Assembly (NCBI RefSeq): GCF_003634215.1
Contig: NZ_RBWX01000007.1
Location: 484,001-548,000 of the forward strand
Length of the DNA stretch: 64,000 nucleotides
Source of the DNA: Sphingosinicella microcystinivorans
GTDB taxonomy: Bacteria > Pseudomonadota > Alphaproteobacteria > Sphingomonadales > Sphingomonadaceae
Reading direction: 5' to 3'
Under the pieces are notes generated by a model. It was not told the DNA's origin, did not search any database, and saw only the letters and a program-made list of their open reading frames with translations. This document shows, piece by piece, positions 1-64,000 of this stretch. Every line of letters begins with the position of its first letter. The stretch's first letter is position 1. The translations under genes were made by a program, and so were the position numbers.

Positions 1-1
1 A

Positions 2-1621
2 GAGTTCGAAGTGATGGCCCGCGACACCAAGCTAGGGCCAGAGGACATCACGCGCGACATTCCGAACGTCGGTGAGGAAGCGCTCCGCAACCTCGACGAA
101 GCGGGCATCGTGTACATCGGCGCCGAGGTCGAGCCGGGCGACATTCTCGTCGGCAAGATCACGCCGAAGGGCGAAAGCCCGATGACGCCGGAAGAAAAGC
201 TGCTCCGCGCCATCTTCGGCGAGAAGGCGTCGGACGTGCGCGATACCTCGCTCAAGCTGCCGCCGGGCGTTGCCGGTACGGTCGTTGAGGTGCGTGTGTT
301 CAACCGTCACGGCATCGACAAGGACGAGCGCGCGCTCCAGATCGAGCGCGAGGAGATCGAGCGTCTCGAGAAGGACCGCGACGACGAACGCGCCATCCTC
401 GATCGGGCGACCTACGCGCGTCTGAAGGATATGCTCATCGGTCAGACTGCTTCGGCCGCGCCGAAGGGCATCAAGAAGGGCGCCGTGATCGACGATGCGA
501 TGCTCGCCGAGCAGCCGCGCCGCGAATGGTGGAAGTTCGCCGTGGAGGAGGACAAGCTCCAGTCCGATCTTGAAGCCGTGAAGGCGACGTGGGAAGAGGC
601 ACTGAAGAGCCTGGACCGCCGTTTCGCGGAGAAGGTCGAGAAGCTGCAGCGCGGTGACGAGATGTTGCCGGGCGTGCTCAAGATGGTGAAGGTCTTTGTC
701 GCGGTGAAGCGCAAGCTGCAGCCGGGCGACAAGATGGCCGGCCGTCACGGCAACAAGGGCGTCATCAGCCGCATCCTGCCGATCGAGGACATGCCGTTCC
801 TCGACGACGGTACGCATGTGGACATCGTTCTGAACCCACTCGGCGTGCCTTCGCGCATGAACGTGGGTCAGATCTTCGAAACCCACCTCGGCTGGGCCGC
901 GCGCGGTCTTGGGCGTCAGATCAGCGGCATGCTGGAAGACATCCACGCCAAGGCGCAGGGTCTCGACAAGGACGACGCCAAGGGGCTGCGCGACAAGCTG
1001 AAGGCCATCTACGGCCAGCAGTACAATGCGGAGATCGACGGCCAGTCCGACGACGAGCTCATGGAACTTGCCACGAACCTCGCTTCGGGTGTGCCGATGG
1101 CGACGCCGGTGTTCGACGGCGCCCGCGAGGCGGACGTGTCGAACATGCTGGCGCTCGCCGGTCTCGACCGGTCGGGTCAGGTGGAGCTGTACGACGGCCG
1201 CACGGGCGAGATGTTCGACCGCAAGGTGACCGTCGGCTACATCTACATGCTGAAGCTGCACCACCTTGTGGACGACAAGATCCACGCGCGTTCGATCGGG
1301 CCGTACAGCCTCGTCACCCAGCAGCCGCTGGGCGGTAAGGCGCAGTTCGGCGGCCAGCGCTTCGGTGAGATGGAAGTGTGGGCGCTGCAGGCTTACGGCG
1401 CGGCGTACACGCTGCAGGAAATGCTGACGGTGAAGTCGGACGACGTCGCCGGCCGCACCAAGGTCTACGAGGCGATCGTCAAGGGCGACGACACGTTCGA
1501 GGCCGGCATCCCCGAAAGCTTCAACGTGCTCGTCAAGGAAATGCGTTCGCTCGGCCTCAACGTCGAGCTGCGCAACAGCGAGGACGACGAAGCCGAGGCG
1601 AAAGCCATCGCGGCCGAGTAA
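2..1621 (+). CDS. rpoB: RNA polymerase beta subunit, 3' part
   Basis: This is the C-terminal ~539 residues of the beta subunit of RNA polymerase; the gene enters the window already open, so the start and the rifampicin-binding region lie outside. The visible part carries the highly conserved catalytic-side block with the [13 protein letters not shown] motif (about 718-760 nt) and the C-terminal clamp segment [19 protein letters not shown] just before the end. It contributes to the active centre and to contacts with beta-prime. The acidic tail ([13 protein letters not shown]) is common in alphaproteobacteria. It is followed after 110 nt by rpoC on the same strand, the universal order. Identification is certain. 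Confidence 0.98.
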
Positions 1622-1630
1622 GCAACACGG

Positions 1631-1715
1631 GAAGAGGGGCCATTTTCGGCGGCCCGTGCCCCTCTTCCTCCCAAGCAAGGCTTGGGCCCCTTCCCTCGCT
1701 GCGAAAGCGCGAGGG
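1631..1715 (+). other. Three consecutive hairpins between rpoB and rpoC
   Basis: Three inverted repeats lie in the 110-nt rpoB-rpoC spacer. The first has a perfect 10-bp stem, 1631-1640 with 1658-1667. The second has a 7-bp stem, 1670-1676 with 1680-1686, and a 3-nt loop. The third has a 7-bp stem, 1693-1699 with 1709-1715, whose interior can close further to a GAAA tetraloop. None is followed by a run of T, so they do not look like full terminators. RNA processing, attenuation or protection of the rpoC transcript are possible roles; this is inference. The rpoC ribosome-binding site (GGAGG) starts shortly after the third hairpin. Confidence 0.6.
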
Positions 1716-1731
1716 CTGATCTGGAGGCGGT

Positions 1732-5892
<4,161 letters not shown>

Positions 5893-5908
5893 AGCGCCTC
5901 ATGATGAT

Positions 5909-5950
5909 GAAAGGGGCCTCGTCGGGAAACCGGCGGGGCTTCTTTCGTTT
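5909..5950 (+). terminator. Intrinsic terminator of rpoBC
   Basis: A 17-bp stem (5909-5925 with 5930-5946, four G-U pairs, no mismatches) closes on a GAAA loop and is followed by GTTT. It begins 16 nt after the rpoC stop. The long stem and position make this the likely end of the rpoBC transcript. Confidence 0.85.
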
Positions 5951-6094
5951 CTGGCCACAGCGTCGGCGCTCTTTACATCCGTGTCAGGAGACGCTCTGCC
6001 CTGCAGAGCGGAAAGACTGGATTTCCGCCCTCCAGCCGTGATGGCACGATACGTGCTTGTCCCATCACGGGACAGGGGGACAGGAGATGGGCCG

Positions 6095-6238
6095 ATGCTC
6101 TGGTGGGTCGCGGGCGTAGTTGGTGCGTTGCTCCTTGCTGCGCTGTTGGCGCCGCCGGCGCCGGGCCGCCGGACACTCGGCCGGATAGATTTCGGCGACG
6201 AGCCCACGGATAAGGACGAGAACCAGCGGCAAGGCTGA
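6095..6238 (+). CDS. Small putative membrane protein, 47 aa
   Basis: A short open frame encoding 47 residues. The first ~20 residues (MLWWVAGVVGALLLAALLAP) form one hydrophobic segment, followed by a polar, charged tail rich in Arg, Asp and Glu. The ATG is preceded by AGGAG at 6082-6086 with about 8 nt spacing, a good ribosome-binding site. It lies alone between the rpoC terminator and the glycosyltransferase. No family is recognised. The product would be a single-pass membrane peptide or have an uncleaved signal anchor. The SD, the membrane segment and the position after a terminator support it, but a chance ORF cannot be excluded. Confidence 0.5.
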   Translation: MLWWVAGVVGALLLAALLAPPAPGRRTLGRIDFGDEPTDKDENQRQG

Positions 6239-6429
6239 ACGCCCCGCTGTTGCTCGCGTCCCTCACCGGTAGGGGTTCCGGCATCCGTCTTATATCAATG
6301 TGACTTTCGGGGTTGCATCGAAGTCGCGGAGGCCCGAAAGGCGGGGCCAACGCCGCCGGAGCCTGTCGAAGTCCATGGACACCTGTTGGAATTTGCTCCG
6401 CGTATCGACTAACGTCCGGCGCTTTCACA

Positions 6430-7602
6430 ATGCGGAGCGTCATATTGCCTAACAGCGATCTCAGGGTCGCCCTGTTCTCGGGCAACTACAACTACGTGAA
6501 GGACGGCGCCAATCAGGCGCTTAACCGGCTCGTCGGCTATCTGCTCAGGCAGGGCGTGACGGTTCGCGTCTATTCGCCGACGATCGAAAACCCTCCGTTC
6601 GCGCCGACGGGCGACCTCGTCTCGATTCCGTCCGTGCCCATTCCGGGGCGCGGCGAATACCGGCTCGGGCTCGGGATCGGCGGCGTGAAGGCGGATCTCA
6701 AGGCCTTTGATCCGCACATCGTTCACATTGCCTCGCCCGATATCATCGGCCACCGCGCGGTCTCGTGGGCACGGTCGCGGGGGAAGCCGGCGGTCGCATC
6801 CGTTCACACGCGCTTCGAAACCTATTTCCGCTACTACCGGATGCACTGGATGCAAACGGTGATCGAAGCCTTGCTGCGCCGCCTCTACCGGCGCTGCGTG
6901 GAGATTTATGCGCCTTCGGAAAGCATGGCTGCCGTGCTCACCGATCAGCGCATGAGCCGCAATGTCCATATCTGGAGCCGCGGTATTGACGGCGATCTCT
7001 ATCGCCCCGATCGGCGCGACATGGAATGGCGGCGAAGCCTCGGCATCGCCGACGAGGACGCGGTGATCCTGTTCGTGGGCCGTCTGGTGCTTGAAAAAGG
7101 CCTCGATACGTTCGCGGCGACGCTTGCGGAGCTGGACGCGCGGGACGTGCCCTACAAGGCGCTCTTTGTGGGAGACGGTCCGGCGCGACCGTGGATCGAG
7201 GCGCAGGCGCCGCAGGGCATCTTCCTTGGCTTCCAGTCGGGTGAGGCGTTGGCGCGCGCCTATGCCTCGTCGGACGTGATGTTCAATCCGTCGTCCACGG
7301 AAACGTTCGGCAATGTGACGCTCGAAGCGATGGCGAGCGGCCTTCCCGTGGTCGCGGCGCGGGCGACCGGCAGCCTCAGTCTGGTGACGCCCGGTCTCAA
7401 CGGGCAGCTAACGACGCCCGACGACATCCAGGAATCGGCCGATGCGCTCTCCGCCTATATCGCCAACCCGGAAGGCCGCACGGCGGCCGGAAAAGCGGGG
7501 CGCGAGATCAGCAAGCGCTTCGATTGGGACGCGATCAACGGCGCGCTGTTGCAGCGCTATCGCACCGTTGTCGCACGCAGCTCTTCAAAAGTCCGACGTT
7601 AG
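6430..7602 (+). CDS. GT4 glycosyltransferase, mannosyltransferase-like
   Basis: Family GT4 (GT-B fold) glycosyltransferase of 390 residues. The N-terminal Rossmann half begins LRVALFSGNYNYVKDGAN, a pattern seen in GDP-mannose-dependent alpha-mannosyltransferases of the PimB/MgtA kind. The C-terminal donor-binding half has the EX7E motif (ETFGNVTLE, E291 to E299). It probably transfers mannose or a related sugar to a lipid or glycan at the inner face of the membrane; the acceptor cannot be told. The frame stays open 117 nt further upstream, but the ATG at 6430 begins the recognisable domain. No good Shine-Dalgarno sequence is seen, so the start could also be a TTG 15 nt downstream. The gene's 3' end overlaps the presumed ssrA promoter. 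Confidence 0.85.
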   Translation: MRSVILPNSDLRVALFSGNYNYVKDGANQALNRLVGYLLRQGVTVRVYSPTIENPPFAPTGDLVSIPSVPIPGRGEYRLGLGIGGVKADLKAFDPHIVHIASPDIIGHRAVSWARSRGKPAVASVHTRFETYFRYYRMHWMQTVIEALLRRLYRRCVEIYAPSESMAAVLTDQRMSRNVHIWSRGIDGDLYRPDRRDMEWRRSLGIADEDAVILFVGRLVLEKGLDTFAATLAELDARDVPYKALFVGDGPARPWIEAQAPQGIFLGFQSGEALARAYASSDVMFNPSSTETFGNVTLEAMASGLPVVAARATGSLSLVTPGLNGQLTTPDDIQESADALSAYIANPEGRTAAGKAGREISKRFDWDAINGALLQRYRTVVARSSSKVRR

Positions 7603-7612
7603 CCCCTATATG
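7584..7612 (+). promoter_or_regulatory. Probable promoter of ssrA
   Basis: TTCAAA (7584-7589) and TATATG (7607-7612) are separated by 17 nt, a sigma-70-like pair that overlaps the last codons of the glycosyltransferase gene. Initiation about 7 nt later would place the RNA start near 7619, at the first helix of the tmRNA acceptor half. This is inferred from spacing and position only. Confidence 0.45.
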
Positions 7613-7618
7613 GGTGTT

Positions 7619-7972
7619 GCCGTCTTCGGGCGGCTATGGCGATAAATGATGCCGTGAAATAGGTACAGCGGACCCGGGGGCGGTACCCGGCGGCTCCACC
7701 AGTTTCGCCGGGCAGGCTATAGCGGCCTGTCCGGACATGGGGCCGAACTAGGATCGACGTGTGCTGAAAGACGGTTTTCTTCGCCCGGCCTGAATGCGCC
7801 GTAAAACCGTTCAAAACCTACAAATGCCAACGATAACGAGGCATTCGCGATCGCCGCGTAACTAAAGCCCTTCGGGGAATAGGTTACAAAGCTTAGCGCG
7901 GTTCGGGCCGCACCGGGCAACAGAAGCGGACACCAGCGGCACGGGGAGCGCCGGGCAACAGAAGCTCCCCAC
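7619..7972 (+). ncRNA. ssrA: tmRNA, circularly permuted two-piece form
   Basis: The acceptor half comes first and ends in encoded CCA at 7699-7701. Its 3' strand CGGCTCC (7691-7697) pairs with GGGGCCG (7739-7745), the 5' end of the coding half. The third pair is G-U, the alanine identity element. A T-arm of 5 bp (CCGGG/CCCGG) precedes the acceptor strand. Positions 7702-7738 are the intervening segment removed on maturation. The tag frame is at 7826-7861 and reads ANDNEAFAIAA then stop. A C(UUCG)G hairpin follows directly (7868-7877). Permuted ssrA genes are typical of alphaproteobacteria. The product rescues stalled ribosomes and marks proteins for ClpXP. Outer ends are approximate. Confidence 0.95.
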
Positions 7973-8051
7973 TTTCATCGTTCATCGGAAGACAGGCTTG
8001 ACCGCGCCGCGACGCCGCGCCACCAAGTGCCCTTGTGATAAAGAGGGCCGC

Positions 8052-8525
8052 ATGAACGCCGAAACACCGGAAAGCCTGATCCCGTATGACGAGATCGTGC
8101 AGGATGCGCTGCGCGGCGTCGTGTACGGCGTTCTGAAGCGCGTGGAGACCGATGGGGGTCTGCCCGGCAACCACCATTTCTACATTGCCTTCAAGACCGG
8201 CGCCCCCGGCGTCGAGATGCCGGTGCACCTGCGCCAGCGCTATCCCGATGAGATGACGATCGTCATCCAGCACCGCTACTGGGAGCTGAAAGTCGATCGC
8301 GAGCACTTCGAGATCGGCCTTTCGTTCAACCAGGTGCCGACCAAGCTTTCGATTCCCTATACGGCGATCACGGGCTTTCACGACCCCTCGGTGGAGTTCG
8401 CGCTGCAGTTTCCGACACCCGAGGGCGTCATCCCCTCCGCGCCGGAGCCTGAACCCGAGCCCACACCACCCGAAAGCGGCGATGGGTCGAACGTGGTGAC
8501 GCTCGACGCCTTCCGGAAGAAATGA
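8052..8525 (+). CDS. sspB: SspB-alpha, ClpXP adaptor for ssrA-tagged proteins
   Basis: A 157-residue protein matching the alphaproteobacterial SspB family: an N-terminal domain (about residues 5-110, starting [21 protein letters not shown]) that binds the ssrA tag, then a flexible Pro/Glu linker and a short C-terminal tail ending [10 protein letters not shown]. In known SspB proteins this tail docks on ClpX. The adaptor delivers tagged proteins to the protease. It lies about 80 nt after ssrA, the gene for the tag itself, so tag and adaptor are linked. ATG 8052 was chosen over the longer open frame because the conserved domain begins right after it. The stop overlaps fumC by 4 nt (ATGA). Confidence 0.93.
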
Positions 8526-9916
8526 GCGCTACGCGCGTCGAAACCGACAGTTTCGGGCCGATCGACGTGCCCGCTTCGGCCTACTGGGGCGCACAGACAC
8601 AGCGCTCAATCGGTAACTTTCCCATCGGCGGCGAGCGTATGCCCGTGCCGCTGGTGCGCGCACTCGGCCTCATCAAGCAGGCGGCCGCCTATGTGAACGC
8701 CGAGCTCGGCGTGCTCGACAACAATCTCGCGCCCGCGATCATCGAGGCGGCCGCCGAGGTTGCGGCGGGGAAGCGTGACGATCAGTTCCCACTCGTCGTC
8801 TGGCAGACCGGTTCGGGCACACAGAGCAACATGAACGCCAACGAGGTGATCGCGGGGCGCGCCAACGAGATCCTTACCGGCACGCGCGGCGGCAAGGTGC
8901 CGGTGCATCCGAACGATCACGTCAATGCGTCGCAAAGCTCCAACGACACGTTCCCGACCGCGATGCACGTCGCGGCGGCGCGTGAGGTGAACGAACGGCT
9001 GATCCCGGCGCTCCGCCATCTGCACGTGGCGCTTGCCGCGAAAGCGGAAGCGTTTGCGGACATCGTGAAGATCGGCCGCACGCACCTTCAGGACGCCACG
9101 CCGGTGACGCTGGGGCAGGAGTTTTCGGGCTACGCGCAGCAACTTACGGATGGCATCGCGCGCGCCGAGGCGGTGCTGCCGCGGCTCTACCGGCTGGCGC
9201 AGGGCGGCACGGCAGTCGGCACCGGGCTCAACGCGCCCGAGGGCTTCGCCGAAGGCATCGCGAAGGAACTCTCGCGGCTTTCCGGCCTTCCGTTCGAAAC
9301 CGCACCCAACAAGTTCGAGGCGCTCGCCACGCACGACACGATGGTGGAGCTGTCGGGCGCGCTCAACGTGCTTGCTGTCAGCCTGAACAAGATCGCGAAC
9401 GATATCCGCCTGCTCGGGTCCGGGCCGCGCTCCGGGCTGGGCGAACTGTCCCTGCCGGAAAACGAGCCCGGCAGCTCGATCATGCCGGGCAAGGTGAACC
9501 CCACGCAGGCCGAGGCGCTGACGATGGTGGCTGCGCAGGTGATGGGGAATCACGTGTCCGTCACGGTGGGCGGCGCGCAGGGGCATATGGAACTCAATGT
9601 CTTCAAGCCGGTGATCGCTTACAACGTGCTCCAGTCGATCCGCCTGATTGCCGACGCGTCCGTGAGTTTCGCCGATCGCTGCGTCGTTGGGATCGAGCCC
9701 AACCGAGCGCGCATCGCTGATCTCGTGGAGCGCTCGCTGATGCTGGTGACGGCGCTTGCGCCCGAGATCGGCTACGACAATGCCGCGTCCATCGCCAAGC
9801 ACGCGCACAAGCACGGGCTGACGCTGCTCGAAGCGGCAAAAGCGCTCGATCTGATCGATGAAACGCGTTTCCGGGCGCTCGTCCGCCCCGAAACGATGCT
9901 GGCGCCCGGACACTAG
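8522..9916 (+). CDS. fumC: Fumarate hydratase, class II
   Basis: Class II, iron-independent fumarase of 464 residues, which interconverts fumarate and L-malate in the citric acid cycle. The superfamily signature [13 protein letters not shown] is at residues 317-329, carrying the flexible catalytic loop serine. The N-terminal [13 protein letters not shown] and WGAQTQRS are also typical, as is the [10 protein letters not shown] substrate-binding segment near residue 97. Length agrees with the family (460-470). It starts inside the sspB stop codon (ATGA overlap) and so is translationally coupled to it, though the two functions are unrelated. It ends 7 nt from the convergent c-di-GMP gene, with no clear terminator between. 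Confidence 0.97.
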
Positions 9917-9923
9917 GCGCGCG

Positions 9924-12551
9924 TTAGGCAGCGCGTTCCTGGCTTTCGACGTCGGCTGCGATGATCTGCTCATCGTAGTGGATGCCGAACCGGTCTTCCT
10001 CCACCCACCGCACGATGCCCGCACGGGGCTGTTGGCCCTCCACGAAGGTCGTGACCCGGTCGTCGGGCTTCGGCAGCCAGCGCGCCTCGAACATCGCGCC
10101 AGTATCGGACGTGTTGCGCAGCCGGGCGTTGCGCCTGCGGCCGTTATGCAGGATCGTCGCGCGTCGCAGCATGGCGATGCGACGCGGCCGGTTCGATTTC
10201 ACGCCGTTCGGCGCGATCGGCGCTTCGGAGCGTGCAAGAATGCCGGCCTCGGCCCAGGGCACAGCCTTGCCGAAGATGAAGCCCTGCACCTGCGTACAGC
10301 CGATGCGGCGGATGACGTCGAGGTCGTCGTGCGTCTCGACCCCTTCGGCCGTGGTGATCATGCCCAGACTGTCTGCAAGCGCCACGGTCGCCTTCACGAT
10401 CGCGGCCTTCTGCCCGCCGCGCTCGGCCGCGCCGGAAACGAAGGAGCGGTCGATCTTGATCTTCTTGAAGGGCGCCTTCGTGAGATAGGCAAAGCCCGAA
10501 TACCCCGTTCCGAAATCGTCCAGAGTCAGCCGCACGCCCATCGCCCCGAGGCGCTGCAGCGTGGCGCGCGTCGCGGGATTCTCCTCCAGGAAGACGCTTT
10601 CGGTGATCTCCAGCTCCAGCCGCTCCGGCGCGAGGCCGGCCTGTGCGAGCGCGTTCATCACCAGCGCGGGGAGTTGGGGGTTCGTCACCTGGATCGGCGA
10701 GAGATTGACGGCGATGCCGATGTGCTCGGGCCACTTCGCCGCGACCATGCAGGCATTCCGCAGCACCCATTCGCCGATGCCGTCGATAAGGCCGGTTTCC
10801 TCGGCGATCGGAATGAAGGTCGCCGGAGAGATCTCTCCGTGGCGCGGATGGTGCCAGCGCACCAGCGCTTCGAAGCCGACGAGCGTTTCGCTCGCCGTTT
10901 CGACGATCGGCTGGAAATTGAGTGTCAGCCCGTTCCCCACAAGTGCGCCGCGCAGGTCGTTCTCGATCTGCCGCCGCGTCTCGGCATTGCGGTGCATCCC
11001 GCCCTCGTAGAAACGGTGCTTGCCGCGCCCGTCGGATTTCGCCGCATAGAGTGCGAGGTCGGCATTGCGCATCAGCGCGTCCACACTGTGGCCGTTGTCG
11101 GGGCCGATGGCGATGCCGATGCTCGCACCGATGATGATGCGGTGTCCCTCCACCGTATACGGCGCGGACAGATAGTCGATGATGCGCTGGGCGAAGGCAG
11201 AAAGCCCGGCCAGCGTTTCGGCATCGCGCACGACGACCGCGAACTCGTCGCCGCCGAGCCGCCCCACGCGGCCGTCCGCGCCGACGAGCGTGCCGAGCCG
11301 GTCGGCAACCTGTTCGAGCAGCTTGTCGCCCACCGGATGGCCGAGCGTGTCGTTCACCGATTTGAAGCGATCGAGATCGAGCAGCAACAGCGCGCAGCGC
11401 TGCGGCACGACGCCGCCATGGCTGAGGAGCGCGGTTTCCAGTGTCTCGCGGATGGTGATGCGGTTCGCAAGGCCGGTGAGCGGATCGAAGCGCGCAAGGC
11501 GCATGGCGCGGTCTTCGGACCGGCGCACATCGGTAAGATCGCCGCCGATCCCCGTGAAGCCTTCGAAATGGCCGTGCTTGCTGTAGATCGGCGTGCCGGC
11601 GATCGACCACCACTGGATGCCGAGCGGGAACAGCACGGGGATCGCCACGTCGTGAAAGGGCAGCTTGCCCTGCAGGTGGAACTCCAGCGTCCGCAGCGAG
11701 GTCGCCGCCTCATCCTGGTTTTCCACATCGAGCGAAATGATGTCCCCCAGCGGGCGCCCGATCAGCATGTCGTTCGTGGTGCCGTGCGCCGCGCCGAACG
11801 AGGGCGAGATATAGGTGATCCGGCCTTCTGCGTCGGTTTCCCAGAACCAGCCGCTGCCGCATGTCTCGAATGTCGCGCAGAGCCTGCGCACGCGCTGTTC
11901 GCTGATATCGCGCATCGATCCCTCGACGCGTTCGATGAGCGTGCGCCGCCCGGCGAGGTAGAGCGTGAGCGCTCCCGACAGCACCACGACCGCCGCGGCG
12001 GACGAGGCGAAGCCATCGAGCCGGGTGACGAGCGTCACCGCGAACGCGACCATATAGGCCATCGCCGCGAGCGGCATCGGGGAGAGGGCGACGATGCCGA
12101 GCACAAGCATCGACATGGAAAGCACGAGCGCGAACGGGATGTCGCTGATGACCGGCAGTGTGCTCCAGAGAAGTCCCGTCGCGGCGCTCAGCGTAACGAG
12201 CCCGCGCGCCGTATCCGCGACCTCACCCGCCTTCGGCTGCGCCTCGCGCAGCCCGAACACCGCGAACAATGTCGTCAGCACGCCTCCCGCCGCAAGCCAG
12301 GCGCCCTGGATCGAGGCGGTGAGCGGCACGTGCCACAGCGTAACGCCTGCCCAGATCAGCGCGCCGATGATCGCGAAGAGCGGTATCGTGGGGCGGAGAT
12401 CGAGCAGCTGCCGGTGCGTGTTGGCAATTTCGCTGCGCGAGCCGAGTCGGGGCAGCGCGACGCCGGCCAGCCAGTTCCGGGGCTCGCGAAGGTTGGCGGC
12501 GGGATCGCCGCCAACGGCATCGCGGATCGGTTTGGCGGGGCGACTGCGCAT
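9924..12551 (-). CDS. PAS-GGDEF-EAL-PilZ c-di-GMP regulator
   Basis: A membrane-anchored c-di-GMP protein of 875 residues. Order: several membrane helices (about 52-200), a PAS domain (about 225-345), a GGDEF domain with intact GGDEF at 433-437, an EAL domain with EAL at 561-563 and downstream DDFGTGYSG, and a C-terminal PilZ-like domain with RNTSDTG (NxSxxG pattern) in the last ~95 residues. Both synthase and phosphodiesterase motifs look intact, so the direction of activity cannot be predicted. No RxxD inhibitory site is seen just before GGDEF. The PilZ end could sense c-di-GMP for feedback. The start follows the upstream cyclase gene's stop after one base, implying translational coupling. 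Confidence 0.93.
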   Translation of the reverse strand: MRSRPAKPIRDAVGGDPAANLREPRNWLAGVALPRLGSRSEIANTHRQLLDLRPTIPLFAIIGALIWAGVTLWHVPLTASIQGAWLAAGGVLTTLFAVFGLREAQPKAGEVADTARGLVTLSAATGLLWSTLPVISDIPFALVLSMSMLVLGIVALSPMPLAAMAYMVAFAVTLVTRLDGFASSAAAVVVLSGALTLYLAGRRTLIERVEGSMRDISEQRVRRLCATFETCGSGWFWETDAEGRITYISPSFGAAHGTTNDMLIGRPLGDIISLDVENQDEAATSLRTLEFHLQGKLPFHDVAIPVLFPLGIQWWSIAGTPIYSKHGHFEGFTGIGGDLTDVRRSEDRAMRLARFDPLTGLANRITIRETLETALLSHGGVVPQRCALLLLDLDRFKSVNDTLGHPVGDKLLEQVADRLGTLVGADGRVGRLGGDEFAVVVRDAETLAGLSAFAQRIIDYLSAPYTVEGHRIIIGASIGIAIGPDNGHSVDALMRNADLALYAAKSDGRGKHRFYEGGMHRNAETRRQIENDLRGALVGNGLTLNFQPIVETASETLVGFEALVRWHHPRHGEISPATFIPIAEETGLIDGIGEWVLRNACMVAAKWPEHIGIAVNLSPIQVTNPQLPALVMNALAQAGLAPERLELEITESVFLEENPATRATLQRLGAMGVRLTLDDFGTGYSGFAYLTKAPFKKIKIDRSFVSGAAERGGQKAAIVKATVALADSLGMITTAEGVETHDDLDVIRRIGCTQVQGFIFGKAVPWAEAGILARSEAPIAPNGVKSNRPRRIAMLRRATILHNGRRRNARLRNTSDTGAMFEARWLPKPDDRVTTFVEGQQPRAGIVRWVEEDRFGIHYDEQIIAADVESQERAA

Positions 12552-12552
12552 G

Positions 12553-14307
12553 TCAGGCCGCGGTGGCTACCGAGGGGTCGTCGGGCCCGGTGGCAGCGAC
12601 ATGCCGGTCGCGTCCGGTCCTCTTTGCTTCATAAAGCGCCGCATCTGCGCGCCGGTATACCTGCCGCCAGGTGCGGTCGTCGGCAATGATGCCCGATGCG
12701 GAGCCGATGCTGACGGTAATGCGGATGCCGTCCGTCATCGGCGTCGAGCGGAAGGCGCGGAGAATCGTCCCGGCGGTGTCGTCGCGTTCGGCATAGGGCA
12801 CGATGAGCGCGAACTCCTCGCCGCCGAGCCGGCCGGCAACGGCGTTCACGGGCGAGATGCTCTCGATCAGCCGTCCGGCCTCGCGCAGCACGCGGTCGCC
12901 GAATTCGTGTCCAAAGCCGTCGTTCACGGTCTTGAAGTGATCGATGTCGATCAGCAGCAGCCGGGATTTCAGCTTGCCCTTGCCGCTCCTGCGGATGCCG
13001 TATTCGATAAAGGCACGGCGGTTGAGAAGGCCGGTCAGCGCGTCGGTTTCGGCAAGGTAAGTTAGTTCGATCTCGCGGGCGCGGGCCTCGTCGCGCTCGG
13101 CGCGAATGTTGGAGATGCGGTAGGCGATACCGATCATGCTGAGCACGCATTCAAGGCACATCGCGTAGAAATAGCTGTCCTCGATAAAGGCGCTCGTCTC
13201 GATGAAGCCGAGCGCGACGAGGATGCGGGCGAAGGCTCCGGCAAGCGGCACGGCCCAGGCCACGGTGTAGATGAGGATGATGCGGCTGCCCCGGCGCCAT
13301 GCGATGATCGCCAGCGGGAAGATCAGCGCCATGGTGAGTGCGCCGAGGATGTTGACCGCGGCGAGCGGGAAATGAAGCATCTCCGGCGCCAGGAACAGCG
13401 TGATGAGTGCGATGACACCTGCGCCGACCTGCAATGTCGCGAGCGCGATGCCCGCGATGCCGAGCCGCATGTGCACGGCACCCCGTTCCAGCAACGTGAT
13501 CGTGAAGACGACCGCGAACCACAGCATCACCGGCAGAATGGCCTCCGCGACCACGTTGCCGAGCATGGGCGGCAATCCCGCAGGGAGCAGCCGCATCAGG
13601 ATGCCGGATGCAGCAATGCCGTAGAACAACGTCGCGGCGGTCATGCCGCAGTAGAAGAAGAGGAACGCGTAGCGCAGCCAGACGAGCAGGACGAGGTTGA
13701 AGAACAACGTGGCCAGAATCACACCGCCGAACAGGCCGTAGGTCAGCGATTGCCGCTCGGTTTCGATGGATTCCGCTCGTGCGTTCTCCACCGCAGGGCG
13801 AACGAAGGCGCCGCGCGGGTCGACGACCTTCTCAGCGTGCAGCGCGATGGTTTCGATCGTTCCCGGCCGCCATGGAATGCGCAGCCGGAACATGCCACCG
13901 AGTTCGGTGTGGCGTGCGGCGGAGGCGGCGTCGTGGCGCGTCGTCCAGACGGTGCCGTCGGCATAGCGGACGAAGAGTGTAACCTCTTCGAAAAGCGTCT
14001 GTTTGAGGTGGATGGACAGGGGCTCAGCAGGCTTCTGCGCGAGGGCGAGGCCGGATTTCACCAGCCAGCTGTCACGCATCTCGCCCGTGGATAGCCGCCC
14101 AGGGCAGTCGCCGCGCGCGGCCCTCTGCATCGCGTCGGCAAGGCCGAGGTTGTCATGATCGGGGAAAATGCACGCGCCAGTGCTGATATCGAGCCCAATC
14201 TGCGCGTTCGCTGCCGAAGACATGGCCGACGCACAGAAAAGCAATGCCGCAAGCAAGAGCAGCCCGCGCCGTGCGAACATGGCGGTTATGCCGAAAAAAC
14301 CATGCAT
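12553..14307 (-). CDS. Diguanylate cyclase with 7TMR-DISM sensor
   Basis: A 584-residue sensor cyclase. A signal sequence (about 12-35, ending in ANA) leads to a periplasmic domain of about 150 residues resembling the 7TMR-DISM extracellular ligand-binding module. Seven or so membrane helices follow (about 190-395), then a short linker and a GGDEF domain with the active-site variant GGEEF at 495-499. TDALTGLLNRRAF and DIDHFKTVNDGFGH are standard GGDEF markers. It should make c-di-GMP from GTP in response to a periplasmic ligand that cannot be named. Its stop is 1 nt before the start of the GGDEF-EAL-PilZ gene, so the two form an operon. Confidence 0.92.
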   Translation of the reverse strand: MHGFFGITAMFARRGLLLLAALLFCASAMSSAANAQIGLDISTGACIFPDHDNLGLADAMQRAARGDCPGRLSTGEMRDSWLVKSGLALAQKPAEPLSIHLKQTLFEEVTLFVRYADGTVWTTRHDAASAARHTELGGMFRLRIPWRPGTIETIALHAEKVVDPRGAFVRPAVENARAESIETERQSLTYGLFGGVILATLFFNLVLLVWLRYAFLFFYCGMTAATLFYGIAASGILMRLLPAGLPPMLGNVVAEAILPVMLWFAVVFTITLLERGAVHMRLGIAGIALATLQVGAGVIALITLFLAPEMLHFPLAAVNILGALTMALIFPLAIIAWRRGSRIILIYTVAWAVPLAGAFARILVALGFIETSAFIEDSYFYAMCLECVLSMIGIAYRISNIRAERDEARAREIELTYLAETDALTGLLNRRAFIEYGIRRSGKGKLKSRLLLIDIDHFKTVNDGFGHEFGDRVLREAGRLIESISPVNAVAGRLGGEEFALIVPYAERDDTAGTILRAFRSTPMTDGIRITVSIGSASGIIADDRTWRQVYRRADAALYEAKRTGRDRHVAATGPDDPSVATAA

Positions 14308-14405
14308 CCGCTTTAGGTTAACGCAGCGGATGATAACGATTCGCTAATTACGTTCTTCTTTGCGCAATCTTGACCACGGCTCGCCTTGCTTTATGTCCGG
14401 CGCGC

Positions 14406-15065
14406 ATGGACGCACGGACAGACAAGGCCGGAAAAATCGAGCGGCGCGGTATCCTTTTCGTGCTGTCCTCCCCCTCGGGCGCCGGAAAAACCACCATGGC
14501 GCGGCGGCTGCTCGCGGCGGAACCACAGATGGCGGTTTCCGTATCGGCGACGACGCGTGCCAAGCGCCCGGGCGAGGTGGACGGCATCGACTATCATTTC
14601 CGCACCGAGGCGCAGTTCGAGCGCATGGTTGAGGCGGGCGAGTTCCTGGAATGGGCGCACGTGTTCGGCAATCGCTACGGCACGCCGCGCGCTGCCGTAG
14701 AGACCGCGCTCCGCATGGGCCGCGACGTGCTGTTCGATGTGGACTGGCAGGGCACGCAGCAGCTTGCACAGTCGATGGGCGACGATGTCGTCTCCATCTT
14801 CTTGTTGCCGCCCACGATGGGCGAGCTGGAACGCCGTCTGCGCGCGCGCCGCACCGACAGCGAAGAGGTGATCGAAGGCCGCATGTCGCGCGCCGCTGCC
14901 GAAATCAGCCACTGGCCTGAATACGACTACGTGCTCGTCAACGAAGACATGCACGATTGCTTCGAACAGATTCACACCATCGTCTACGCCGAACGGCTCC
15001 GCCGGCCGCGCCGGGGAGCGTGGCTTACGGAGTTCACCCGCGAGATGGTGGGAAAACAAGGCTGA
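14406..15065 (+). CDS. gmk: Guanylate kinase
   Basis: Guanylate kinase, 219 residues, converting GMP and ATP to GDP and ADP. The P-loop SSPSGAGKTT is at residues 21-30 (Lys28 binds phosphate), and the GMP-binding segment SATTRAKRPGEVDGIDYHF follows. The frame is open back to a TTG at 14370, but the ATG at 14406 gives the usual family length and a 14-residue N-terminal extension before the core. Upstream sequence shows only a poor ribosome-binding site. It is divergent from the cyclase operon and followed by a hairpin and the protease gene. Confidence 0.95.
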   Translation: MDARTDKAGKIERRGILFVLSSPSGAGKTTMARRLLAAEPQMAVSVSATTRAKRPGEVDGIDYHFRTEAQFERMVEAGEFLEWAHVFGNRYGTPRAAVETALRMGRDVLFDVDWQGTQQLAQSMGDDVVSIFLLPPTMGELERRLRARRTDSEEVIEGRMSRAAAEISHWPEYDYVLVNEDMHDCFEQIHTIVYAERLRRPRRGAWLTEFTREMVGKQG

Positions 15066-15070
15066 TCGAA

Positions 15071-15104
15071 CGCGAAGGCAGGGGGTTAACGCCCGCCTTT
15101 CGCG
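15071..15104 (+). other. Hairpin between gmk and the Do-type protease gene
   Basis: An inverted repeat (CGCGAAGGC at 15071-15079 against GCCTTTCGCG at 15095-15104, one bulged T) sits 5 nt after the gmk stop. It has no T-run after the stem, so it is a weak terminator or attenuator candidate that would lower readthrough into the protease gene. Confidence 0.35.
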
Positions 15105-15141
15105 TACCTATGTGATTGCCGGAAACATCACGGGACGAACG

Positions 15142-16626
15142 ATGAAAGCGAACCGATCACTCTGGCTGCTGGCCGCGGGCGCAATCGCGGGCACGAGCTT
15201 CGCCATGGCCATCGACAAGATCGAGCCGCAGGCCTCGGCGCAGCAGGTGGCGCAGCTTGCTGCGGCTGCAGCGCCCCCGGAAACGCCGCGCCGCGTACCG
15301 ACCAGCAATACGGAGTTGATGCTGTCCTATGCGCCGCTCGTGAAGGCGAGTGTGCCTGCTGTCGTCAACGTCTACACGGCGCGTGTGAACCGCACGCGCC
15401 GCGATCCGTTCTGGGATCTGTTCTTCGGCGGCGGCCGCATGACGCCGCAGCCGCGCGTCGAGCAGGCGCTCGGCTCGGGTGTCATCGTCGATGGCACGGG
15501 CCTCATCGTCACCAACAACCACGTCGTCGAGGGCGCGGACGAGATCAAGGTCGCGCTTGCCGACCGGCGCGAGTTTTCCGCGAAGCTGATGTTCACCGAC
15601 AAGCAGCTCGATCTTGCGCTGCTGAAGGTGGAGGTGGGTGGTACGGCGCTTCCCGTCGTTCCGCTCGGCGACAGCGACCGCGCCGAGGTCGGCGATGTGG
15701 TGATCGCCATCGGCAACCCGTTCGGTGTCGGCCAGACGGTTACGCACGGCATCGTTTCCGCGCTCGCGCGTACCGGCGTCGGGATCAGCGACTACCAGTT
15801 CTTCGTGCAGACGGACGCGGCCATCAACCCCGGCAACTCAGGCGGCGCGCTCATCGGCATGGACGGTCGCCTCGTTGGTATCAATACGGCGATCTATTCG
15901 CGCTCGGGCGGTTCGAACGGCATCGGCTTTGCGATTCCGGCCAACATGGTCCGCCAGTTCATCGCGGGCGCGAAGACCGGCAAGGTCTCCCGCCCATGGC
16001 TGGGCATGGCTGGCCAGCCGGTGACGTCCGAAATCGCCCGAGCCTCGGGCCTTGATCGGCCGATGGGTGTTGTCATCAACGAGGTGAACAAGGGCTCTCC
16101 CGCCGACCGGGCCGGCGTGCGCGTCGGCGACATCGTCTACGCCGTCGACGGCAAGGATGCGTCGGACCCCGATACGCTGCGTTACCTGGTTGCCAGCAAG
16201 CCGGTGGGGGACACTGTGAAGCTCACGCTGCTGCGGGGCGGCAAGGCGGAGAATGTGGCCCTGAAGCTTGTCGCGCCGCCCGAGGTGCCCGCGCGTGACA
16301 CCACGCTGCTCGGCGGCCGCTCGATCCTTGCAGGCATCACGGTTGCGAACCTGTCGCCCGCGCTCTCTTCCGAAATCGGCGGCGGGCTGCCCGACAAGGG
16401 TGTGGTTGTCATGGGCGCCGACCCGCGCGCCCCGGCGCTACGCGTAGGGCTCGTCCAGCCCGGCGATATCATCGAAGCGGTGAACGGCCGGGCCGTGACG
16501 AGCGCCAAGGGGCTGCAGACCCAGGTGAACGAGGCGCAGGCGGAAATGACGCTCCGCATGAGCCGCGGCGGCACCACGCGCGAATGCTACTTCCGCGCGC
16601 CGTCCTCGCTGCAGTGCCGGGGCTGA
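15142..16626 (+). CDS. Do-family periplasmic serine protease (DegP/HtrA type)
   Basis: Trypsin-like Do protease of 494 residues with two PDZ domains. An N-terminal signal or anchor (MKANRSLWLLAAGAIAGTSF) sends it to the periplasm. The catalytic triad is His127 (TNNHVV), Asp157 (LDLAL) and Ser233 (NPGNSGG). PDZ1 is at about 255-350 and PDZ2 at about 390-485. Such proteases degrade or refold misfolded envelope proteins. The frame is open 30 nt upstream through a GTG, but the ATG at 15142 directly begins the signal sequence. It could be called DegP, DegQ or MucD; family membership is sure, the exact orthologue is not. Confidence 0.94.
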   Translation: MKANRSLWLLAAGAIAGTSFAMAIDKIEPQASAQQVAQLAAAAAPPETPRRVPTSNTELMLSYAPLVKASVPAVVNVYTARVNRTRRDPFWDLFFGGGRMTPQPRVEQALGSGVIVDGTGLIVTNNHVVEGADEIKVALADRREFSAKLMFTDKQLDLALLKVEVGGTALPVVPLGDSDRAEVGDVVIAIGNPFGVGQTVTHGIVSALARTGVGISDYQFFVQTDAAINPGNSGGALIGMDGRLVGINTAIYSRSGGSNGIGFAIPANMVRQFIAGAKTGKVSRPWLGMAGQPVTSEIARASGLDRPMGVVINEVNKGSPADRAGVRVGDIVYAVDGKDASDPDTLRYLVASKPVGDTVKLTLLRGGKAENVALKLVAPPEVPARDTTLLGGRSILAGITVANLSPALSSEIGGGLPDKGVVVMGADPRAPALRVGLVQPGDIIEAVNGRAVTSAKGLQTQVNEAQAEMTLRMSRGGTTRECYFRAPSSLQCRG

Positions 16627-16632
16627 GGAGCC

Positions 16633-18651
16633 CTATTCGAATTCCATGATGATGGCGTCGACGGCGAGGCTGTCGCCCGCCTTGGCGTTCACGGACTTCA
16701 CCACGGCCGCCTTTTCGGCGCGGAGGATGTTTTCCATCTTCATCGCCTCGACGACGGCAAGCGCCTGACCCGGCTCGACCGTGTCTCCGGCCGCGACGGA
16801 GACGGACACGACGAGGCCCGGCATCGGGCAAAGCAGGAACTTCGAGAGGTCCGGCGGAATCTTTTCGATCATGTGCCCGGCGAGCGCGCTTGCGCGCGGT
16901 GTCAGCGCGCGGACGTTGTGGGCCGAGCCCTTCACCGTCATGCGATAGCCCACGGGCTTCAGGGCGAGCTTCACGGCGACGTCGCGGCCGTCCACGTCGG
17001 CGAGGAACACCGGCTCGCCCGGTTCCCATTCCGTCGCCACGTTGTGCGTGTGCGTGCCGCCTTCGAACGTGTGGGTCACGGTCCAGCCGCTGCTCGTTTC
17101 CTCGGCGTGCACCCGGAACGGCTTGCGGTCGATCTCGATCACCCAGTCGGGTCCGAACTGCGCGCCGTGGCCGTTCAGCTGGCCTTCGATGAACTGCGCG
17201 CGCTGCACGGTGATGGCGTTGATGACGGCGGCGGCGATGATCAGGTCGTCGCGCTTCTCGTCCGTAAAGGGCGCACCCTCGAAGCCGTCCGGATACTCCT
17301 CGGCGATGAAGCCGGTGGTGAGACGCCCGTCGCGGAAGCGCTGGTGCTGCATCACGGCCGAGAGAAAGTCGATGTTGTGGCCGATGCCGTCGATCCGGTA
17401 GCGGTCGAGTGCGGCGACCTGAAGATCTGCCGCTTCGATACGCGTCGGCGCATGTGTGATCAGCTTGGCGATCATCGGATCGTAGAACATCGAAATCTCG
17501 CTGCCCTCGACGACGCCGGTATCGACACGCACGGTGGTCTCGCCGCTCGTCTCCTCTGGCGGCGCATAGCGCGTCAGGCGGCCGATCGAGGGCAGGAAGT
17601 TGCGGTAGGGGTCCTCGGCGTAGACGCGGCTTTCGAGCGCCCAGCCGGAGAGCTTCACGTCGTCCTGCGTGAAGGCGAGTTTCTCGCCCGCCGCAACGCG
17701 AATCATCTGCTCGACGAGGTCGAGCCCGGTGATGCACTCCGTCACCGGATGCTCCACCTGCAGGCGCGTGTTCATCTCCAGGAAGTAGAAACCCATGCCG
17801 GTCGTATCCGCGCCGCTGACGATCAGCTCGACCGTGCCCGCGCTGTAGTAACCCACGGCCTTCGCCAGCGCGACGGCCTGCTCGCCCATGGCCTTCCGCA
17901 TCTCGGGCGTCACGAAGGGCGAGGGCGCCTCCTCGATCACCTTCTGGTGGCGGCGCTGGATCGAGCATTCACGCTCGCCGAGATAAAGCACGTTGCCGTG
18001 CTGGTCCCCGAGCACCTGGATTTCGATGTGGCGCGGCTCGACGATGAACTTCTCGATGAACACGCGGTCGTCGCCGAAGCTCGACAGCCCCTCGCGCTTC
18101 GTCGCCTCGAAGCCCTCGCGCACGTCCTTCTCGGAGTAGGCGAGGCGCATACCCTTGCCGCCGCCGCCGGCCGAGGCCTTCATCATCACCGGATAGCCGA
18201 TTTCGTTCGCGATGCGGACGGCGTGCTCGGTATCCTCGATCTCGCCCACGAAGCCGGGGACGACGTTGACGCCCGCGGCCTTGGCGAGCTTCTTCGATTC
18301 GATCTTGTCGCCCATCGCGGCGATGGCATTGGGCGGCGGGCCGATGAAGGCGATGTTCTCTTCGGCGAGCTTCTTCGCGAACCACTCGCGCTCCGAGAGG
18401 AAACCGTAGCCCGGATGCACAGCCTCGGCACCGGTCGCCTTGCACGCGGCGATGATGGCGTCGCCAAGAAGGTAGGATTCGGCGGCCGGCGGCGGTCCGA
18501 GGCGCACGGCCTCATCCGCCATTTCCACGTGAAGCGCGCCTGCGTCCGCATCCGAATAGACCGCAACCGTCTGGATACCCATGCGCCGCGCTGTCTTGAT
18601 GACCCGGCAAGCGATCTCGCCGCGGTTTGCGATCAGGATTTTTTTGAACAT
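16633..18651 (-). CDS. pccA: Propionyl-CoA carboxylase, biotin-containing alpha subunit
   Basis: A 672-residue biotin-dependent acyl-CoA carboxylase alpha subunit. The biotin carboxylase domain occupies about residues 1-450 (FKKILIANRGEIACRV at the start, ATP-grasp glycine-rich KASAGGGGKGMR, catalytic ERECSIQRRHQK). A BT linker follows, then a biotinyl domain with AMKM near the end (biotinylated Lys638). The long BT region marks it as propionyl-CoA type rather than AccC. It makes methylmalonyl-CoA with the beta subunit PccB, encoded about 5 kb upstream on the same strand, with bioB beside it. The start has a purine-rich SD. Four ligase/acetyltransferase genes separate it from bioB. Confidence 0.95.
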   Translation of the reverse strand: MFKKILIANRGEIACRVIKTARRMGIQTVAVYSDADAGALHVEMADEAVRLGPPPAAESYLLGDAIIAACKATGAEAVHPGYGFLSEREWFAKKLAEENIAFIGPPPNAIAAMGDKIESKKLAKAAGVNVVPGFVGEIEDTEHAVRIANEIGYPVMMKASAGGGGKGMRLAYSEKDVREGFEATKREGLSSFGDDRVFIEKFIVEPRHIEIQVLGDQHGNVLYLGERECSIQRRHQKVIEEAPSPFVTPEMRKAMGEQAVALAKAVGYYSAGTVELIVSGADTTGMGFYFLEMNTRLQVEHPVTECITGLDLVEQMIRVAAGEKLAFTQDDVKLSGWALESRVYAEDPYRNFLPSIGRLTRYAPPEETSGETTVRVDTGVVEGSEISMFYDPMIAKLITHAPTRIEAADLQVAALDRYRIDGIGHNIDFLSAVMQHQRFRDGRLTTGFIAEEYPDGFEGAPFTDEKRDDLIIAAAVINAITVQRAQFIEGQLNGHGAQFGPDWVIEIDRKPFRVHAEETSSGWTVTHTFEGGTHTHNVATEWEPGEPVFLADVDGRDVAVKLALKPVGYRMTVKGSAHNVRALTPRASALAGHMIEKIPPDLSKFLLCPMPGLVVSVSVAAGDTVEPGQALAVVEAMKMENILRAEKAAVVKSVNAKAGDSLAVDAIIMEFE

Positions 18652-18711
18652 GAAAGGCGCCGCCCCCCCAAACCTATGACGCGGACCTTCAAGCGGTGAA
18701 GTGCGGCGGCG

Positions 18712-19788
18712 TCAAGCCTTGAGGAGGCCAAGGAAGGTTTCATCCGCGACGCCGCGTCCCTCCGCTTGCTGCAGAAGGTCGAAGTCGCCCCGGTGGTTCA
18801 CCTCAACGAAGGAGGGGCCTTCGGGTGTGAGGGCGACGTCCCAGCCCTGCACCGGAATCCCCGCGAGACCGGCAGCGGCGATACGCACGGCATTCAGCGT
18901 TTCCGGCCAGAATGGTAGGCGCCAGCCCGCGAAAGGAACGCCCGTATCCGGGTGGTGCGCGATCGTCCGATGCGCGGCGCCGACGCCGGAATGGACAGTC
19001 ATCACCTCGCCGGTCTTGGGGTCGACATGTCCCAGCATGTTACCGCTTTTGCCGCTGCGGTAGTTGTCCGTCATGTTGCTGCCGACCGGGATGCGAAATG
19101 CGATGCGATGGACGCGCGGCCCCTCGGGCAGCAGCAGGACCATGATGCGCATCGTCGCCGCGCGCGGACCGATCACGCGGACGAGATCCTCATGGGGGAT
19201 GATAAGCTCTTGAAAGATCAGCGGGCCGGCTGAGCGGGTCCACATCTTGCGCACATAGTCGCCAATGCCGATTGCCGTTCCGTCGGACAGCTGCAGCGCA
19301 TCCGATCCGCGATCGTAACCCTGGATGAGTGCGCAGCCCATTCCAAGGGCAAGGTCAGACGGCTTTGCGAAGAGAGGGAAGGGGCAGCCATCGCGCAGCC
19401 ACGCGCCTAGCGCCTCAGGTGAGTCGAGCGTCGGTACGCCGGGATAGGTGCGATGCGTGTGCCCGATGGCGACGATCTTGGGATAGAGAAGGCCGAGGCC
19501 ATCCAGAAACTGATAAGTCAGCAGCTTGTCGTCGGCGACTGCGTCCCATCGGTGGTTGCCCGCGCTGTAGATCGTGGACTTCGCCCAGGAACCGACGAAC
19601 GCCCGCTTCGCTTCGAAGGGCATTTCGGGTCGATACAGCCGCTGCTCGTAATATTCCTGCGGCCGCAGCCGAAACGGGCCGAAGCGCAGACGAATCATTT
19701 CCGAAAGCTGCGCGCCGAGCGGCAGCCCGCCGTCCGCGGTGCCTGCGCGCGCATAGCGAAGGGTATCGGTGATGTTGCGAAGACCCAT
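18712..19788 (-). CDS. Sugar-transfer-associated-type ATP-grasp protein (second paralogue)
   Basis: A 358-residue protein resembling the family called sugar-transfer-associated ATP-grasp, found near polysaccharide and natural-product genes. ATP-grasp enzymes join a carboxylate to an amine or thiol through an acyl phosphate. Visible features: NMTDNYRSGKSGN near 238-250, HPDTGVPFAGW near 280, GWDVALTPEGP, and the metal-binding EVN at 329-331. It is a clear paralogue of the gene just upstream, with the same motifs in the same order but much divergence. Start and upstream stop overlap by 1 nt (TGATG). It is the last gene of a four-gene cassette before pccA. Substrates are unknown. Confidence 0.8.
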   Translation of the reverse strand: MGLRNITDTLRYARAGTADGGLPLGAQLSEMIRLRFGPFRLRPQEYYEQRLYRPEMPFEAKRAFVGSWAKSTIYSAGNHRWDAVADDKLLTYQFLDGLGLLYPKIVAIGHTHRTYPGVPTLDSPEALGAWLRDGCPFPLFAKPSDLALGMGCALIQGYDRGSDALQLSDGTAIGIGDYVRKMWTRSAGPLIFQELIIPHEDLVRVIGPRAATMRIMVLLLPEGPRVHRIAFRIPVGSNMTDNYRSGKSGNMLGHVDPKTGEVMTVHSGVGAAHRTIAHHPDTGVPFAGWRLPFWPETLNAVRIAAAGLAGIPVQGWDVALTPEGPSFVEVNHRGDFDLLQQAEGRGVADETFLGLLKA

Positions 19789-20876
19789 CAGGCAGCCTTT
19801 TCCGGTGCGTGGAGCGCGTTCGTATCAGCGTCCATGAGAGGTTCGAAATAAAGCTGCGGAAGCACGACGCCGGGTGCGGCGTTCACTTCGATAAGCATGG
19901 CGCCCTGATCGGTGAAGGCCAGATCCCAGCCCGCCATCTTCAGTCCCGGCAGGTAAGAGGCGGCGCGGCGTATGTCGGCGATCGCGCTGTCCCAGCCCGG
20001 CATCGTCAGGCGGGCAAAAGGTACGCCAGTGTCCGGGTGCGTTTCCAGCTCGCGCTGATCGAGCCCCGTACCGCGCGTGGCCGTGATCAGCCTGCCGGTT
20101 TCGGTATCGATCGCCGCATAAGCATTTCCGGCGGCGCCAGCTGCGAAATTGTCGGTCATCGATCTGCCGACCGGAATGCGCAGGAGCGCCCGTTTCACCT
20201 TGAATGTTCCCTCGTGTGCGAAGGTCATCACGCGAACGGTAGCGAGCCGGTCGCCGATTACGGCGGCGACGTCGGGGTGGGGCCGCGCCAGTTCCTGAAT
20301 GACGAATCCGCCGTCGCGCGTCCCGGTATGCCGGGCGACGAAGTCGTCGAGCGAGACCGATTCTCCATTGCCCAGGCGGACAAGGCCCGCGGCCGGGTCC
20401 ACCGCGCGGACAAGGGCGGCGCCGCGGCCGCGAATGTCGTCGACGCGCTTGATGAAGAACGGGTTGTTACCGCGCCGCACGAAAAAGGACCGAATCTCGG
20501 CGGCATCGCGCAGCGTTTCGGCATCGGCGAACACGCGCCAGGGGTGGATGACGGCGATCACGCGGGGCGCCGGCAGGTTCCACGCGCGCATCAACGTGTA
20601 GAACAGAAGCTTGTCCGTACCCATGGCGTAAAAGCGGCGGTCGTCGAACCGGTAAAAACTCGGTCGCGCCCACTCGTCCACGAACCGCCGCTTGCGCTCC
20701 ATGGGGATTCCCGGCGTGTACAGGCGGTATTTGAAATAGGCTTCGGGTCTGATGCGGCCGGGCGCGAAACGCAGCCGGGCCATATCCCACACCTGCCCCG
20801 TGATCGAGCGGCCCGTTTGCTGTTTTGCTGCACGAGCTGATTTCACGATTTGGCCGAGCGTCAGCCCGAGGTTCAT
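19788..20876 (-). CDS. Sugar-transfer-associated-type ATP-grasp protein (first paralogue)
   Basis: A 362-residue ATP-grasp protein, paralogous to the downstream gene: RLRFAPGRIRPEAYFKYRLY aligns with RLRFGPFRLRPQEYYEQRLY, and SMTDNFAAGAAGN, HPDTGVPFA, GWDLAFTDQGA and EVN (330-332) recur in the same order. Two diverged copies side by side suggest two successive ligations, or one heteromeric enzyme; both are inference. No signal peptide or membrane helix is seen, so it acts in the cytoplasm. It overlaps the upstream ATP-grasp gene by 4 nt and the downstream one by 1 nt. The product cannot be named. Confidence 0.8.
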   Translation of the reverse strand: MNLGLTLGQIVKSARAAKQQTGRSITGQVWDMARLRFAPGRIRPEAYFKYRLYTPGIPMERKRRFVDEWARPSFYRFDDRRFYAMGTDKLLFYTLMRAWNLPAPRVIAVIHPWRVFADAETLRDAAEIRSFFVRRGNNPFFIKRVDDIRGRGAALVRAVDPAAGLVRLGNGESVSLDDFVARHTGTRDGGFVIQELARPHPDVAAVIGDRLATVRVMTFAHEGTFKVKRALLRIPVGRSMTDNFAAGAAGNAYAAIDTETGRLITATRGTGLDQRELETHPDTGVPFARLTMPGWDSAIADIRRAASYLPGLKMAGWDLAFTDQGAMLIEVNAAPGVVLPQLYFEPLMDADTNALHAPEKAA

Positions 20877-22045
20877 ATGATCTTCCTGCGTAGCGCACGA
20901 AGCTCGTTCGCCGCGAAGCGTCCGAACTCCCGGAAATACAACGCCCTATCCCCGGGAAAGTTTAAATCGGCATGAATGCGGGGATCGATGAAGCGCCCGG
21001 TGAACGCGGCGAGTGTCGCCGCCTTGCTGCCTGGACGGCGCAGCGTGTTCGCCAGCCACGCGAATTCGCCGGGGAAGGTGTCGCGGCAGACGATGCCCTG
21101 CCTGGGGCGGATCGGCGGCGGGATGCGGCCTTCGAGGAACCATTCGGCGGCAAGGCGCGGAAAATCGACGCCCGCGTGCAGATCGAGGTGCAGATACTGC
21201 CAGAAGCGCGCATTCACCTCGATGACGTGGAAATCACCGCTGTCGTCATCGCGCCGGTATTCCACCATCGCGCAGCCGATCCAGCCGAGCGCGGACAGGC
21301 GGCGCACGGCGTCGTCGTAGATGTCCTGATGCCATTCGCTGCGGCGCAGCGACATCGTGCCCTTGCTGTGCGGCTCGGCATGGCAATCGACGACGACGTT
21401 GCCGGCGAGCGCGCCTTCCGGTCCCATCAGCAGGCTCACGCCCACCTGCCGCCCGGTGACGCCGCCCTGCACGAGAACGCTTTCATAGCCCGCCGCGAGC
21501 GTGCGGCGGATGGCCTCCTCGGCCGCGTCGATGCTCCGGCACTGGTGGAAGCCGACGCCGACGACCTCGCCGTCCGCACCGCGTCCGCCCTTCACGTAGA
21601 TCGGCAACGGAAAGCCGGAAAGATCCGGGGTTTCGCCCGCGCGTACCACGCGTGTTTTCGGGTGATGATCGAGGAGGCCCGCTGCGCGCCAGCAGTCGTA
21701 GGCTGCGATCTTGTCGCCGCCCGCGTAGACGATCGCGGGATCGGCGGAGACGGGTAGGAGCGGGCTGAATTCGGCGAAACGCTCGCGCACGGCAGAGAGC
21801 AGTCCGCCTGAAGGCACGATCATGCGGATGCCGTTTGCCTTCGCATAGGCGGCGAGCCAGTCGCAGAAGGCCGCATCGCCGTAGCACGGGTGCGTCGCTG
21901 TGTGTCGAGCAAATCTCGATCGCAGGCCCATCGCCTGCGGGGCCGCCGCCACGGCGTGCGTTTCGTAGCCCGCACGGCCGAGCGAACGCAGCGCGGCGAG
22001 CTGCGCGCGCGTCTGGACATCGGGGACGAGGATCGCGGCCTTCAC
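20873..22045 (-). CDS. ATP-grasp ligase, carbamoyl-phosphate-synthase-like fold
   Basis: A 390-residue ATP-grasp enzyme of a different subgroup from the next two. The N-terminal part (KAAILVPDVQTRAQLAALRSLGRAG) is a Rossmann-like pre-ATP-grasp domain, followed by an ATP-binding region with KGGRGADGEVVGVGF, and a metal-binding end FHVIEVNARFWQYLHLD. The overall architecture recalls ligases that add amino acids to a carboxylate acceptor. Its start overlaps the GNAT gene by 4 nt and its stop overlaps the next gene by 4 nt, so it is coexpressed with both. No membrane segment. The substrate is not identifiable. Confidence 0.82.
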   Translation of the reverse strand: MKAAILVPDVQTRAQLAALRSLGRAGYETHAVAAAPQAMGLRSRFARHTATHPCYGDAAFCDWLAAYAKANGIRMIVPSGGLLSAVRERFAEFSPLLPVSADPAIVYAGGDKIAAYDCWRAAGLLDHHPKTRVVRAGETPDLSGFPLPIYVKGGRGADGEVVGVGFHQCRSIDAAEEAIRRTLAAGYESVLVQGGVTGRQVGVSLLMGPEGALAGNVVVDCHAEPHSKGTMSLRRSEWHQDIYDDAVRRLSALGWIGCAMVEYRRDDDSGDFHVIEVNARFWQYLHLDLHAGVDFPRLAAEWFLEGRIPPPIRPRQGIVCRDTFPGEFAWLANTLRRPGSKAATLAAFTGRFIDPRIHADLNFPGDRALYFREFGRFAANELRALRRKII

Positions 22046-22677
22046 GCGGCGTCCACGAAGCGGGCTTCGAAAGTCGGATCGATCCGCTCAGCGGTCATGC
22101 GGACCATGCCCAGCCGTCGCCGTGTGCGAAGCAGCGCGACCGGGCGCACGCCGGACTTCCGGGCGCTCGCCAGCGCGGCAAGATTCGTGCTCACCACACC
22201 GCTCACCACCCAGCGCATACCGAGCTCCGCGATCAGATACCGGATGCGCGCAAGCTGCAGTGCGGCGTGAAGGCCGTGCCCGCGTGCCATGGGATGCACG
22301 TAGCCGCCATAGAGCGTCGCCGTCCGTTCCGGCCACACCACACGCTGGCCGACATGCGTGTAGGTCGTGTCTTGGGAATTCGGGTGCGCAAGGCCATAGC
22401 CGAGCAGGGGGCCATCCGCCGCGGCAACCGTGAACAACAGCGTCTTGCCTTCCGCCAGGCGTCGCTCCGCCGCGGAAACGAAGTGCTCGCGCGTCTGCCA
22501 TGGCACGGTCTGCTCGAAGCGGCGGACATGGCTCATGTCGTTCACGCGAATGTCGAGATCGGCGGGCGCGCCGGCGCCGGGCACGTCGGCTGCAAACAAA
22601 TGCAGCACATGATCGCTCCACAACCGCGCAACCGTGGGTTGCCGGGCTATCTTCGAAAGGATGCCGTCGCCGCTCAT
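22042..22677 (-). CDS. GNAT family N-acetyltransferase
   Basis: A 211-residue GCN5-related acetyltransferase. The acetyl-CoA pyrophosphate-binding turn is visible as MARGHGLHAAL around residue 145, preceded by a beta strand ATLYGGYVHP. It likely acylates a small-molecule amine. The frame is open to a TTG at 22707, but the ATG at 22677 is preferred. It opens a four-gene overlapping cassette (GNAT, ATP-grasp, two further ATP-grasp proteins), 42 nt after bioB, so it probably shares the pccB-bioB transcript. Acetyl transfer could start or cap whatever the three ligases build; this is inference. Confidence 0.8.
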   Translation of the reverse strand: MSGDGILSKIARQPTVARLWSDHVLHLFAADVPGAGAPADLDIRVNDMSHVRRFEQTVPWQTREHFVSAAERRLAEGKTLLFTVAAADGPLLGYGLAHPNSQDTTYTHVGQRVVWPERTATLYGGYVHPMARGHGLHAALQLARIRYLIAELGMRWVVSGVVSTNLAALASARKSGVRPVALLRTRRRLGMVRMTAERIDPTFEARFVDAA

Positions 22678-22719
22678 GCGCGCCTGTCTATCGGTGGCGC
22701 GTTGCAAATGCGCTAATAT

Positions 22720-23733
22720 TCAGACGGTTGCAATCTCGGGTGCGGCCAATTCCATCGGGTGGACGCCAAGGCGTGCAAACAGTGCCGCATCCTTGCTGTC
22801 GCCCGCGTTCGGCGTGGTCAGCAACCGGTCGCCGGTGAAGATGCTGTTCGCGCCCGCCATGAAGCACAAAGCCTGGGCGCTATCCGACATGCTCTCACGG
22901 CCCGCCGACAGGCGCACCATGCTTTCGGGCATCAGGATGCGCGCGACCGCTACCGTGCGGACGAACTCGATCTCGTCGATCTTGGCGAGCGGCGTGTCGG
23001 CCAGCATGTCCCCGAGCACGGTGCCTTTCACGGGCACGAGCGCGTTGATCGGCACGCTTTCGGGATGATGCGGAAGCGTCGCGAGCGCGTGCAGGAAGCC
23101 GACACGGTCACTGCGCGTTTCGCCCATGCCGACGATGCCGCCCGAGCACACGTTGATGCCCGCGCCGCGCACGTTTTCCAGCGTTTCGATACGATCCTCG
23201 AAGGTGCGCGTGGTGATGACGTTGGCGTAGTTCTCGGGGCTCGTGTCGATGTTGTGGTTGTAGTAGTCGAGTCCGGCCTCGGCGAGCTGGCGGGACTGGT
23301 CGGCCGAGAGCATTCCGAGCGTCATGCAGGTTTCGAGACCCATGGCGCGGACGCCCTTCACCATCTCAACGATCGCGGGCATGTCGCGGTCTTTGGGGCT
23401 GCGCCATGCAGCGCCCATGCAGAAGCGGCCGGAGCCTGCATCCTTCGCGGCGCGCGCCTCGGCGAGCACGGCGTCCACGTCCATCAGCTTCTCGGCCTTC
23501 AGGCCGGTTTCGGCGCTCGCGGACTGGCTGCAATAGCCGCAATCCTCCGGGCAGCCGCCGGTCTTGATCGAGAGCAGCGTCGAGAGCTGCACCGCGTTCG
23601 GATCGAAGTGCGCGCGGTGCACGGTCTGCGCCTCGAACATCAAGTCCGCGAACGGCAGGTCGAACAGTGCGGCGACCTCGTCGCGTGTCCAGTCGGTGCG
23701 GACTTCGCGGGCGATCGGCTTGTGGACGTTCAT
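22720..23733 (-). CDS. bioB: Biotin synthase
   Basis: Radical SAM enzyme of 337 residues that inserts sulfur into dethiobiotin to make biotin. The radical SAM cluster motif CPEDCGYC gives C61, C65 and C68. [15 protein letters not shown] and [10 protein letters not shown] are diagnostic of BioB. The ATG at 23733 was chosen over the longer frame because it follows a GAGGGAAG Shine-Dalgarno sequence. It lies 14 nt after pccB, whose partner PccA must be biotinylated, so the cofactor maker and its user share one transcript. It is followed by the GNAT/ATP-grasp cassette. Confidence 0.97.
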
Positions 23734-23747
23734 GGTGGTCTTCCCTC

Positions 23748-25280
<1,533 letters not shown>

Positions 25281-25425
25281 CGGCAAGTTCCCCCGCTCCA
25301 TTATCGATTCGCCACCGCGCTTAGCCGTGTGACGCGGCGATGTCACGCCCGCGCGAAAATGTGCTACCTTCTAGCCCGGCGGCCAAAGGCCCCCGCCCGC
25401 GCCGCCGGAACGAGGGGAGGGAGAT

Positions 25426-25980
25426 ATGGGCAGACTGCTTGTCGGCAGCCTCGTCGCTGCCGTTGCAATGTTCCTGATCGGCTTTGTGTTCTACGGTACG
25501 CCTTTGTTCTCAAACGCCTACAAGACTGCGCCGTTTGAAACGCAGATGACGGTGCAGGAGGCGCTGAAGGGGCTTCCCGCGAGCGGCACCTATTTCATTC
25601 CGACAGGCGTGGACGAGGCGGCCATGGCGGCGCACCGCGCGGGGCCGACGGCGATGCTGCGCGTCAACCTGCAGGGCTCCGAGATGGTGGACCCGATGGC
25701 GATGGTGAAGGGCTTTGTCCACATGGCCGTCTCGGCCTTCCTGCTTGGGCTGCTGCTCCTGCGCGTCGCGCCAAAGATCTGGAACTTCGGGGAGCGGATG
25801 GCGATCGTGGTGACAGCGAGCCTCGCGATCGTCGTCTTCGTTCGTCTGGGCGAGCCGATCTGGTTCGGCGGGGACTGGACGTTCACGCTCTACGTGGCGG
25901 TGGTGGACCTGATTTCGCTCAGTGCCGCGGGCTTCATCCTCGCGAAGTGGTTCCTGCCGAAGTCGTATCCAGCAGGCTGA
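25426..25980 (+). CDS. Conserved membrane protein of unknown function
   Basis: A 184-residue protein with an N-terminal membrane helix (GRLLVGSLVAAVAMFLIGFVFYG), a soluble loop of about 80 residues containing GTYFIPTG, and three more helices towards the C-terminus (about 95-180). A strong ribosome-binding site (GAGGGAG) precedes the ATG. Function not recognised. It is transcribed away from pccB, and its 3' end overlaps the convergent ATP12 gene by 47 nt, so the two mRNAs could pair. Confidence 0.8.
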   Translation: MGRLLVGSLVAAVAMFLIGFVFYGTPLFSNAYKTAPFETQMTVQEALKGLPASGTYFIPTGVDEAAMAAHRAGPTAMLRVNLQGSEMVDPMAMVKGFVHMAVSAFLLGLLLLRVAPKIWNFGERMAIVVTASLAIVVFVRLGEPIWFGGDWTFTLYVAVVDLISLSAAGFILAKWFLPKSYPAG

Positions 25981-26656
25981 GGAAGCGGTCGGCGGCGTCG
26001 AACGCAGCGCGGCGCGCGGCGCGTGCGGCTGTGGCTTCGGCGTCGTCACCCCATTTTTCGGCCTGATACAGCTCGTCGAGGTGCCCTGCGGCGAACGCCG
26101 CCTCCGCATCCGTTTCGCGCTCGGCGAGCGCAAGCGCGATGACGAGCGAGCCGGCTATGGTGACCAGCGGCTGCATCGCCGCGAGCTTCCAGGCGTCCAT
26201 ACCCTGAAGCGCCGCGCCGAGGCGCTGCACCGCTGCCGGTTCCTGAGCGATATGCGCAATCCCGTCCGTCACGCGGAGCGCGGCGTCGTAGCGGGAGCGC
26301 GCAAAGCTGACGAACGGGTCCCAAGCCTCGGCCTGCCGCGCGGCGAGGTCGGCGGGCGTGTCGGCGCGGTAGCAGACGAGATCGGATTCGCCGTAAGCGG
26401 CGAGGCTCGCCGCGAAGGCCTGAGGGTCCGGCTGCACATGATCGATCGCAGCATTCGCGAGCCCGGTCATCGGCATTGTCGCGGGCAGGATTTCATCGCC
26501 CTGCGCATCCCACTCCTCCGCAACCGCGGCGGCGAGCGCGGCGGTCGGCAGTGAGAGCAGCGCGCGCTTCGGTGTGCGTACAGGCCGCGCATCGAGTGTG
26601 ATCTTCCATGCGCCGTCTTCGGGAACGGCGGCAACCGCCGTGTAGAACCGCTTCAC
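25934..26656 (-). CDS. ATP12-family F1-ATPase assembly chaperone
   Basis: A 240-residue protein of the ATP12 family, known from mitochondria and alphaproteobacteria, which helps assemble the alpha subunit of F1-ATP synthase. Typical features are the N-terminal KRFYTAVAAVPEDGAWKITL, RPVRTPKRALLSLPT, VAEEWDAQGD and the motif SDLVCYRA in the middle. It is the last gene in a five-gene minus-strand string beginning with crcB, with a 4-nt overlap to the small gene before it. The 3' end overlaps the convergent membrane-protein gene by 47 nt. Confidence 0.93.
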   Translation of the reverse strand: MKRFYTAVAAVPEDGAWKITLDARPVRTPKRALLSLPTAALAAAVAEEWDAQGDEILPATMPMTGLANAAIDHVQPDPQAFAASLAAYGESDLVCYRADTPADLAARQAEAWDPFVSFARSRYDAALRVTDGIAHIAQEPAAVQRLGAALQGMDAWKLAAMQPLVTIAGSLVIALALAERETDAEAAFAAGHLDELYQAEKWGDDAEATAARAARRAAFDAADRFLSLLDTTSAGTTSRG

Positions 26657-26874
26657 TTGTCGTATGTCTCTGTGCTGCGCCAGCGGCGGCGCAGGATCGC
26701 GGGAAGCAGCAGCGCTTCGAACAGGCCGAACAGGAACAGAACCTTGCCGAGAAGTTCGTCCGGCGCGCCGCCAATCCCGATACGCCAGAGGTAGAGCCCG
26801 AACGCCATGATGCCGAGGCCGCCGACACGCAGCACGTTCAGAAACACCCAGCGCCGTTTTGCAAGATCGTTCAT
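26653..26874 (-). CDS. Small two-helix membrane protein
   Basis: A 73-residue protein with two hydrophobic helices (about 13-32 and 40-58) and basic ends (MNDLAKRRW at the start, RRRWRSTETYDK at the end). The frame is open further upstream, but the ATG at 26874 makes a 4-nt ATGA overlap with the HAD gene and its own stop overlaps the ATP12 start by 4 nt. This double coupling supports it as a real gene. Function unknown; its position next to ATP12 hints at a membrane energy or assembly role, which is inference. Confidence 0.8.
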   Translation of the reverse strand: MNDLAKRRWVFLNVLRVGGLGIMAFGLYLWRIGIGGAPDELLGKVLFLFGLFEALLLPAILRRRWRSTETYDK

Positions 26875-27536
26875 GCCTGCCGCTCCAGCTCGGTGATGAG
26901 TGCGCTGAAATCGGTGGCGACGTGGCGTGCGCCTGCTGCCGTCAGTTCCTGCGGCTCGTGATAGCCCCAATCGACTCCGATCGCGTCTGCGCGCGCCGCC
27001 ACTGCCATTTCCATGTCGAACACGGTGTCGCCGATCATCACCGTGTTTTCCGGCCGGGCGCCGGTTTCCGCCATCGCCGACTGGATCATCGACGGGTGCG
27101 GTTTCGATGGGTGCCGGTCCGCAGTCTGCAGCGTGACGAAGCGGCCGTGAATCTCGTGGTGCATCAGCGTCAGCGCGAGACCCCGATCGGATTTGCCGGT
27201 AGCGACGCCAAGCAGCCAGCCGCTGCGTTCAAGATGAATGAGTCCATCCCGAACTCCCGGATAGAGCGGCTCGGCTGCCAGCCCGCCGTTCGCGCGGCGG
27301 CCCTGGAAGGCGAGCTTGTAGTCTTCGGCAAGCCGGCTGTGAAAATCCGCCTCTGCATCCGGCAGCAGTACGGCCATGGCCTCGGCGAGCGACAGGCCGA
27401 CGACGCGCCGCACGGCGTGCGTGTCCGGCGCATCAAGGCGGTGCTTCGCGAACGTATCCGCCATGCAGTCGATGATGTTCGCCTGGCTGTCGACGAGCGT
27501 GCCGTCGCAATCGAAGATCGCGAGGCGGAGGGTCAT
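26871..27536 (-). CDS. HAD-superfamily phosphatase (subfamily IA)
   Basis: A 221-residue haloacid-dehalogenase hydrolase close to phosphoglycolate phosphatases. Motif I is FDCDGTLVDS with nucleophile Asp9 and acid/base Asp11, motif II is GVATGKS (Thr), and motif IV is MIGDTVFDMEMA. A helical cap is inserted after motif I. It removes phosphate from a small metabolite; damage clean-up or 2-phosphoglycolate are candidates, but the substrate is not determined. It overlaps both neighbours by 4 nt. Confidence 0.92.
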   Translation of the reverse strand: MTLRLAIFDCDGTLVDSQANIIDCMADTFAKHRLDAPDTHAVRRVVGLSLAEAMAVLLPDAEADFHSRLAEDYKLAFQGRRANGGLAAEPLYPGVRDGLIHLERSGWLLGVATGKSDRGLALTLMHHEIHGRFVTLQTADRHPSKPHPSMIQSAMAETGARPENTVMIGDTVFDMEMAVAARADAIGVDWGYHEPQELTAAGARHVATDFSALITELERQA

Positions 27537-28660
27537 TTCTTGCTCCGCGTCGGCGCGGTGCGTCCGCTGCCCCGGCGGTTGCGGTGCGAATCGCGACGTT
27601 CGCGGCGGGCGTCGCGTGCCTTGTGGCGGGCTTTCCGCTCTTCGGCGCCCGGATCGACGAGCTCCTCCTCAAGCGGCAGGTCGCCAATCGAGGCGTCGAA
27701 GCCGATGGTGGCGAGGCTTTCGGCGAAGTGCGGTGCGGGATCGGCCTTGATGTCGAGCATCTTGCCGCCCGGCAGCTCGATCACCAGCCGCCGCGCGTGC
27801 AGGTGAAGCTTCCGCGAAACGCTGCCCGAAAGGAAGGCTTCCTTGCCGCCGTATTTCGCATCGCCGACGATAGGATGGCCGATCGCGGCGGCATGAACGC
27901 GAAGCTGGTGCGTGCGGCCGGTGAGCGGCTGCATTTCGAGCCAGGCCGCGCGGCTTGCTGCACGCTCGATGCGGCGATAGCGCGTCACGGCACGCTGGCC
28001 CCCGGCTTCATCGATATGCATCTTCTCGCCGCCGGTGCCGGGCTGCTTGCTGATCGGCAGGTCGATCATGCCGTCGCGGATATCGGGCACACCCATCACG
28101 ATCGCCCAGTAGAGCTTTTTCGCGGTGCGTCCCGCGAACGCCTTAGAAAAGTGCGCCGCCGCGCGCGACGTCCGCGCGAGGAGGAGCACGCCGCTGGTGT
28201 CCTTGTCGAGCCTGTGCACGAGCTTCGGTCGGTCCGTGCGGTCGAACATCAGCGCGTCGAGCAGCCCATCGACATGCTCGGTCATCTTGGTGCCGCCCTG
28301 CGTCGCTAGCCCCGCGGGCTTGTTGATCACGATCGCGTGCTCATCACGGTAGATGACCAGGCTTTGCGCGAACTCGATCTGGTCGTCCGTCAGCTGTCGG
28401 CGCTCCGGCTTCTTCACCGACATGATCATCGGTGCCGCCGCTTCGGCCGGGGGCACCCGGATGCTCTGCCCCGTTTCGATGCGGTCGCCGGGCTGCGCGC
28501 GCTTGCCGTCCAGCCGAAGCTGGCCCGTACGCGCCCACTTGGCGACCGTCGTGAAGCTGGTGTCGGGCAGGTGCCGCTTGAACCAGCGGTCGAGCCGGAT
28601 GCCGTCATCGTCTTCGCCGACGGTGAACTGGCGGACGCTGTCGCTTTCGTTCTGGCTCAT
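27533..28660 (-). CDS. RluA-family 23S rRNA pseudouridine synthase
   Basis: A 375-residue RluA-family pseudouridine synthase of the RluC/RluD kind. An S4 RNA-binding domain is at about residues 15-75. The catalytic domain holds HRLDKDTSG at 149-157 with catalytic Asp152, followed by the family strands TGRTHQLRVH and GHPIVGDAKYG. The last ~35 residues are a very basic tail (Arg/Lys-rich), probably for rRNA contact. The frame runs on upstream through crcB, but the ATG at 28660 overlaps the crcB stop by 4 nt and begins the S4 domain, so it is the likely start. Confidence 0.92.
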   Translation of the reverse strand: MSQNESDSVRQFTVGEDDDGIRLDRWFKRHLPDTSFTTVAKWARTGQLRLDGKRAQPGDRIETGQSIRVPPAEAAAPMIMSVKKPERRQLTDDQIEFAQSLVIYRDEHAIVINKPAGLATQGGTKMTEHVDGLLDALMFDRTDRPKLVHRLDKDTSGVLLLARTSRAAAHFSKAFAGRTAKKLYWAIVMGVPDIRDGMIDLPISKQPGTGGEKMHIDEAGGQRAVTRYRRIERAASRAAWLEMQPLTGRTHQLRVHAAAIGHPIVGDAKYGGKEAFLSGSVSRKLHLHARRLVIELPGGKMLDIKADPAPHFAESLATIGFDASIGDLPLEEELVDPGAEERKARHKARDARRERRDSHRNRRGSGRTAPTRSKK

Positions 28661-29022
28661 GCCAATGCCTTCCCAATGAAAAGCGCGGCAATCGAAAGCG
28701 CGACCGAAGCTGTCACGTAGCCGATGGCGGTCAGCGCCGCCCCGCGCTCCAGCATTGCCACGACGTCGAGCGAGAATGCCGAGAATGTTGTGAACCCGCC
28801 GAGTATGCCAACGCCGAGCAGGAGGCGCACCGGCTCGCTGCCGCCGCGCTCCGCAAGGATACCGACAAGCAGGCCCATCAGCAGGCCGCCGACCACGTTG
28901 ACGATCAGCGTGCCCCACGGGAAGCTCGGCCCCATCAGGCGCAGCGACGCCATGCCGACGCCATGCCGTAGCATCGCACCCGTGGCGCCCCCGATTCCGA
29001 CGATCAGGAAATGTTGAATCAT
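28657..29022 (-). CDS. crcB: Fluoride channel CrcB/Fluc
   Basis: Small fluoride-exporting channel, 121 residues with four membrane helices, working as a dimer. Family marks: GGATGAMLRHGVG at the start, GTLIVNVVGGLLMG (pore Asn) in helix 2 and GGFTTFSAFSLD (Phe box and TTFS) in helix 3. It is the first gene of a five-gene minus-strand operon with 4-nt overlaps all along. No fluoride riboswitch was recognised in the sequence before it. The upstream 234 bases are shared with the divergent PEP-CTERM gene and become very A+T-rich towards that gene. Confidence 0.95.
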   Translation of the reverse strand: MIQHFLIVGIGGATGAMLRHGVGMASLRLMGPSFPWGTLIVNVVGGLLMGLLVGILAERGGSEPVRLLLGVGILGGFTTFSAFSLDVVAMLERGAALTAIGYVTASVALSIAALFIGKALA

Positions 29023-29193
29023 GGCCCGGGCTTCTGAGCCATAGGGCGTCGTCCGTCCACCCTTGTTGTAGCGGCTCCGCGGGTTCCGGACATTTCGAAT
29101 GCGTCACAAATAATCGTCGGAATAAATTACACAAATTTACGAATATAACGATCACGAAACGCCAAACAAAAGAAAACAACTAATAAATATCGT

Positions 29194-29210
29194 TGGTATA
29201 AATATTGCTT
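29194..29210 (+). promoter_or_regulatory. Candidate sigma-54 promoter before the PEP-CTERM gene
   Basis: TGG at 29194-29196 and TTGC at 29205-29208 give the GG-N10-GC spacing that defines sigma-54 (-24/-12) promoters. The TTGC half matches exactly and the TGGCAC half matches at four of six positions. Initiation about 12 nt later would leave a ~37-nt leader before the ATG. PEP-CTERM systems are often linked to NtrC-like regulators, which fits. The A+T-rich block just upstream (about 29095-29190) could hold activator sites. Confidence 0.5.
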
Positions 29211-29256
29211 GAAATCATTTCGTTAGGGGCGTGGGATTTTATTACGGGAGGTTAAC

Positions 29257-29940
29257 ATGAAAAGAGTCGCTGTGACTATTTCTTCTGTTTGCGCCTTATA
29301 TTTCGTTTCGCTTCCGGCACAGGCTGCCTTGATAACGGATGGATTTACCTTTTCCGTCGCGAGTGCTGACGATGATTTCAGCGTTGGCACGCATTTCCAT
29401 TCGAACACCGGCGGCGCCTTCGGGAACCCGGCGGGCAAGGCGGAGGTCGGTCGTTATTCGAGCGAAGAGGTGCGGGGTCTTTCGGAGTATGATCTCACGG
29501 GCCTTGCCGCATCGCCCGCCGCCTTCGTGACATTCAACGTGTTCAAGGCGGGCGGGCTCTTCACCGGCGTGAACGACACGCCGTTCGATGGCACTATCGA
29601 CATCGAGATATACGAGGGCAACAACACCGAGGATCTCTCGGACTTCGAAGCGCCGATGGCTGCCTATGTGATGAGCTTTACCACTGCGGGCCTTTCGGTC
29701 GGCGACGTGATCAGCGCCGACATCACGACATGGTTCAATCAGGCGATCACTGATGGTTGGACCAGCCTTGGCGTCCGCCTGCGCAACGAGCCGCTGCACG
29801 GCACGAGCCAGGCGTGGACCTTCGATCTGTTCCGCCTCACGACGGAAGACGAGTCGACGGCGATTCCAGAGCCGGGCGTGCTTGGCTTGTTCGGCATGGG
29901 AATTCTGGCGTTCGCCATGGCCCGCCGTCGCCGCTCCTGA
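29257..29940 (+). CDS. PEP-CTERM sorted surface/exopolysaccharide-associated protein
   Basis: A 227-residue secreted protein. The signal peptide ends near ALP/AQA (residues 1-24). The mature part is beta-rich and acidic. The C-terminus is a textbook PEP-CTERM sorting tag: IPEPG, then a membrane helix (VLGLFGMGILAFAM) and an Arg-rich end. An exosortase cuts such tags as the protein is delivered to the cell surface or matrix; no exosortase lies in the window. GGGAGG is well placed before the ATG. The upstream region is notably A+T-rich and carries a sigma-54-like promoter. Function of the mature domain is unknown. Confidence 0.9.
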   Translation: MKRVAVTISSVCALYFVSLPAQAALITDGFTFSVASADDDFSVGTHFHSNTGGAFGNPAGKAEVGRYSSEEVRGLSEYDLTGLAASPAAFVTFNVFKAGGLFTGVNDTPFDGTIDIEIYEGNNTEDLSDFEAPMAAYVMSFTTAGLSVGDVISADITTWFNQAITDGWTSLGVRLRNEPLHGTSQAWTFDLFRLTTEDESTAIPEPGVLGLFGMGILAFAMARRRRS

Positions 29941-29957
29941 ACAGAAAAGGTCGTTTC

Positions 29958-29984
29958 AGGCCGAAGCGGAAATCGGCCTTTATA
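29958..29984. terminator. Terminator after the PEP-CTERM gene
   Basis: A 7-bp stem (AGGCCGA at 29958-29964 with TCGGCCT at 29973-29979), 8-nt loop, followed by TTA. It starts 17 nt after the stop and reaches the last codon of the convergent gene, so it may act in both directions. Confidence 0.5.
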
Positions 29985-30870
29985 GCACCCCGAATGTCCA
30001 GCCCTCGGTGTGGGCGATCACCGCATCGAGGGTTTCGGGGTGCCAGTACGCAGGCTTATCTGCAATGGCACGGAGGCCGGCGGCTGCCACGAGAACGTCG
30101 GTCTGGTTGTCGTTCAGTTCCATGCGGCTGCGCATCGCGCGTGTGCCGAGCCCGGCCAGCGCCGCGTTGAGATCGGCAAGGCTGCGCAGCTTCAGCCCGC
30201 GCCTCCCGGAGAGGCGGATGAAGGCACGGCAATAGATTTCGACGAGGAGAGAGCCTCGGGCGGGCGGCGGATCGAACGGCCACACCGGCACGCGCCCGGC
30301 AAGATGGTGCAGCAGGCGCATCCCCGCGAAGCTCGCTTTTGCCACCTGCGCCGCGCCGATCGCGTCGAAAACGGTGGAAGGCTTGCCGCCCCCGCCGGCG
30401 TTGAATGCGGCCTCGCATTCGCGCAGGTGCATGAAATCCGCCTTCGTGCCGTCCGCCTTGCCGAAGTAGAAATGGCGCCGGAAGCTGCGCTCCAGAAACG
30501 AGGCGGCGCCGAGGTCTTCGTCTTCGCAGGCGGCATCCACAAACGCCCAGAAGGACCGTGCATTGTTGGGCGCCGCGTCGCCTGGCAGATAAGCCCCGCG
30601 CGCGACGAACGGCGGCGCGAAGCTGAAATCCATGCCCACGAGCGTCGGCGGACCGTCGGCGAGCGCCGCGATCCAGTCCAGCACCTCCGTGCGCGACCAG
30701 ACATGACCGGGCTTCACCAGCCGGGGCGCTGCGTCACCCGCTTCGGCAATGCCGATCGCGATGCCCTTGTGGCGGCTTCCCTTCGCGCCGGACCAGTCGA
30801 TCGCGGCAAAGCGCGCGAAGCGGCTCAAGCCTTCTTCCGGCCGCGCGGTCTGGGCCTGCCCGCCTGCCAT
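29980..30870 (-). CDS. Uncharacterised protein, possible RNase H-like fold
   Basis: A 296-residue soluble protein. The opening FAAIDWSGAKGSRHKGIAIGI (a strand with a conserved Asp, then Gly-rich turn and second strand) and later LVGMDFSF and NDNQTDVLVAAAGL resemble the acidic-residue layout of RNase H/actin-like folds such as DUF429; this is a fold guess, not a family match. The ATG at 30870 overlaps the upstream gene by 46 nt. A TTG at 30828, which forms a 4-nt TTGA overlap and follows GGAAGAAGG, is a good alternative start and would begin right before the conserved strand. Last gene of the rarA operon. Confidence 0.75.
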   Translation of the reverse strand: MAGGQAQTARPEEGLSRFARFAAIDWSGAKGSRHKGIAIGIAEAGDAAPRLVKPGHVWSRTEVLDWIAALADGPPTLVGMDFSFAPPFVARGAYLPGDAAPNNARSFWAFVDAACEDEDLGAASFLERSFRRHFYFGKADGTKADFMHLRECEAAFNAGGGGKPSTVFDAIGAAQVAKASFAGMRLLHHLAGRVPVWPFDPPPARGSLLVEIYCRAFIRLSGRRGLKLRSLADLNAALAGLGTRAMRSRMELNDNQTDVLVAAAGLRAIADKPAYWHPETLDAVIAHTEGWTFGVL

Positions 30871-31166
30871 GCGTGAGCGCGTTCGATCATGGCGCGCACG
30901 CGCTCGGGGTCATCGGTGTCGTAACGGACGAGCACGGCGGGCCAGCCTTCATAGTGCGGAGATTGCCAATAGGTGGCGGGTTCGGTTTCCTTCAGTAACA
31001 GGACCGTGTCCATGTCGATCTGCAGGCAGAAAGAGCCCGGCTCGTGCCCCGTGTTCACGAACGCGCGGCCGTTCACCTTCACGGCGGGCTGGCTGTAGCT
31101 TGTGGAAAGCTCCGCGCCGGGCAGCGTCAGCGCAAACGCGGCAACGCTGTCCCAGTCGAGGCTCAT
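30825..31166 (-). CDS. MmcQ/YjbR family DNA-binding-like protein
   Basis: A 113-residue protein of the MmcQ/YjbR family, recognised from the order LPGAELSTSYSQPAVKVNGRAFVNTG, an internal beta strand with CLQI, then ATYWQSPHYEGWPAVLVRYD. The fold is known to resemble a small double-wing DNA-binding domain, but the cellular role is not established. It ends in a basic tail (RPRPRGRKKA). The start overlaps the serine hydrolase gene by 4 nt, so it is translated with it. Confidence 0.85.
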   Translation of the reverse strand: MSLDWDSVAAFALTLPGAELSTSYSQPAVKVNGRAFVNTGHEPGSFCLQIDMDTVLLLKETEPATYWQSPHYEGWPAVLVRYDTDDPERVRAMIERAHAWQAGRPRPRGRKKA

Positions 31167-32515
31167 TTCAGTGTTTTCAGGACCGACGCGACAAAGTCGG
31201 CGATCTCGAAGCGGCCGCCGGCGTGGTCCTCGCCGCGGCGCACGATCACGATGTTGCGGCTCGGTACGATCACGATGAACTGGCCGCGGTTGCCGAACGC
31301 GCCGAACGTATCCTTGGGGATGTCGTCCCGCGCGTTCAGCAGCCAGAAGGTCGCGCCGTAGCTGACGCCCGCTTCGCCCGGCTGCGGACCGGAAGGCGTG
31401 CTGACGTAACGAACCCAGCCTTCGGGCAGCAGGCGCTCCCCGTTCCACACGCCGTCGTTGAGGTACAGAAGACCAAGCCGCGCGAAATCGCGCGCCGTCG
31501 ACCAGACCTGTGAGGAGAGAATGAAATTGCCGCGCCAGTCGGTTTCCGCAAACGTGTGCGTCATACCGATTTTCCAGAACAGCTCGGTGAACGGGAAGGC
31601 GTTGTATTTGGCGTCGTCCCCGATCACTGCGCGCAGGCCATAGGCGGCGAGCAGCGTGTCGTTGTTGGCATAGCGGAAGCGCGTGCCGGGCTTCGCCTCA
31701 AGCGCCTGTCCCGGCACGTTCTCTCCAACGGTCGTGCCGCCGAAATAGATCGCATCGGTGCGGTTGCCCGCGAAATCGCTGTGGAGGCCCGAAGCCATGC
31801 GCAGCAGGTTGTCCGTGGTGATCGCGGCGCGCGGGTCGCCGGGCGTCTGCCATTCGGGAATAGGCGCGGGCTTGGCGGGGTCGATCAGACCTTTGTGTGC
31901 GGCAACACCGATCAGCGTGCCGGTCATGCTCTTGGCGGCGGACCACGTGCGCTGCGGCACATGTTGTCCGAAGCCTTCGGCGTATCGCTCGGCGACGATG
32001 TGGCCGCGCTGCACGATAACGACGCCGGTCGTGTTCGATGTCGCGAACGCCTCGTCGATCGCAGCGGCCAGCGCCTTTGCGTTGCCCTTCGGTTTCGCCT
32101 CGGCGCCGACGTCGCCATAGGGCCAATCGGGCGCGCGGATGAATTGCGGCGGGGACACGGAGAGTGTCGGCAGGTTCACCGCTGTCGCACCGATGGGTAG
32201 ACCGCTGCAGCCGAGCCATGGGCGCCACGCCGCGATGCGCGGCGGCATGGTGGGGTCGAAGCTCACGGAGACGGTTTTCGCCGTTTCGTCGATGCGCGCT
32301 TCGAGATCGGCGAGCAGCGGCGCGACATTCTCCTGCGTGCCGGCAAGCTCATGCCCGGCGATCGCCTCGGGCGTGCGCCCGGCATTGAACACGCCGCTGC
32401 AGGTGAACTGCGCCTTGTATCCGGCAGCGAGCGCGCGATTGTAGGGGTCGGCGTCCGCTGCAGCCGCCGCGCTGCTCAGCAGCATCAGCGCTGCGACAAG
32501 GCTATTTCCGTTCAC
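31163..32515 (-). CDS. Exported serine hydrolase, beta-lactamase family
   Basis: A 450-residue class C beta-lactamase-like hydrolase (peptidase S12 / esterase EstB group). The signal peptide is LVAALMLLSSAAAAADA, so it is periplasmic. The nucleophile motif is SAAK at 192-195, and RYANND carries the YxN motif. A ~150-residue N-terminal extension precedes the catalytic domain. It could be an esterase, D-aminopeptidase or amidase; beta-lactam hydrolysis is not implied. The GTG at 32515 was chosen: it follows GGGAGGA and overlaps the rarA end by 14 nt, and it puts the signal peptide at the N-terminus. Confidence 0.88.
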   Translation of the reverse strand: MNGNSLVAALMLLSSAAAAADADPYNRALAAGYKAQFTCSGVFNAGRTPEAIAGHELAGTQENVAPLLADLEARIDETAKTVSVSFDPTMPPRIAAWRPWLGCSGLPIGATAVNLPTLSVSPPQFIRAPDWPYGDVGAEAKPKGNAKALAAAIDEAFATSNTTGVVIVQRGHIVAERYAEGFGQHVPQRTWSAAKSMTGTLIGVAAHKGLIDPAKPAPIPEWQTPGDPRAAITTDNLLRMASGLHSDFAGNRTDAIYFGGTTVGENVPGQALEAKPGTRFRYANNDTLLAAYGLRAVIGDDAKYNAFPFTELFWKIGMTHTFAETDWRGNFILSSQVWSTARDFARLGLLYLNDGVWNGERLLPEGWVRYVSTPSGPQPGEAGVSYGATFWLLNARDDIPKDTFGAFGNRGQFIVIVPSRNIVIVRRGEDHAGGRFEIADFVASVLKTLK

Positions 32516-33812
32516 GGCGTTCCTCCCACCAGGCCAGCCGCTCGCTGACGCGCTTTTCGAAGCCCCGTTCGGTGGGGCGGTAATAGGTTTCAGGCCGCAT
32601 CTCTTCTGGCCAGTAATTGTCGCCCGAAAAGCCGCCTTCGGCGTCGTGATCGTAGGCATAGTCCTTGCCGTAGCCGATGTCTTTCATCAGCTTGGTCGGC
32701 GCGTTCAGGATGTTTGCGGGCGGCATCAGCGATCCCGTTTGGCGTGCGCTGCGCCATGCCGCTTTCTGCGCCACATAGGCGGCGTTCGATTTGGGCGCGG
32801 TCGCGCAGTAGAGGCAGGCCTGCACGATCGCGAGTTCGCCTTCGGGGGAGCCGAGGAAGTCGTAGGCATCCTTCGCTGCCATGCACTGAATGAGCGCCTG
32901 CGGATCCGCGAGGCCGATATCCTCGCTTGCGAAGCGCGTGATCCGGCGCAGCACGTAAAGCGGTTCCTCGCCCGCCGTCAGCATCCGCGCGAGATAATAG
33001 AGCGCGGCCTGCGGATCGGACCCGCGCATCGATTTGTGAAGCGCCGAGATGAGGTTGTAGTGGCCTTCGCGGTCCTTGTCGTACACGGCGACGCGGCGGT
33101 GGAGAAGGTCGCGGAGCCCTGCGGGATCGAGCGGTGCGTCGAGGTGCACCGACATCAGCGTTTCGATCTGGTTGAGCAGGAAGCGGCCGTCGCCGTCCGT
33201 GGAATGGAGGAGGGCTTCGCGCGCCTCGGGCGTCAGGGGCAGGGGGCGTCCGAAATCCGCTTCCGAGCGTTTCAGAAGCTCCTCGAGCGCCGCTTCGTTC
33301 AGCCGGTGGACGAGCAGCACCTGGCAGCGCGAAAGGAGCGCGGCGTTGAGTTCGAAGCTGGGGTTCTCGGTGGTGGCGCCGACCAGCGTCACCGTGCCGT
33401 CCTCCACGAACGGCAGGAAGCCGTCCTGCTGCGCGCGGTTGAAACGGTGGATCTCGTCCACGAACAGCAGCGTCTTCTGCCCCAGCTTCGCGTACTCGCG
33501 CGCCTCGGCAAACGCCTTCTTCAGATCGGCGACGCCCGAGAACACGGCGGAGATCTGCACGAAGCGCAGGCCCACGGCATCGGCGAGCAGGCGTGCGATC
33601 GTGGTCTTGCCGGTGCCCGGCGGCCCCCAGAAGATGATGCTCGAAAGCTTCCCCGCCGCAACCATCCGGCCGATCGCGCCCTCGGGCCCGGTCAGGTGTT
33701 CCTGCCCGACGACATCGGCAAGCGTGCGCGGCCGCAGCCGCTCTGCTAGCGGCGCGTCCGCAGCGGGCGCCGCATCGGTTTTCGGAGAATCCTTGGCGAA
33801 GAGATCAGGCAT
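32502..33812 (-). CDS. rarA: Replication-associated recombination protein A (AAA+)
   Basis: RarA/MgsA, a 436-residue clamp-loader-like AAA+ ATPase acting at stalled replication forks. The Walker A motif is GPPGTGKTTIA near residue 65, Walker B LLFVDEIHRF near 118, and sensor 1 region LVGATTENPSF follows. The C-terminal tetramerisation part ends NYWPEEM, KRVSERLAWW. It opens the minus-strand group rarA, serine hydrolase, MmcQ-like protein and the RNase H-like protein, which all overlap. The neighbouring genes do not suggest a shared pathway. Confidence 0.96.
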   Translation of the reverse strand: MPDLFAKDSPKTDAAPAADAPLAERLRPRTLADVVGQEHLTGPEGAIGRMVAAGKLSSIIFWGPPGTGKTTIARLLADAVGLRFVQISAVFSGVADLKKAFAEAREYAKLGQKTLLFVDEIHRFNRAQQDGFLPFVEDGTVTLVGATTENPSFELNAALLSRCQVLLVHRLNEAALEELLKRSEADFGRPLPLTPEAREALLHSTDGDGRFLLNQIETLMSVHLDAPLDPAGLRDLLHRRVAVYDKDREGHYNLISALHKSMRGSDPQAALYYLARMLTAGEEPLYVLRRITRFASEDIGLADPQALIQCMAAKDAYDFLGSPEGELAIVQACLYCATAPKSNAAYVAQKAAWRSARQTGSLMPPANILNAPTKLMKDIGYGKDYAYDHDAEGGFSGDNYWPEEMRPETYYRPTERGFEKRVSERLAWWEERRERK

Positions 33813-33869
33813 GAGGCGCGGACTTTAGTCGTCTCGGGCGCAGCGCAAAAGCGTCTTGCTTTCGATATT

Positions 33870-33885
33870 CTAAGATATATCTTAG
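33870..33885. promoter_or_regulatory. Perfect 16-bp palindrome, probable PadR operator
   Basis: CTAAGATATATCTTAG is a perfect inverted repeat centred 42 nt before the PadR start codon. It lies between a TTGCTT (-35-like, 33856) and the ribosome-binding site and covers the likely -10 region. A dimeric winged-helix repressor bound here would shut off its own gene. The sequence is A+T-rich within a G+C-rich genome. Confidence 0.65.
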
Positions 33886-33918
33886 AGTCAATTTAGTGAG
33901 TCGAAAGGTATCAAAGAT

Positions 33919-34500
33919 ATGATGGGACATAGACACGGCCACCATCCGCGGTGGCGCGGTCGTCGCGGTTGGGGCGGCTTCGCCGAGGCCCTCGCCGGAC
34001 TCGGCGCCGCAATGGAAGACGACGAGCGCGGACGCGGCCACCGCCGCCGCCGCCTCGGTGCGGGAGAGCTGCAACTTCTGCTGCTGTCGCTGATCGAGGA
34101 ATCGCCGCTGCACGGCTATGCAATGATCGAGGCGATCGAGGCCCGCACCGGCGGCGCCTATGCGCCGAGCCCCGGTGTCGTCTATCCGACGCTCACCCTG
34201 CTCGCCGACATGGAACTCGCCGAGGAGCGCGCCGATGGCAGCCGGAAACTCTACGCGGCAACGGCAAAGGGCAAGGCGCACCTCGACGAGCGCCGCGAAG
34301 ACCTGAACGCCCTCCTCGAACGGCTGGATGCTGCAGGCGAGGCCAATACCCGCGCCGACGCTGCACCGGTCTGGCGCGCGATGATGAACCTCGGCTCCGT
34401 GCTCAAGGGCCGCATGTGGGACAGAGGCGCCGACCGCGAGGCGATGCTGGAGGCCGCGCGCATCATCGACGAAGCCGCGCACAAGATCGAAAGGCTCTGA
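33919..34500 (+). CDS. PadR-family transcriptional regulator
   Basis: A 193-residue PadR regulator. The winged-helix domain spans about residues 45-120 (LLLLSLIEESPLHGYAMIEAIEARTGGAYAPS, then VVYPTLTLLADMEL), and a helical C-terminal part (about 125-190) should form the dimer interface. The N-terminus is unusual, with MMGHRHGHHPRWRGRRGWGG giving a His- and Arg-rich head that could bind a metal or DNA backbone. A perfect palindrome upstream suggests autoregulation. The DUF2218 gene follows after 2 nt, a pairing seen near siderophore or efflux genes; here no transporter follows. Confidence 0.9.
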   Translation: MMGHRHGHHPRWRGRRGWGGFAEALAGLGAAMEDDERGRGHRRRRLGAGELQLLLLSLIEESPLHGYAMIEAIEARTGGAYAPSPGVVYPTLTLLADMELAEERADGSRKLYAATAKGKAHLDERREDLNALLERLDAAGEANTRADAAPVWRAMMNLGSVLKGRMWDRGADREAMLEAARIIDEAAHKIERL

Positions 34501-34502
34501 AC

Positions 34503-34790
34503 ATGGCGACCGCAACCGCCGCCGTGCCGACAGCAAACGGCAGCCGCTACATGCAGCAGCTCTGCAAGCATTGGAGCCACAAATTCGAGGTGACGTTCGA
34601 TGCCGCGCAGGGCCGGGTCACGTTCCCCGAAGCGACGGTCATCATGACTGCCGAGCCGGAGGCGCTCGCCGTGGTTCTCGATGCGGACGATGCGGGCGTT
34701 CTCGAGCGGATGAAGGACGTGGTGGCGAGCCACCTCGACCGTTTCGCCTTCCGCGAGGCGCCGCTTACGTTTCGGTGGCTTGCCGCCTAA
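34503..34790 (+). CDS. DUF2218 domain protein
   Basis: A 95-residue protein of the DUF2218 family, recognised from RYMQQLCKHWSHKFEVTFD at the start and LDRFAFREAPLTFRW at the end. The family is widespread in proteobacteria beside PadR regulators and siderophore-interacting proteins, but its biochemical function is not known. It begins 2 nt after the PadR stop, so the two are cotranscribed and both should answer to the palindrome upstream. The stop overlaps the convergent transporter gene by 4 nt. Confidence 0.85.
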   Translation: MATATAAVPTANGSRYMQQLCKHWSHKFEVTFDAAQGRVTFPEATVIMTAEPEALAVVLDADDAGVLERMKDVVASHLDRFAFREAPLTFRWLAA

Positions 34791-36034
34791 ATCGCGTCGC
34801 GCGCGCTGGTGGTCCTGTCGAGATCACCCTCCCAGTGCGCGACCGTGGTGGTGACGGCAAGGTTCGCGCAAACGTTCGGCACCGTGCGCGTCATGTCGAG
34901 CAGGCGATCGAACGGCAGGATGAAGCCGACGATCAAGGCCGCCTGCTCCATTGTAACGCCGACGGAATTGAGGACAGCGGCGAGCATGAACAGCGAGGCC
35001 GATGGGATCGGCGCAGTGCCGAACGCGGCGAGCGCGCCGGTAAGGAAGATGACGAGGAGCATCCCCACGTCCGGAACGATGCCGAGCGCCTGCAGGCTGA
35101 ACACGCTGAGCAAGCCGACATACATCGCCGTCCCGTCCTTGCCGATGCTGGCGCCGATCGGCAGGACGGTGGAGGCGATGGCAGGCTGCACGCCCAGATT
35201 GTCTCGTGCGACGCGCAGCGCCACGGGCAGCGTTGCTGAAGATGACGAGGTGGAAAAGGCGACCGCGAGTGCGTCCGCGATGCCCCGGAAGAAAACCTTG
35301 AGCGGCATCCCCACGATGCCGCGGATCAGCGTGCTGTGCACGAAAGCCATCTGGACCAGTGAACCGAGCACCACGCAAAGTGCGAGCAGTCCGATGTTGG
35401 TGAAAACAGCGAGGCCGTTTGCTGCGATGGCACCTGCGGTAAGCGCGAACACGCCGAACGGCGTCGCTTCCATGATGACGCGGATCATCTGGAACAGCAC
35501 GTTCGCCGTTGATTGCAGCAGACCCGCCAGAGGTTTCCCGGCCTCCCCCGCGAGGATCGTGCCGATCCCGAGGAGCAGCGAGAAGAAGATGATCGCAAGC
35601 ATGTCGCCCGCGATCAGCGCCTCGAAAACATTGGTAGGAACGATACCAACAAGCTGGTCATAGGTGGATTTCGGTACGCCGAGCGGTCTCGGTTCGGCGG
35701 CCCCGAGGTTGGCGCCAATTCCCGGCTCCACGATGAGCCCGGTAATCATGCCTATCGAAACCGCGATAGCGGTCGTGACCGCGAACAGTCCGATGGTGCG
35801 CACCCCCACAGAGCCGAGACGCTTGGGGTCACCGAGCGAGGATACGCCCGAGGCAATCGTGACGAACACGATCGGGACGACGAGCATCCGAATGAGACGG
35901 ATGAACAGATCACCGAGGATGGCGACCGTGTCGGTTGCGGCGGGCCAGAGCAGGCCGAAGGCGACGCCAAGCGCGAGGCCGCCGAGAACCCGCTTCCACA
36001 GCGCGATTTGGAACCATCCGCGAATGAGTGTCAC
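34787..36034 (-). CDS. Dicarboxylate/amino-acid:cation symporter (DAACS)
   Basis: A 415-residue sodium- or proton-coupled symporter of the GltP/DctA family in the inner membrane. The serine-rich hairpin motif STSSSSATLP is at 261-270 and the substrate-binding helix DRLLDMTRTVPNV is near 376-388. The position that is Arg in many aspartate/glutamate carriers cannot be assigned by eye. It starts with GTG overlapping the deacylase stop by 4 nt, so it belongs to the D-glutamate operon, where uptake of glutamate or D-glutamate is a reasonable role. Confidence 0.92.
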   Translation of the reverse strand: MTLIRGWFQIALWKRVLGGLALGVAFGLLWPAATDTVAILGDLFIRLIRMLVVPIVFVTIASGVSSLGDPKRLGSVGVRTIGLFAVTTAIAVSIGMITGLIVEPGIGANLGAAEPRPLGVPKSTYDQLVGIVPTNVFEALIAGDMLAIIFFSLLLGIGTILAGEAGKPLAGLLQSTANVLFQMIRVIMEATPFGVFALTAGAIAANGLAVFTNIGLLALCVVLGSLVQMAFVHSTLIRGIVGMPLKVFFRGIADALAVAFSTSSSSATLPVALRVARDNLGVQPAIASTVLPIGASIGKDGTAMYVGLLSVFSLQALGIVPDVGMLLVIFLTGALAAFGTAPIPSASLFMLAAVLNSVGVTMEQAALIVGFILPFDRLLDMTRTVPNVCANLAVTTTVAHWEGDLDRTTSARDAI

Positions 36035-37620
36035 AGGCAGGTTCCGGCTTTCGGCGTGCGCGCCAGCGCTCGGCCTGCGGCGATGCCGGTGGGCGCGCCG
36101 TCTTCCACTGCGACCCTGCCGTTCACGATTACGGTGCGTATGCCTTTGGCGAACAGCGTCGGCTGCGCATAATCGGCGCGCGGCGCAAAGGTGACTGGAT
36201 CAAAGGCGATCACGTCCGCGAATCCACCGGGCTTCAGCGTCCCGCGTCCCTCCAGCGAAAAGGCGCTCGAGGGAAGGGCGGTGCTGCGTTCAATGAAATC
36301 CCGAAGCGAGATGACTTTGTCCGCCTTCACGTACTTTGCGTATTTGCGTGCATACGTACCGTAAAGGCGCGGATGGCCTATCGAGCCGTCCGAACTCGTC
36401 ATCACCCACGGCTGTTTCATGAAAGCGGCAATATCCGCTTCGCTCTGGTTGAACGAGGCGACGCCCACCTGTGCGCGGCGCAGGATGGCGATGGCGGCGT
36501 CGATGGGTTCGGCGCCGCTTTCCTTCGCGATCGCTTCGAGCGTCTTGCCGACGAGATCGTCCGGTCCGGAGGTGATGAGCAGCGAAGCGGCGCCGCCCCG
36601 CCGGCGCAGGTTCTCGCGCATTTCGGGGCGAATGCGCGCAAGCGTTTCCGGCTCGTCAAAGCGCTTCAGCATCGCGGCGCGTCCACCGTCTTCCGCCCAG
36701 CGCGGCAGCAGGGAGGCCGAGAGGCCAGTGCCGGACGCCGACCATGGATACTGATCCGCATGAACGATCTGACCGGCGGCGCGAGCAGCCTCGATTTTCG
36801 CGATGATCGCAGGCGCCTGCCCATGCACATCGACACCGAGCGCCTTGATATGCCCAATATGGGCCGGCATTCCCGCCTCGCGGCCCACGGTGATGGCTTC
36901 GTCGATCGCGACGGAGAGCCCGATCGTGTAGCTCGATTCATCTCGGATGTGGCTGTCGTAAATGCCGCCGCGAATGGCCGCTTCCTTTGCGAGCGCTATG
37001 ACTTCATCCTGCTTTGCAAAGCTCTGCGGCGCGTAGAAAAGGCCGGTGGAAAAGCCGAGCGCACCGCTGCACATCGCGGAAGCGACAAGCTGCTTCATTT
37101 CGGAGAGTTCTGCTGCCGTCGGTGCCCGGTCATCCTGCCCGATCACTTTGCTCCGAACGGCGCCAAACCCAACATAGGTTGCGTAGTTGATCCCTACCGG
37201 ACGGGTTGCGGCGGCGCCAAGCAACCTTCCGGTATCCGGGTCACCATAGCCGTCGTTGCCGATGAACGCCGTGGTCACACCTTGCATCATGAACGGCAGA
37301 ACGAGCCGCTCCGTCGCGTCGTCGCCGCCGAGCATGCCGTTCACGTGCGTGTGCGTGTCGATGAAACCCGGGGCGATGATCAGGCCCTTCGCGTCGATCA
37401 CGCGCCCAGCGTCACCGGGCGCCTTTTTACCCACGTAGGAAATTCGGTCGCCGCTAATTGCGACATCGCCGACGAACGGTGCATCCGTACCAGTGTAGAT
37501 GGTACCACCCTTCAGCACGAGATCGGCTTCGGCCGCCGAAGCGGCGAGGAAGGGCGTCGTCGTGAGCGCAGCGGTGGCGACAGCCGCGCGCACCTTGTTC
37601 TTCAGCCCTCGAATATCCAT
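36031..37620 (-). CDS. Exported N-acyl-D-amino-acid deacylase
   Basis: A 529-residue amidohydrolase of the D-aminoacylase family, releasing D-amino acids from N-acyl-D-amino acids. A signal peptide (about 9-31, ending ASAAEA) puts it in the periplasm. Zinc ligands: His90 and His92 (DTHTH), with the family motif SGALGFSTGL carrying the preceding Cys, DSHIRDES and GHIKALG for other His ligands, and TSSDGSIGHP with catalytic Asp. The open frame runs well upstream, but the ATG at 37620 starts the signal peptide. It overlaps the transporter gene by 4 nt and lies 110 nt after dgcA. Confidence 0.9.
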   Translation of the reverse strand: MDIRGLKNKVRAAVATAALTTTPFLAASAAEADLVLKGGTIYTGTDAPFVGDVAISGDRISYVGKKAPGDAGRVIDAKGLIIAPGFIDTHTHVNGMLGGDDATERLVLPFMMQGVTTAFIGNDGYGDPDTGRLLGAAATRPVGINYATYVGFGAVRSKVIGQDDRAPTAAELSEMKQLVASAMCSGALGFSTGLFYAPQSFAKQDEVIALAKEAAIRGGIYDSHIRDESSYTIGLSVAIDEAITVGREAGMPAHIGHIKALGVDVHGQAPAIIAKIEAARAAGQIVHADQYPWSASGTGLSASLLPRWAEDGGRAAMLKRFDEPETLARIRPEMRENLRRRGGAASLLITSGPDDLVGKTLEAIAKESGAEPIDAAIAILRRAQVGVASFNQSEADIAAFMKQPWVMTSSDGSIGHPRLYGTYARKYAKYVKADKVISLRDFIERSTALPSSAFSLEGRGTLKPGGFADVIAFDPVTFAPRADYAQPTLFAKGIRTVIVNGRVAVEDGAPTGIAAGRALARTPKAGTCL

Positions 37621-37730
37621 CGCACCCCCCTCGCTTGCGCTGCTTATCCGCCAGTCTGACTGTGGAGATGCACCACGGGAAAGAAAAGCGGACATGAATT
37701 CATATACGTTTGCATGCTCATAACTGGCGG

Positions 37731-38717
37731 CTATGCACCACCCCACAACGCGGAAGAGGGCGGTGCGAGAATTCCGTTCGTGCAGATGGTTCCGCCCGTA
37801 CGGTCGTTCGCGAGCCAGACAGGACCATCGAGATCGGTGAACGCAGCGTCCGCCGCGATGATAAGCGCGGGCGCGATGCTGAGCGACGAGCAGATCATGC
37901 ACCCCGTCATCAGGCCCATGCCCTTTGTGCGTGCGGCATCCGCGAGTTCCAGCGCCGCCGTGAGCCCGCCGGTCTTGTCCAGCTTGATGTTGATGACCTG
38001 ATATTTCTGCATGAGGGCATCGAGATCGCCGGCGACATGAGCGGATTCGTCGGCCGCGATCGGCACTGCTGAGCGAAAGCCTTCGAGCGCGGCATCCTCG
38101 GCGGCGGGAAGCGGTTGTTCCAGCAGATCGACGTTGAGGTCGATGAGCAGTGACTGCAGGTCCCGTACCTCGGCGATCGTCCAGCTCTCGTTCGGATCGA
38201 CGATGAGCTTCGGCCTCGGCGCGGCGGTGCGCACCGCCCTGATCTGCGCGGCGGGGTCGCTGCGATCGACCTTCACCTTGATGAGCGGCACGTCCGCAAG
38301 CTTCAGCGCGGCGGCGCCCATGGCTTCGGGCGTGTCGAGACTGACCGTGAGCGCGGTCGGCGTCGGGCCAACCGGTGCTCTGCCGATGAGCGCGGTGACG
38401 CTTTTTCCGGCAATCCGGGCTTCGAGATCCCAGAGCGCACAATCGACGGCGTTGCGGGCCGCGGACGGCGCCATCAGCGCGTTGATTTCCGTACGTTCCG
38501 CACCGGCCTCGATCGCGCTGCGAGCGCTTTCGATTGCGGCGAGCGCGCTTTCGATCGTCTCGCCGTAGCGTGGATAAGGCACGCCCTCGCCGCGCCCGAC
38601 ATGACCTTCTGCGGCGATTTCGACGGTGACGACATCAGCGGCGGTCTTCACCCCGCGCGAGATGCGGAACGGTGCGATCAGCGGGAAATTTTCGCTGCGG
38701 GCGATCAGGCTTCGCAT
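37731..38717 (-). CDS. dgcA: N-acetyl-D-glutamate racemase / dipeptide epimerase
   Basis: A 328-residue enolase-superfamily enzyme of the dipeptide epimerase group. The active site shows KVK (LIKVKVD), metal ligands in DPNESW, EQPLP and ADESAH, and the second lysine in KLDKTGG. Members are annotated as L-Ala-D/L-Glu epimerase; the DgcA branch, which sits beside DgcN as here, interconverts N-acetyl-D- and N-acetyl-L-glutamate. Context therefore favours DgcA, but the substrate is not proven. The ATG at 38717 lies inside dgcN, overlapping by 13 nt. Cytoplasmic, no signal peptide. Confidence 0.85.
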   Translation of the reverse strand: MRSLIARSENFPLIAPFRISRGVKTAADVVTVEIAAEGHVGRGEGVPYPRYGETIESALAAIESARSAIEAGAERTEINALMAPSAARNAVDCALWDLEARIAGKSVTALIGRAPVGPTPTALTVSLDTPEAMGAAALKLADVPLIKVKVDRSDPAAQIRAVRTAAPRPKLIVDPNESWTIAEVRDLQSLLIDLNVDLLEQPLPAAEDAALEGFRSAVPIAADESAHVAGDLDALMQKYQVINIKLDKTGGLTAALELADAARTKGMGLMTGCMICSSLSIAPALIIAADAAFTDLDGPVWLANDRTGGTICTNGILAPPSSALWGGA

Positions 38718-39712
38718 GTGAGTATCCGCTCGATGATGGGTTCCACGCCCATGGTCACCGGATCCACGCAAGGCAAGCCGAAAGCGTCCGACGTTTCGGC
38801 GCAGAGTTGCGCTGCCGCCTCGGGCATCATTTTCGAGGTGTTGAGCGCGATGCCGACGGCTTTCACATCGGGGTTGGTGAGGCGCGCGGTGCGAAGGTTC
38901 GCTTCCAGGCAGTCGGCGAGGCGCGGCAGCTGATAGTGCGGCAGGCCGCGCATGTGCGGTCGGTTCGGCTCGTGGCACAGCACCAGTGCGTCGGGCTGCG
39001 CACCGTGGAGGAGCCCGGTGGAAACGCCGGCGAACGAGGGGTGGAACAGCGATCCCTGGCCCTCGATCAGATCCCAGCCGCCATCGTTGCGCGCGGGCGA
39101 GATGTACTCGATCGCACCCGAGATGAAGTCCGCCACCACGGCATCGAGCGGAACGCCGGCACCCGCGATGAGGATGCCGGTCTGGCCGGTCGCGCGGAAA
39201 TCGGCCGGAATGCCGCGCGCCTGGAGGGCGCGGGCCAGGTGGAGCGTCGTGTACATCTTGCCGACCGAACAGTCCGTGCCGACGGTGAGCAGTCGCTTCC
39301 CTGCGCGGCGCTCGCCGTTGCCAACGGGAAGGTCGTGCGCGGGGTCGCGCACGTCGAACAGTGAGACGCCCTTCGCCTGCGCAGCGGCGACGAGGCGTGG
39401 TTCATCGCGCAGGCGCTGGTGGAGGCCGGAGGCGATGTTGAGACCTGCCTCGATCGCTGCCAGCGCATCCTGCACCAAGTCCTCGCCCAGCTTGCCGCCC
39501 GCGTTCGCGATGCCGAGCACGAGCGTCTTCGCGCCTGCCGCGACGGCCTGTTCGATGGTCAGGCGGGGGAGGCCGAGCGTGAGGCCGCAACCATCGTGGC
39601 GAAACTCGCCAACGCAGTCTTCCCGTCGGAAAACGGCGAGCCCGCGCGATGTCTTGATCCCGATCTCGTCGTTTGAATGGCCGAGATAGAGGAAATAGGG
39701 ACTGGGGATCAT
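38705..39712 (-). CDS. dgcN: D-glutamate N-acetyltransferase, DUF1611 family
   Basis: A 335-residue DUF1611 protein. It has an N-terminal domain (to about 140) and a P-loop-like C-terminal domain opening with GTDCSVGKM at 145-153. Proteins of this family paired with a DgcA epimerase have been described as DgcN, which acetylates D-glutamate so that DgcA can invert it. The ATG at 39712 was chosen (AAGG before it) over an upstream TTG. It is separated from the LysR gene by 97 nt that contain an inverted repeat. Confidence 0.85.
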   Translation of the reverse strand: MIPSPYFLYLGHSNDEIGIKTSRGLAVFRREDCVGEFRHDGCGLTLGLPRLTIEQAVAAGAKTLVLGIANAGGKLGEDLVQDALAAIEAGLNIASGLHQRLRDEPRLVAAAQAKGVSLFDVRDPAHDLPVGNGERRAGKRLLTVGTDCSVGKMYTTLHLARALQARGIPADFRATGQTGILIAGAGVPLDAVVADFISGAIEYISPARNDGGWDLIEGQGSLFHPSFAGVSTGLLHGAQPDALVLCHEPNRPHMRGLPHYQLPRLADCLEANLRTARLTNPDVKAVGIALNTSKMMPEAAAQLCAETSDAFGLPCVDPVTMGVEPIIERILTCEA

Positions 39713-39794
39713 CGCGCACCTTCTATCATGCAATCTGTAGCCTGGATGCGATAGCCGCGCGGCGCGCGCCCGGCTTCATATCAAGCGCCGTCAC

Positions 39795-39817
39795 CCCTAT
39801 AACGCGGGTCTATAGGG
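39795..39817. promoter_or_regulatory. Inverted repeat before dgcN, possible LysR box
   Basis: CCCTATA (39795-39801) and TATAGGG (39811-39817) form a 7-bp inverted repeat with 9-nt spacing, 83-105 bp before the dgcN start. It overlaps the stop codon of the LysR gene. Neither side is followed by a T-run, so it is not a terminator. The position and symmetry fit an upstream activator site for the LysR protein. Confidence 0.4.
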
Positions 39818-40697
39818 CCTCGATGACCTCGCTCAGAACCTTCAGAAATGCCGTCGCAAGGCCGGACGGCGGTCGGTTCTGCAGGTGAACGGCGTGGATG
39901 TCGAAAGCCAGAGAGGGAAGGATAGGCCGATACGACAGGCCGGGTGTCTGCGCCGCCTGCGCCGTAAAATTATCGACGATCGTCATGCCGACACCCGCCT
40001 TCACCAGCGCGGAGGCGATGTAGAAGGTTCGCGCCGAAACGATTTCACCCAGTTCCACGCCCACGCGCTGGAGCTCGGCGGAGAGGAGCCGGCCGATGGG
40101 GCCGCTCTGGATCGGGCTGATGAACGGACGGTCCTTCAGCATCTCGAGCGGGATGCGCGGCGGCGCATCCGGCATGTCCGCCTCGCGGTAGAGGATGACG
40201 AGTTCGCCCTCGCCAAGCCAGCGGTGCGACACGGGCGCGGCAGGGGGCACCTCGTAGCTGACGACGATGTCCGTCTCGCGTTCGTAGAGCTTGCGGACCA
40301 TGTCGTCGTGGTGGACCGTCTGCAGATCGAAGCTGACACCTTCGTGATCGCGGAGGAAACGGGCGACGGCCTCCGGCAGCGCGCTGAGACTGAGCGAGGG
40401 GAGGGCAGAGACGCGCAGGGTGCCGCCGCGTCCGTGCCGCAGGTTCTGGCTCGCCTGTCGCAACGAATAGACGCGTGTCTGGATTTCGTCGACCTCCGCG
40501 AACAGTGTGTGCGCGTCTTCGGTCGGCACGAGCCCGCTCTTGGCGCGCTCGAACAGTGGGAAGCCAAGCAACATCTCTGCGTGGCGAAGCACCTTTGTCA
40601 CCGACGGCTGCGAAACGTTGAGCGCACGCGCCGCCGCACTCACGGACCCGTTGCTGTAAACGGCGTGGAAAATCTCGATGTGACGCAGGTTGATCAT
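39810..40697 (-). CDS. LysR-type regulator of the D-glutamate genes
   Basis: A 295-residue LysR-type regulator. The helix-turn-helix is near residues 18-38 (GSVSAAARALNVSQPSVTKV), and a periplasmic-binding-protein-like effector domain covers about 90-290. It precedes dgcN on the same strand, so it probably regulates the dgc operon, with D-glutamate or an acetylated form as inducer (inference). The ATG at 40697 begins the DNA-binding domain; the longer open frame upstream overlaps the promoter region of the divergent acyl-CoA synthetase gene. Confidence 0.92.
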   Translation of the reverse strand: MINLRHIEIFHAVYSNGSVSAAARALNVSQPSVTKVLRHAEMLLGFPLFERAKSGLVPTEDAHTLFAEVDEIQTRVYSLRQASQNLRHGRGGTLRVSALPSLSLSALPEAVARFLRDHEGVSFDLQTVHHDDMVRKLYERETDIVVSYEVPPAAPVSHRWLGEGELVILYREADMPDAPPRIPLEMLKDRPFISPIQSGPIGRLLSAELQRVGVELGEIVSARTFYIASALVKAGVGMTIVDNFTAQAAQTPGLSYRPILPSLAFDIHAVHLQNRPPSGLATAFLKVLSEVIEAL

Positions 40698-40807
40698 GGA
40701 TGGCCTATCCTCCCGTCCGGGATGGGTGCGCGTCAATACCGATTGCGATGCCGGTGCCGGATCGAGTTTAAGCGCAGGGAATGAGAATCGTAACATGCGG
40801 GGATGAC

Positions 40808-42316
40808 ATGGCGGAAAATCTGGTCGCGATCTTCCTTGACCGGCAGACGGCATTCGGCGCGAAGCCGGCGATCGTCTGGCGGGATACGCCGGTGATCGAC
40901 TTCGCAGGGGTCCCCGCGATGATCGGGCGCTACCGCGCGGCGCTCACGGCGCTTGGCGTGAAGCGCGGTGACCGGGTGATGGTGAAAACCGAGAACTCGC
41001 CCTCGTTCGTCTACACCTATCTCGCCGTGCTCGCGTCGGGCGCGATCTTCGTCCCGATGAACGCGGCATACACGGCCGCCGAGGTGGCGCTGCTGATCGA
41101 GGACGCCGAGCCTGCGCTGCTTGTTCATGCCGCCGCGACTCCGGTGCCCGGCCAGGATGCGGCGCCGGTGAAGCGCATGACGCTGGAGCCCGACGGATCG
41201 GGGTCGCTGCCCGATCTCGCGCTGTCGCTCGAACCGGACCTCTCGATCGAGGCGGTTGCATCCAGCGATCTCGCCGCGATCCTGTTCACCTCGGGCACCA
41301 CCGGGCGACCGAAGGGCGCGATGCTGAGCCACGGCAATCTTTCGAGCAACGTCGCGGCGCTGCACGAGGCGTGGCATTTCTCGTCGGACGATTCGATCCT
41401 GCACACGCTGCCGCTGTTTCACGCGCACGGGTTGTTCGTGGCGCTGCACCTTGCGCTCTACAATGCCGCGACACTGGTGATGCTGCCCAAGTTCAACGCT
41501 GCCGACGTGATCCAGGGGCTCGGGCTGGTGAGTGTGTTCATGGGCGTGCCGACCTTCTATGCGCGCCTGCTCGCCGAGCCGGCCTTCGACCGCGATGTCT
41601 GCGGCACGATCCGCCTGTTCGTCAGCGGCTCTGCACCATTGCTGCCGTCTGTTTTTGAAGCGTTTGAGGCGCGCACCGGCCACCGTATCCTCGAACGCTA
41701 CGGCATGACCGAGGCGTTGATGATCACTTCCAATGCCTACGCGCAGGAGGGCCGCATCGCGGGCACCGTTGGCTATCCGTTGCCGGGCGTGTCACTGAAC
41801 GTTGTCGACGCCGACAGGAACCGGCTACCGGCGGGAGAGGTCGGTGAGATCGAGATCAAGGGGCCGAACCTTTGCGCCGGCTATTGGCGCCGGCCTGAGG
41901 CGACGGCGGAAAGCTTTTACGCGGACGGCTTCTTCCGCACGGGCGATACCGGGCGCAAGGATGCGGACGGACGCGTGACCATCGTCGGGCGTTCGAAGGA
42001 TCTTATCATCTCGGGCGGGTTCAACGTTTATCCGGCTGAGGTCGAGATCCTGCTCGCCGAGGTGGCGGGTGTCGTCGACGTCGCCGTGTTCGGCGTGCCG
42101 CATCCAGATTTCGGCGAGGCGGTTGTCGCGGCGGTGACGGTCGATGGACCGGACTTCGATGTTGCCGCCCTGGAAGCGGCCGCGGCAGCGAACCTCGCGC
42201 GCTTCAAGCAGCCAAAGGCGATCCACGTGCTTTCCGAATTGCCGCGCAACGCCATGGGCAAGGTCGTGAAGACGGAGCTGCGCAAGCGCTACGCGGAAAG
42301 CTTCACAAGTTCGTAG
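40808..42316 (+). CDS. AMP-forming acyl-CoA synthetase, malonyl-CoA synthetase-like
   Basis: A 502-residue adenylate-forming enzyme that activates a carboxylic acid to its CoA thioester through an acyl-AMP. The phosphate-binding loop LFTSGTTGRPKG is at 159-170, ERYGMTEALMITSN follows in the middle and the catalytic C-terminal lysine is K485 (NAMGK). The RYGMTE...SN stretch resembles MatB malonyl-CoA synthetases, but substrate specificity is not certain. ATG 40808 was preferred to 40781 because it begins the conserved region. Divergent from the LysR gene, with no clear link to it. Confidence 0.88.
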   Translation: MAENLVAIFLDRQTAFGAKPAIVWRDTPVIDFAGVPAMIGRYRAALTALGVKRGDRVMVKTENSPSFVYTYLAVLASGAIFVPMNAAYTAAEVALLIEDAEPALLVHAAATPVPGQDAAPVKRMTLEPDGSGSLPDLALSLEPDLSIEAVASSDLAAILFTSGTTGRPKGAMLSHGNLSSNVAALHEAWHFSSDDSILHTLPLFHAHGLFVALHLALYNAATLVMLPKFNAADVIQGLGLVSVFMGVPTFYARLLAEPAFDRDVCGTIRLFVSGSAPLLPSVFEAFEARTGHRILERYGMTEALMITSNAYAQEGRIAGTVGYPLPGVSLNVVDADRNRLPAGEVGEIEIKGPNLCAGYWRRPEATAESFYADGFFRTGDTGRKDADGRVTIVGRSKDLIISGGFNVYPAEVEILLAEVAGVVDVAVFGVPHPDFGEAVVAAVTVDGPDFDVAALEAAAAANLARFKQPKAIHVLSELPRNAMGKVVKTELRKRYAESFTSS

Positions 42317-42410
42317 GCTGATGGTCGGTCCAATATACAGCGTTTGAGGACGAGCAAACCCACGATGCCTATCGGCTTGTCCGGACACCGGCACGATTTG
42401 GCACGGGTTT

Positions 42411-43145
42411 TCAGTTCTGCGCGAGGATGCAGGGCATCATCGCCATGCGTCCGCGTGCGAAGCGGAAACCGTGCTGCGGCGATGTCTGGCGTTCCAGCGT
42501 CATGCGTCCGTTGGTGTAGGTTTCGGCGCTACCCGTTTCGCCCGAGAGCCGCGGAAGCAAAATAGCGCTGCCGTCATCAAGGACGACCTCCGCCTGTCCG
42601 TCGACCAGGCGAACGCGCAATTGCTCCGTGCCGCAGCGCATGACGATGTGCGAGGGAACGGGCATCGGTGGGGCGGCGCTTCCGGCAGTCCCGCTCTCCC
42701 ATTCGCCGGTACTTGCGAAGCGGAGCGTGCGGCTGTCGCTGCTGGTCACAGTCAGCTTGCCGTCTGCGCCCACGGATGCCGTGGTCGCCATCTCGAGCAG
42801 AGTGCGGAACGTCGCTTCCTGCGCCATAACGGCCTCAGGACACGCCATCTGGGTGCCGATCATGGGCGGATATACCTTAAACGCAGTGCCGTTCAGCGCG
42901 TAGCGTGCCGAAAAACTGTTGCAGCCCGAGCGCCCGCCGATACGGTTGTCGACGCCCATTTTAAGCTGAAACCGCGCGCCAGGCGCGGGCGCATCTCCCG
43001 CCAGCGTTTCCAGAACCCACATCGCCGGAACGGCGGGTGGCGTCGCAGCTGGGGAAGAAGCCGGACCTGGCGCGTCCTGCCCCGATGTTTCCGCCGTGCA
43101 ACCCGCCGCCATCATGGCCGCAACGATCCAAAGCCCACACTTCAT
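42411..43145 (-). CDS. META/MliC-domain lipoprotein
   Basis: A 244-residue predicted lipoprotein. The lipobox is MAAGC near residue 16, so it is anchored to the outer or inner membrane from the periplasmic side. A META (HslJ-like) domain lies at about 40-130 (WVLETLAGDAP, GGRSGCNSFSARY, with CPEAVM). A second domain at about 165-240 resembles MliC, an inhibitor of C-type lysozyme (MRCGTEQLRVRLVDGQAEVVL). AGGAGAG precedes the ATG. Likely roles are envelope stress tolerance and lysozyme resistance. It faces the tRNA-Ser gene divergently. Confidence 0.85.
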   Translation of the reverse strand: MKCGLWIVAAMMAAGCTAETSGQDAPGPASSPAATPPAVPAMWVLETLAGDAPAPGARFQLKMGVDNRIGGRSGCNSFSARYALNGTAFKVYPPMIGTQMACPEAVMAQEATFRTLLEMATTASVGADGKLTVTSSDSRTLRFASTGEWESGTAGSAAPPMPVPSHIVMRCGTEQLRVRLVDGQAEVVLDDGSAILLPRLSGETGSAETYTNGRMTLERQTSPQHGFRFARGRMAMMPCILAQN

Positions 43146-43291
43146 CACGGCTCTCCTGCCACACCGCCTGTTCATGTCCCGGCTGACCGAGCGAGGAATA
43201 CCCCTTTTCGGGACGTCGAGGGAGGCTGCATTTGCATTGAGGGCTGGACGACCCCCCGTGATGAGCGCTAAGGCGCTTCCCCCAGCGATGC

Positions 43292-43382
43292 GGAGCGGTG
43301 GCCGAGTGGTCGAAGGCGCTCGCCTGGAAAGTGAGTATACGGCAAAACCGTATCGAGGGTTCGAATCCCTCCCGCTCCGCCA
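43292..43382 (+). tRNA. tRNA-Ser (GGA)
   Basis: A 91-nt serine tRNA with 7-bp acceptor stem (43292-43298 with 43372-43378), discriminator G and encoded CCA (43380-43382). The anticodon stem CTCGC/GTGAG encloses GGA at 43326-43328, reading UCC and UCU. The long variable arm (GTATACGG...CCGTATC) is typical of serine tRNAs. The T-loop is TTCGAAT. Gene content turns accessory just after it, and tRNA-Ser 3' ends are common attachment sites, though no matching repeat was seen in the window. Confidence 0.97.
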
Positions 43383-43702
43383 CTAAGCCTCTTCTAGAGC
43401 GCTCAAAATCCTCGAAAGCATTACGTTTTGGCGCTTCCTGGGCTAAAATTCTCTCTCATACGATCCGTCTAACCGCTCCCAAATCCCATGCTGTGCGGGG
43501 CGTTTCTGAGGAGCGCCGATATGAGAGGTGGCCCTGGTGCTGACAAATCTTCAGGTGCGGGAGCCAAGCTCGCAAATAGCGTTCCAGCCATCGCGGCCCT
43601 CACCGTTGCGTAAGCGATAACCGGCACGGAGAGCAGGATGAGACGGGCTGAATGGCTAAACTACCGCCCGGGCAAGTCGGCAATGCACGCGGATGTGTTG
43701 GA
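43383..43702. other. Gene-poor stretch after tRNA-Ser
   Basis: About 320 bases with no recognisable gene. It holds an 8-bp palindrome (GAGCGCTC, 43397-43404), a 30-codon frame described separately, and a second short frame from ATG 43638 in the same reading frame that runs into the transporter gene. No integrase fragment, tRNA duplicate or insertion-sequence end was seen. Confidence 0.5.
43521..43613 (+). CDS. Candidate 30-residue peptide
   Basis: A short frame, MRGGPGADKSS... ending AIAALTVA, 30 residues. The ATG stands 7 nt after a perfect GAGGAG Shine-Dalgarno sequence. The first half is Gly/Ala-rich and basic to neutral, the second half hydrophobic. Nothing resembles a known peptide. It could be a leader, a fragment of a decayed gene or chance. 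Confidence 0.3.
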   Translation: MRGGPGADKSSGAGAKLANSVPAIAALTVA

Positions 43703-45013
43703 TCAATTGAAGTCCCGGCGGGCAAGTCCAGGTAGCAGGTAGAGTTGGCCCAACGCGCGAACGACGAAGAGCAGGCTGAATGCAAGCCAGACGCCGTGAT
43801 TGCCAAGTGGTGCTGCGAGATGGAGGGCGCCTGCATAGACGGCCATTGCAAACGCCATCGTCAAGACCATCGCACGGGTCCAGCCCGCACCTACGAAGAT
43901 GCCATCAAAAACGGACACGAAAACACCCAGGATGGCGAGCAGAACCGTCCAGCCGATGTAGGTTGCTGTTGTTGAGATCACGTCCGGATTTGTACTGAAG
44001 CCGGCGGCCAGAACACTTCCGGCAAAGAAGTAGATCGTACCAATCACAAGGCCTGTCAGGAATGCCCAAGCGAATGCGGTGCGAACCACAATAACGAAAC
44101 GACCGCGATCACGCCGACCCTTGGCTTCACCGCATAAGACCTGAGCGGCGCTTTCAAAGCCATCGACGATCAACGACGAGAGCATGAAAATCTGGAACAG
44201 GATGCCGTTCGCGGCGAGTACGACCGGTCCTTGTTGGGCGCCGCTGCGTGCGAGAAGCGCCATTGCTGCGGTAAGCAGCAGCGTTCGCAGAAACAGATCG
44301 CGATTCAGGCTGAAGAGCTTGCGCAGTGCTTGTCCATCCCAGGTTGAGCGCCAGCGGGCGGCTGCCAGCGCGCGGCTCGCGGCGGGCTCGCGTGCGATGG
44401 CTGCGATCAGCAGCGCCAGCTTGAAAAGCTCAGAGCATGCGGTGGCGGTGGCAACGCCCGCTATCCCCCAGCCGGCCCAAAGAACGAACAGAAGGTCGAG
44501 CGCGACATGCAGGATGTTGGCGGCGACCTCGATCACAAGAATGACCCTCACGCGCCGCTGCCCGATCAGCCAGCCGGAGAGTGCGCAGCTGAGCAGCCAG
44601 GCGGTACCCGCCCAATAGCGAATGTCTATGTAAATGCGTGCGTTCTGGGCAATTTCACCTTTCGCTTCGAGTAGGGCGAGACCCGCACTGACTGCCCATG
44701 GACGCACGAGCAAAAGCCCCGCGCCAATCGCCACCGCCACCGCCACGCTTCGGGTGAGAATCTTGGACTGCTCTTCATGATCGCCTTCACCCGCCGCCTG
44801 CGCGGTGAGCGCCACCGTGGCGGTACGCAGAAACGCGAACACGATGAGCAGCCCCATCATGAATTTCGCACCGAGTTCGACCGCGCCTTGCGCTGCCGCA
44901 TCGCCCAGCCGACCGATCACCCACATGTCGGCAAGACCGAAAAGCGCGGTCGCGACATTCGTGAGCATTGCGGGGAGCGCAATGCTCCATACCAGGCGAG
45001 AAGGAGACTGCAT
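43703..45013 (-). CDS. MATE-family efflux transporter
   Basis: A multidrug and toxin extrusion (MATE, DinF-like) transporter of about 436 residues and 12 membrane helices, exporting drugs or metabolites in exchange for sodium or protons. Typical starts of both halves are LVWSIALPAMLTNVATALFGLADMWVIG and LFLRTLLLTAAMALLARSGAQQG. The start is uncertain: ATG 45013 has a weak ribosome-binding site, and the frame is open to TTG starts at 45031 and 45064. Substrate unknown. It is divergent from the DUF4198 gene with 358 bases between, which contain the candidate Fur box. Confidence 0.9.
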   Translation of the reverse strand: MQSPSRLVWSIALPAMLTNVATALFGLADMWVIGRLGDAAAQGAVELGAKFMMGLLIVFAFLRTATVALTAQAAGEGDHEEQSKILTRSVAVAVAIGAGLLLVRPWAVSAGLALLEAKGEIAQNARIYIDIRYWAGTAWLLSCALSGWLIGQRRVRVILVIEVAANILHVALDLLFVLWAGWGIAGVATATACSELFKLALLIAAIAREPAASRALAAARWRSTWDGQALRKLFSLNRDLFLRTLLLTAAMALLARSGAQQGPVVLAANGILFQIFMLSSLIVDGFESAAQVLCGEAKGRRDRGRFVIVVRTAFAWAFLTGLVIGTIYFFAGSVLAAGFSTNPDVISTTATYIGWTVLLAILGVFVSVFDGIFVGAGWTRAMVLTMAFAMAVYAGALHLAAPLGNHGVWLAFSLLFVVRALGQLYLLPGLARRDFN

Positions 45014-45228
45014 GGGCAGGCTGGTCGCAAGGTCCGTCGCCTCCGTCAACCGATCTAGGGGCAACAGCGTACGATTTCTGGAAGTGGCGAGACCTCCGGA
45101 AAGCCCTGCACGCGATAGGATTTCGGCCTCCTCAGGCCTGGCTTCTGTAATGGTGACAGACGAGAACTAAGTCCAACTCGTCTCAATGCGCGGCGCACAC
45201 AACACCTAGAAGCTACAGGCGAAATCTC

Positions 45229-45249
45229 AGTTTATGAAAATCAGTATCA
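45229..45249 (-). promoter_or_regulatory. Candidate Fur box
   Basis: On the minus strand the 21 nt begin TGATACTGATTTTCAT. This matches the Fur consensus at 16 of 21 positions, with both inner half-sites well kept. It lies 123 nt before the DUF4198 start and 216 nt from the transporter gene, in the divergent promoter region. Control by iron fits a gene group that ends in a siderophore-type TonB receptor. Confidence 0.5.
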
Positions 45250-45287
45250 AGAGCGCCTTCAATAATGTGGAAGGCGTATCCAATAAT

Positions 45288-45293
45288 TATAAT
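45288..45293 (+). promoter_or_regulatory. Candidate -10 element of the metal-uptake group
   Basis: A perfect TATAAT lies inside an A+T-rich patch 79 nt before the DUF4198 start. No clear -35 is seen at 16-18 nt spacing. The Fur candidate ends 38 nt upstream of it. Confidence 0.35.
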
Positions 45294-45371
45294 TGCCGTT
45301 TCACGTCGAACTCCATCCACTAAGCGCCGGTTCTGAATGGGCCTTGGCGAATAGCGATGGGAGTGATGCTG

Positions 45372-46013
45372 ATGAGAATTTTACTGGCGGCAATATTTGC
45401 GATGTCAGGAGCCCAAGCCCAAGCGCATGAAATCTGGATTGAAAAGGATTCCAGCGGTCCGGCGAGAATATACCTTGGAGAGCCCGACTACCCGACTCCT
45501 GAAGGTGGCGACAAGGAGTTCCATCGTCTGCGCGCGCCGCAGGTGTTCCAGACGAACGCCAAGGAGGTGATTCCTGTTGTTCGCCGATCGGATCACCTGG
45601 AAGCGAACATATCAGGCAAGGGCGACATTCGGCTGCGCGATGATGATATTTTCGCGCCGGAGATGGGTGAGGACGGGAAATACGCCGCGCGCATCTATTA
45701 TGCAAAAGCGGGCAGGGCCGAAATTGCCCCTAAGCTTGACTTCGAAGTCGTTCCTTTGGAGCCGGGCGGATCCACCTTTCAGATTCTGTTCCAGGGTAAA
45801 CCGACGCCCAAAGAGGGGGTGAGAATCATCCGCCCCGACGGATGGCTGAAAAATATCAAGTCTGATCAAAATGCCCAGTTCACGGTGCCGACCGATATCA
45901 GCGGTCGTTATCTGCTCTTCGTTGACCACAACGAGGCTGTAAACCGTCAATTGGATGACAAGGCGGTATCCAAGATAACGCATGTCACAACCCTCACATT
46001 TGTTCAGCCCTGA
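45372..46013 (+). CDS. DUF4198 periplasmic protein
   Basis: A 213-residue exported protein of the DUF4198 (NikM-like) family. The signal peptide is RILLAAIFAMSGAQAQA, and the mature protein starts with HEIWIEK; an N-terminal His-Glu after cleavage is typical and could bind a metal. Several beta strands follow (FEVVPLEPG, GRYLLFVDH). The family occurs with nickel, cobalt or iron uptake genes. The third of three close ATGs (45372) was chosen because GGGAG stands 8 nt before it. It is the first gene of a same-strand group with a porin, a PepSY protein and a TonB receptor. Confidence 0.82.
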   Translation: MRILLAAIFAMSGAQAQAHEIWIEKDSSGPARIYLGEPDYPTPEGGDKEFHRLRAPQVFQTNAKEVIPVVRRSDHLEANISGKGDIRLRDDDIFAPEMGEDGKYAARIYYAKAGRAEIAPKLDFEVVPLEPGGSTFQILFQGKPTPKEGVRIIRPDGWLKNIKSDQNAQFTVPTDISGRYLLFVDHNEAVNRQLDDKAVSKITHVTTLTFVQP

Positions 46014-46049
46014 TGGGCGTGATGGGCATTGTCTGAGAATGCGCGGCTC

Positions 46050-47255
46050 ATGATTGCTCCGTGCGAGGCCGGGTCTCGCCCGGTCGTCCCAAGCGTTTAC
46101 CTGCGTCGCCCTGAATCGGCGACGCAGGTACTTTCCTGGGCGTTTGCATCTCTCGGGATGGCTTTCATCAGCGATCCGGCGCAGGCGCATGGTCGCGATG
46201 CACTGGAATGGAGGCTTGCCAGCACAACGGATGGCTGGGTCGCGCTCTCCAACCCAGTCCGGCGGGACGCTGTCGTGTTCAGCAAAATTGATGCGGAACT
46301 GACCGTCAAGGGTGAGGCGTTCGGGCTCGATGGGGTAACAGGGCGGGTAAGTTCCTTTCATGTCCTGGGTCATGGCCCATCCGAGCGCCTTGTCGCCGAT
46401 GCGCACGGTATCGATAATGCGGAAAGCGATGTGCGGCACCGTCTCCTGGAGGCGTGGGTGGATGCGCGTCTTTCCGGTAACGTCTCGGTACGTTTGGGAT
46501 TGATGGATCTGAACGCCCAGTTCGATGCCATTGAGGCCGCCGGGCTGTTTTTAAACAGTGGTCATGGCATGGGTAGTGAGTTTGCCGCCAGCGGGGTAAA
46601 TGGCCCTTCCACGTATCCCGCAACCGGGCTTGGGATAAATGTACGCGGAGAATGGTCGGGGCTGACGGTTCAGGGTGCGGTTTTCGATGGCGCGCCGCGC
46701 GGCTTTTCTGATGATGGGAAGTTTCTTGCCATTCGATTGCACAGGGAAGAGGGTGCACTGTTTCTGGGACAGGTCGAATACGACATTGAAGATACTGGAG
46801 TGTCGTTTGGCTTTGGCGCCTATCACTATAGCCGCGCCCCTTCATCAGACATAGAAGGTCCATCCCGCACCGGAGGAGGCGCTTATGCAATGACGACCTT
46901 CGCGCTCGGTTCAGACACGGCCGCGTGGTTCAGAATAGGGCATGCCAGCGCCTCTGTATCGGATATCCGCCACCAAATCAGTGGAGGTCTTACTCAAAGC
47001 GCACCTTTTGGCCGTGACGGAGATATGATCGGTATAGCCCTGAGTTCGATACGTCTGCGCCCCGATGGTCCCGGGCATACGGGATATGGCAGACGGGAGA
47101 CAAATCTGGAACTCACCTATCGTTATGCGTTCAACGATCGGATCAGCCTGCAACCCGATGTCCAGTATGTTATCCAGCCGGCCTATGACCGGGGCGGGGG
47201 CAATGCGTTGGTCGTGGGTGCGCGGCTCCAGATTGTACTCGGAAACGACATATAA
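46050..47255 (+). CDS. OprB-like outer-membrane porin
   Basis: An outer-membrane beta-barrel of about 401 residues of the carbohydrate-selective porin (OprB) type. Visible: WVDARLSGNVSVRLGLMDLNAQFD, then LFLNSGHGMGSEFA, PATGLGINVRGEW and alternating amphipathic strands to the end (TNLELTYRYAF, VVGARLQIVLGNDI). A signal-like stretch (VLSWAFASLGMAFISDPAQA) lies about 45 residues in, which suggests the true start may be further down or the leader is long. The ATG at 46050 is a compromise. In this context it may serve solute or chelate passage rather than sugars. Confidence 0.75.
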   Translation: MIAPCEAGSRPVVPSVYLRRPESATQVLSWAFASLGMAFISDPAQAHGRDALEWRLASTTDGWVALSNPVRRDAVVFSKIDAELTVKGEAFGLDGVTGRVSSFHVLGHGPSERLVADAHGIDNAESDVRHRLLEAWVDARLSGNVSVRLGLMDLNAQFDAIEAAGLFLNSGHGMGSEFAASGVNGPSTYPATGLGINVRGEWSGLTVQGAVFDGAPRGFSDDGKFLAIRLHREEGALFLGQVEYDIEDTGVSFGFGAYHYSRAPSSDIEGPSRTGGGAYAMTTFALGSDTAAWFRIGHASASVSDIRHQISGGLTQSAPFGRDGDMIGIALSSIRLRPDGPGHTGYGRRETNLELTYRYAFNDRISLQPDVQYVIQPAYDRGGGNALVVGARLQIVLGNDI

Positions 47256-47280
47256 AATATCGCCGGCAGGATTTATCGAT

Positions 47281-48396
47281 GTGAAGCGCCTTTTGGTAAA
47301 AATACATCGCTATGGGTCGCTTTGTTTCGCCATATTCTGGATTCTGCAGATTCTTTCAGGCGTTCTTCTGGTTTTTTCCCGAGAGTTCGACGATGCAGTT
47401 GTCCTCGGCGCTTCGTCTCAACTTGTTTCTGCCGATGCGATGGAGCGGGTGCGCCAGCGCATCGCGCGAGAAGGCGGTAGCGCGGGTGAATATTTCATCA
47501 GCGGAGGGTTGGCCGGGCAGGTCGATATTCTCGGCGAAGATAAATCCGGAAAACTCAGGGTCTGGCGCGTCGAAGGCGCGGACGGCCGCATCGAGCGTAT
47601 AAGTGCATGGTCGGATCCTTGGTGGGATTTGTCGATCGCGCGGGGCGTTCTGCTCTTTCACAAATCACTTCTGGCAGGGCCGACCGGACGGATAATCGTG
47701 ATTGCGAGCGGCGTGCTGCTGCTCATCAATATGCTTGTAGGTCTGCGTCTGGTCTGGCCGCAGAAGGGGCGTTGGCGGGCAATATTGTTTCCGAAACGCG
47801 CTGCCAGTCCAATTGCAAGCTTCTACACTTGGCACCGGTTTCTGGGCGTGTGGATTCTGCCGTTCGGCGTGATCATGACGTTGACGGGTCTGGGGCTTCT
47901 TTTCCTTCCATCGCTCCAGAGAGTGACCGGCAGCCCGGCTGAATTGCCAGAACAGTGCGAGGCGATACACGGCGATGTTCAGCAGCATTCTTCCGCGCGA
48001 GCGGTAGAGCGCGCAAAGCAGGTGTTCCCGAATGCGGAGACCGTTGTCGTTACCCTGCCTAACCGGAGCAATATTTGCTACACTGTGCAGATGCGGCAAC
48101 CGGGTGAATGGCGCCGCGCCTTCGGCACAACGCGGGTTTATGTAGATTCCCGCACATATCGCGTCGTCTCGGCCTGGGATGCCGTGGAAGCTCCAGCGTC
48201 CGTGAAGGCTGTGACGGCATTGTATACCGTGCACAGCGGAGAATGGGCGGGAATGGCTGGCCGATTATTGGCCGTGGTGATGGGGGCGGGATTCCTGGTG
48301 CTTATGCTGATGGGAATACGGCTCTGGTGGTCGCGATACGGGTTGAAGACGCGCGGCTCCGCCAAAGTCGGCGGTCTGCACGCGAACGGCAATTAG
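47281..48396 (+). CDS. PepSY-associated membrane protein
   Basis: A 371-residue PepSY_TM protein in the inner membrane with four main helices: near residues 12-32 (SLCFAIFWILQILSGVLLVF), about 140-162, about 195-215 and near the C-terminus (LLAVVMGAGFLVLMLMGIRLWW). PepSY-like periplasmic stretches lie between. Such proteins accompany TonB receptors and are thought to reduce or release ferric siderophores. It starts with GTG at 47281, 25 nt after the porin stop, with a weak GCAGGA site; the frame is open upstream but runs inside the porin gene. Confidence 0.82.
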   Translation: MKRLLVKIHRYGSLCFAIFWILQILSGVLLVFSREFDDAVVLGASSQLVSADAMERVRQRIAREGGSAGEYFISGGLAGQVDILGEDKSGKLRVWRVEGADGRIERISAWSDPWWDLSIARGVLLFHKSLLAGPTGRIIVIASGVLLLINMLVGLRLVWPQKGRWRAILFPKRAASPIASFYTWHRFLGVWILPFGVIMTLTGLGLLFLPSLQRVTGSPAELPEQCEAIHGDVQQHSSARAVERAKQVFPNAETVVVTLPNRSNICYTVQMRQPGEWRRAFGTTRVYVDSRTYRVVSAWDAVEAPASVKAVTALYTVHSGEWAGMAGRLLAVVMGAGFLVLMLMGIRLWWSRYGLKTRGSAKVGGLHANGN

Positions 48397-48539
48397 ACAC
48401 CGCCTTCCAAAAATTGTCATCGACTAGACCGTCACGACAGGTCCATCATCTCGTAAAGAAAATGGACGCAAAAGCCTGCGTGCGTGGTCTCCGTAAGTGA
48501 CGGTGGTCTTTGCAAATACAAACTAAAAAGGGGGTTGAA

Positions 48540-50624
48540 ATGAAGTCGTGCAAAAAAATAATATTTCACTGCATTGTTCTTTCATCGGTTTCAATGTCAT
48601 CGATGGCCAGTGCTCAGACGTCACCGGCAACTTCGGACGTCAATGAAGAAATCGTTGTAAGCGCTGACCGGCGGAACAGCTTTAGTCAGGATTATCTGCA
48701 GGCGGGTGCGTTTCGTGATGCCAAGATCATCGACACGCCGCTTACCGTGTCGGTGCTCAGCCGCGAACTTCTCGATGCGCAGCAGGCTGCCAGCATCCTT
48801 GACGCGGCGCGCAATACGGCGGGTGTCACGCAGTCGCAGCTCAACGCAACAATCTACAGCAACCTGTCGATCCGCGGCATCGCCGTCGACAACCTGACCA
48901 ATTATCGATTCAATGGGATTCTGCCGATGATTAACTTCATCGACATGCCCATCGAGAACAAGGACCGCGTTGAAGTTCTGAAAGGTGCGGCGGGCCTCTA
49001 TTACGGCTTCGCATCACCGTCGGGCATCGTGAACCTGGTGTCCTCGCGTCCGACGCTTGACCCGGTCAACCGCATTGACGTGTCCGGGAACGTGCATGGC
49101 GCGTTTGGTGCACACGCGGATATCGGCCGGAAATGGGGCGATGTCGGCCTCCGTATCAACGCTGCAGCCAGTTCGATAGAGAACGGTGTCGAAGACACCA
49201 AGGGCCGCCGCTTCTTCACCTCGGCTGCATTCGACTGGGAGCCGGTTGACGGGCTGCTCCTTCAGGTTGATGCGGAATATATCGACAAGTCTGTTACCGA
49301 AGCGACGGAACTCGTCCTTCCGGCTGCGGTCAACGGCGTGATCACCGTGCCGCCGCTGCAAAAGGCCTCCAAGAACCTGGGTTCGACCTGGCTTCTGTCC
49401 GAAGGATACGAGTATAACCTTCTGGCGCGTGCAAGATACAATATGTCGGCCGACTGGAGTGTGTCGATCGGCGTCGGCGAGTCCTATCTCAAGCGCGACC
49501 GTCGATACTCATCCTTCTCGGGCTATGATATTGTCACCGGAAACGGCACGCTTGGCGTCGCCCTGACTCATGGCAACGATTATCGTGCGCGGATTGTTCG
49601 TGGCGATGTTGCCGGCGTCATCGAAACTGGCCCGATAAAGCACAATATTCTGATCGGCGTTTCCCACTACGAGCGCGACAGCAATATTCCTGCAGCGACA
49701 CGTTACACGTTCTCGCAGAATCTCTATGATCCCATCGAAATTCCGGAGCAGCCGACACCGGCGCGGACGATCACCAGCATCTCGCGTGTCAACGAGGATG
49801 CGTTTTTCATCTTCAACAGGGCGAGCCTGGATGATTGGCTCAACCTGATCATCGGCTACCGCAAGACCGAATACAAGGATCGCAGCCTCGTTTCCACCTA
49901 CAAGGCCAGCCCCGATTCCTGGTCCTACGGTGCGCTCGTGAAGCCAATGTCCTGGCTTAGCGTGTATGGGAACTATATCGAAGGTTTGGAGTCGGGCGGG
50001 ATCGTGCCGCAGATCGCGACAAATGCCGGCGAGGTGTTGCCGGCGGCGCTCAGCAAGCAGCATGAATTCGGCATCAAACTTGAACCAAAAAGGGGATTCC
50101 TGATCACGGGTGCCTATTTCGATATCGACAGGGCGTCCTCTTATCTCAATGCCGCCAATCTCTACGTTCAGGACGGTGAAGCCAACTACAAGGGCTTCGA
50201 GTTCAGTGCGTCGGGAGAACTCTTGCCCGATCTTTCGCTTTCCGTGAGCGGGGTCCGTCTTGATGCGGAACAGAAGACGGGAAGCGCATCGGTTATCGGC
50301 AACAGGATCGAGAATACAGCAAAGTTCAGCGGCTCGATCTTCGCGGAGTATCGCATCGAGGCGCTTGATGGTCTCCGTGCTTCCGCCGGCGTGTTTCGCG
50401 TTGGAAGGCGGGCATCGAATGCCGTCAATTCAGCCTTTGTGCCGGGTTATACAACGTTCGATCTGGGCCTTCGTTATGAGAAGGAAATGTACGGACGTCC
50501 GGTTTCCTTCCGGGTCTACGGCGAGAACGTAACCGGCAAGAAGTATTGGGCGGCTACAGGTTCGAGCCTGATCCAGCAGGGCTTGCCTCGCAGTGTGAAG
50601 TTCTCGGTATCGACGTCCTTCTGA
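48540..50624 (+). CDS. TonB-dependent siderophore-type receptor
   Basis: A 694-residue outer-membrane receptor. The signal peptide ends at MASAQ (about residue 24). The plug domain (about 45-160) shows SVLSRELLDAQQAASILDA, then SIRGIAVDN and RVEVLKGAAGLYYGFASPSGIVNLV, the siderophore-receptor variant. The rest is a 22-strand barrel ending in the aromatic SVSTSF. It takes up a ferric chelate or similar using TonB energy. AAGGGGG precedes the ATG. It is the last gene of the metal-uptake group and is followed by a terminator. The ligand is unknown. Confidence 0.92.
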   Translation: MKSCKKIIFHCIVLSSVSMSSMASAQTSPATSDVNEEIVVSADRRNSFSQDYLQAGAFRDAKIIDTPLTVSVLSRELLDAQQAASILDAARNTAGVTQSQLNATIYSNLSIRGIAVDNLTNYRFNGILPMINFIDMPIENKDRVEVLKGAAGLYYGFASPSGIVNLVSSRPTLDPVNRIDVSGNVHGAFGAHADIGRKWGDVGLRINAAASSIENGVEDTKGRRFFTSAAFDWEPVDGLLLQVDAEYIDKSVTEATELVLPAAVNGVITVPPLQKASKNLGSTWLLSEGYEYNLLARARYNMSADWSVSIGVGESYLKRDRRYSSFSGYDIVTGNGTLGVALTHGNDYRARIVRGDVAGVIETGPIKHNILIGVSHYERDSNIPAATRYTFSQNLYDPIEIPEQPTPARTITSISRVNEDAFFIFNRASLDDWLNLIIGYRKTEYKDRSLVSTYKASPDSWSYGALVKPMSWLSVYGNYIEGLESGGIVPQIATNAGEVLPAALSKQHEFGIKLEPKRGFLITGAYFDIDRASSYLNAANLYVQDGEANYKGFEFSASGELLPDLSLSVSGVRLDAEQKTGSASVIGNRIENTAKFSGSIFAEYRIEALDGLRASAGVFRVGRRASNAVNSAFVPGYTTFDLGLRYEKEMYGRPVSFRVYGENVTGKKYWAATGSSLIQQGLPRSVKFSVSTSF

Positions 50625-50638
50625 TTAAAATGCCGAAA

Positions 50639-50690
50639 CGGGGCGGTCTCTTGTCGATCATGTTCGAGAAGGAGCCGCCCCGATCTTTCC
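50639..50690 (+). terminator. Terminator after the TonB receptor gene
   Basis: An 8-bp all-GC stem (50639-50646 with 50675-50682), partly extended inside, followed by ATCTTT. It stands 15 nt after the stop and separates the metal-uptake group from the catabolic cluster. Confidence 0.6.
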
Positions 50691-50723
50691 GCATCAATAG
50701 CGAGTACCAGGGGTGAGAACGAA

Positions 50724-51854
50724 ATGAAGTACGATGCGATCGTGATAGGTGGTGGCTTCGCTGGAACATCGGCGGCCTACTTTCTGTCACAGGCTGCAAA
50801 CGTGATGTTGATCGAGGGAGAGACCTCGCTCGGTACGCAGAGCTCAGGGCGCTCGGCCGAACAATTCACGGTTGGCATCGCTGCGGATACGATGCGCGGC
50901 CTTGGCGCTGCCAGTCGGTCGTTCTTCGATAACCCGCCGGACGGCTTCTGCGAAGGCCCGTTGCTTTCGCCGCGAGGCTGTCTCACCGTCGGGTCAATGG
51001 AGCAGAAAGGGCGTCTCGACGCCCTCGTTGAGCGTCTTGTATCGGTGAAGGCGGAAGCACAGATTCTATCGGGTTCGGAAGCGCTTGGCATGTTTCCATC
51101 GCTGCTCCCGGCAGGTGTCGAGTGTGGCGTCTATGAGCCCGGCGCTGCTGATATAGACAGCAACAAGTTGCTGCAGGGCTATGTACGCGGCGCCCGCCTG
51201 CACGGCGCCACGATTGAAAGCGGTCAACCCGCAATCAGCATCCGGAAAACCGCAAAGGGGTGGGAAGTCACCACACCGAGCGGGTGTCACGAAGCGGCGG
51301 TGCTCGTGAACGCGGCGGGCGCCTGGGTCGACGAGGTTGCCGCCATGGCAGGGATCGAACCCGTGGGCATTATGCCTATGCGCCGCACGGCCTTCACATT
51401 TGCTGCGCCGACGGGCGTCCGCGTCGACGACTGGCCGCACATCTTCAAGGTTGGCAGGCAATGGTATCTGAAGCCGGAAGCCGGACGATTCATGGGGAGC
51501 CTTGCTGAGGAAGTGCTTACACCGCCAGGCGATGTCTACCCGGATGACATTGATGTGGCGCAGGCGATCGAGAACATTCAGGCCGACACGGATCTGGAGG
51601 TCGGGCGTCCGCTGAGCACGTGGGCCGGTCTCAGGAATTTCGTTCGCGATCGCAATCCGCTGTGCGGCGTCCGCGCGTCTGATCCGTCGTTTGTATGGGT
51701 GGCGGCTCAGGGCGGTTGCGGTGTGCTGACATCCCCGGCGCTCGGTGCTGCTGCCGCGGCCGCTGCGCTTGGTCAGCCGCTTCCCGAGATCGTCTCCGCT
51801 TTCGGCATTACGTCTGCAGATCTCTCTCCGGATCGTCTTTCCCTGAATCACTGA
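50724..51854 (+). CDS. FAD-dependent amine/amino-acid oxidoreductase (DAO family)
   Basis: A 376-residue D-amino-acid-oxidase-like flavoprotein. The dinucleotide fold IVIGGGFAGTSAA gives Gly9, Gly10, Gly11 and Gly14, and SSGRSAEQFTVG follows at the flavin. Such enzymes turn an amine or amino acid into an imine, with electrons going to oxygen or the respiratory chain. The gene is first in the catabolic cluster, after a terminator. The RidA gene lies 52 nt downstream and would remove the imine product. Cytoplasmic, no signal peptide. Substrate unknown; glycine-oxidase, sarcosine-oxidase and polyamine-type activities are possible. Confidence 0.88.
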   Translation: MKYDAIVIGGGFAGTSAAYFLSQAANVMLIEGETSLGTQSSGRSAEQFTVGIAADTMRGLGAASRSFFDNPPDGFCEGPLLSPRGCLTVGSMEQKGRLDALVERLVSVKAEAQILSGSEALGMFPSLLPAGVECGVYEPGAADIDSNKLLQGYVRGARLHGATIESGQPAISIRKTAKGWEVTTPSGCHEAAVLVNAAGAWVDEVAAMAGIEPVGIMPMRRTAFTFAAPTGVRVDDWPHIFKVGRQWYLKPEAGRFMGSLAEEVLTPPGDVYPDDIDVAQAIENIQADTDLEVGRPLSTWAGLRNFVRDRNPLCGVRASDPSFVWVAAQGGCGVLTSPALGAAAAAAALGQPLPEIVSAFGITSADLSPDRLSLNH

Positions 51855-51906
51855 TGCTTGTGTTTCAAAGCATCGCGGAATTGCTTCACCAACTACAGGA
51901 TAGACA

Positions 51907-52320
51907 ATGACCATCTACAAGCCGACTGCCGTACCCCGCACGCGTTACACTTCAGGCAGCGAGTACGAGCGTCAGTACAACTACAGCCGGGCTGTTCTGG
52001 TGGGGAACCACTTGATGATTTCCGGCACGACGGGCTACGACTACGCGACCAGCACTCTCGTGGGTACCGCTGAGGCGCAAACGAAGCAGCTCATCAAAAA
52101 TGTCGAGAATGTTCTGGCACAGGCCGGGGGCACGCTTGCCGACATCGTGCGTGTGCGCATGTATCTGGCCTATGCTGAAGATTACGACGTCATCATGGAG
52201 GTGTATGCTCGCGCATTCGAAGGGATCTGCCCGGCGTGCACGACTGTAGAGGCGAAGCTGTTCGACGCTGATATCCGCATCGAAATGGATATGGACGCGA
52301 TCATCGATGTCCGCTCTTAG
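51907..52320 (+). CDS. RidA-family enamine/imine deaminase
   Basis: A 137-residue RidA (YjgF) protein that hydrolyses reactive imines to carbonyl compounds and ammonia. The family core shows LMISGTTGYDYAT, EAQTKQLIKNVENVLAQAGGTLADIVRVRMYL and a C-terminal KLFDADIRIEMD. The conserved carboxylate-binding Arg is seen in DIVRVRMYL. RidA homologues placed beside amino-acid or amine oxidases act on the products of those enzymes. Here it lies between two flavin oxidases and overlaps the second by 14 nt. Confidence 0.93.
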   Translation: MTIYKPTAVPRTRYTSGSEYERQYNYSRAVLVGNHLMISGTTGYDYATSTLVGTAEAQTKQLIKNVENVLAQAGGTLADIVRVRMYLAYAEDYDVIMEVYARAFEGICPACTTVEAKLFDADIRIEMDMDAIIDVRS

Positions 52321-53662
52321 CCTCAGTTCTCATACACCGGATGACGTTCTCGCCCGTATCGAAGGGCGATATCCGCCAATTCCAAGCCAGGCCGATGCCA
52401 TCATCATCGGCGGCGGCATCATGGGTCTCGCGACAGCCTTCTACATGGCCGGAGCCGGTCTCAAGGTTCTGGTGATCGAGAAGGATCGTGTTGCCGGCCA
52501 GCAATCGGGTCGCAACTGGGGTTTTGTGCGTACCCAGTATCGGGATCCGGCCGAGATGCCATTGGCTGTTGAAGCACTGCGTCTCTGGCGGGGCCTGGAA
52601 GCCGAACTTGGGACGCCTGTTGGCTGGCGGGAAACCGGCTGCCTGTTCGCCGCTTCCAATGAACCGGAATACGAAGCCTTCGCGGCTTGGTTGAAGTCGG
52701 TCGACGGGATCGCGCGTTCGTCCCGCCTGCTGAACCGCAGCGAGACCGCAACGCTGTTGCCTGCACTGAAGCAGGGAACGGCGGGCGCTCTTTATACACC
52801 CGACGACGGGCAGGCGGAGCCGGGAGAGGCAACGTCCGCCTTCGCAAAAGCCGCGCGGGGGCTGGGCGTTCAAATTCTGGAAGACTGCGGGGCGATCGAA
52901 ATCGACGTTGCTGGCGGACGCGTGAAGGGTGTTTACACGGAACATGGCAGAATAGCCGCCGACATTGTTGTCTGCGCGGCAGGAGCGGTGTCACACCAGC
53001 TGCTGCGCTCGCTGTCCTTGGTGCTGCCGCAGAAAACCGTTCGGAACACGGTATCGTTGACGACCGTGGCGCCCCGGCTGTCCCAGCCATGCTTTTGCGG
53101 ATTTGGTCTCGGGCTCAGGCAACGCGCTGACGGTTCCTGCATCATCGCTGCAGAGTCCATGTCCGATGTGGATGTCACACTGGGATCGTTCACGAACATC
53201 AAATATTTCCTGGGAAGTTTCCTGGCGAATCGCCGGTCGTTCCAGCTGAATGTCGGCCGAGCGCTGCTTGACGATCTGTATGCGCTAATGGTGAGAGGGC
53301 GCGACGAACGCAGGGTCGAACCTCGCCGTCCGTTCCTGCCGCCCAACGAGAAGCGCGCGGCCACGATGAAAGCGCTGTTGGGAAAGCTCTTCGAGGGCGC
53401 AGACAGTCTTGGGATCGTGAAATCGTGGGCCGGCGCGATCGATGTTCTTCCCGATGCGTTGCCCGTTATCGACGGTACGACGGGCGTGTCGGGGCTGATC
53501 GTCGCGACGGGCTTTTCCGGGCACGGCTTTGGCCTTGCGCCGGCGGTCGGGAAAGCCGTGTCGGGTATCGCGCAGGGGCAGGCGCCCTCCCTCGGGCTCG
53601 AGGCTTTTCGTCTCGACCGCTTTGCGAAGGGCACGTTCGGCCAGCCCCACGCGCCACTCTGA
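52307..53662 (+). CDS. Second FAD-dependent amine/amino-acid oxidoreductase
   Basis: A 451-residue DAO-family flavoprotein. The dinucleotide motif is IIIGGGIMGLATA (Gly35-Gly37, Gly40), then GQQSGRNWGFVRTQYRD at the flavin site and a C-terminal GLIVATGFSGHGFGLAPAVGK. It is longer than the first oxidase and not a close copy. It overlaps the RidA gene by 14 nt and is followed 10 nt later by an aldehyde dehydrogenase, so its product may be an aldehyde from oxidative deamination, as in gamma-glutamylputrescine oxidation. That link is inference. Confidence 0.88.
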   Translation: MSALSLSSHTPDDVLARIEGRYPPIPSQADAIIIGGGIMGLATAFYMAGAGLKVLVIEKDRVAGQQSGRNWGFVRTQYRDPAEMPLAVEALRLWRGLEAELGTPVGWRETGCLFAASNEPEYEAFAAWLKSVDGIARSSRLLNRSETATLLPALKQGTAGALYTPDDGQAEPGEATSAFAKAARGLGVQILEDCGAIEIDVAGGRVKGVYTEHGRIAADIVVCAAGAVSHQLLRSLSLVLPQKTVRNTVSLTTVAPRLSQPCFCGFGLGLRQRADGSCIIAAESMSDVDVTLGSFTNIKYFLGSFLANRRSFQLNVGRALLDDLYALMVRGRDERRVEPRRPFLPPNEKRAATMKALLGKLFEGADSLGIVKSWAGAIDVLPDALPVIDGTTGVSGLIVATGFSGHGFGLAPAVGKAVSGIAQGQAPSLGLEAFRLDRFAKGTFGQPHAPL

Positions 53663-53672
53663 GGAGATTGTC

Positions 53673-55181
53673 ATGACAGGTTCCAGTCACGCGCACTACG
53701 AGGCCATAGCGAGCCGGCTGGTCATGCCTTCGCGCGCACTGATCGGCGGCAGATGGCAATCCGCGACCAAGGGAGAGCTCTTCGAGACGGTCAACCCCGC
53801 GACCGGAGAGGTGCTGGCCACTGTTGCTCACTGCAGCGCGGCGGATGTCGACAGCGCTGTGATCGCCGCCCGGCGCAGCGTGCGCGAAGGCGTGTGGTCA
53901 CGCAGCGCACCTGAGTTTCGGAAGGAAATCCTCCTGCGGCTGGCCGATACCATCGCGCAGCATGCAGAGGAACTCGCCGTTCTTGAAAGCCTCGACAGCG
54001 GAAAGCCGATCCGGGACTGCCTGAAGGAGATCGGCGAAGAGGTGCCGAACTGCTTTCGCTGGTATGCAGAACTCATCGACAAGAGTTTCGGCAAGGTCGC
54101 GCCGACGGGTGAGCATGTTCTGGCCATGATCGTGAAAGAGCCGGTCGGTGTCGTCGGATTGGTGCTGCCCTGGAACTTCCCGTTGCTGATGGCTGCCTGG
54201 AAGATGGCGCCCGCGCTTGCCGCCGGGTGTTCTGTCATCGTCAAGCCCGCGGAACAAACGTCACTGTCCGCGTTGAGGCTCGGTGAACTCGCGGTTGAAG
54301 CGGGCATACCGGACGGTGTTCTCAGTATCGTGCCGGGGCTTGGAGAAACCACTGGCGCCGCAATCGGGCGTCATCCGGATATCGACGCCGTTTCCTTCAC
54401 CGGATCGACGGAAATCGGGCGTGTCTTCCTTCGGTATGCGTCGGATTCCAATCTCAAGACTATCGGACTTGAGATGGGCGGAAAAAGCCCGTTCATCGTT
54501 CTGGACGATGCGGAAATTTCGGACGATCTCGTCGAAAGCGCAGTGATGTCGGCCTTCTGGAACGGAGGCCAGAACTGTTCTGCGAACATGCGTCAGATTG
54601 TATCCGCGAAGGTTCATGATGATTTCCTGCACGCCGTTGTTGAGCGCGCACGCGGAATCGTGATCGGCCATTCGCTTGATCCTGAAACCGAGATGGGACC
54701 GCTTGTGTCGGCGGAACACAAGGAAAACGTGTGCCGTTTCCTCGACATCGGCCGCAAGGAGGGGGCTCGGACCGTTCTGGATCTCGCCGATCAGGGTAGG
54801 CGGGGCAGCTATCTCGGGCCAACTGTATTTACGGACCTCTCTCCCGACATGCGGATCGCGGGGGAGGAAATTTTCGGGCCCGTTCTGGGTGTCCTGAAGG
54901 TCAACGCCCTCGACGAGGCGATCCGGGTGGCGAATGATTCCGACTACGGCCTGCATGCCACCGTCTACACGCGCGACATTGATGCCGCACTTCATGTTGC
55001 CAAACGGCTCGAATGTGGCACGGTAGCCGTCAATGGGTTTACGGAAGGCGATATGAAGACGCCGTTTGGCGGATACAAGCAATCTGGCTCCCTGGCCCGG
55101 GACAAGGGAACAGAAGCGCTCGACCAATATCTCCGCAGTAAAACCATATGGATAACGTCAGGTGCCGATCGTCTCGGCTGA
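53673..55181 (+). CDS. NAD(P)-dependent aldehyde dehydrogenase
   Basis: A 502-residue aldehyde dehydrogenase. The catalytic Cys is residue 302 (NGGQNCSANMR), general base Glu267 (LEMGGKSP), with PWNFP for the cofactor and a C-terminal PFGGYKQSG. The length and spacing match the canonical ALDH numbering. It resembles gamma-glutamyl-gamma-aminobutyraldehyde (PuuC) and semialdehyde enzymes. It would oxidise the aldehyde from the neighbouring amine oxidase to a carboxylic acid. GAGGAG precedes the ATG. Confidence 0.93.
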   Translation: MTGSSHAHYEAIASRLVMPSRALIGGRWQSATKGELFETVNPATGEVLATVAHCSAADVDSAVIAARRSVREGVWSRSAPEFRKEILLRLADTIAQHAEELAVLESLDSGKPIRDCLKEIGEEVPNCFRWYAELIDKSFGKVAPTGEHVLAMIVKEPVGVVGLVLPWNFPLLMAAWKMAPALAAGCSVIVKPAEQTSLSALRLGELAVEAGIPDGVLSIVPGLGETTGAAIGRHPDIDAVSFTGSTEIGRVFLRYASDSNLKTIGLEMGGKSPFIVLDDAEISDDLVESAVMSAFWNGGQNCSANMRQIVSAKVHDDFLHAVVERARGIVIGHSLDPETEMGPLVSAEHKENVCRFLDIGRKEGARTVLDLADQGRRGSYLGPTVFTDLSPDMRIAGEEIFGPVLGVLKVNALDEAIRVANDSDYGLHATVYTRDIDAALHVAKRLECGTVAVNGFTEGDMKTPFGGYKQSGSLARDKGTEALDQYLRSKTIWITSGADRLG

Positions 55182-55202
55182 CAATAACGAGGGAGTGCCG
55201 TC

Positions 55203-56111
55203 ATGACCCGCCGTCTTCCGTCAGTCAACGCACTGAAATGCTTCGAGGTCGCGGCGGCACAGATGAGCATTCGCAAGGCGGCGTCGGTTCTGCGCGTCAG
55301 TGAGAGTGCGGTAAGCCGGCAGGTGCGGATTCTGGAGCAGCAGTTGAGCGTCACGCTGTTTCACCGCGGGCACAATGGTCTTGAGTTGACTCCGGAGGGC
55401 AAAATACTTGCATCCAGTACCAAGGATGCCTTCGATCAGATCGCCAGGACGATCGACAGTTTTCACCGTGATCAGGATGTGGTCGAGCTTCGCGTTCTGC
55501 CGACGTTTGCGCTGCGCTGGCTATACCCGCGCCTTCGGGAGTTTCAGGAGCAGTATCCTTTCGTGAAGGTGATGATACACACGCGCTGGCATGACATGAT
55601 CTCCAGCGACAACGACGCGGAGCTTGGCATTCGCTATGGGCTCGGAAACTGGCGGAACGAGGACGTAACCGAACTCTACGCAGAGCAGCTCGTCCCCATC
55701 TGCGCGCCGGGTTACATCTCCGGCGGCGAACTCCGCAGTGCGGAAGATTTGCGGGGCAAGACGTTGCTTCATTCCCAGCCAGACCATCAGGATTGGAAAA
55801 CCTGGGCCGCGGGCTGGAACGGCGGCGTGATCGACACCGACAACGGGCTGGATTTCGATGTGCTCGACATGGCGCTTCGCGCTGCGGAGGCGGGGTTCGG
55901 TATCACGGCGAGCGATCTGCTGCTCGCCCACGACGCCATTCGGGATGAACAGCTGATTATGGCTTCACGTCGTGTCGTAGCGAGTGGCACGTCCTACTAT
56001 CTGGTCCGTCCCGCAAATCTCAACGCGCGCCGCCAGGTCCGACTGCTCTCCGAATGGATCTGCGACGAGATGAGCTCGGCACGGCAGATGCTTGCCGCGT
56101 ACAGAAACTGA
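55203..56111 (+). CDS. LysR-type regulator of the catabolic cluster (GcvA-like)
   Basis: A 302-residue LysR regulator of the GcvA/AmpR branch, recognised from LPSVNALKCFEVAAAQMSIRKAASVLRVSESAVSRQV (helix-turn-helix near 20-45) and LFHRGHNGLELTPEG. The effector domain (about 90-290) shows YPFVKVMIHTR and RYGLGNW. It lies within the cluster, 21 nt after the aldehyde dehydrogenase and 5 nt before the ABC transporter genes, so it is cotranscribed with what it likely controls. No clear binding site was identified. Confidence 0.92.
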   Translation: MTRRLPSVNALKCFEVAAAQMSIRKAASVLRVSESAVSRQVRILEQQLSVTLFHRGHNGLELTPEGKILASSTKDAFDQIARTIDSFHRDQDVVELRVLPTFALRWLYPRLREFQEQYPFVKVMIHTRWHDMISSDNDAELGIRYGLGNWRNEDVTELYAEQLVPICAPGYISGGELRSAEDLRGKTLLHSQPDHQDWKTWAAGWNGGVIDTDNGLDFDVLDMALRAAEAGFGITASDLLLAHDAIRDEQLIMASRRVVASGTSYYLVRPANLNARRQVRLLSEWICDEMSSARQMLAAYRN

Positions 56112-56116
56112 AGGGG

Positions 56117-57712
56117 ATGACGTCCTTGATTTCACGTCGGCTGCCGGCCGCCATGGCGCTTTGTGGCCTTCTTCTGGGCGCATGTACTGCATCGCAGCCA
56201 TCCGGCACGAAATCGCAAGACATGATGCAGATTCCGCTCACGTCGGATATTCGCGGTACCAATCCTGGCGTTAATCGCGATGCCAATACCGATACCATCA
56301 TGATGCATGTTCTTGAAGGGCTGGTTGGCTACCGCGAAGACGGCACGCCCGATCTGCTGCTCGCCGATGCCCTCACGGTTTCTCCCGATGGGAAGCGCTA
56401 CACGTTCCACCTGCGCGAAGGGCTGGTGTTCCACAACGGTCAGCCCGTCACGTCACGCGAGGTCGTTTGGTCGTGGCGTCGGTATCTCGATCCCAAGACC
56501 AACTGGACCTGCCTCGCCGATTTCGATGGGACACGCGGCGCGAAGATCGAGTCTGTGGACGCGATCGACCCCCTGACCGTTTCCTTCACGCTTGATCGCC
56601 CCCAACCGCTGTTCCTGACCTTGATGGCGGCAATCAGCTGTGGTGGCGGGGCCGTCCTCCATCCGGATTCGGTGGCCGCCGACGGAAGCTGGCGCGAACC
56701 GATCAGCACGGGGCCATACCGGATCTCCAGCTGGGTGCGGGGGCGCTACATCGACATGACAGCCTTTGCCGGATATCGGCCTCTGGAAGGTGAACCCGAC
56801 GGAAATGTGAGAGGCAAAACCCCGTACGAGCGTCATTTGCGCTGGCTGATCATCCGTGATGCATCGTCTCGCCTGGCTGCGCTCGTGAAAGGGCAGGTCG
56901 ACGTGATGCCGGAGGTGCCCGCCGCGGAGATGCTGCAGCTTCGGCGGATGAAGGATATCCGCATCGTCGCAGCACCGATGTTGGGCGCCTACGGCATTCT
57001 CGTTCAGGACCGGAATCCGCTGCTTGCCGATCTCCGGCTTCGGGAAGCGATCGCCTATTCGATTGACCGGCGCACCTTGGCGCGACTGGTTACCGAAGAC
57101 ACCGCGGATGCCAATCCGTCGATTGTCGCCTCGGCAAGTCCCTTTGGCGTGTCCGCCGACACGGCGGAGGCACTGTTCGATCCCGCCCGCGCGAGAGCGT
57201 TGCTGAAGGCCGCGGGCTATCGAGGCCAGCCGATCGTTCTCACAACAAACCGGCGCTACCCCGCCATGTTCAATCAGGCGCTCCTCGTCCAGGCGATGGC
57301 GCGGCAGGTTGGGCTCAATATCAAGATCGAGGTTCTCGAGTGGGCGACACAGATGGATCGATGGCGCAGTGGTGATTTCCAGCTGCTGTCTTTTGGTTTT
57401 TCCGCCAAGGCAGATGCCGCGCAGAGTTATGAGTCCATCCTCGGCGACCGCGACGCTTCCCCGGGAAAAACATGGGGTGACCCCGAAGCCCGGAGGCTTC
57501 TGGCTGAAAGCATGATGACGGCGGATATGGCGGAGCGCCGCAAGATATTCAGCAAGCTGCACAGCGAAATGCTGCACGATGTTCCCTTTATTGGGTTGTT
57601 CAGCCCAGCAGATACCAACGCCATACGAGATGGCGTGACGGGGTTCCGTTCGTGGCAATTTGGGCGTGCCCGCTTCTGGGGCGTGCGTCGCAATGGGACA
57701 CCTGCATCATGA
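56117..57712 (+). CDS. Peptide-type ABC transporter binding lipoprotein
   Basis: A 531-residue solute-binding protein of family 5 (DppA/OppA kind) anchored by lipid. The lipobox is LLLGAC near residue 23. GLVGYREDGTPDLLLADALTVSPDGKRYTFHLR is the hallmark of the family. It binds oligopeptides, amides or similar for import. ATG 56117 directly adjoins AAGGGG, which is too close; a TTG at 56126 stands 9 nt after that site and may be the true start, giving a 528-residue protein. First of four transporter genes. Confidence 0.92.
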   Translation: MTSLISRRLPAAMALCGLLLGACTASQPSGTKSQDMMQIPLTSDIRGTNPGVNRDANTDTIMMHVLEGLVGYREDGTPDLLLADALTVSPDGKRYTFHLREGLVFHNGQPVTSREVVWSWRRYLDPKTNWTCLADFDGTRGAKIESVDAIDPLTVSFTLDRPQPLFLTLMAAISCGGGAVLHPDSVAADGSWREPISTGPYRISSWVRGRYIDMTAFAGYRPLEGEPDGNVRGKTPYERHLRWLIIRDASSRLAALVKGQVDVMPEVPAAEMLQLRRMKDIRIVAAPMLGAYGILVQDRNPLLADLRLREAIAYSIDRRTLARLVTEDTADANPSIVASASPFGVSADTAEALFDPARARALLKAAGYRGQPIVLTTNRRYPAMFNQALLVQAMARQVGLNIKIEVLEWATQMDRWRSGDFQLLSFGFSAKADAAQSYESILGDRDASPGKTWGDPEARRLLAESMMTADMAERRKIFSKLHSEMLHDVPFIGLFSPADTNAIRDGVTGFRSWQFGRARFWGVRRNGTPAS

Positions 57713-58653
57713 TACGCTACGCCATCACCCGGCTGGCGCTGGCCTTGCCGACGATCGTCATTGCGCTGTTTCTGATCTTTGCGCTCATCCGGCTCATCCC
57801 CGGTGATCCCGCGCAGCTCATTCTGGGTGAGACGGATGACCCCGCGGCGCTCGCCCGCATTCGTGCGGAGCTGGCGCTCGATCAGCCGCTCGCCGTGCAG
57901 TTCTATCACTGGGTGACAGCGCTGGGGCAGGGGGATTTCGGGAAATCCATTTCGATGGAAAGCCCGGTTCTCGACCTTCTCGTGCCGGCCATGGGCGTAA
58001 CCGCGTCCCTTGTGATCCCGGCGGTCGTGCTTGCCGCGATCATGGCTGTGCCGCTCGGCATGTTCGCCGCGTGGCGTCAGAACACCCGCACGGACACAGT
58101 CGTGGTCGCGCTCGCAACCGTCTCCCTGTCCATTCCAAGCTTCTGGCTGGGGTTGATGATGCTGCTTCTCTTCGGTGTTCAGCTCGATATTTTCCCCGTG
58201 GTTGGATACATCTCGCTGACTGAAGATTTTACGCAGGGGCTGCATTATCTCGTGCTTCCCGTGCTCACGCTTGCGTTGATCGAGGCCGGTGTGCTGGTGC
58301 GTTTGGCGCGCGCCAGCACGATTGAAGTCCTGCAGCTCGAATATGTTGCTCATGCGCGGGCCAAGGGGCTTTCGGAATCGGCTGTCGCCTGCCGTCATGT
58401 GCTGCCAAATGTGATCGGGCCGACTTGGATCATGATCGGGCTTGTACTCGGCGGCCTTCTCGGCGGCGCCGTTGTCATCGAGACGGTGTTTTCGTTGCCG
58501 GGCCTCGGACGCCTCATGGTCGAAGCCGTGTTCGCGCGTGATTACCCCGTCGTTCAAGGCTGTATGGTGATTGTGATGCTCTGCTATGTCGGCGTCAATT
58601 TGATGATCGAGCTTACCGCTCCTGTCTTATGTCCGGCGCTTCGCTATGACTAA
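57709..58653 (+). CDS. Peptide-type ABC transporter permease, DppB-like
   Basis: A 314-residue inner-membrane permease with six helices of the DppB/OppB type. Family marks: IRYAITRLALALPTIVIALFLIF, RLIPGDPA near residue 31 and the EAA cytoplasmic loop EYVAHARAKGLSESAVACRHVLPN. It pairs with the next gene to form the channel. The frame is open upstream inside the binding-protein gene, but the ATG at 57709 overlaps that gene's stop by 4 nt and begins the first helix. Confidence 0.94.
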   Translation: MIRYAITRLALALPTIVIALFLIFALIRLIPGDPAQLILGETDDPAALARIRAELALDQPLAVQFYHWVTALGQGDFGKSISMESPVLDLLVPAMGVTASLVIPAVVLAAIMAVPLGMFAAWRQNTRTDTVVVALATVSLSIPSFWLGLMMLLLFGVQLDIFPVVGYISLTEDFTQGLHYLVLPVLTLALIEAGVLVRLARASTIEVLQLEYVAHARAKGLSESAVACRHVLPNVIGPTWIMIGLVLGGLLGGAVVIETVFSLPGLGRLMVEAVFARDYPVVQGCMVIVMLCYVGVNLMIELTAPVLCPALRYD

Positions 58654-59488
58654 CTCTACGCGAAGCTGGGCGACGATGCTGAAAACCCGCCCGAGCGGCA
58701 TCGTGGGGATGGTGGTGCTCGCTCTTGTCGTTTCCGCTGCGATTGCGGGGGCCATAGCCACGCCTTTCGATCCAACGCTGGTGGATTTTTCCTCCCGCCT
58801 GCTGCCGCCATCCCTGCGGCATTGGCTTGGAACGGATGAGTGGGGACGAGACGTCTTCAGCCGCCTGCTGTCCGGCGCAGCGATCACCGTGAGTGTTGCG
58901 GGCATGACGACGCTCCTCGTCACAGTTTTCGGCGCGCTGCTGGGCGCCTTCTCCGGCTTTGTCGGGGGCTGGTTCGATCGCGTCGTCGTCGCGCTGATGG
59001 ATGCGTTTCTTGCCTTTCCAGCGCTCGTTCTGGCGATCGCGATGACGACGGTTCTCGCGGGTTCGCCTGTCGCGCCCGTGATCGCGCTTGCCGTTGCCTA
59101 CATGCCGTACATGGTTCGCGTGGTGCGGGCGAATGTCATGACGATGCGTCAACGGGATTTTATCGCGGCATCGAAAGTGATGCGTAACAGCGCGGCATTC
59201 ACGCTTGTTCGGCACATCATGCCGAACACCGTCGCCCCCGTGCTCGTTATGGCGACTTCGCTTTTCGGGTGGGCGTTGCTGGCGGAATCGGCCTTGTCTT
59301 TTCTCGGCCTGGGTCTCGCCCCGCCCGCGGCGAGCTGGGGCGGAATGTTGGCGGACAGCCGCAACTACTTCGCCGATGCGCCCTGGCTTGCAATCGCTCC
59401 CGGGGTCGCGATTTCAGGCGCCCTGCTCGGCATCAATCTTTTTGGTGATTTCTGCAGGGATTACTTCGATCGGAAGATGAAAGACTGA
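58646..59488 (+). CDS. Peptide-type ABC transporter permease, DppC-like
   Basis: A 280-residue DppC/OppC permease with about six helices. The segment LGTDEWGRDVFSRLLSGAAITV is diagnostic, and the EAA loop is DFIAASKVMRNSAAFTLVRHIMPN. It forms the membrane channel with the DppB-like subunit, whose gene it overlaps by 8 nt; its own stop overlaps the ATPase start by 1 nt (TGATG). Confidence 0.94.
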   Translation: MTNSTRSWATMLKTRPSGIVGMVVLALVVSAAIAGAIATPFDPTLVDFSSRLLPPSLRHWLGTDEWGRDVFSRLLSGAAITVSVAGMTTLLVTVFGALLGAFSGFVGGWFDRVVVALMDAFLAFPALVLAIAMTTVLAGSPVAPVIALAVAYMPYMVRVVRANVMTMRQRDFIAASKVMRNSAAFTLVRHIMPNTVAPVLVMATSLFGWALLAESALSFLGLGLAPPAASWGGMLADSRNYFADAPWLAIAPGVAISGALLGINLFGDFCRDYFDRKMKD

Positions 59489-61245
59489 TGAGCCCTTCTT
59501 CATCTACGCCCGTGCTTGCCGTTGAAGGCCTCACGATCGCCGCGAAAGGCGGCTCTGCCATTGTCCAGAATTTGGGATTTTCGCTGAAATCCGGGGAAAT
59601 CGGCGCACTTGTGGGCGAGTCCGGGAGCGGCAAAACCACGGTGGGGCGTGCGATCCTCCGCCTTCTGTCACCGGCTCTGTCCGTTACGGCGGGCTCCATC
59701 CGTTTCGAAGGCCATGATCTCGTCCAGGCTGACGCCGGCATCATGCGTAACCTGCGCGGGCGGCGTATCGGCGCGGTCTTTCAGGAGCCGATGGTTTCGC
59801 TTAATCCGTCGCTGACCGTCGGCCGACAAATGATGGAAGCGCTTTTGCTTCACGAAGCGATCTCCCGGCGAGAGGCGCGTGCGCGATGCCTCGATATGCT
59901 GGAAAGGGTGAGGATCAGCGATCCGCTTCGCTGTTTCAATGACTATCCCGGCAAGTTCTCGGGCGGCATGCGGCAGCGCTTCATGCTTGCATCGGTATTG
60001 TCGACGCGCCCGTCACTGCTGATCGCCGATGAGCCGACGACCGCGCTGGACGCGATAATCCGCAAGGAAATCATGGACCAGATGGTCGAGCTTGTGCGGG
60101 AGCTCGGGACGACAGTGCTTCTCATCAGCCATGATCTCGCGATGCTCTCACAGTATTCCGATACAACCACCGTCCTCAAGGGCGGGCAGATCGTCGAACA
60201 TGGCGATACGCGCGATATTCTGCTCCGCCCGCGAACCGCCTACATGCGCGAATTCGTCGCCGCACTGCCGAAACGCCCTGCGAGCGGCTTCACCGAAGCT
60301 GCGGAGGAGGAGCTTGTCAGCGTCGCGAACCTCGACGTGACATTTCGCACCAAACCCACTGCGCCGTTCGCGAAAGGCGGTACGGTGCGGGCCGTTCAAG
60401 ATGTCAGTTTTGATGTTCGGCGCGGCGAGGTGGTTGCCGTTGTCGGCGAGTCTGGTTCCGGCAAGACAACCCTGGGACGAACGCTTGCAGGCCTCAACTC
60501 CGCCACGTCCGGCACATTGGACGGGCCGTGCTTTATCGACAGTCAGACCAAGGCGGTGCCTCGCATACAGATGGTCTTTCAGGATTCGCACTCTTCGCTC
60601 GATCCGCAAATGACGCTCGAGAGCATCGTTGCCGAACCGCTACGGCAGGATCGCAGTCTGACGAACGCGGAACGTCTGGCCCGTGCGCGTGGAGCACTTG
60701 AGGAGGTCGGGCTTCCTGCGTCATTCTGCAAGCGCTACGTACATGAACTCTCGGGAGGACAGCGGCAACGGGTCGGCATTGCGCGCGCGGTGGTCAGCCA
60801 TCCGGCCCTCGTTGTCGCTGACGAGCCCGTGTCCGCTCTTGATGTTTCCGTTCAGCGCCAGGTCTTGGATCTCCTCGCGCAAATGCGGTCGACCTATGGC
60901 CTGTCTTACCTCTTCATTTCGCACGATCTCAGTGTTGTAGAAGAAATCGCGGACCGCGTCCTCGTGATGTACCGGGGGCGTCTTGTGGAGGCAGGCCCGC
61001 GCGAGTCCATTTTCGAGCGGCCGCGTCATCCCTATACGCGCCGCCTTCTGGAGGCCACGCCCCGCATCTTTCACGCCTCGGATGACACATACGAACTCGC
61101 GATTCCATCGACCGAATTCAGCGACGCCCCCGACGGATTCATCTACTACGAACCGGGTAGTGCCAATGGCGGCGGGCTCGCGCAAATGGTTCAGATTGAT
61201 CAAGGGCATCAGGTTCTCTGCACCCCGGTCGCAGGGTTGAACTGA
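59488..61245 (+). CDS. Fused double ABC ATPase of the peptide importer
   Basis: A 585-residue protein with two ABC ATPase domains in one chain, replacing separate DppD and DppF. Domain 1: Walker A GESGSGKT at 43-50, signature FSGGMRQR and Walker B LLIADEPTTALD. Domain 2: Walker A GESGSGKT starting at 320, signature LSGGQRQR and Walker B LVVADEPVSALD. Both sites look catalytically complete. It powers import through the two preceding permeases. The last gene of the transporter group; the serine hydrolase follows after 103 nt. Confidence 0.94.
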   Translation: MSPSSSTPVLAVEGLTIAAKGGSAIVQNLGFSLKSGEIGALVGESGSGKTTVGRAILRLLSPALSVTAGSIRFEGHDLVQADAGIMRNLRGRRIGAVFQEPMVSLNPSLTVGRQMMEALLLHEAISRREARARCLDMLERVRISDPLRCFNDYPGKFSGGMRQRFMLASVLSTRPSLLIADEPTTALDAIIRKEIMDQMVELVRELGTTVLLISHDLAMLSQYSDTTTVLKGGQIVEHGDTRDILLRPRTAYMREFVAALPKRPASGFTEAAEEELVSVANLDVTFRTKPTAPFAKGGTVRAVQDVSFDVRRGEVVAVVGESGSGKTTLGRTLAGLNSATSGTLDGPCFIDSQTKAVPRIQMVFQDSHSSLDPQMTLESIVAEPLRQDRSLTNAERLARARGALEEVGLPASFCKRYVHELSGGQRQRVGIARAVVSHPALVVADEPVSALDVSVQRQVLDLLAQMRSTYGLSYLFISHDLSVVEEIADRVLVMYRGRLVEAGPRESIFERPRHPYTRRLLEATPRIFHASDDTYELAIPSTEFSDAPDGFIYYEPGSANGGGLAQMVQIDQGHQVLCTPVAGLN

Positions 61246-61348
61246 GATAGTCTGTTTTGGAGGCTGGCTTCTATTAATTGAAAACGACGATCCCTGAGAA
61301 CGACGCTAGGTCTGTTCTGATGGTCCGTGTGAAACGTGGAGTTCTGGT

Positions 61349-62488
61349 GTGAGCATTGATCCGGGTGACAAGGCTGAACTGTTGAAGCTGTTCGGCGGGA
61401 CGCTCATGCCGGGCGAAGTCGTGCATGCACTCCTTCGAAACAGCCGCGTGTTCCCTTATGGAATCGTGTCGCGCGGATCAGGCGCGCCGAAGATGCTGTC
61501 CTATTCGTCTGAGCCATTCCCCGCGATCGCGGTCGAACACGACGGGCGTACGTTCGACATGGCGGACTTTCTCTCGGTAAACCGCGTCGCCGGCCTGCTG
61601 ATCCTTAAGGATGGCCAGGTCGCTTTTGAACAGTACGAGCTTGGGCTTGATGCGGATACGCATTGGGCATCCTGCTCGGTGGCAAAGTCGATTGCATCAA
61701 CGCTGGTTGGCGCGGCGATGTATGACGGGGCGGTCCGCGACCTCGACGCGCCGCTCACCGACTATATCGAGATCGGCGGGCCGTACGCAGAGGTGTCGCT
61801 GCGCCAGCTGCTTCGCATGTGCACTGGCGTAGAGTGGAGCGAGGAGTATGTCGATCCCGGGTCCGAGCGGCGCAAACTCCTCGCTCGTCAGCTTGAATTC
61901 CAGCCGAGAGCTGTCGTGGAGCACATGGCCGGCCTGTCCCGGTGCGCACCGCCCGGAGGGTCGTGGGCTTACAACACGGGCGAATCGTACCTTGTCGCGG
62001 CCGTTCTTGAGAAGGCAACGGGCCGTCCGCTGACAGAGTATCTTTCCGAAAAGATCTGGTCCCGTCTCGGCATGGAGCAGGATGCGACCTGGTGGCTTGA
62101 TAGTCCCGGCGGAATGGTTGTTTCCGGCAGCGGCATGGGCGCCACGCTTCGGGATTATGCGCGTTTTGGCCAGTTCGTCCTTGATGACGGCGTGATCGCG
62201 GGCGAGCGGGTCGTGCCCGAGGGATGGTTCAAGGAGGCGGGATCGCCGTTCCGTATCGGGGAGAGGTCGATCCCCTACGGCTACATGTGGTGGATGCCGG
62301 AGCTTCAAGATCCCGAACTCGAAGGAACGTTCCAGGCCGAAGGGATTTACGGTCAGTATATTCACGTCAACCCTCGCGAACGCCTCGTGATCGCCATGCT
62401 GAGCGCGCGTTCGAAGCCCAATTATCGTTTGCGTTTTGGATTGAACGACGATGCCTTTTTTGCGGCAGTGGCGCGCGCGCTCAAGTGA
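61349..62488 (+). CDS. Serine amidohydrolase, NylB/beta-lactamase-like
   Basis: A 379-residue cytoplasmic hydrolase of the class C beta-lactamase fold. The nucleophile motif is SVAK at 110-113 and YNTGE starts at Tyr208. Spacing and length are close to 6-aminohexanoate-dimer hydrolase NylB (nucleophile Ser112, Lys115, Tyr near 215), which cuts amide bonds in linear oligomers. WWLDSPGGMVVSGSGMGATLRDYARFG and EGIYGQ near the end are common to that group. No signal peptide. GTG start, preceded by GTGGAG. Role in the cluster: probable cleavage of an imported amide; esterase activity is the main alternative. Confidence 0.86.
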   Translation: MSIDPGDKAELLKLFGGTLMPGEVVHALLRNSRVFPYGIVSRGSGAPKMLSYSSEPFPAIAVEHDGRTFDMADFLSVNRVAGLLILKDGQVAFEQYELGLDADTHWASCSVAKSIASTLVGAAMYDGAVRDLDAPLTDYIEIGGPYAEVSLRQLLRMCTGVEWSEEYVDPGSERRKLLARQLEFQPRAVVEHMAGLSRCAPPGGSWAYNTGESYLVAAVLEKATGRPLTEYLSEKIWSRLGMEQDATWWLDSPGGMVVSGSGMGATLRDYARFGQFVLDDGVIAGERVVPEGWFKEAGSPFRIGERSIPYGYMWWMPELQDPELEGTFQAEGIYGQYIHVNPRERLVIAMLSARSKPNYRLRFGLNDDAFFAAVARALK

Positions 62489-62581
62489 CAGGGTGGGACG
62501 CGTGTTCAGACTTCCGGATTGCCTGCACTCGACAAGGTCGTGACGGATTCGCGCTCTTGAAGTTCCATTGAGGAGAAGCCG

Positions 62582-63721
62582 GTGCGTCCGCTTGAAAACC
62601 TCCTTGTGGTCAGTTTGGAACAGGCGATCGCGGCGCCCTTCTGTACGCGCCAGCTCGCGGATCTCGGCGCACGCATCATCAAGATCGAGCGGCCTGTGGG
62701 CGGCGATTTCGCGCGAGGATACGACGAACGGGCGCGGGGAATGTCATCCCACTTCGTCTGGGCCAATCGTTCCAAGGAAAGCGTGACACTGGACTTGAAG
62801 ATCGCAGACGATCTGGAGGCGCTGCGGGCGTTGCTGTGCCGGGCCGATGTTTTTGTTCAGAACTTGGCGCCCGGAGTCACAAGACGCCTTGGCCTTGACC
62901 ATGGCACGCTTGCGGAGAGAAATCCCGGACTTATTGTGTGTGACATATCGGGCTATGGCGAGGGTGGGCCCGATGAGCAGCGGAAAGCCTATGATCTTTT
63001 GATCCAGGCTGAATCCGGCTTTCTCTCGTTGACGGGCACCGCGAGCGAGCCGTGCAAAGCTGGAATATCCATAGCCGATATCGCGGCGGGAATGTACGCC
63101 TACAGCAATATTCTGAGCGCACTTCTGGAACGCCGGGAAACGGGGCAGGGGCGCCGGATCGACATATCGATGCTGGAAGCGATGGCGGAGTGGATGAGTT
63201 TCCCGCTCTACTACGCGCTGGATGGCGCTTCTCCACCGACACGTACGGGCGCCGATCATGCCACGATCTTCCCGTACGGTCGGTTCGCGGTCGTGGACGG
63301 CGAGATCGTGCTGGCCGTGCAGAACGATTGGGAATGGGCAGCGCTTTGTGCGAAAGTCCTGCGTCAGGCGGCGCTTGAAAAAGATCCCCGCTTCGAAACG
63401 AATTCACTTCGATCGGTGAACCGGGTCGCGTTGAAGGCCATTATCTCCGGCACTCTCGGCAGCCTCTCCCTTGAAGAGGTCGAAGGTCGGCTCGCGGAGG
63501 CGCGCATCGCTTACGCGCCTATCAGCACGATGGCGGACCTGTGGGATCATCGGCAACTGAAAGCCAGAGACCGATGGCGGGAGGTTGAAACGCCGGCCGG
63601 ACCGTTACCGTGCCTCCTCGCTCCCGGGCAGGTGGATATGCGTATTTCGCCCGTTCCCGAACGGGGTGTCCATACTTCAGCCGTTCTTCGAGAGTTCGGA
63701 TTGAGGCCTTCCGGCGCATAG
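62582..63721 (+). CDS. CaiB/BaiF-type CoA-transferase (family III)
   Basis: A 379-residue class III CoA-transferase that moves CoA between carboxylic acids. The N-terminal FCTRQLADLGARIIKIE, ANRSKESVTLDLK and SGYGEGGPDEQRKAYDLLIQA are family marks. The probable catalytic Asp is Asp166 (SIADIAAG), near the canonical Asp169. It could activate the acid made by the aldehyde dehydrogenase for beta-oxidation. GTG start with GAGGAG upstream. Last recognisable gene of the cluster and of the window. Confidence 0.92.
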   Translation: MRPLENLLVVSLEQAIAAPFCTRQLADLGARIIKIERPVGGDFARGYDERARGMSSHFVWANRSKESVTLDLKIADDLEALRALLCRADVFVQNLAPGVTRRLGLDHGTLAERNPGLIVCDISGYGEGGPDEQRKAYDLLIQAESGFLSLTGTASEPCKAGISIADIAAGMYAYSNILSALLERRETGQGRRIDISMLEAMAEWMSFPLYYALDGASPPTRTGADHATIFPYGRFAVVDGEIVLAVQNDWEWAALCAKVLRQAALEKDPRFETNSLRSVNRVALKAIISGTLGSLSLEEVEGRLAEARIAYAPISTMADLWDHRQLKARDRWREVETPAGPLPCLLAPGQVDMRISPVPERGVHTSAVLREFGLRPSGA

Positions 63722-64000
63722 CGCGCCAAAGCTCGCGCTGCGCAGAATGCCGAAGGCCAGTCACCGGAGCGATTGGGCGTGTTGCTCAGCAGCGTCCTCT
63801 CCCTCTTGGTGCCGATATTCCCTGATTTTGGCGCCCACAAAGGGCGAGCCCAGCACCCGCTTTATGTCGTTTGCATAAATGTGAGGATGAAGTATGAGTA
63901 TGGCCATTGAACAGGGCCATTGGGTGTGATGGGGAGCATCAATCGACAGGTTCCGCCGCAGTTATTGCGCTTGCACAGCCGGGCGAGGCGGACAGCTGGC
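63722..64000. other. Window end, no assignable gene
   Basis: About 280 bases without a recognised gene. A plus-strand frame from ATG 63929 (starting MGSINRQVPPQ) is open to the window edge, and a minus-strand frame also enters from the right edge. Neither can be judged without more sequence. A short direct repeat GGCCATT occurs near 63902 and 63915. Confidence 0.4.

Follow-up and report, generated by a model that had tools for sequence, protein, structure and literature searches.

The window, by which we mean the whole 64-kb stretch of DNA analysed here, carries at 50724-63721 a run of eleven intact plus-strand open reading frames (ORFs). An earlier reading, made from the sequence alone, had counted ten genes there; the same-strand set is real, and the count is eleven. 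The run opens with OxA (50724..51854; PF01266), a DauA-like FAD dehydrogenase/oxidase whose candidate substrate is an amine of the alpha-amino-acid type, and continues with a Rid-family protein lacking the catalytic arginine (51907..52320; PF01042), OxB, a second DAO-superfamily flavoenzyme (52307..53662; PF01266), the aldehyde dehydrogenase ALDH (53673..55181; PF00171) and, inside the operon, a LysR-type regulator (55203..56111; PF00126 and PF03466). These are followed by SBP, a family 5 solute-binding protein that looks like a lipoprotein (56117..57712; PF00496; lipobox judged by eye), the ABC permeases PermB (57709..58653; PF00528) and PermC (58646..59488; assigned as an ORF whose homologues adjoin PermB in relatives), a fused double ATPase of the peptide/nickel/metallophore importer family (59488..61245; PF00005 twice, PF08352), the SxxK serine hydrolase Hyd of the beta-lactamase/NylB family (61349..62488; PF00144) and CaiB, a class III CoA-transferase (62582..63721; PF02515). 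Intergenic gaps run from -14 to +103 bp, and Pfam assignments agree for ten of the eleven proteins (ten were scanned, PermC being the one left out). The two flavin oxidases, the aldehyde dehydrogenase, the embedded LysR gene, the CoA-transferase and the peptide-type ABC importer of the sequence-only reading are all borne out, the last by the Pfam families of SBP, PermB and the ATPase and by the top NCBIfam models of the ATPase (YejF, dipeptide, glutathione and nickel types). An importer of the FhuD/FhuB siderophore type is absent from the window cluster.

The unit itself begins well upstream of 50724, where that reading had started it, and its boundaries lie at 43382 and 64009. Between them a low-GC block of about 20 kb (about 43383-64008; 58-61% GC within, 63-66% immediately flanking) sits beside a tRNA-Ser(GGA) gene (43292..43382, plus strand, ARAGORN) that forms its left boundary. 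Homology to sister genomes ends at 43382 in two of them (G587 and G589) and at 43573 in one, and resumes at 64009 in two. In the five other genomes of the genus, two of them just 78% and 83% complete, no match to OxB exceeds 37% identity. The block seems to be missing from the closest relatives. Its absence from sister genomes, its differing composition and its position at a tRNA gene are features of a genomic island; an integrase was not found among the annotated block genes, nor was a 12-bp direct repeat common to both edges, and no sister genome among the five has the two flanks joined without the block. We regard the block as probably a horizontally acquired, self-contained system.

The left part of the block holds a minus-strand gene for a MATE-family efflux protein (43703..45064; PF01554), which falls within the interrupted flank homology and whose link to the pathway is uncertain, and plus-strand genes for a small secreted-looking protein (45357..46013; an ORF with no Pfam match, its N-terminus alone resembling a DUF4198 protein of locus L084 at E 0.006), an OprB-family porin (46029..47255; PF04966, E 3e-33; start codon uncertain), a PepSY_TM protein that is a candidate ferric-chelate reductase (47281..48396; PF03929; 7abw, E 6e-5; GTG start inferred) and a TonB-dependent receptor (48540..50624). 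The receptor belongs to the siderophore class (TIGR01783, 259.5 bits, cut-off 223.5), whose members can also carry other ligands, and it misses the equivalog cut-offs for FoxA (112.9 of 1300 bits) and FhuA (121.7 of 803). The sequence-only reading had passed over the receptor, the PepSY protein, the porin and a Fur-box-like site at 45230..45248 (plus strand). This site, the best of the window, lies ahead of the block's first plus-strand gene and matches 15 of 19 positions of the E. coli consensus; it is the only site of at least 15/19 in the 64-kb window, against 0.03 expected, and the 7-1-7 form of the box likewise gives one match against 0.04 expected. Scans with alphaproteobacterial Fur and Irr consensus sequences gave no outstanding site. 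At 13 other loci the best Fur-like scores were 12-14 of 19, taken without a shuffle comparison; at one of them, L097, the top site (13) lies between OxB and the receptor. One Fur-like site, judged by the E. coli consensus, carries little weight as evidence. Between the receptor and OxA, a long inverted repeat on the plus strand (50639..50682; fold z -2.35, with 5 of 200 shuffles equally stable) may separate two transcripts, one on the receptor side and one on the OxA side.

The nearest solved relative of OxA is DauA, the D-arginine dehydrogenase of Pseudomonas aeruginosa (3nyc, E 5e-90), to which the OxA profile consensus is 48% identical. In the available part of the DauA literature, R222 and R305 are the alpha-carboxylate pair and E87 and E246 bind the guanidinium group (PMC11193025). 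The profile alignment indicates that OxA retains R222, R305 and the active-site Y249, and that E87, E246, H48 and Y53 are all replaced, the two glutamate positions being S and Y in the profile and Cys and Arg in the window protein. OxA is a DauA-like enzyme with its carboxylate arginines kept and its arginine side-chain site lost, so that a substrate with a different side chain, or else a substituted amine, is to be expected. A DauA-type route for D-arginine or D-lysine was rejected, as the glutamates that bind the cation are replaced and a decarboxylase gene is missing among the eleven. OxB is closest, among solved structures, to an L-amino acid deaminase (5fjm, E 7e-40). The protein encoded between the two oxidases had been taken for a RidA imine deaminase. 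The available part of one study makes an arginine necessary for imine hydrolysis by RidA proteins (PMC4433059); the corresponding position (Arg105 of TdcF) is Cys in all eight cluster Rid proteins, R in three of four aligned solved relatives and T in the nearest, 3i7t. Imine hydrolysis by this protein is therefore unsupported, and the RidA step was set aside.

Hyd does carry the predicted Ser110-Val-Ala-Lys113 motif, which together with PF00144 places it in the NylB family; S110, A112 and K113 are invariant in six of six aligned cluster hydrolases, and no signal peptide is visible by eye. Its best solved relative is PIB-1, a class C beta-lactamase-related serine hydrolase of the same family (8RLJ, 278.8 bits), whereas it scores 101 bits with NylB and 120 bits with the best entry named 6-aminohexanoate-dimer hydrolase (4gb7). 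By these scores Hyd is far nearer PIB-1 than NylB, and the NylB-type enzyme of the sequence-only reading is not upheld. AlphaFold models from six-row alignments were poor, with mean pLDDT values of 62.2 for Hyd and 62.8 for OxA, and nothing here draws on them. PuuC is the top NCBIfam match of ALDH and, at 527 bits, falls short of its cut-off of 850; neither a glutamine-synthetase-like nor a transaminase gene is present among the eleven, and no PuuA-like gene among the ten scanned, which leaves a PuuC-type polyamine route unsupported. CaiB scores 344.9 bits with PF02515 (cut-off 23.3) and misses all substrate-level equivalog cut-offs.

A wider search supports the proposal of a single co-inherited catabolic unit, as the genes recur together, in rearranged order, in other genomes. 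Related clusters occur in at least 12 genomes, the window's own included, from three proteobacterial classes. Besides the window, ten of the 12 were chosen by OxB identity of at least 49% and one (G076) by Hyd, drawing on the best 80 of 570 pattern-scan matches and on two genome samples, of 289 and 296; we claim no frequency for the clusters because the sample is a selected one. Some members are kin: G552, G455 and G327 belong to one genus, and AFS063105 is a near relative of Bosea lathyri, the two receptors being 90% identical. Outside the window, the counts over the 12 clusters cover stretches of 16-37 kb and can miss unlinked genes. The core is Hyd (at least 51% identity in 11 of 12 clusters, own included), the two flavoenzymes and LysR (53-61% in 10 of 11 relatives). 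SBP is 56% identical in G076 and 58% in Peristeroidobacter. In 74 control loci around more distant, non-cluster OxB homologues (47 of them at least 19 kb long), Hyd is never found, PepSY is never found, and a receptor (by a profile blind to FecA-type receptors like that of L094), a CitE-like gene and a partial CaiB match occur in two loci each; one locus has a weak OxA match (26%). The cluster set is not a chance neighbourhood, since its genes recur elsewhere in altered order and none of the 74 controls holds Hyd. What stands of the earlier interpretation is the co-inherited catabolic unit; RidA deamination, NylB-type hydrolysis and the polyamine route lack support.

A siderophore-type receptor adjoins the core in six of the 12 clusters, and all six (the window's and the five relatives' that were scanned) pass the TIGR01783 cut-off. 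The six fall into two clades, with identities of 50-59% in one, 57-90% in the other and 26-28% across the two; the window receptor is 50% and 59% identical to those of G076 and Peristeroidobacter. When the AFS063105 genome is searched with the query receptor at E 1e-20, the one match is the receptor of its cluster, and there Hyd is followed by a FecR gene and by another receptor. In Pseudoroseomonas the top model for the gene after the receptor is a ferrichrome/ferrioxamine B binding protein (216, cut-off 374). PepSY lies inside the cluster in two of 12, directly after Hyd in Peristeroidobacter, and in G552, G455 and G327 a receptor-PepSY pair stands 7-9 kb past LysR, its link uncertain. The stretches examined in both Stella clusters and in Achromobacter, three of the six without an adjoining receptor, hold no receptor; a type-2 receptor is encoded elsewhere in the genomes of Achromobacter (54%) and Stella vacuolata (48%). 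Conversely, G210, G213 and G249 have receptor orthologues (57-59%) with no catabolic genes adjoining. CaiB is present in three of 12 clusters, two of which (G076 and Peristeroidobacter) also have a gene for a CitE-type lyase. Gene content, its conservation, the interrupted synteny, the receptor class and the active-site residues can all be read directly from the sequence.

On balance, we think it somewhat more likely than not that the block serves to capture and break down an amide-type metal chelator, which would most likely be a foreign siderophore; the evidence points first to a metal chelator, a ligand containing D-amino acids being also conceivable. The ligand, each reaction and the order of reactions that we infer are as follows. 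The TonB receptor would admit the iron-loaded chelator, the PepSY protein would remove the iron reductively in the periplasm, and the apo-chelator, whole or in part, would reach the cytoplasm through the peptide/metallophore-type ABC importer. There Hyd, as a cytoplasmic enzyme, would cut at an amide (or ester) bond, releasing an amine half and an acid half. The alpha-amine of the former would be oxidised by OxA, with its two retained DauA carboxylate arginines, and a second amine by OxB, after which ALDH would convert the resulting aldehyde to an acid for central metabolism. The acid half would become a CoA ester through CaiB, to be cleaved in two relatives by the citramalyl/citryl-type lyase, as would be fitting for a hydroxy-carboxylate, for example malate or citrate. 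The need for a CoA route is not obvious with these two acids. Uptake would probably be regulated by iron through Fur and the catabolic genes by LysR. A search of the cluster genomes for NIS synthetase and full-length Lys/Orn N-hydroxylase found the former absent in 11 of 12 and the latter in nine of 12, which fits a foreign chelator. Against a chelator stand the six receptor-less clusters, the sparse occurrence of CaiB, CitE and in-cluster PepSY, the lone receptor orthologues, the missing FhuD/FhuB-type importer and the hairpin that may split the transcript. More tentatively, and with rather more doubt than conviction, we suggest that the island imports a foreign hydroxy-carboxylate amide siderophore under iron limitation, removes its iron in the periplasm and uses both halves as carbon and nitrogen by way of the amide hydrolase, the two flavoenzymes and a CoA-transferase/lyase pair, and that it is the first genetically delimited, portable island of this kind. 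If this were so, a competitor's public good would become food, and one core would have been reused with other receptors and importers in three proteobacterial classes.

Another reading, which we hold to be rather unlikely, is that an opine, a D-peptide or another non-chelator amide is degraded, with the receptor, porin and PepSY protein reflecting usual TonB-dependent entry or transfer as passengers. It would account for the core enzymes without a directly linked receptor in half of the clusters, for relatives of OxA and OxB that use D- and L-amino acids and for an ABC system like those of peptide importers, but siderophore receptors of two distinct clades are found with the core in rearranged gene orders, FhuD-type and PepSY partners appear in relatives, a Fur-like site lies upstream, and receptors are rare in the control loci. 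One particular form of the chelator reading, catabolism of a ferrioxamine-type hydroxamate siderophore with Hyd as a desferrioxamine amidase, the flavoenzymes and ALDH acting on the amine and CaiB on the acid, strikes us as improbable: OxA retains its alpha-carboxylate arginines, desferrioxamine amines carry no carboxylate, and the FoxA cut-off is missed by far. In its favour, the receptors resemble FoxA and FhuA models, below cut-offs, L097 has a relative of ferrioxamine-type binding proteins, and the known desferrioxamine B enzyme is reported to be most likely serine-peptidase-like (PMC5805875). Degradation of nylon oligomers, lactams or gamma-glutamyl polyamines, suggested by the NylB-family SxxK motif and the PuuC match, is very improbable and was set aside on the Hyd and ALDH scores and the missing PuuA-like and transaminase partners, and it leaves the receptor and PepSY partners unaccounted for.

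Returning to the chelator reading, two known systems invite comparison. Itaconate degradation employs a CoA-transferase and citramalyl-CoA lyase pair (Ict/RipC-Ccl), and G076 and Peristeroidobacter have CaiB next to a CitE/RipC-like gene; however, all equivalog cut-offs are missed here, no hydratase is seen, and CitE is absent from the window cluster. That siderophores such as ferrichrome and desferrioxamine can be food has been known as physiology for decades. In the available parts of the literature, bacterial growth on desferrioxamine B and on ferrichrome A proceeds through cleavage of their amides (PMC12364333), degradation is seen for the apo form only (PMC10866069), and the chelator is a carbon source in desferrioxamine B growth by Mesorhizobium loti LU and Azospirillum irakense and in ferrichrome degradation by Pseudomonas (PMC5805875, PMC12364333, PMC10866069, PMC11800396). 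The available parts of the papers covered describe no catabolic gene cluster for these degraders, and those of the open-licence papers searched no cluster leading from siderophore uptake to catabolism. DauA-like and LAAD-like flavoenzymes, an arginine-less Rid protein, a PIB-1-like hydrolase and a siderophore receptor together offer a signature for further searches. Whereas apo-form amide hydrolysis is known in the desferrioxamine and ferrichrome degraders, the enzymes and the ligand of the window are predicted, and its bounded block of receptor, importer, hydrolase and oxidases offers genes with which to test what becomes of siderophores in soil and rhizosphere and how a public good is first seized and then broken down.

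We read the genes at 50724-63721, judged by their sequences, as part of a catabolic island whose uptake side is of siderophore type. The same-strand catabolic run that the sequence-only reading had described there is real, and counts eleven intact plus-strand ORFs instead of ten, separated by intergenic gaps of -14 to +103 bp (the window being bases 484001-548000 of contig 1 in a 3.96 Mb genome). They encode OxA and OxB (two DAO-type flavoenzymes), a Rid-family protein (Rid), an aldehyde dehydrogenase (ALDH), a LysR regulator, a solute-binding protein (SBP), two permeases, a fused double ATPase, an SxxK serine hydrolase (Hyd) and a class III CoA-transferase (CaiB), all except permease 2 being assigned by Pfam scan. 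The SVAK motif of Hyd (110-113) and the embedded LysR gene are present as described. The gene set stands, but the unit is larger, adding a MATE protein, a small protein without Pfam match, an OprB porin, a PepSY_TM protein and a TonB-dependent receptor. A hairpin at 50639-50682 (fold z -2.35) suggests two transcripts, one for uptake and one catabolic, the latter with LysR.

This block of about 20.6 kb has a tRNA-Ser (43292-43382) at its left edge, and its GC content is 58-61% within 44-64 kb versus 63-66% on either flank; another dip, to 61-62%, lies 16 kb further on. Within the genus, left-flank homology stops at 43382 in G587 and G589 and at 43573 in G590, and right-flank homology begins at 64009 in G590 and G262. 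OxB above 37% identity is absent from all five other genomes of the genus, two of them 78% and 83% complete. None of the same-genus genomes compared has the two flanks joined as a clean empty site would, and a search of the block edges for att repeats gave nothing. Directly right of the island (L002:2057-3694) lies a genus-native beta-lactamase-family gene, with matches of 88-89% in G262 and G590, of which that in G590 is interrupted by two stop codons. Also outside the island, on the minus strand at 34787-40853, are ORFs that by eye resemble a dipeptide epimerase set of the dgcN/dgcA type, together with genes for an N-acyl-D-amino-acid amidohydrolase, a dicarboxylate symporter and a LysR regulator.

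A neighbourhood conservation search, the check put forward with the sequence-only reading, did recover related clusters, in which gene order varies. Genome contigs were scanned with an OxB profile, and among the best 80 of 570 loci OxB reached at least 49% in six: Peristeroidobacter soli, Rhizobiales AFS063105, Bosea lathyri, Stella vacuolata, Pseudoroseomonas aerophila and Achromobacter sp. UMC46. With clusters added from the sampled genomes G475, G076 (of the window's order) and G552, G455 and G327 (one genus), there are 12 including the window, spanning alpha-, beta- and gammaproteobacteria by the taxonomy of five named genomes. OxB occurs in all 12, ten of which were selected by it; Hyd occurs in 11, with identities of 51-59% in the relatives, and one more is present at 29%; OxA and LysR each occur in 11, Rid and ALDH each in eight, the double ATPase in seven, CaiB in three, and a CitE-like lyase and PepSY each in two. 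The SBP and two permeases are found in nine clusters, the SBP being of two unrelated types (18-23% between them): type 1 in the window, G076 and Peristeroidobacter (56-67% mutual identity) and type 2 in the other six (63-98%). The Stella vacuolata locus holds only OxB and Hyd. The remaining 74 loci of the best 80 (OxB at most 43%; 47 of them at least 19 kb long) served as control: Hyd and LysR of the cluster kind are found in 0/74, OxA as a weak match (26%) in one, PepSY in none, and a receptor, a CitE-like gene and a partial CaiB match in two each. Two Aminobacter loci (L152, L160) have a CitE-like gene (31-32%) 4-5 kb or less from a distant OxB (40%), the remaining cluster genes being absent. 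In Peristeroidobacter the main cluster is directly followed by another Hyd (46%), which has a LysR and a TonB receptor of its own (L179:13955-18401), this set being preceded by a class III aminotransferase (L179:12524-13954); an additional receptor-like ORF lies upstream of OxA (L093:5835-7766), and SBP and Hyd are separated by an inserted ABC-2 type ATPase and two DUF3526 permeases (L093:16125-19731).

The best solved relative of OxA is DauA (E 5e-90; profile consensus 48% identical). Both share R222, R305 and Y249, whereas H48, Y53, E87 and E246 of DauA become Q, I, S and Y in the OxA profile, and Cys and Arg stand at the E87 and E246 positions of the window protein. Since DauA, according to PMC11193025, holds the alpha-carboxylate by R222/R305 and the guanidinium by E87/E246, the substrate of OxA should be an alpha-amino-acid-type amine, and the known contacts should not serve for D-Arg. 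OxB comes closest to L-amino acid deaminase (E 7e-40). The proposal that Rid is a RidA imine deaminase fares poorly: Cys replaces the catalytic arginine in 8/8 cluster Rid proteins, at a position where, of four solved relatives listed, three have arginine and the nearest, 3i7t, has T, and PMC4433059 reports that Rid groups lacking this residue probably do not hydrolyse imines. This Rid (51907-52320) belongs to a subgroup in which an invariant P-[AT]-C-T-T-V replaces the arginine motif, and adjoins OxB in clusters that have Rid. Nor do the scores support the NylB-like nature that had been supposed for Hyd: its closest solved relative is 8rlj, at 279 bits, and no entry named 6-aminohexanoate-dimer hydrolase exceeds 120; 8rlj is PIB-1 of P. 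aeruginosa, by a title cited in PMC13269358. By eye, a signal peptide is visible on SBP and receptor, and none on Hyd. ALDH scores best with PuuC, far under the cut-off; CaiB matches succinate-glutarate and oxalate CoA-transferase best, all under cut-off; and the CitE-like proteins in the G076 and Peristeroidobacter clusters resemble citE and RipC, again under cut-off. In the window genome, CitE homologues lie only outside the cluster and are distant (33%, 31%).

The proposed link to iron chelators comes from neighbouring features. The block's receptor passes the siderophore-class model TIGR01783 (259.5; cut-off 223.5), and among solved structures the PepSY protein comes closest to the PepSY-domain protein 7abw (E 6e-5), which we take to be the ferric-chelate reductase FoxB. 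A siderophore-type receptor adjoins the core (Hyd, the two flavoenzymes and LysR) in six of the 12 clusters; all six pass TIGR01783 and fall into two clades (identities of 50-59% and 57-90% inside the clades, 26-28% between them), each adjoining the core in differing arrangements. In Peristeroidobacter, Hyd is followed by PepSY, both permeases (64%, 61%), the ATPase (55%), CitE and CaiB on the other strand, and the receptor (59%). In the 5.6 Mb genome AFS063105 the query receptor has just one match at E 1e-20, the cluster's own, and Hyd is followed there by a FecR gene and another receptor with an STN domain; in Pseudoroseomonas, the receptor is followed by a periplasmic binding protein that scores best with the ferrichrome/ferrioxamine B binding-protein model (216; cut-off 374). 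Upstream of the block's first plus-strand gene is a Fur-box-like site, 15/19 to the E. coli consensus; it is the sole such site in 64 kb (0.03 expected), and the only match to the 7-1-7 form, with two mismatches, falls at the same place (0.04 expected). Against this link, a receptor immediately adjoining the core is missing from the other six clusters. G552, G455 and G327 carry a third-type receptor (22-27% to the others) paired with PepSY 7-9 kb beyond LysR, whose link to the cluster is uncertain; a type-2 receptor lies elsewhere in the genomes of Achromobacter (54%) and Stella vacuolata (48%), and G475 has none at E 1e-60. Receptor orthologues (57-59%) occur without adjoining catabolic genes in G210, G213 and G249. 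Among the next-nearest Hyd homologues (L085-L092, same order, 43-47%), 8/8 fetched lie no more than 10 kb from a TonB-receptor gene, several directly adjacent; this clade may be generally receptor-coupled, though some of the association is due to chance in receptor-rich genomes. The window genome has a second receptor of the same kind (C1:91300-93411, L183), 48% identical to that of the island, and near it a hydrolase weakly similar to Hyd (25%). In G076 the receptor is followed by HupE/UreJ, DUF6488 and DUF4198 genes (L084:16774-18917), a hint that another metal may be involved instead of iron or in addition to it.

The window genome has neither an NIS synthetase (PF04183) nor a full-length Lys/Orn N-hydroxylase, and so probably makes no siderophores of those two kinds, NRPS aside. 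Among the 12 cluster genomes, the former occurs in Achromobacter alone and the latter, as full-length matches, in Achromobacter, G455 and G552; remaining matches are partial and weak.

We posit that the ligand would enter via the receptor, its iron would be reduced and the apo-ligand imported; the amide bond would then be cleaved, the amine half oxidised by the two flavoenzymes and ALDH, and the acid half CoA-activated, with C-C cleavage in two relatives. A hydroxy-carboxylate amide on an amino-acid or diamine backbone would employ the largest number of parts of the gene set, a description that rhizobactin, staphyloferrin A, aerobactin and rhizoferrin presumably fit. Siderophore degradation is known from physiological reports; the novelty would be a gene cluster joining siderophore-type uptake to catabolism, none having been found in the available portions of the open-licence literature. 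The proposed order of steps agrees with reported siderophore catabolism, which acts on apo-forms (PMC10866069) and proceeds through amide hydrolysis (PMC12364333), and in which the enzyme degrading desferrioxamine B is most likely serine-peptidase-like (PMC5805875).
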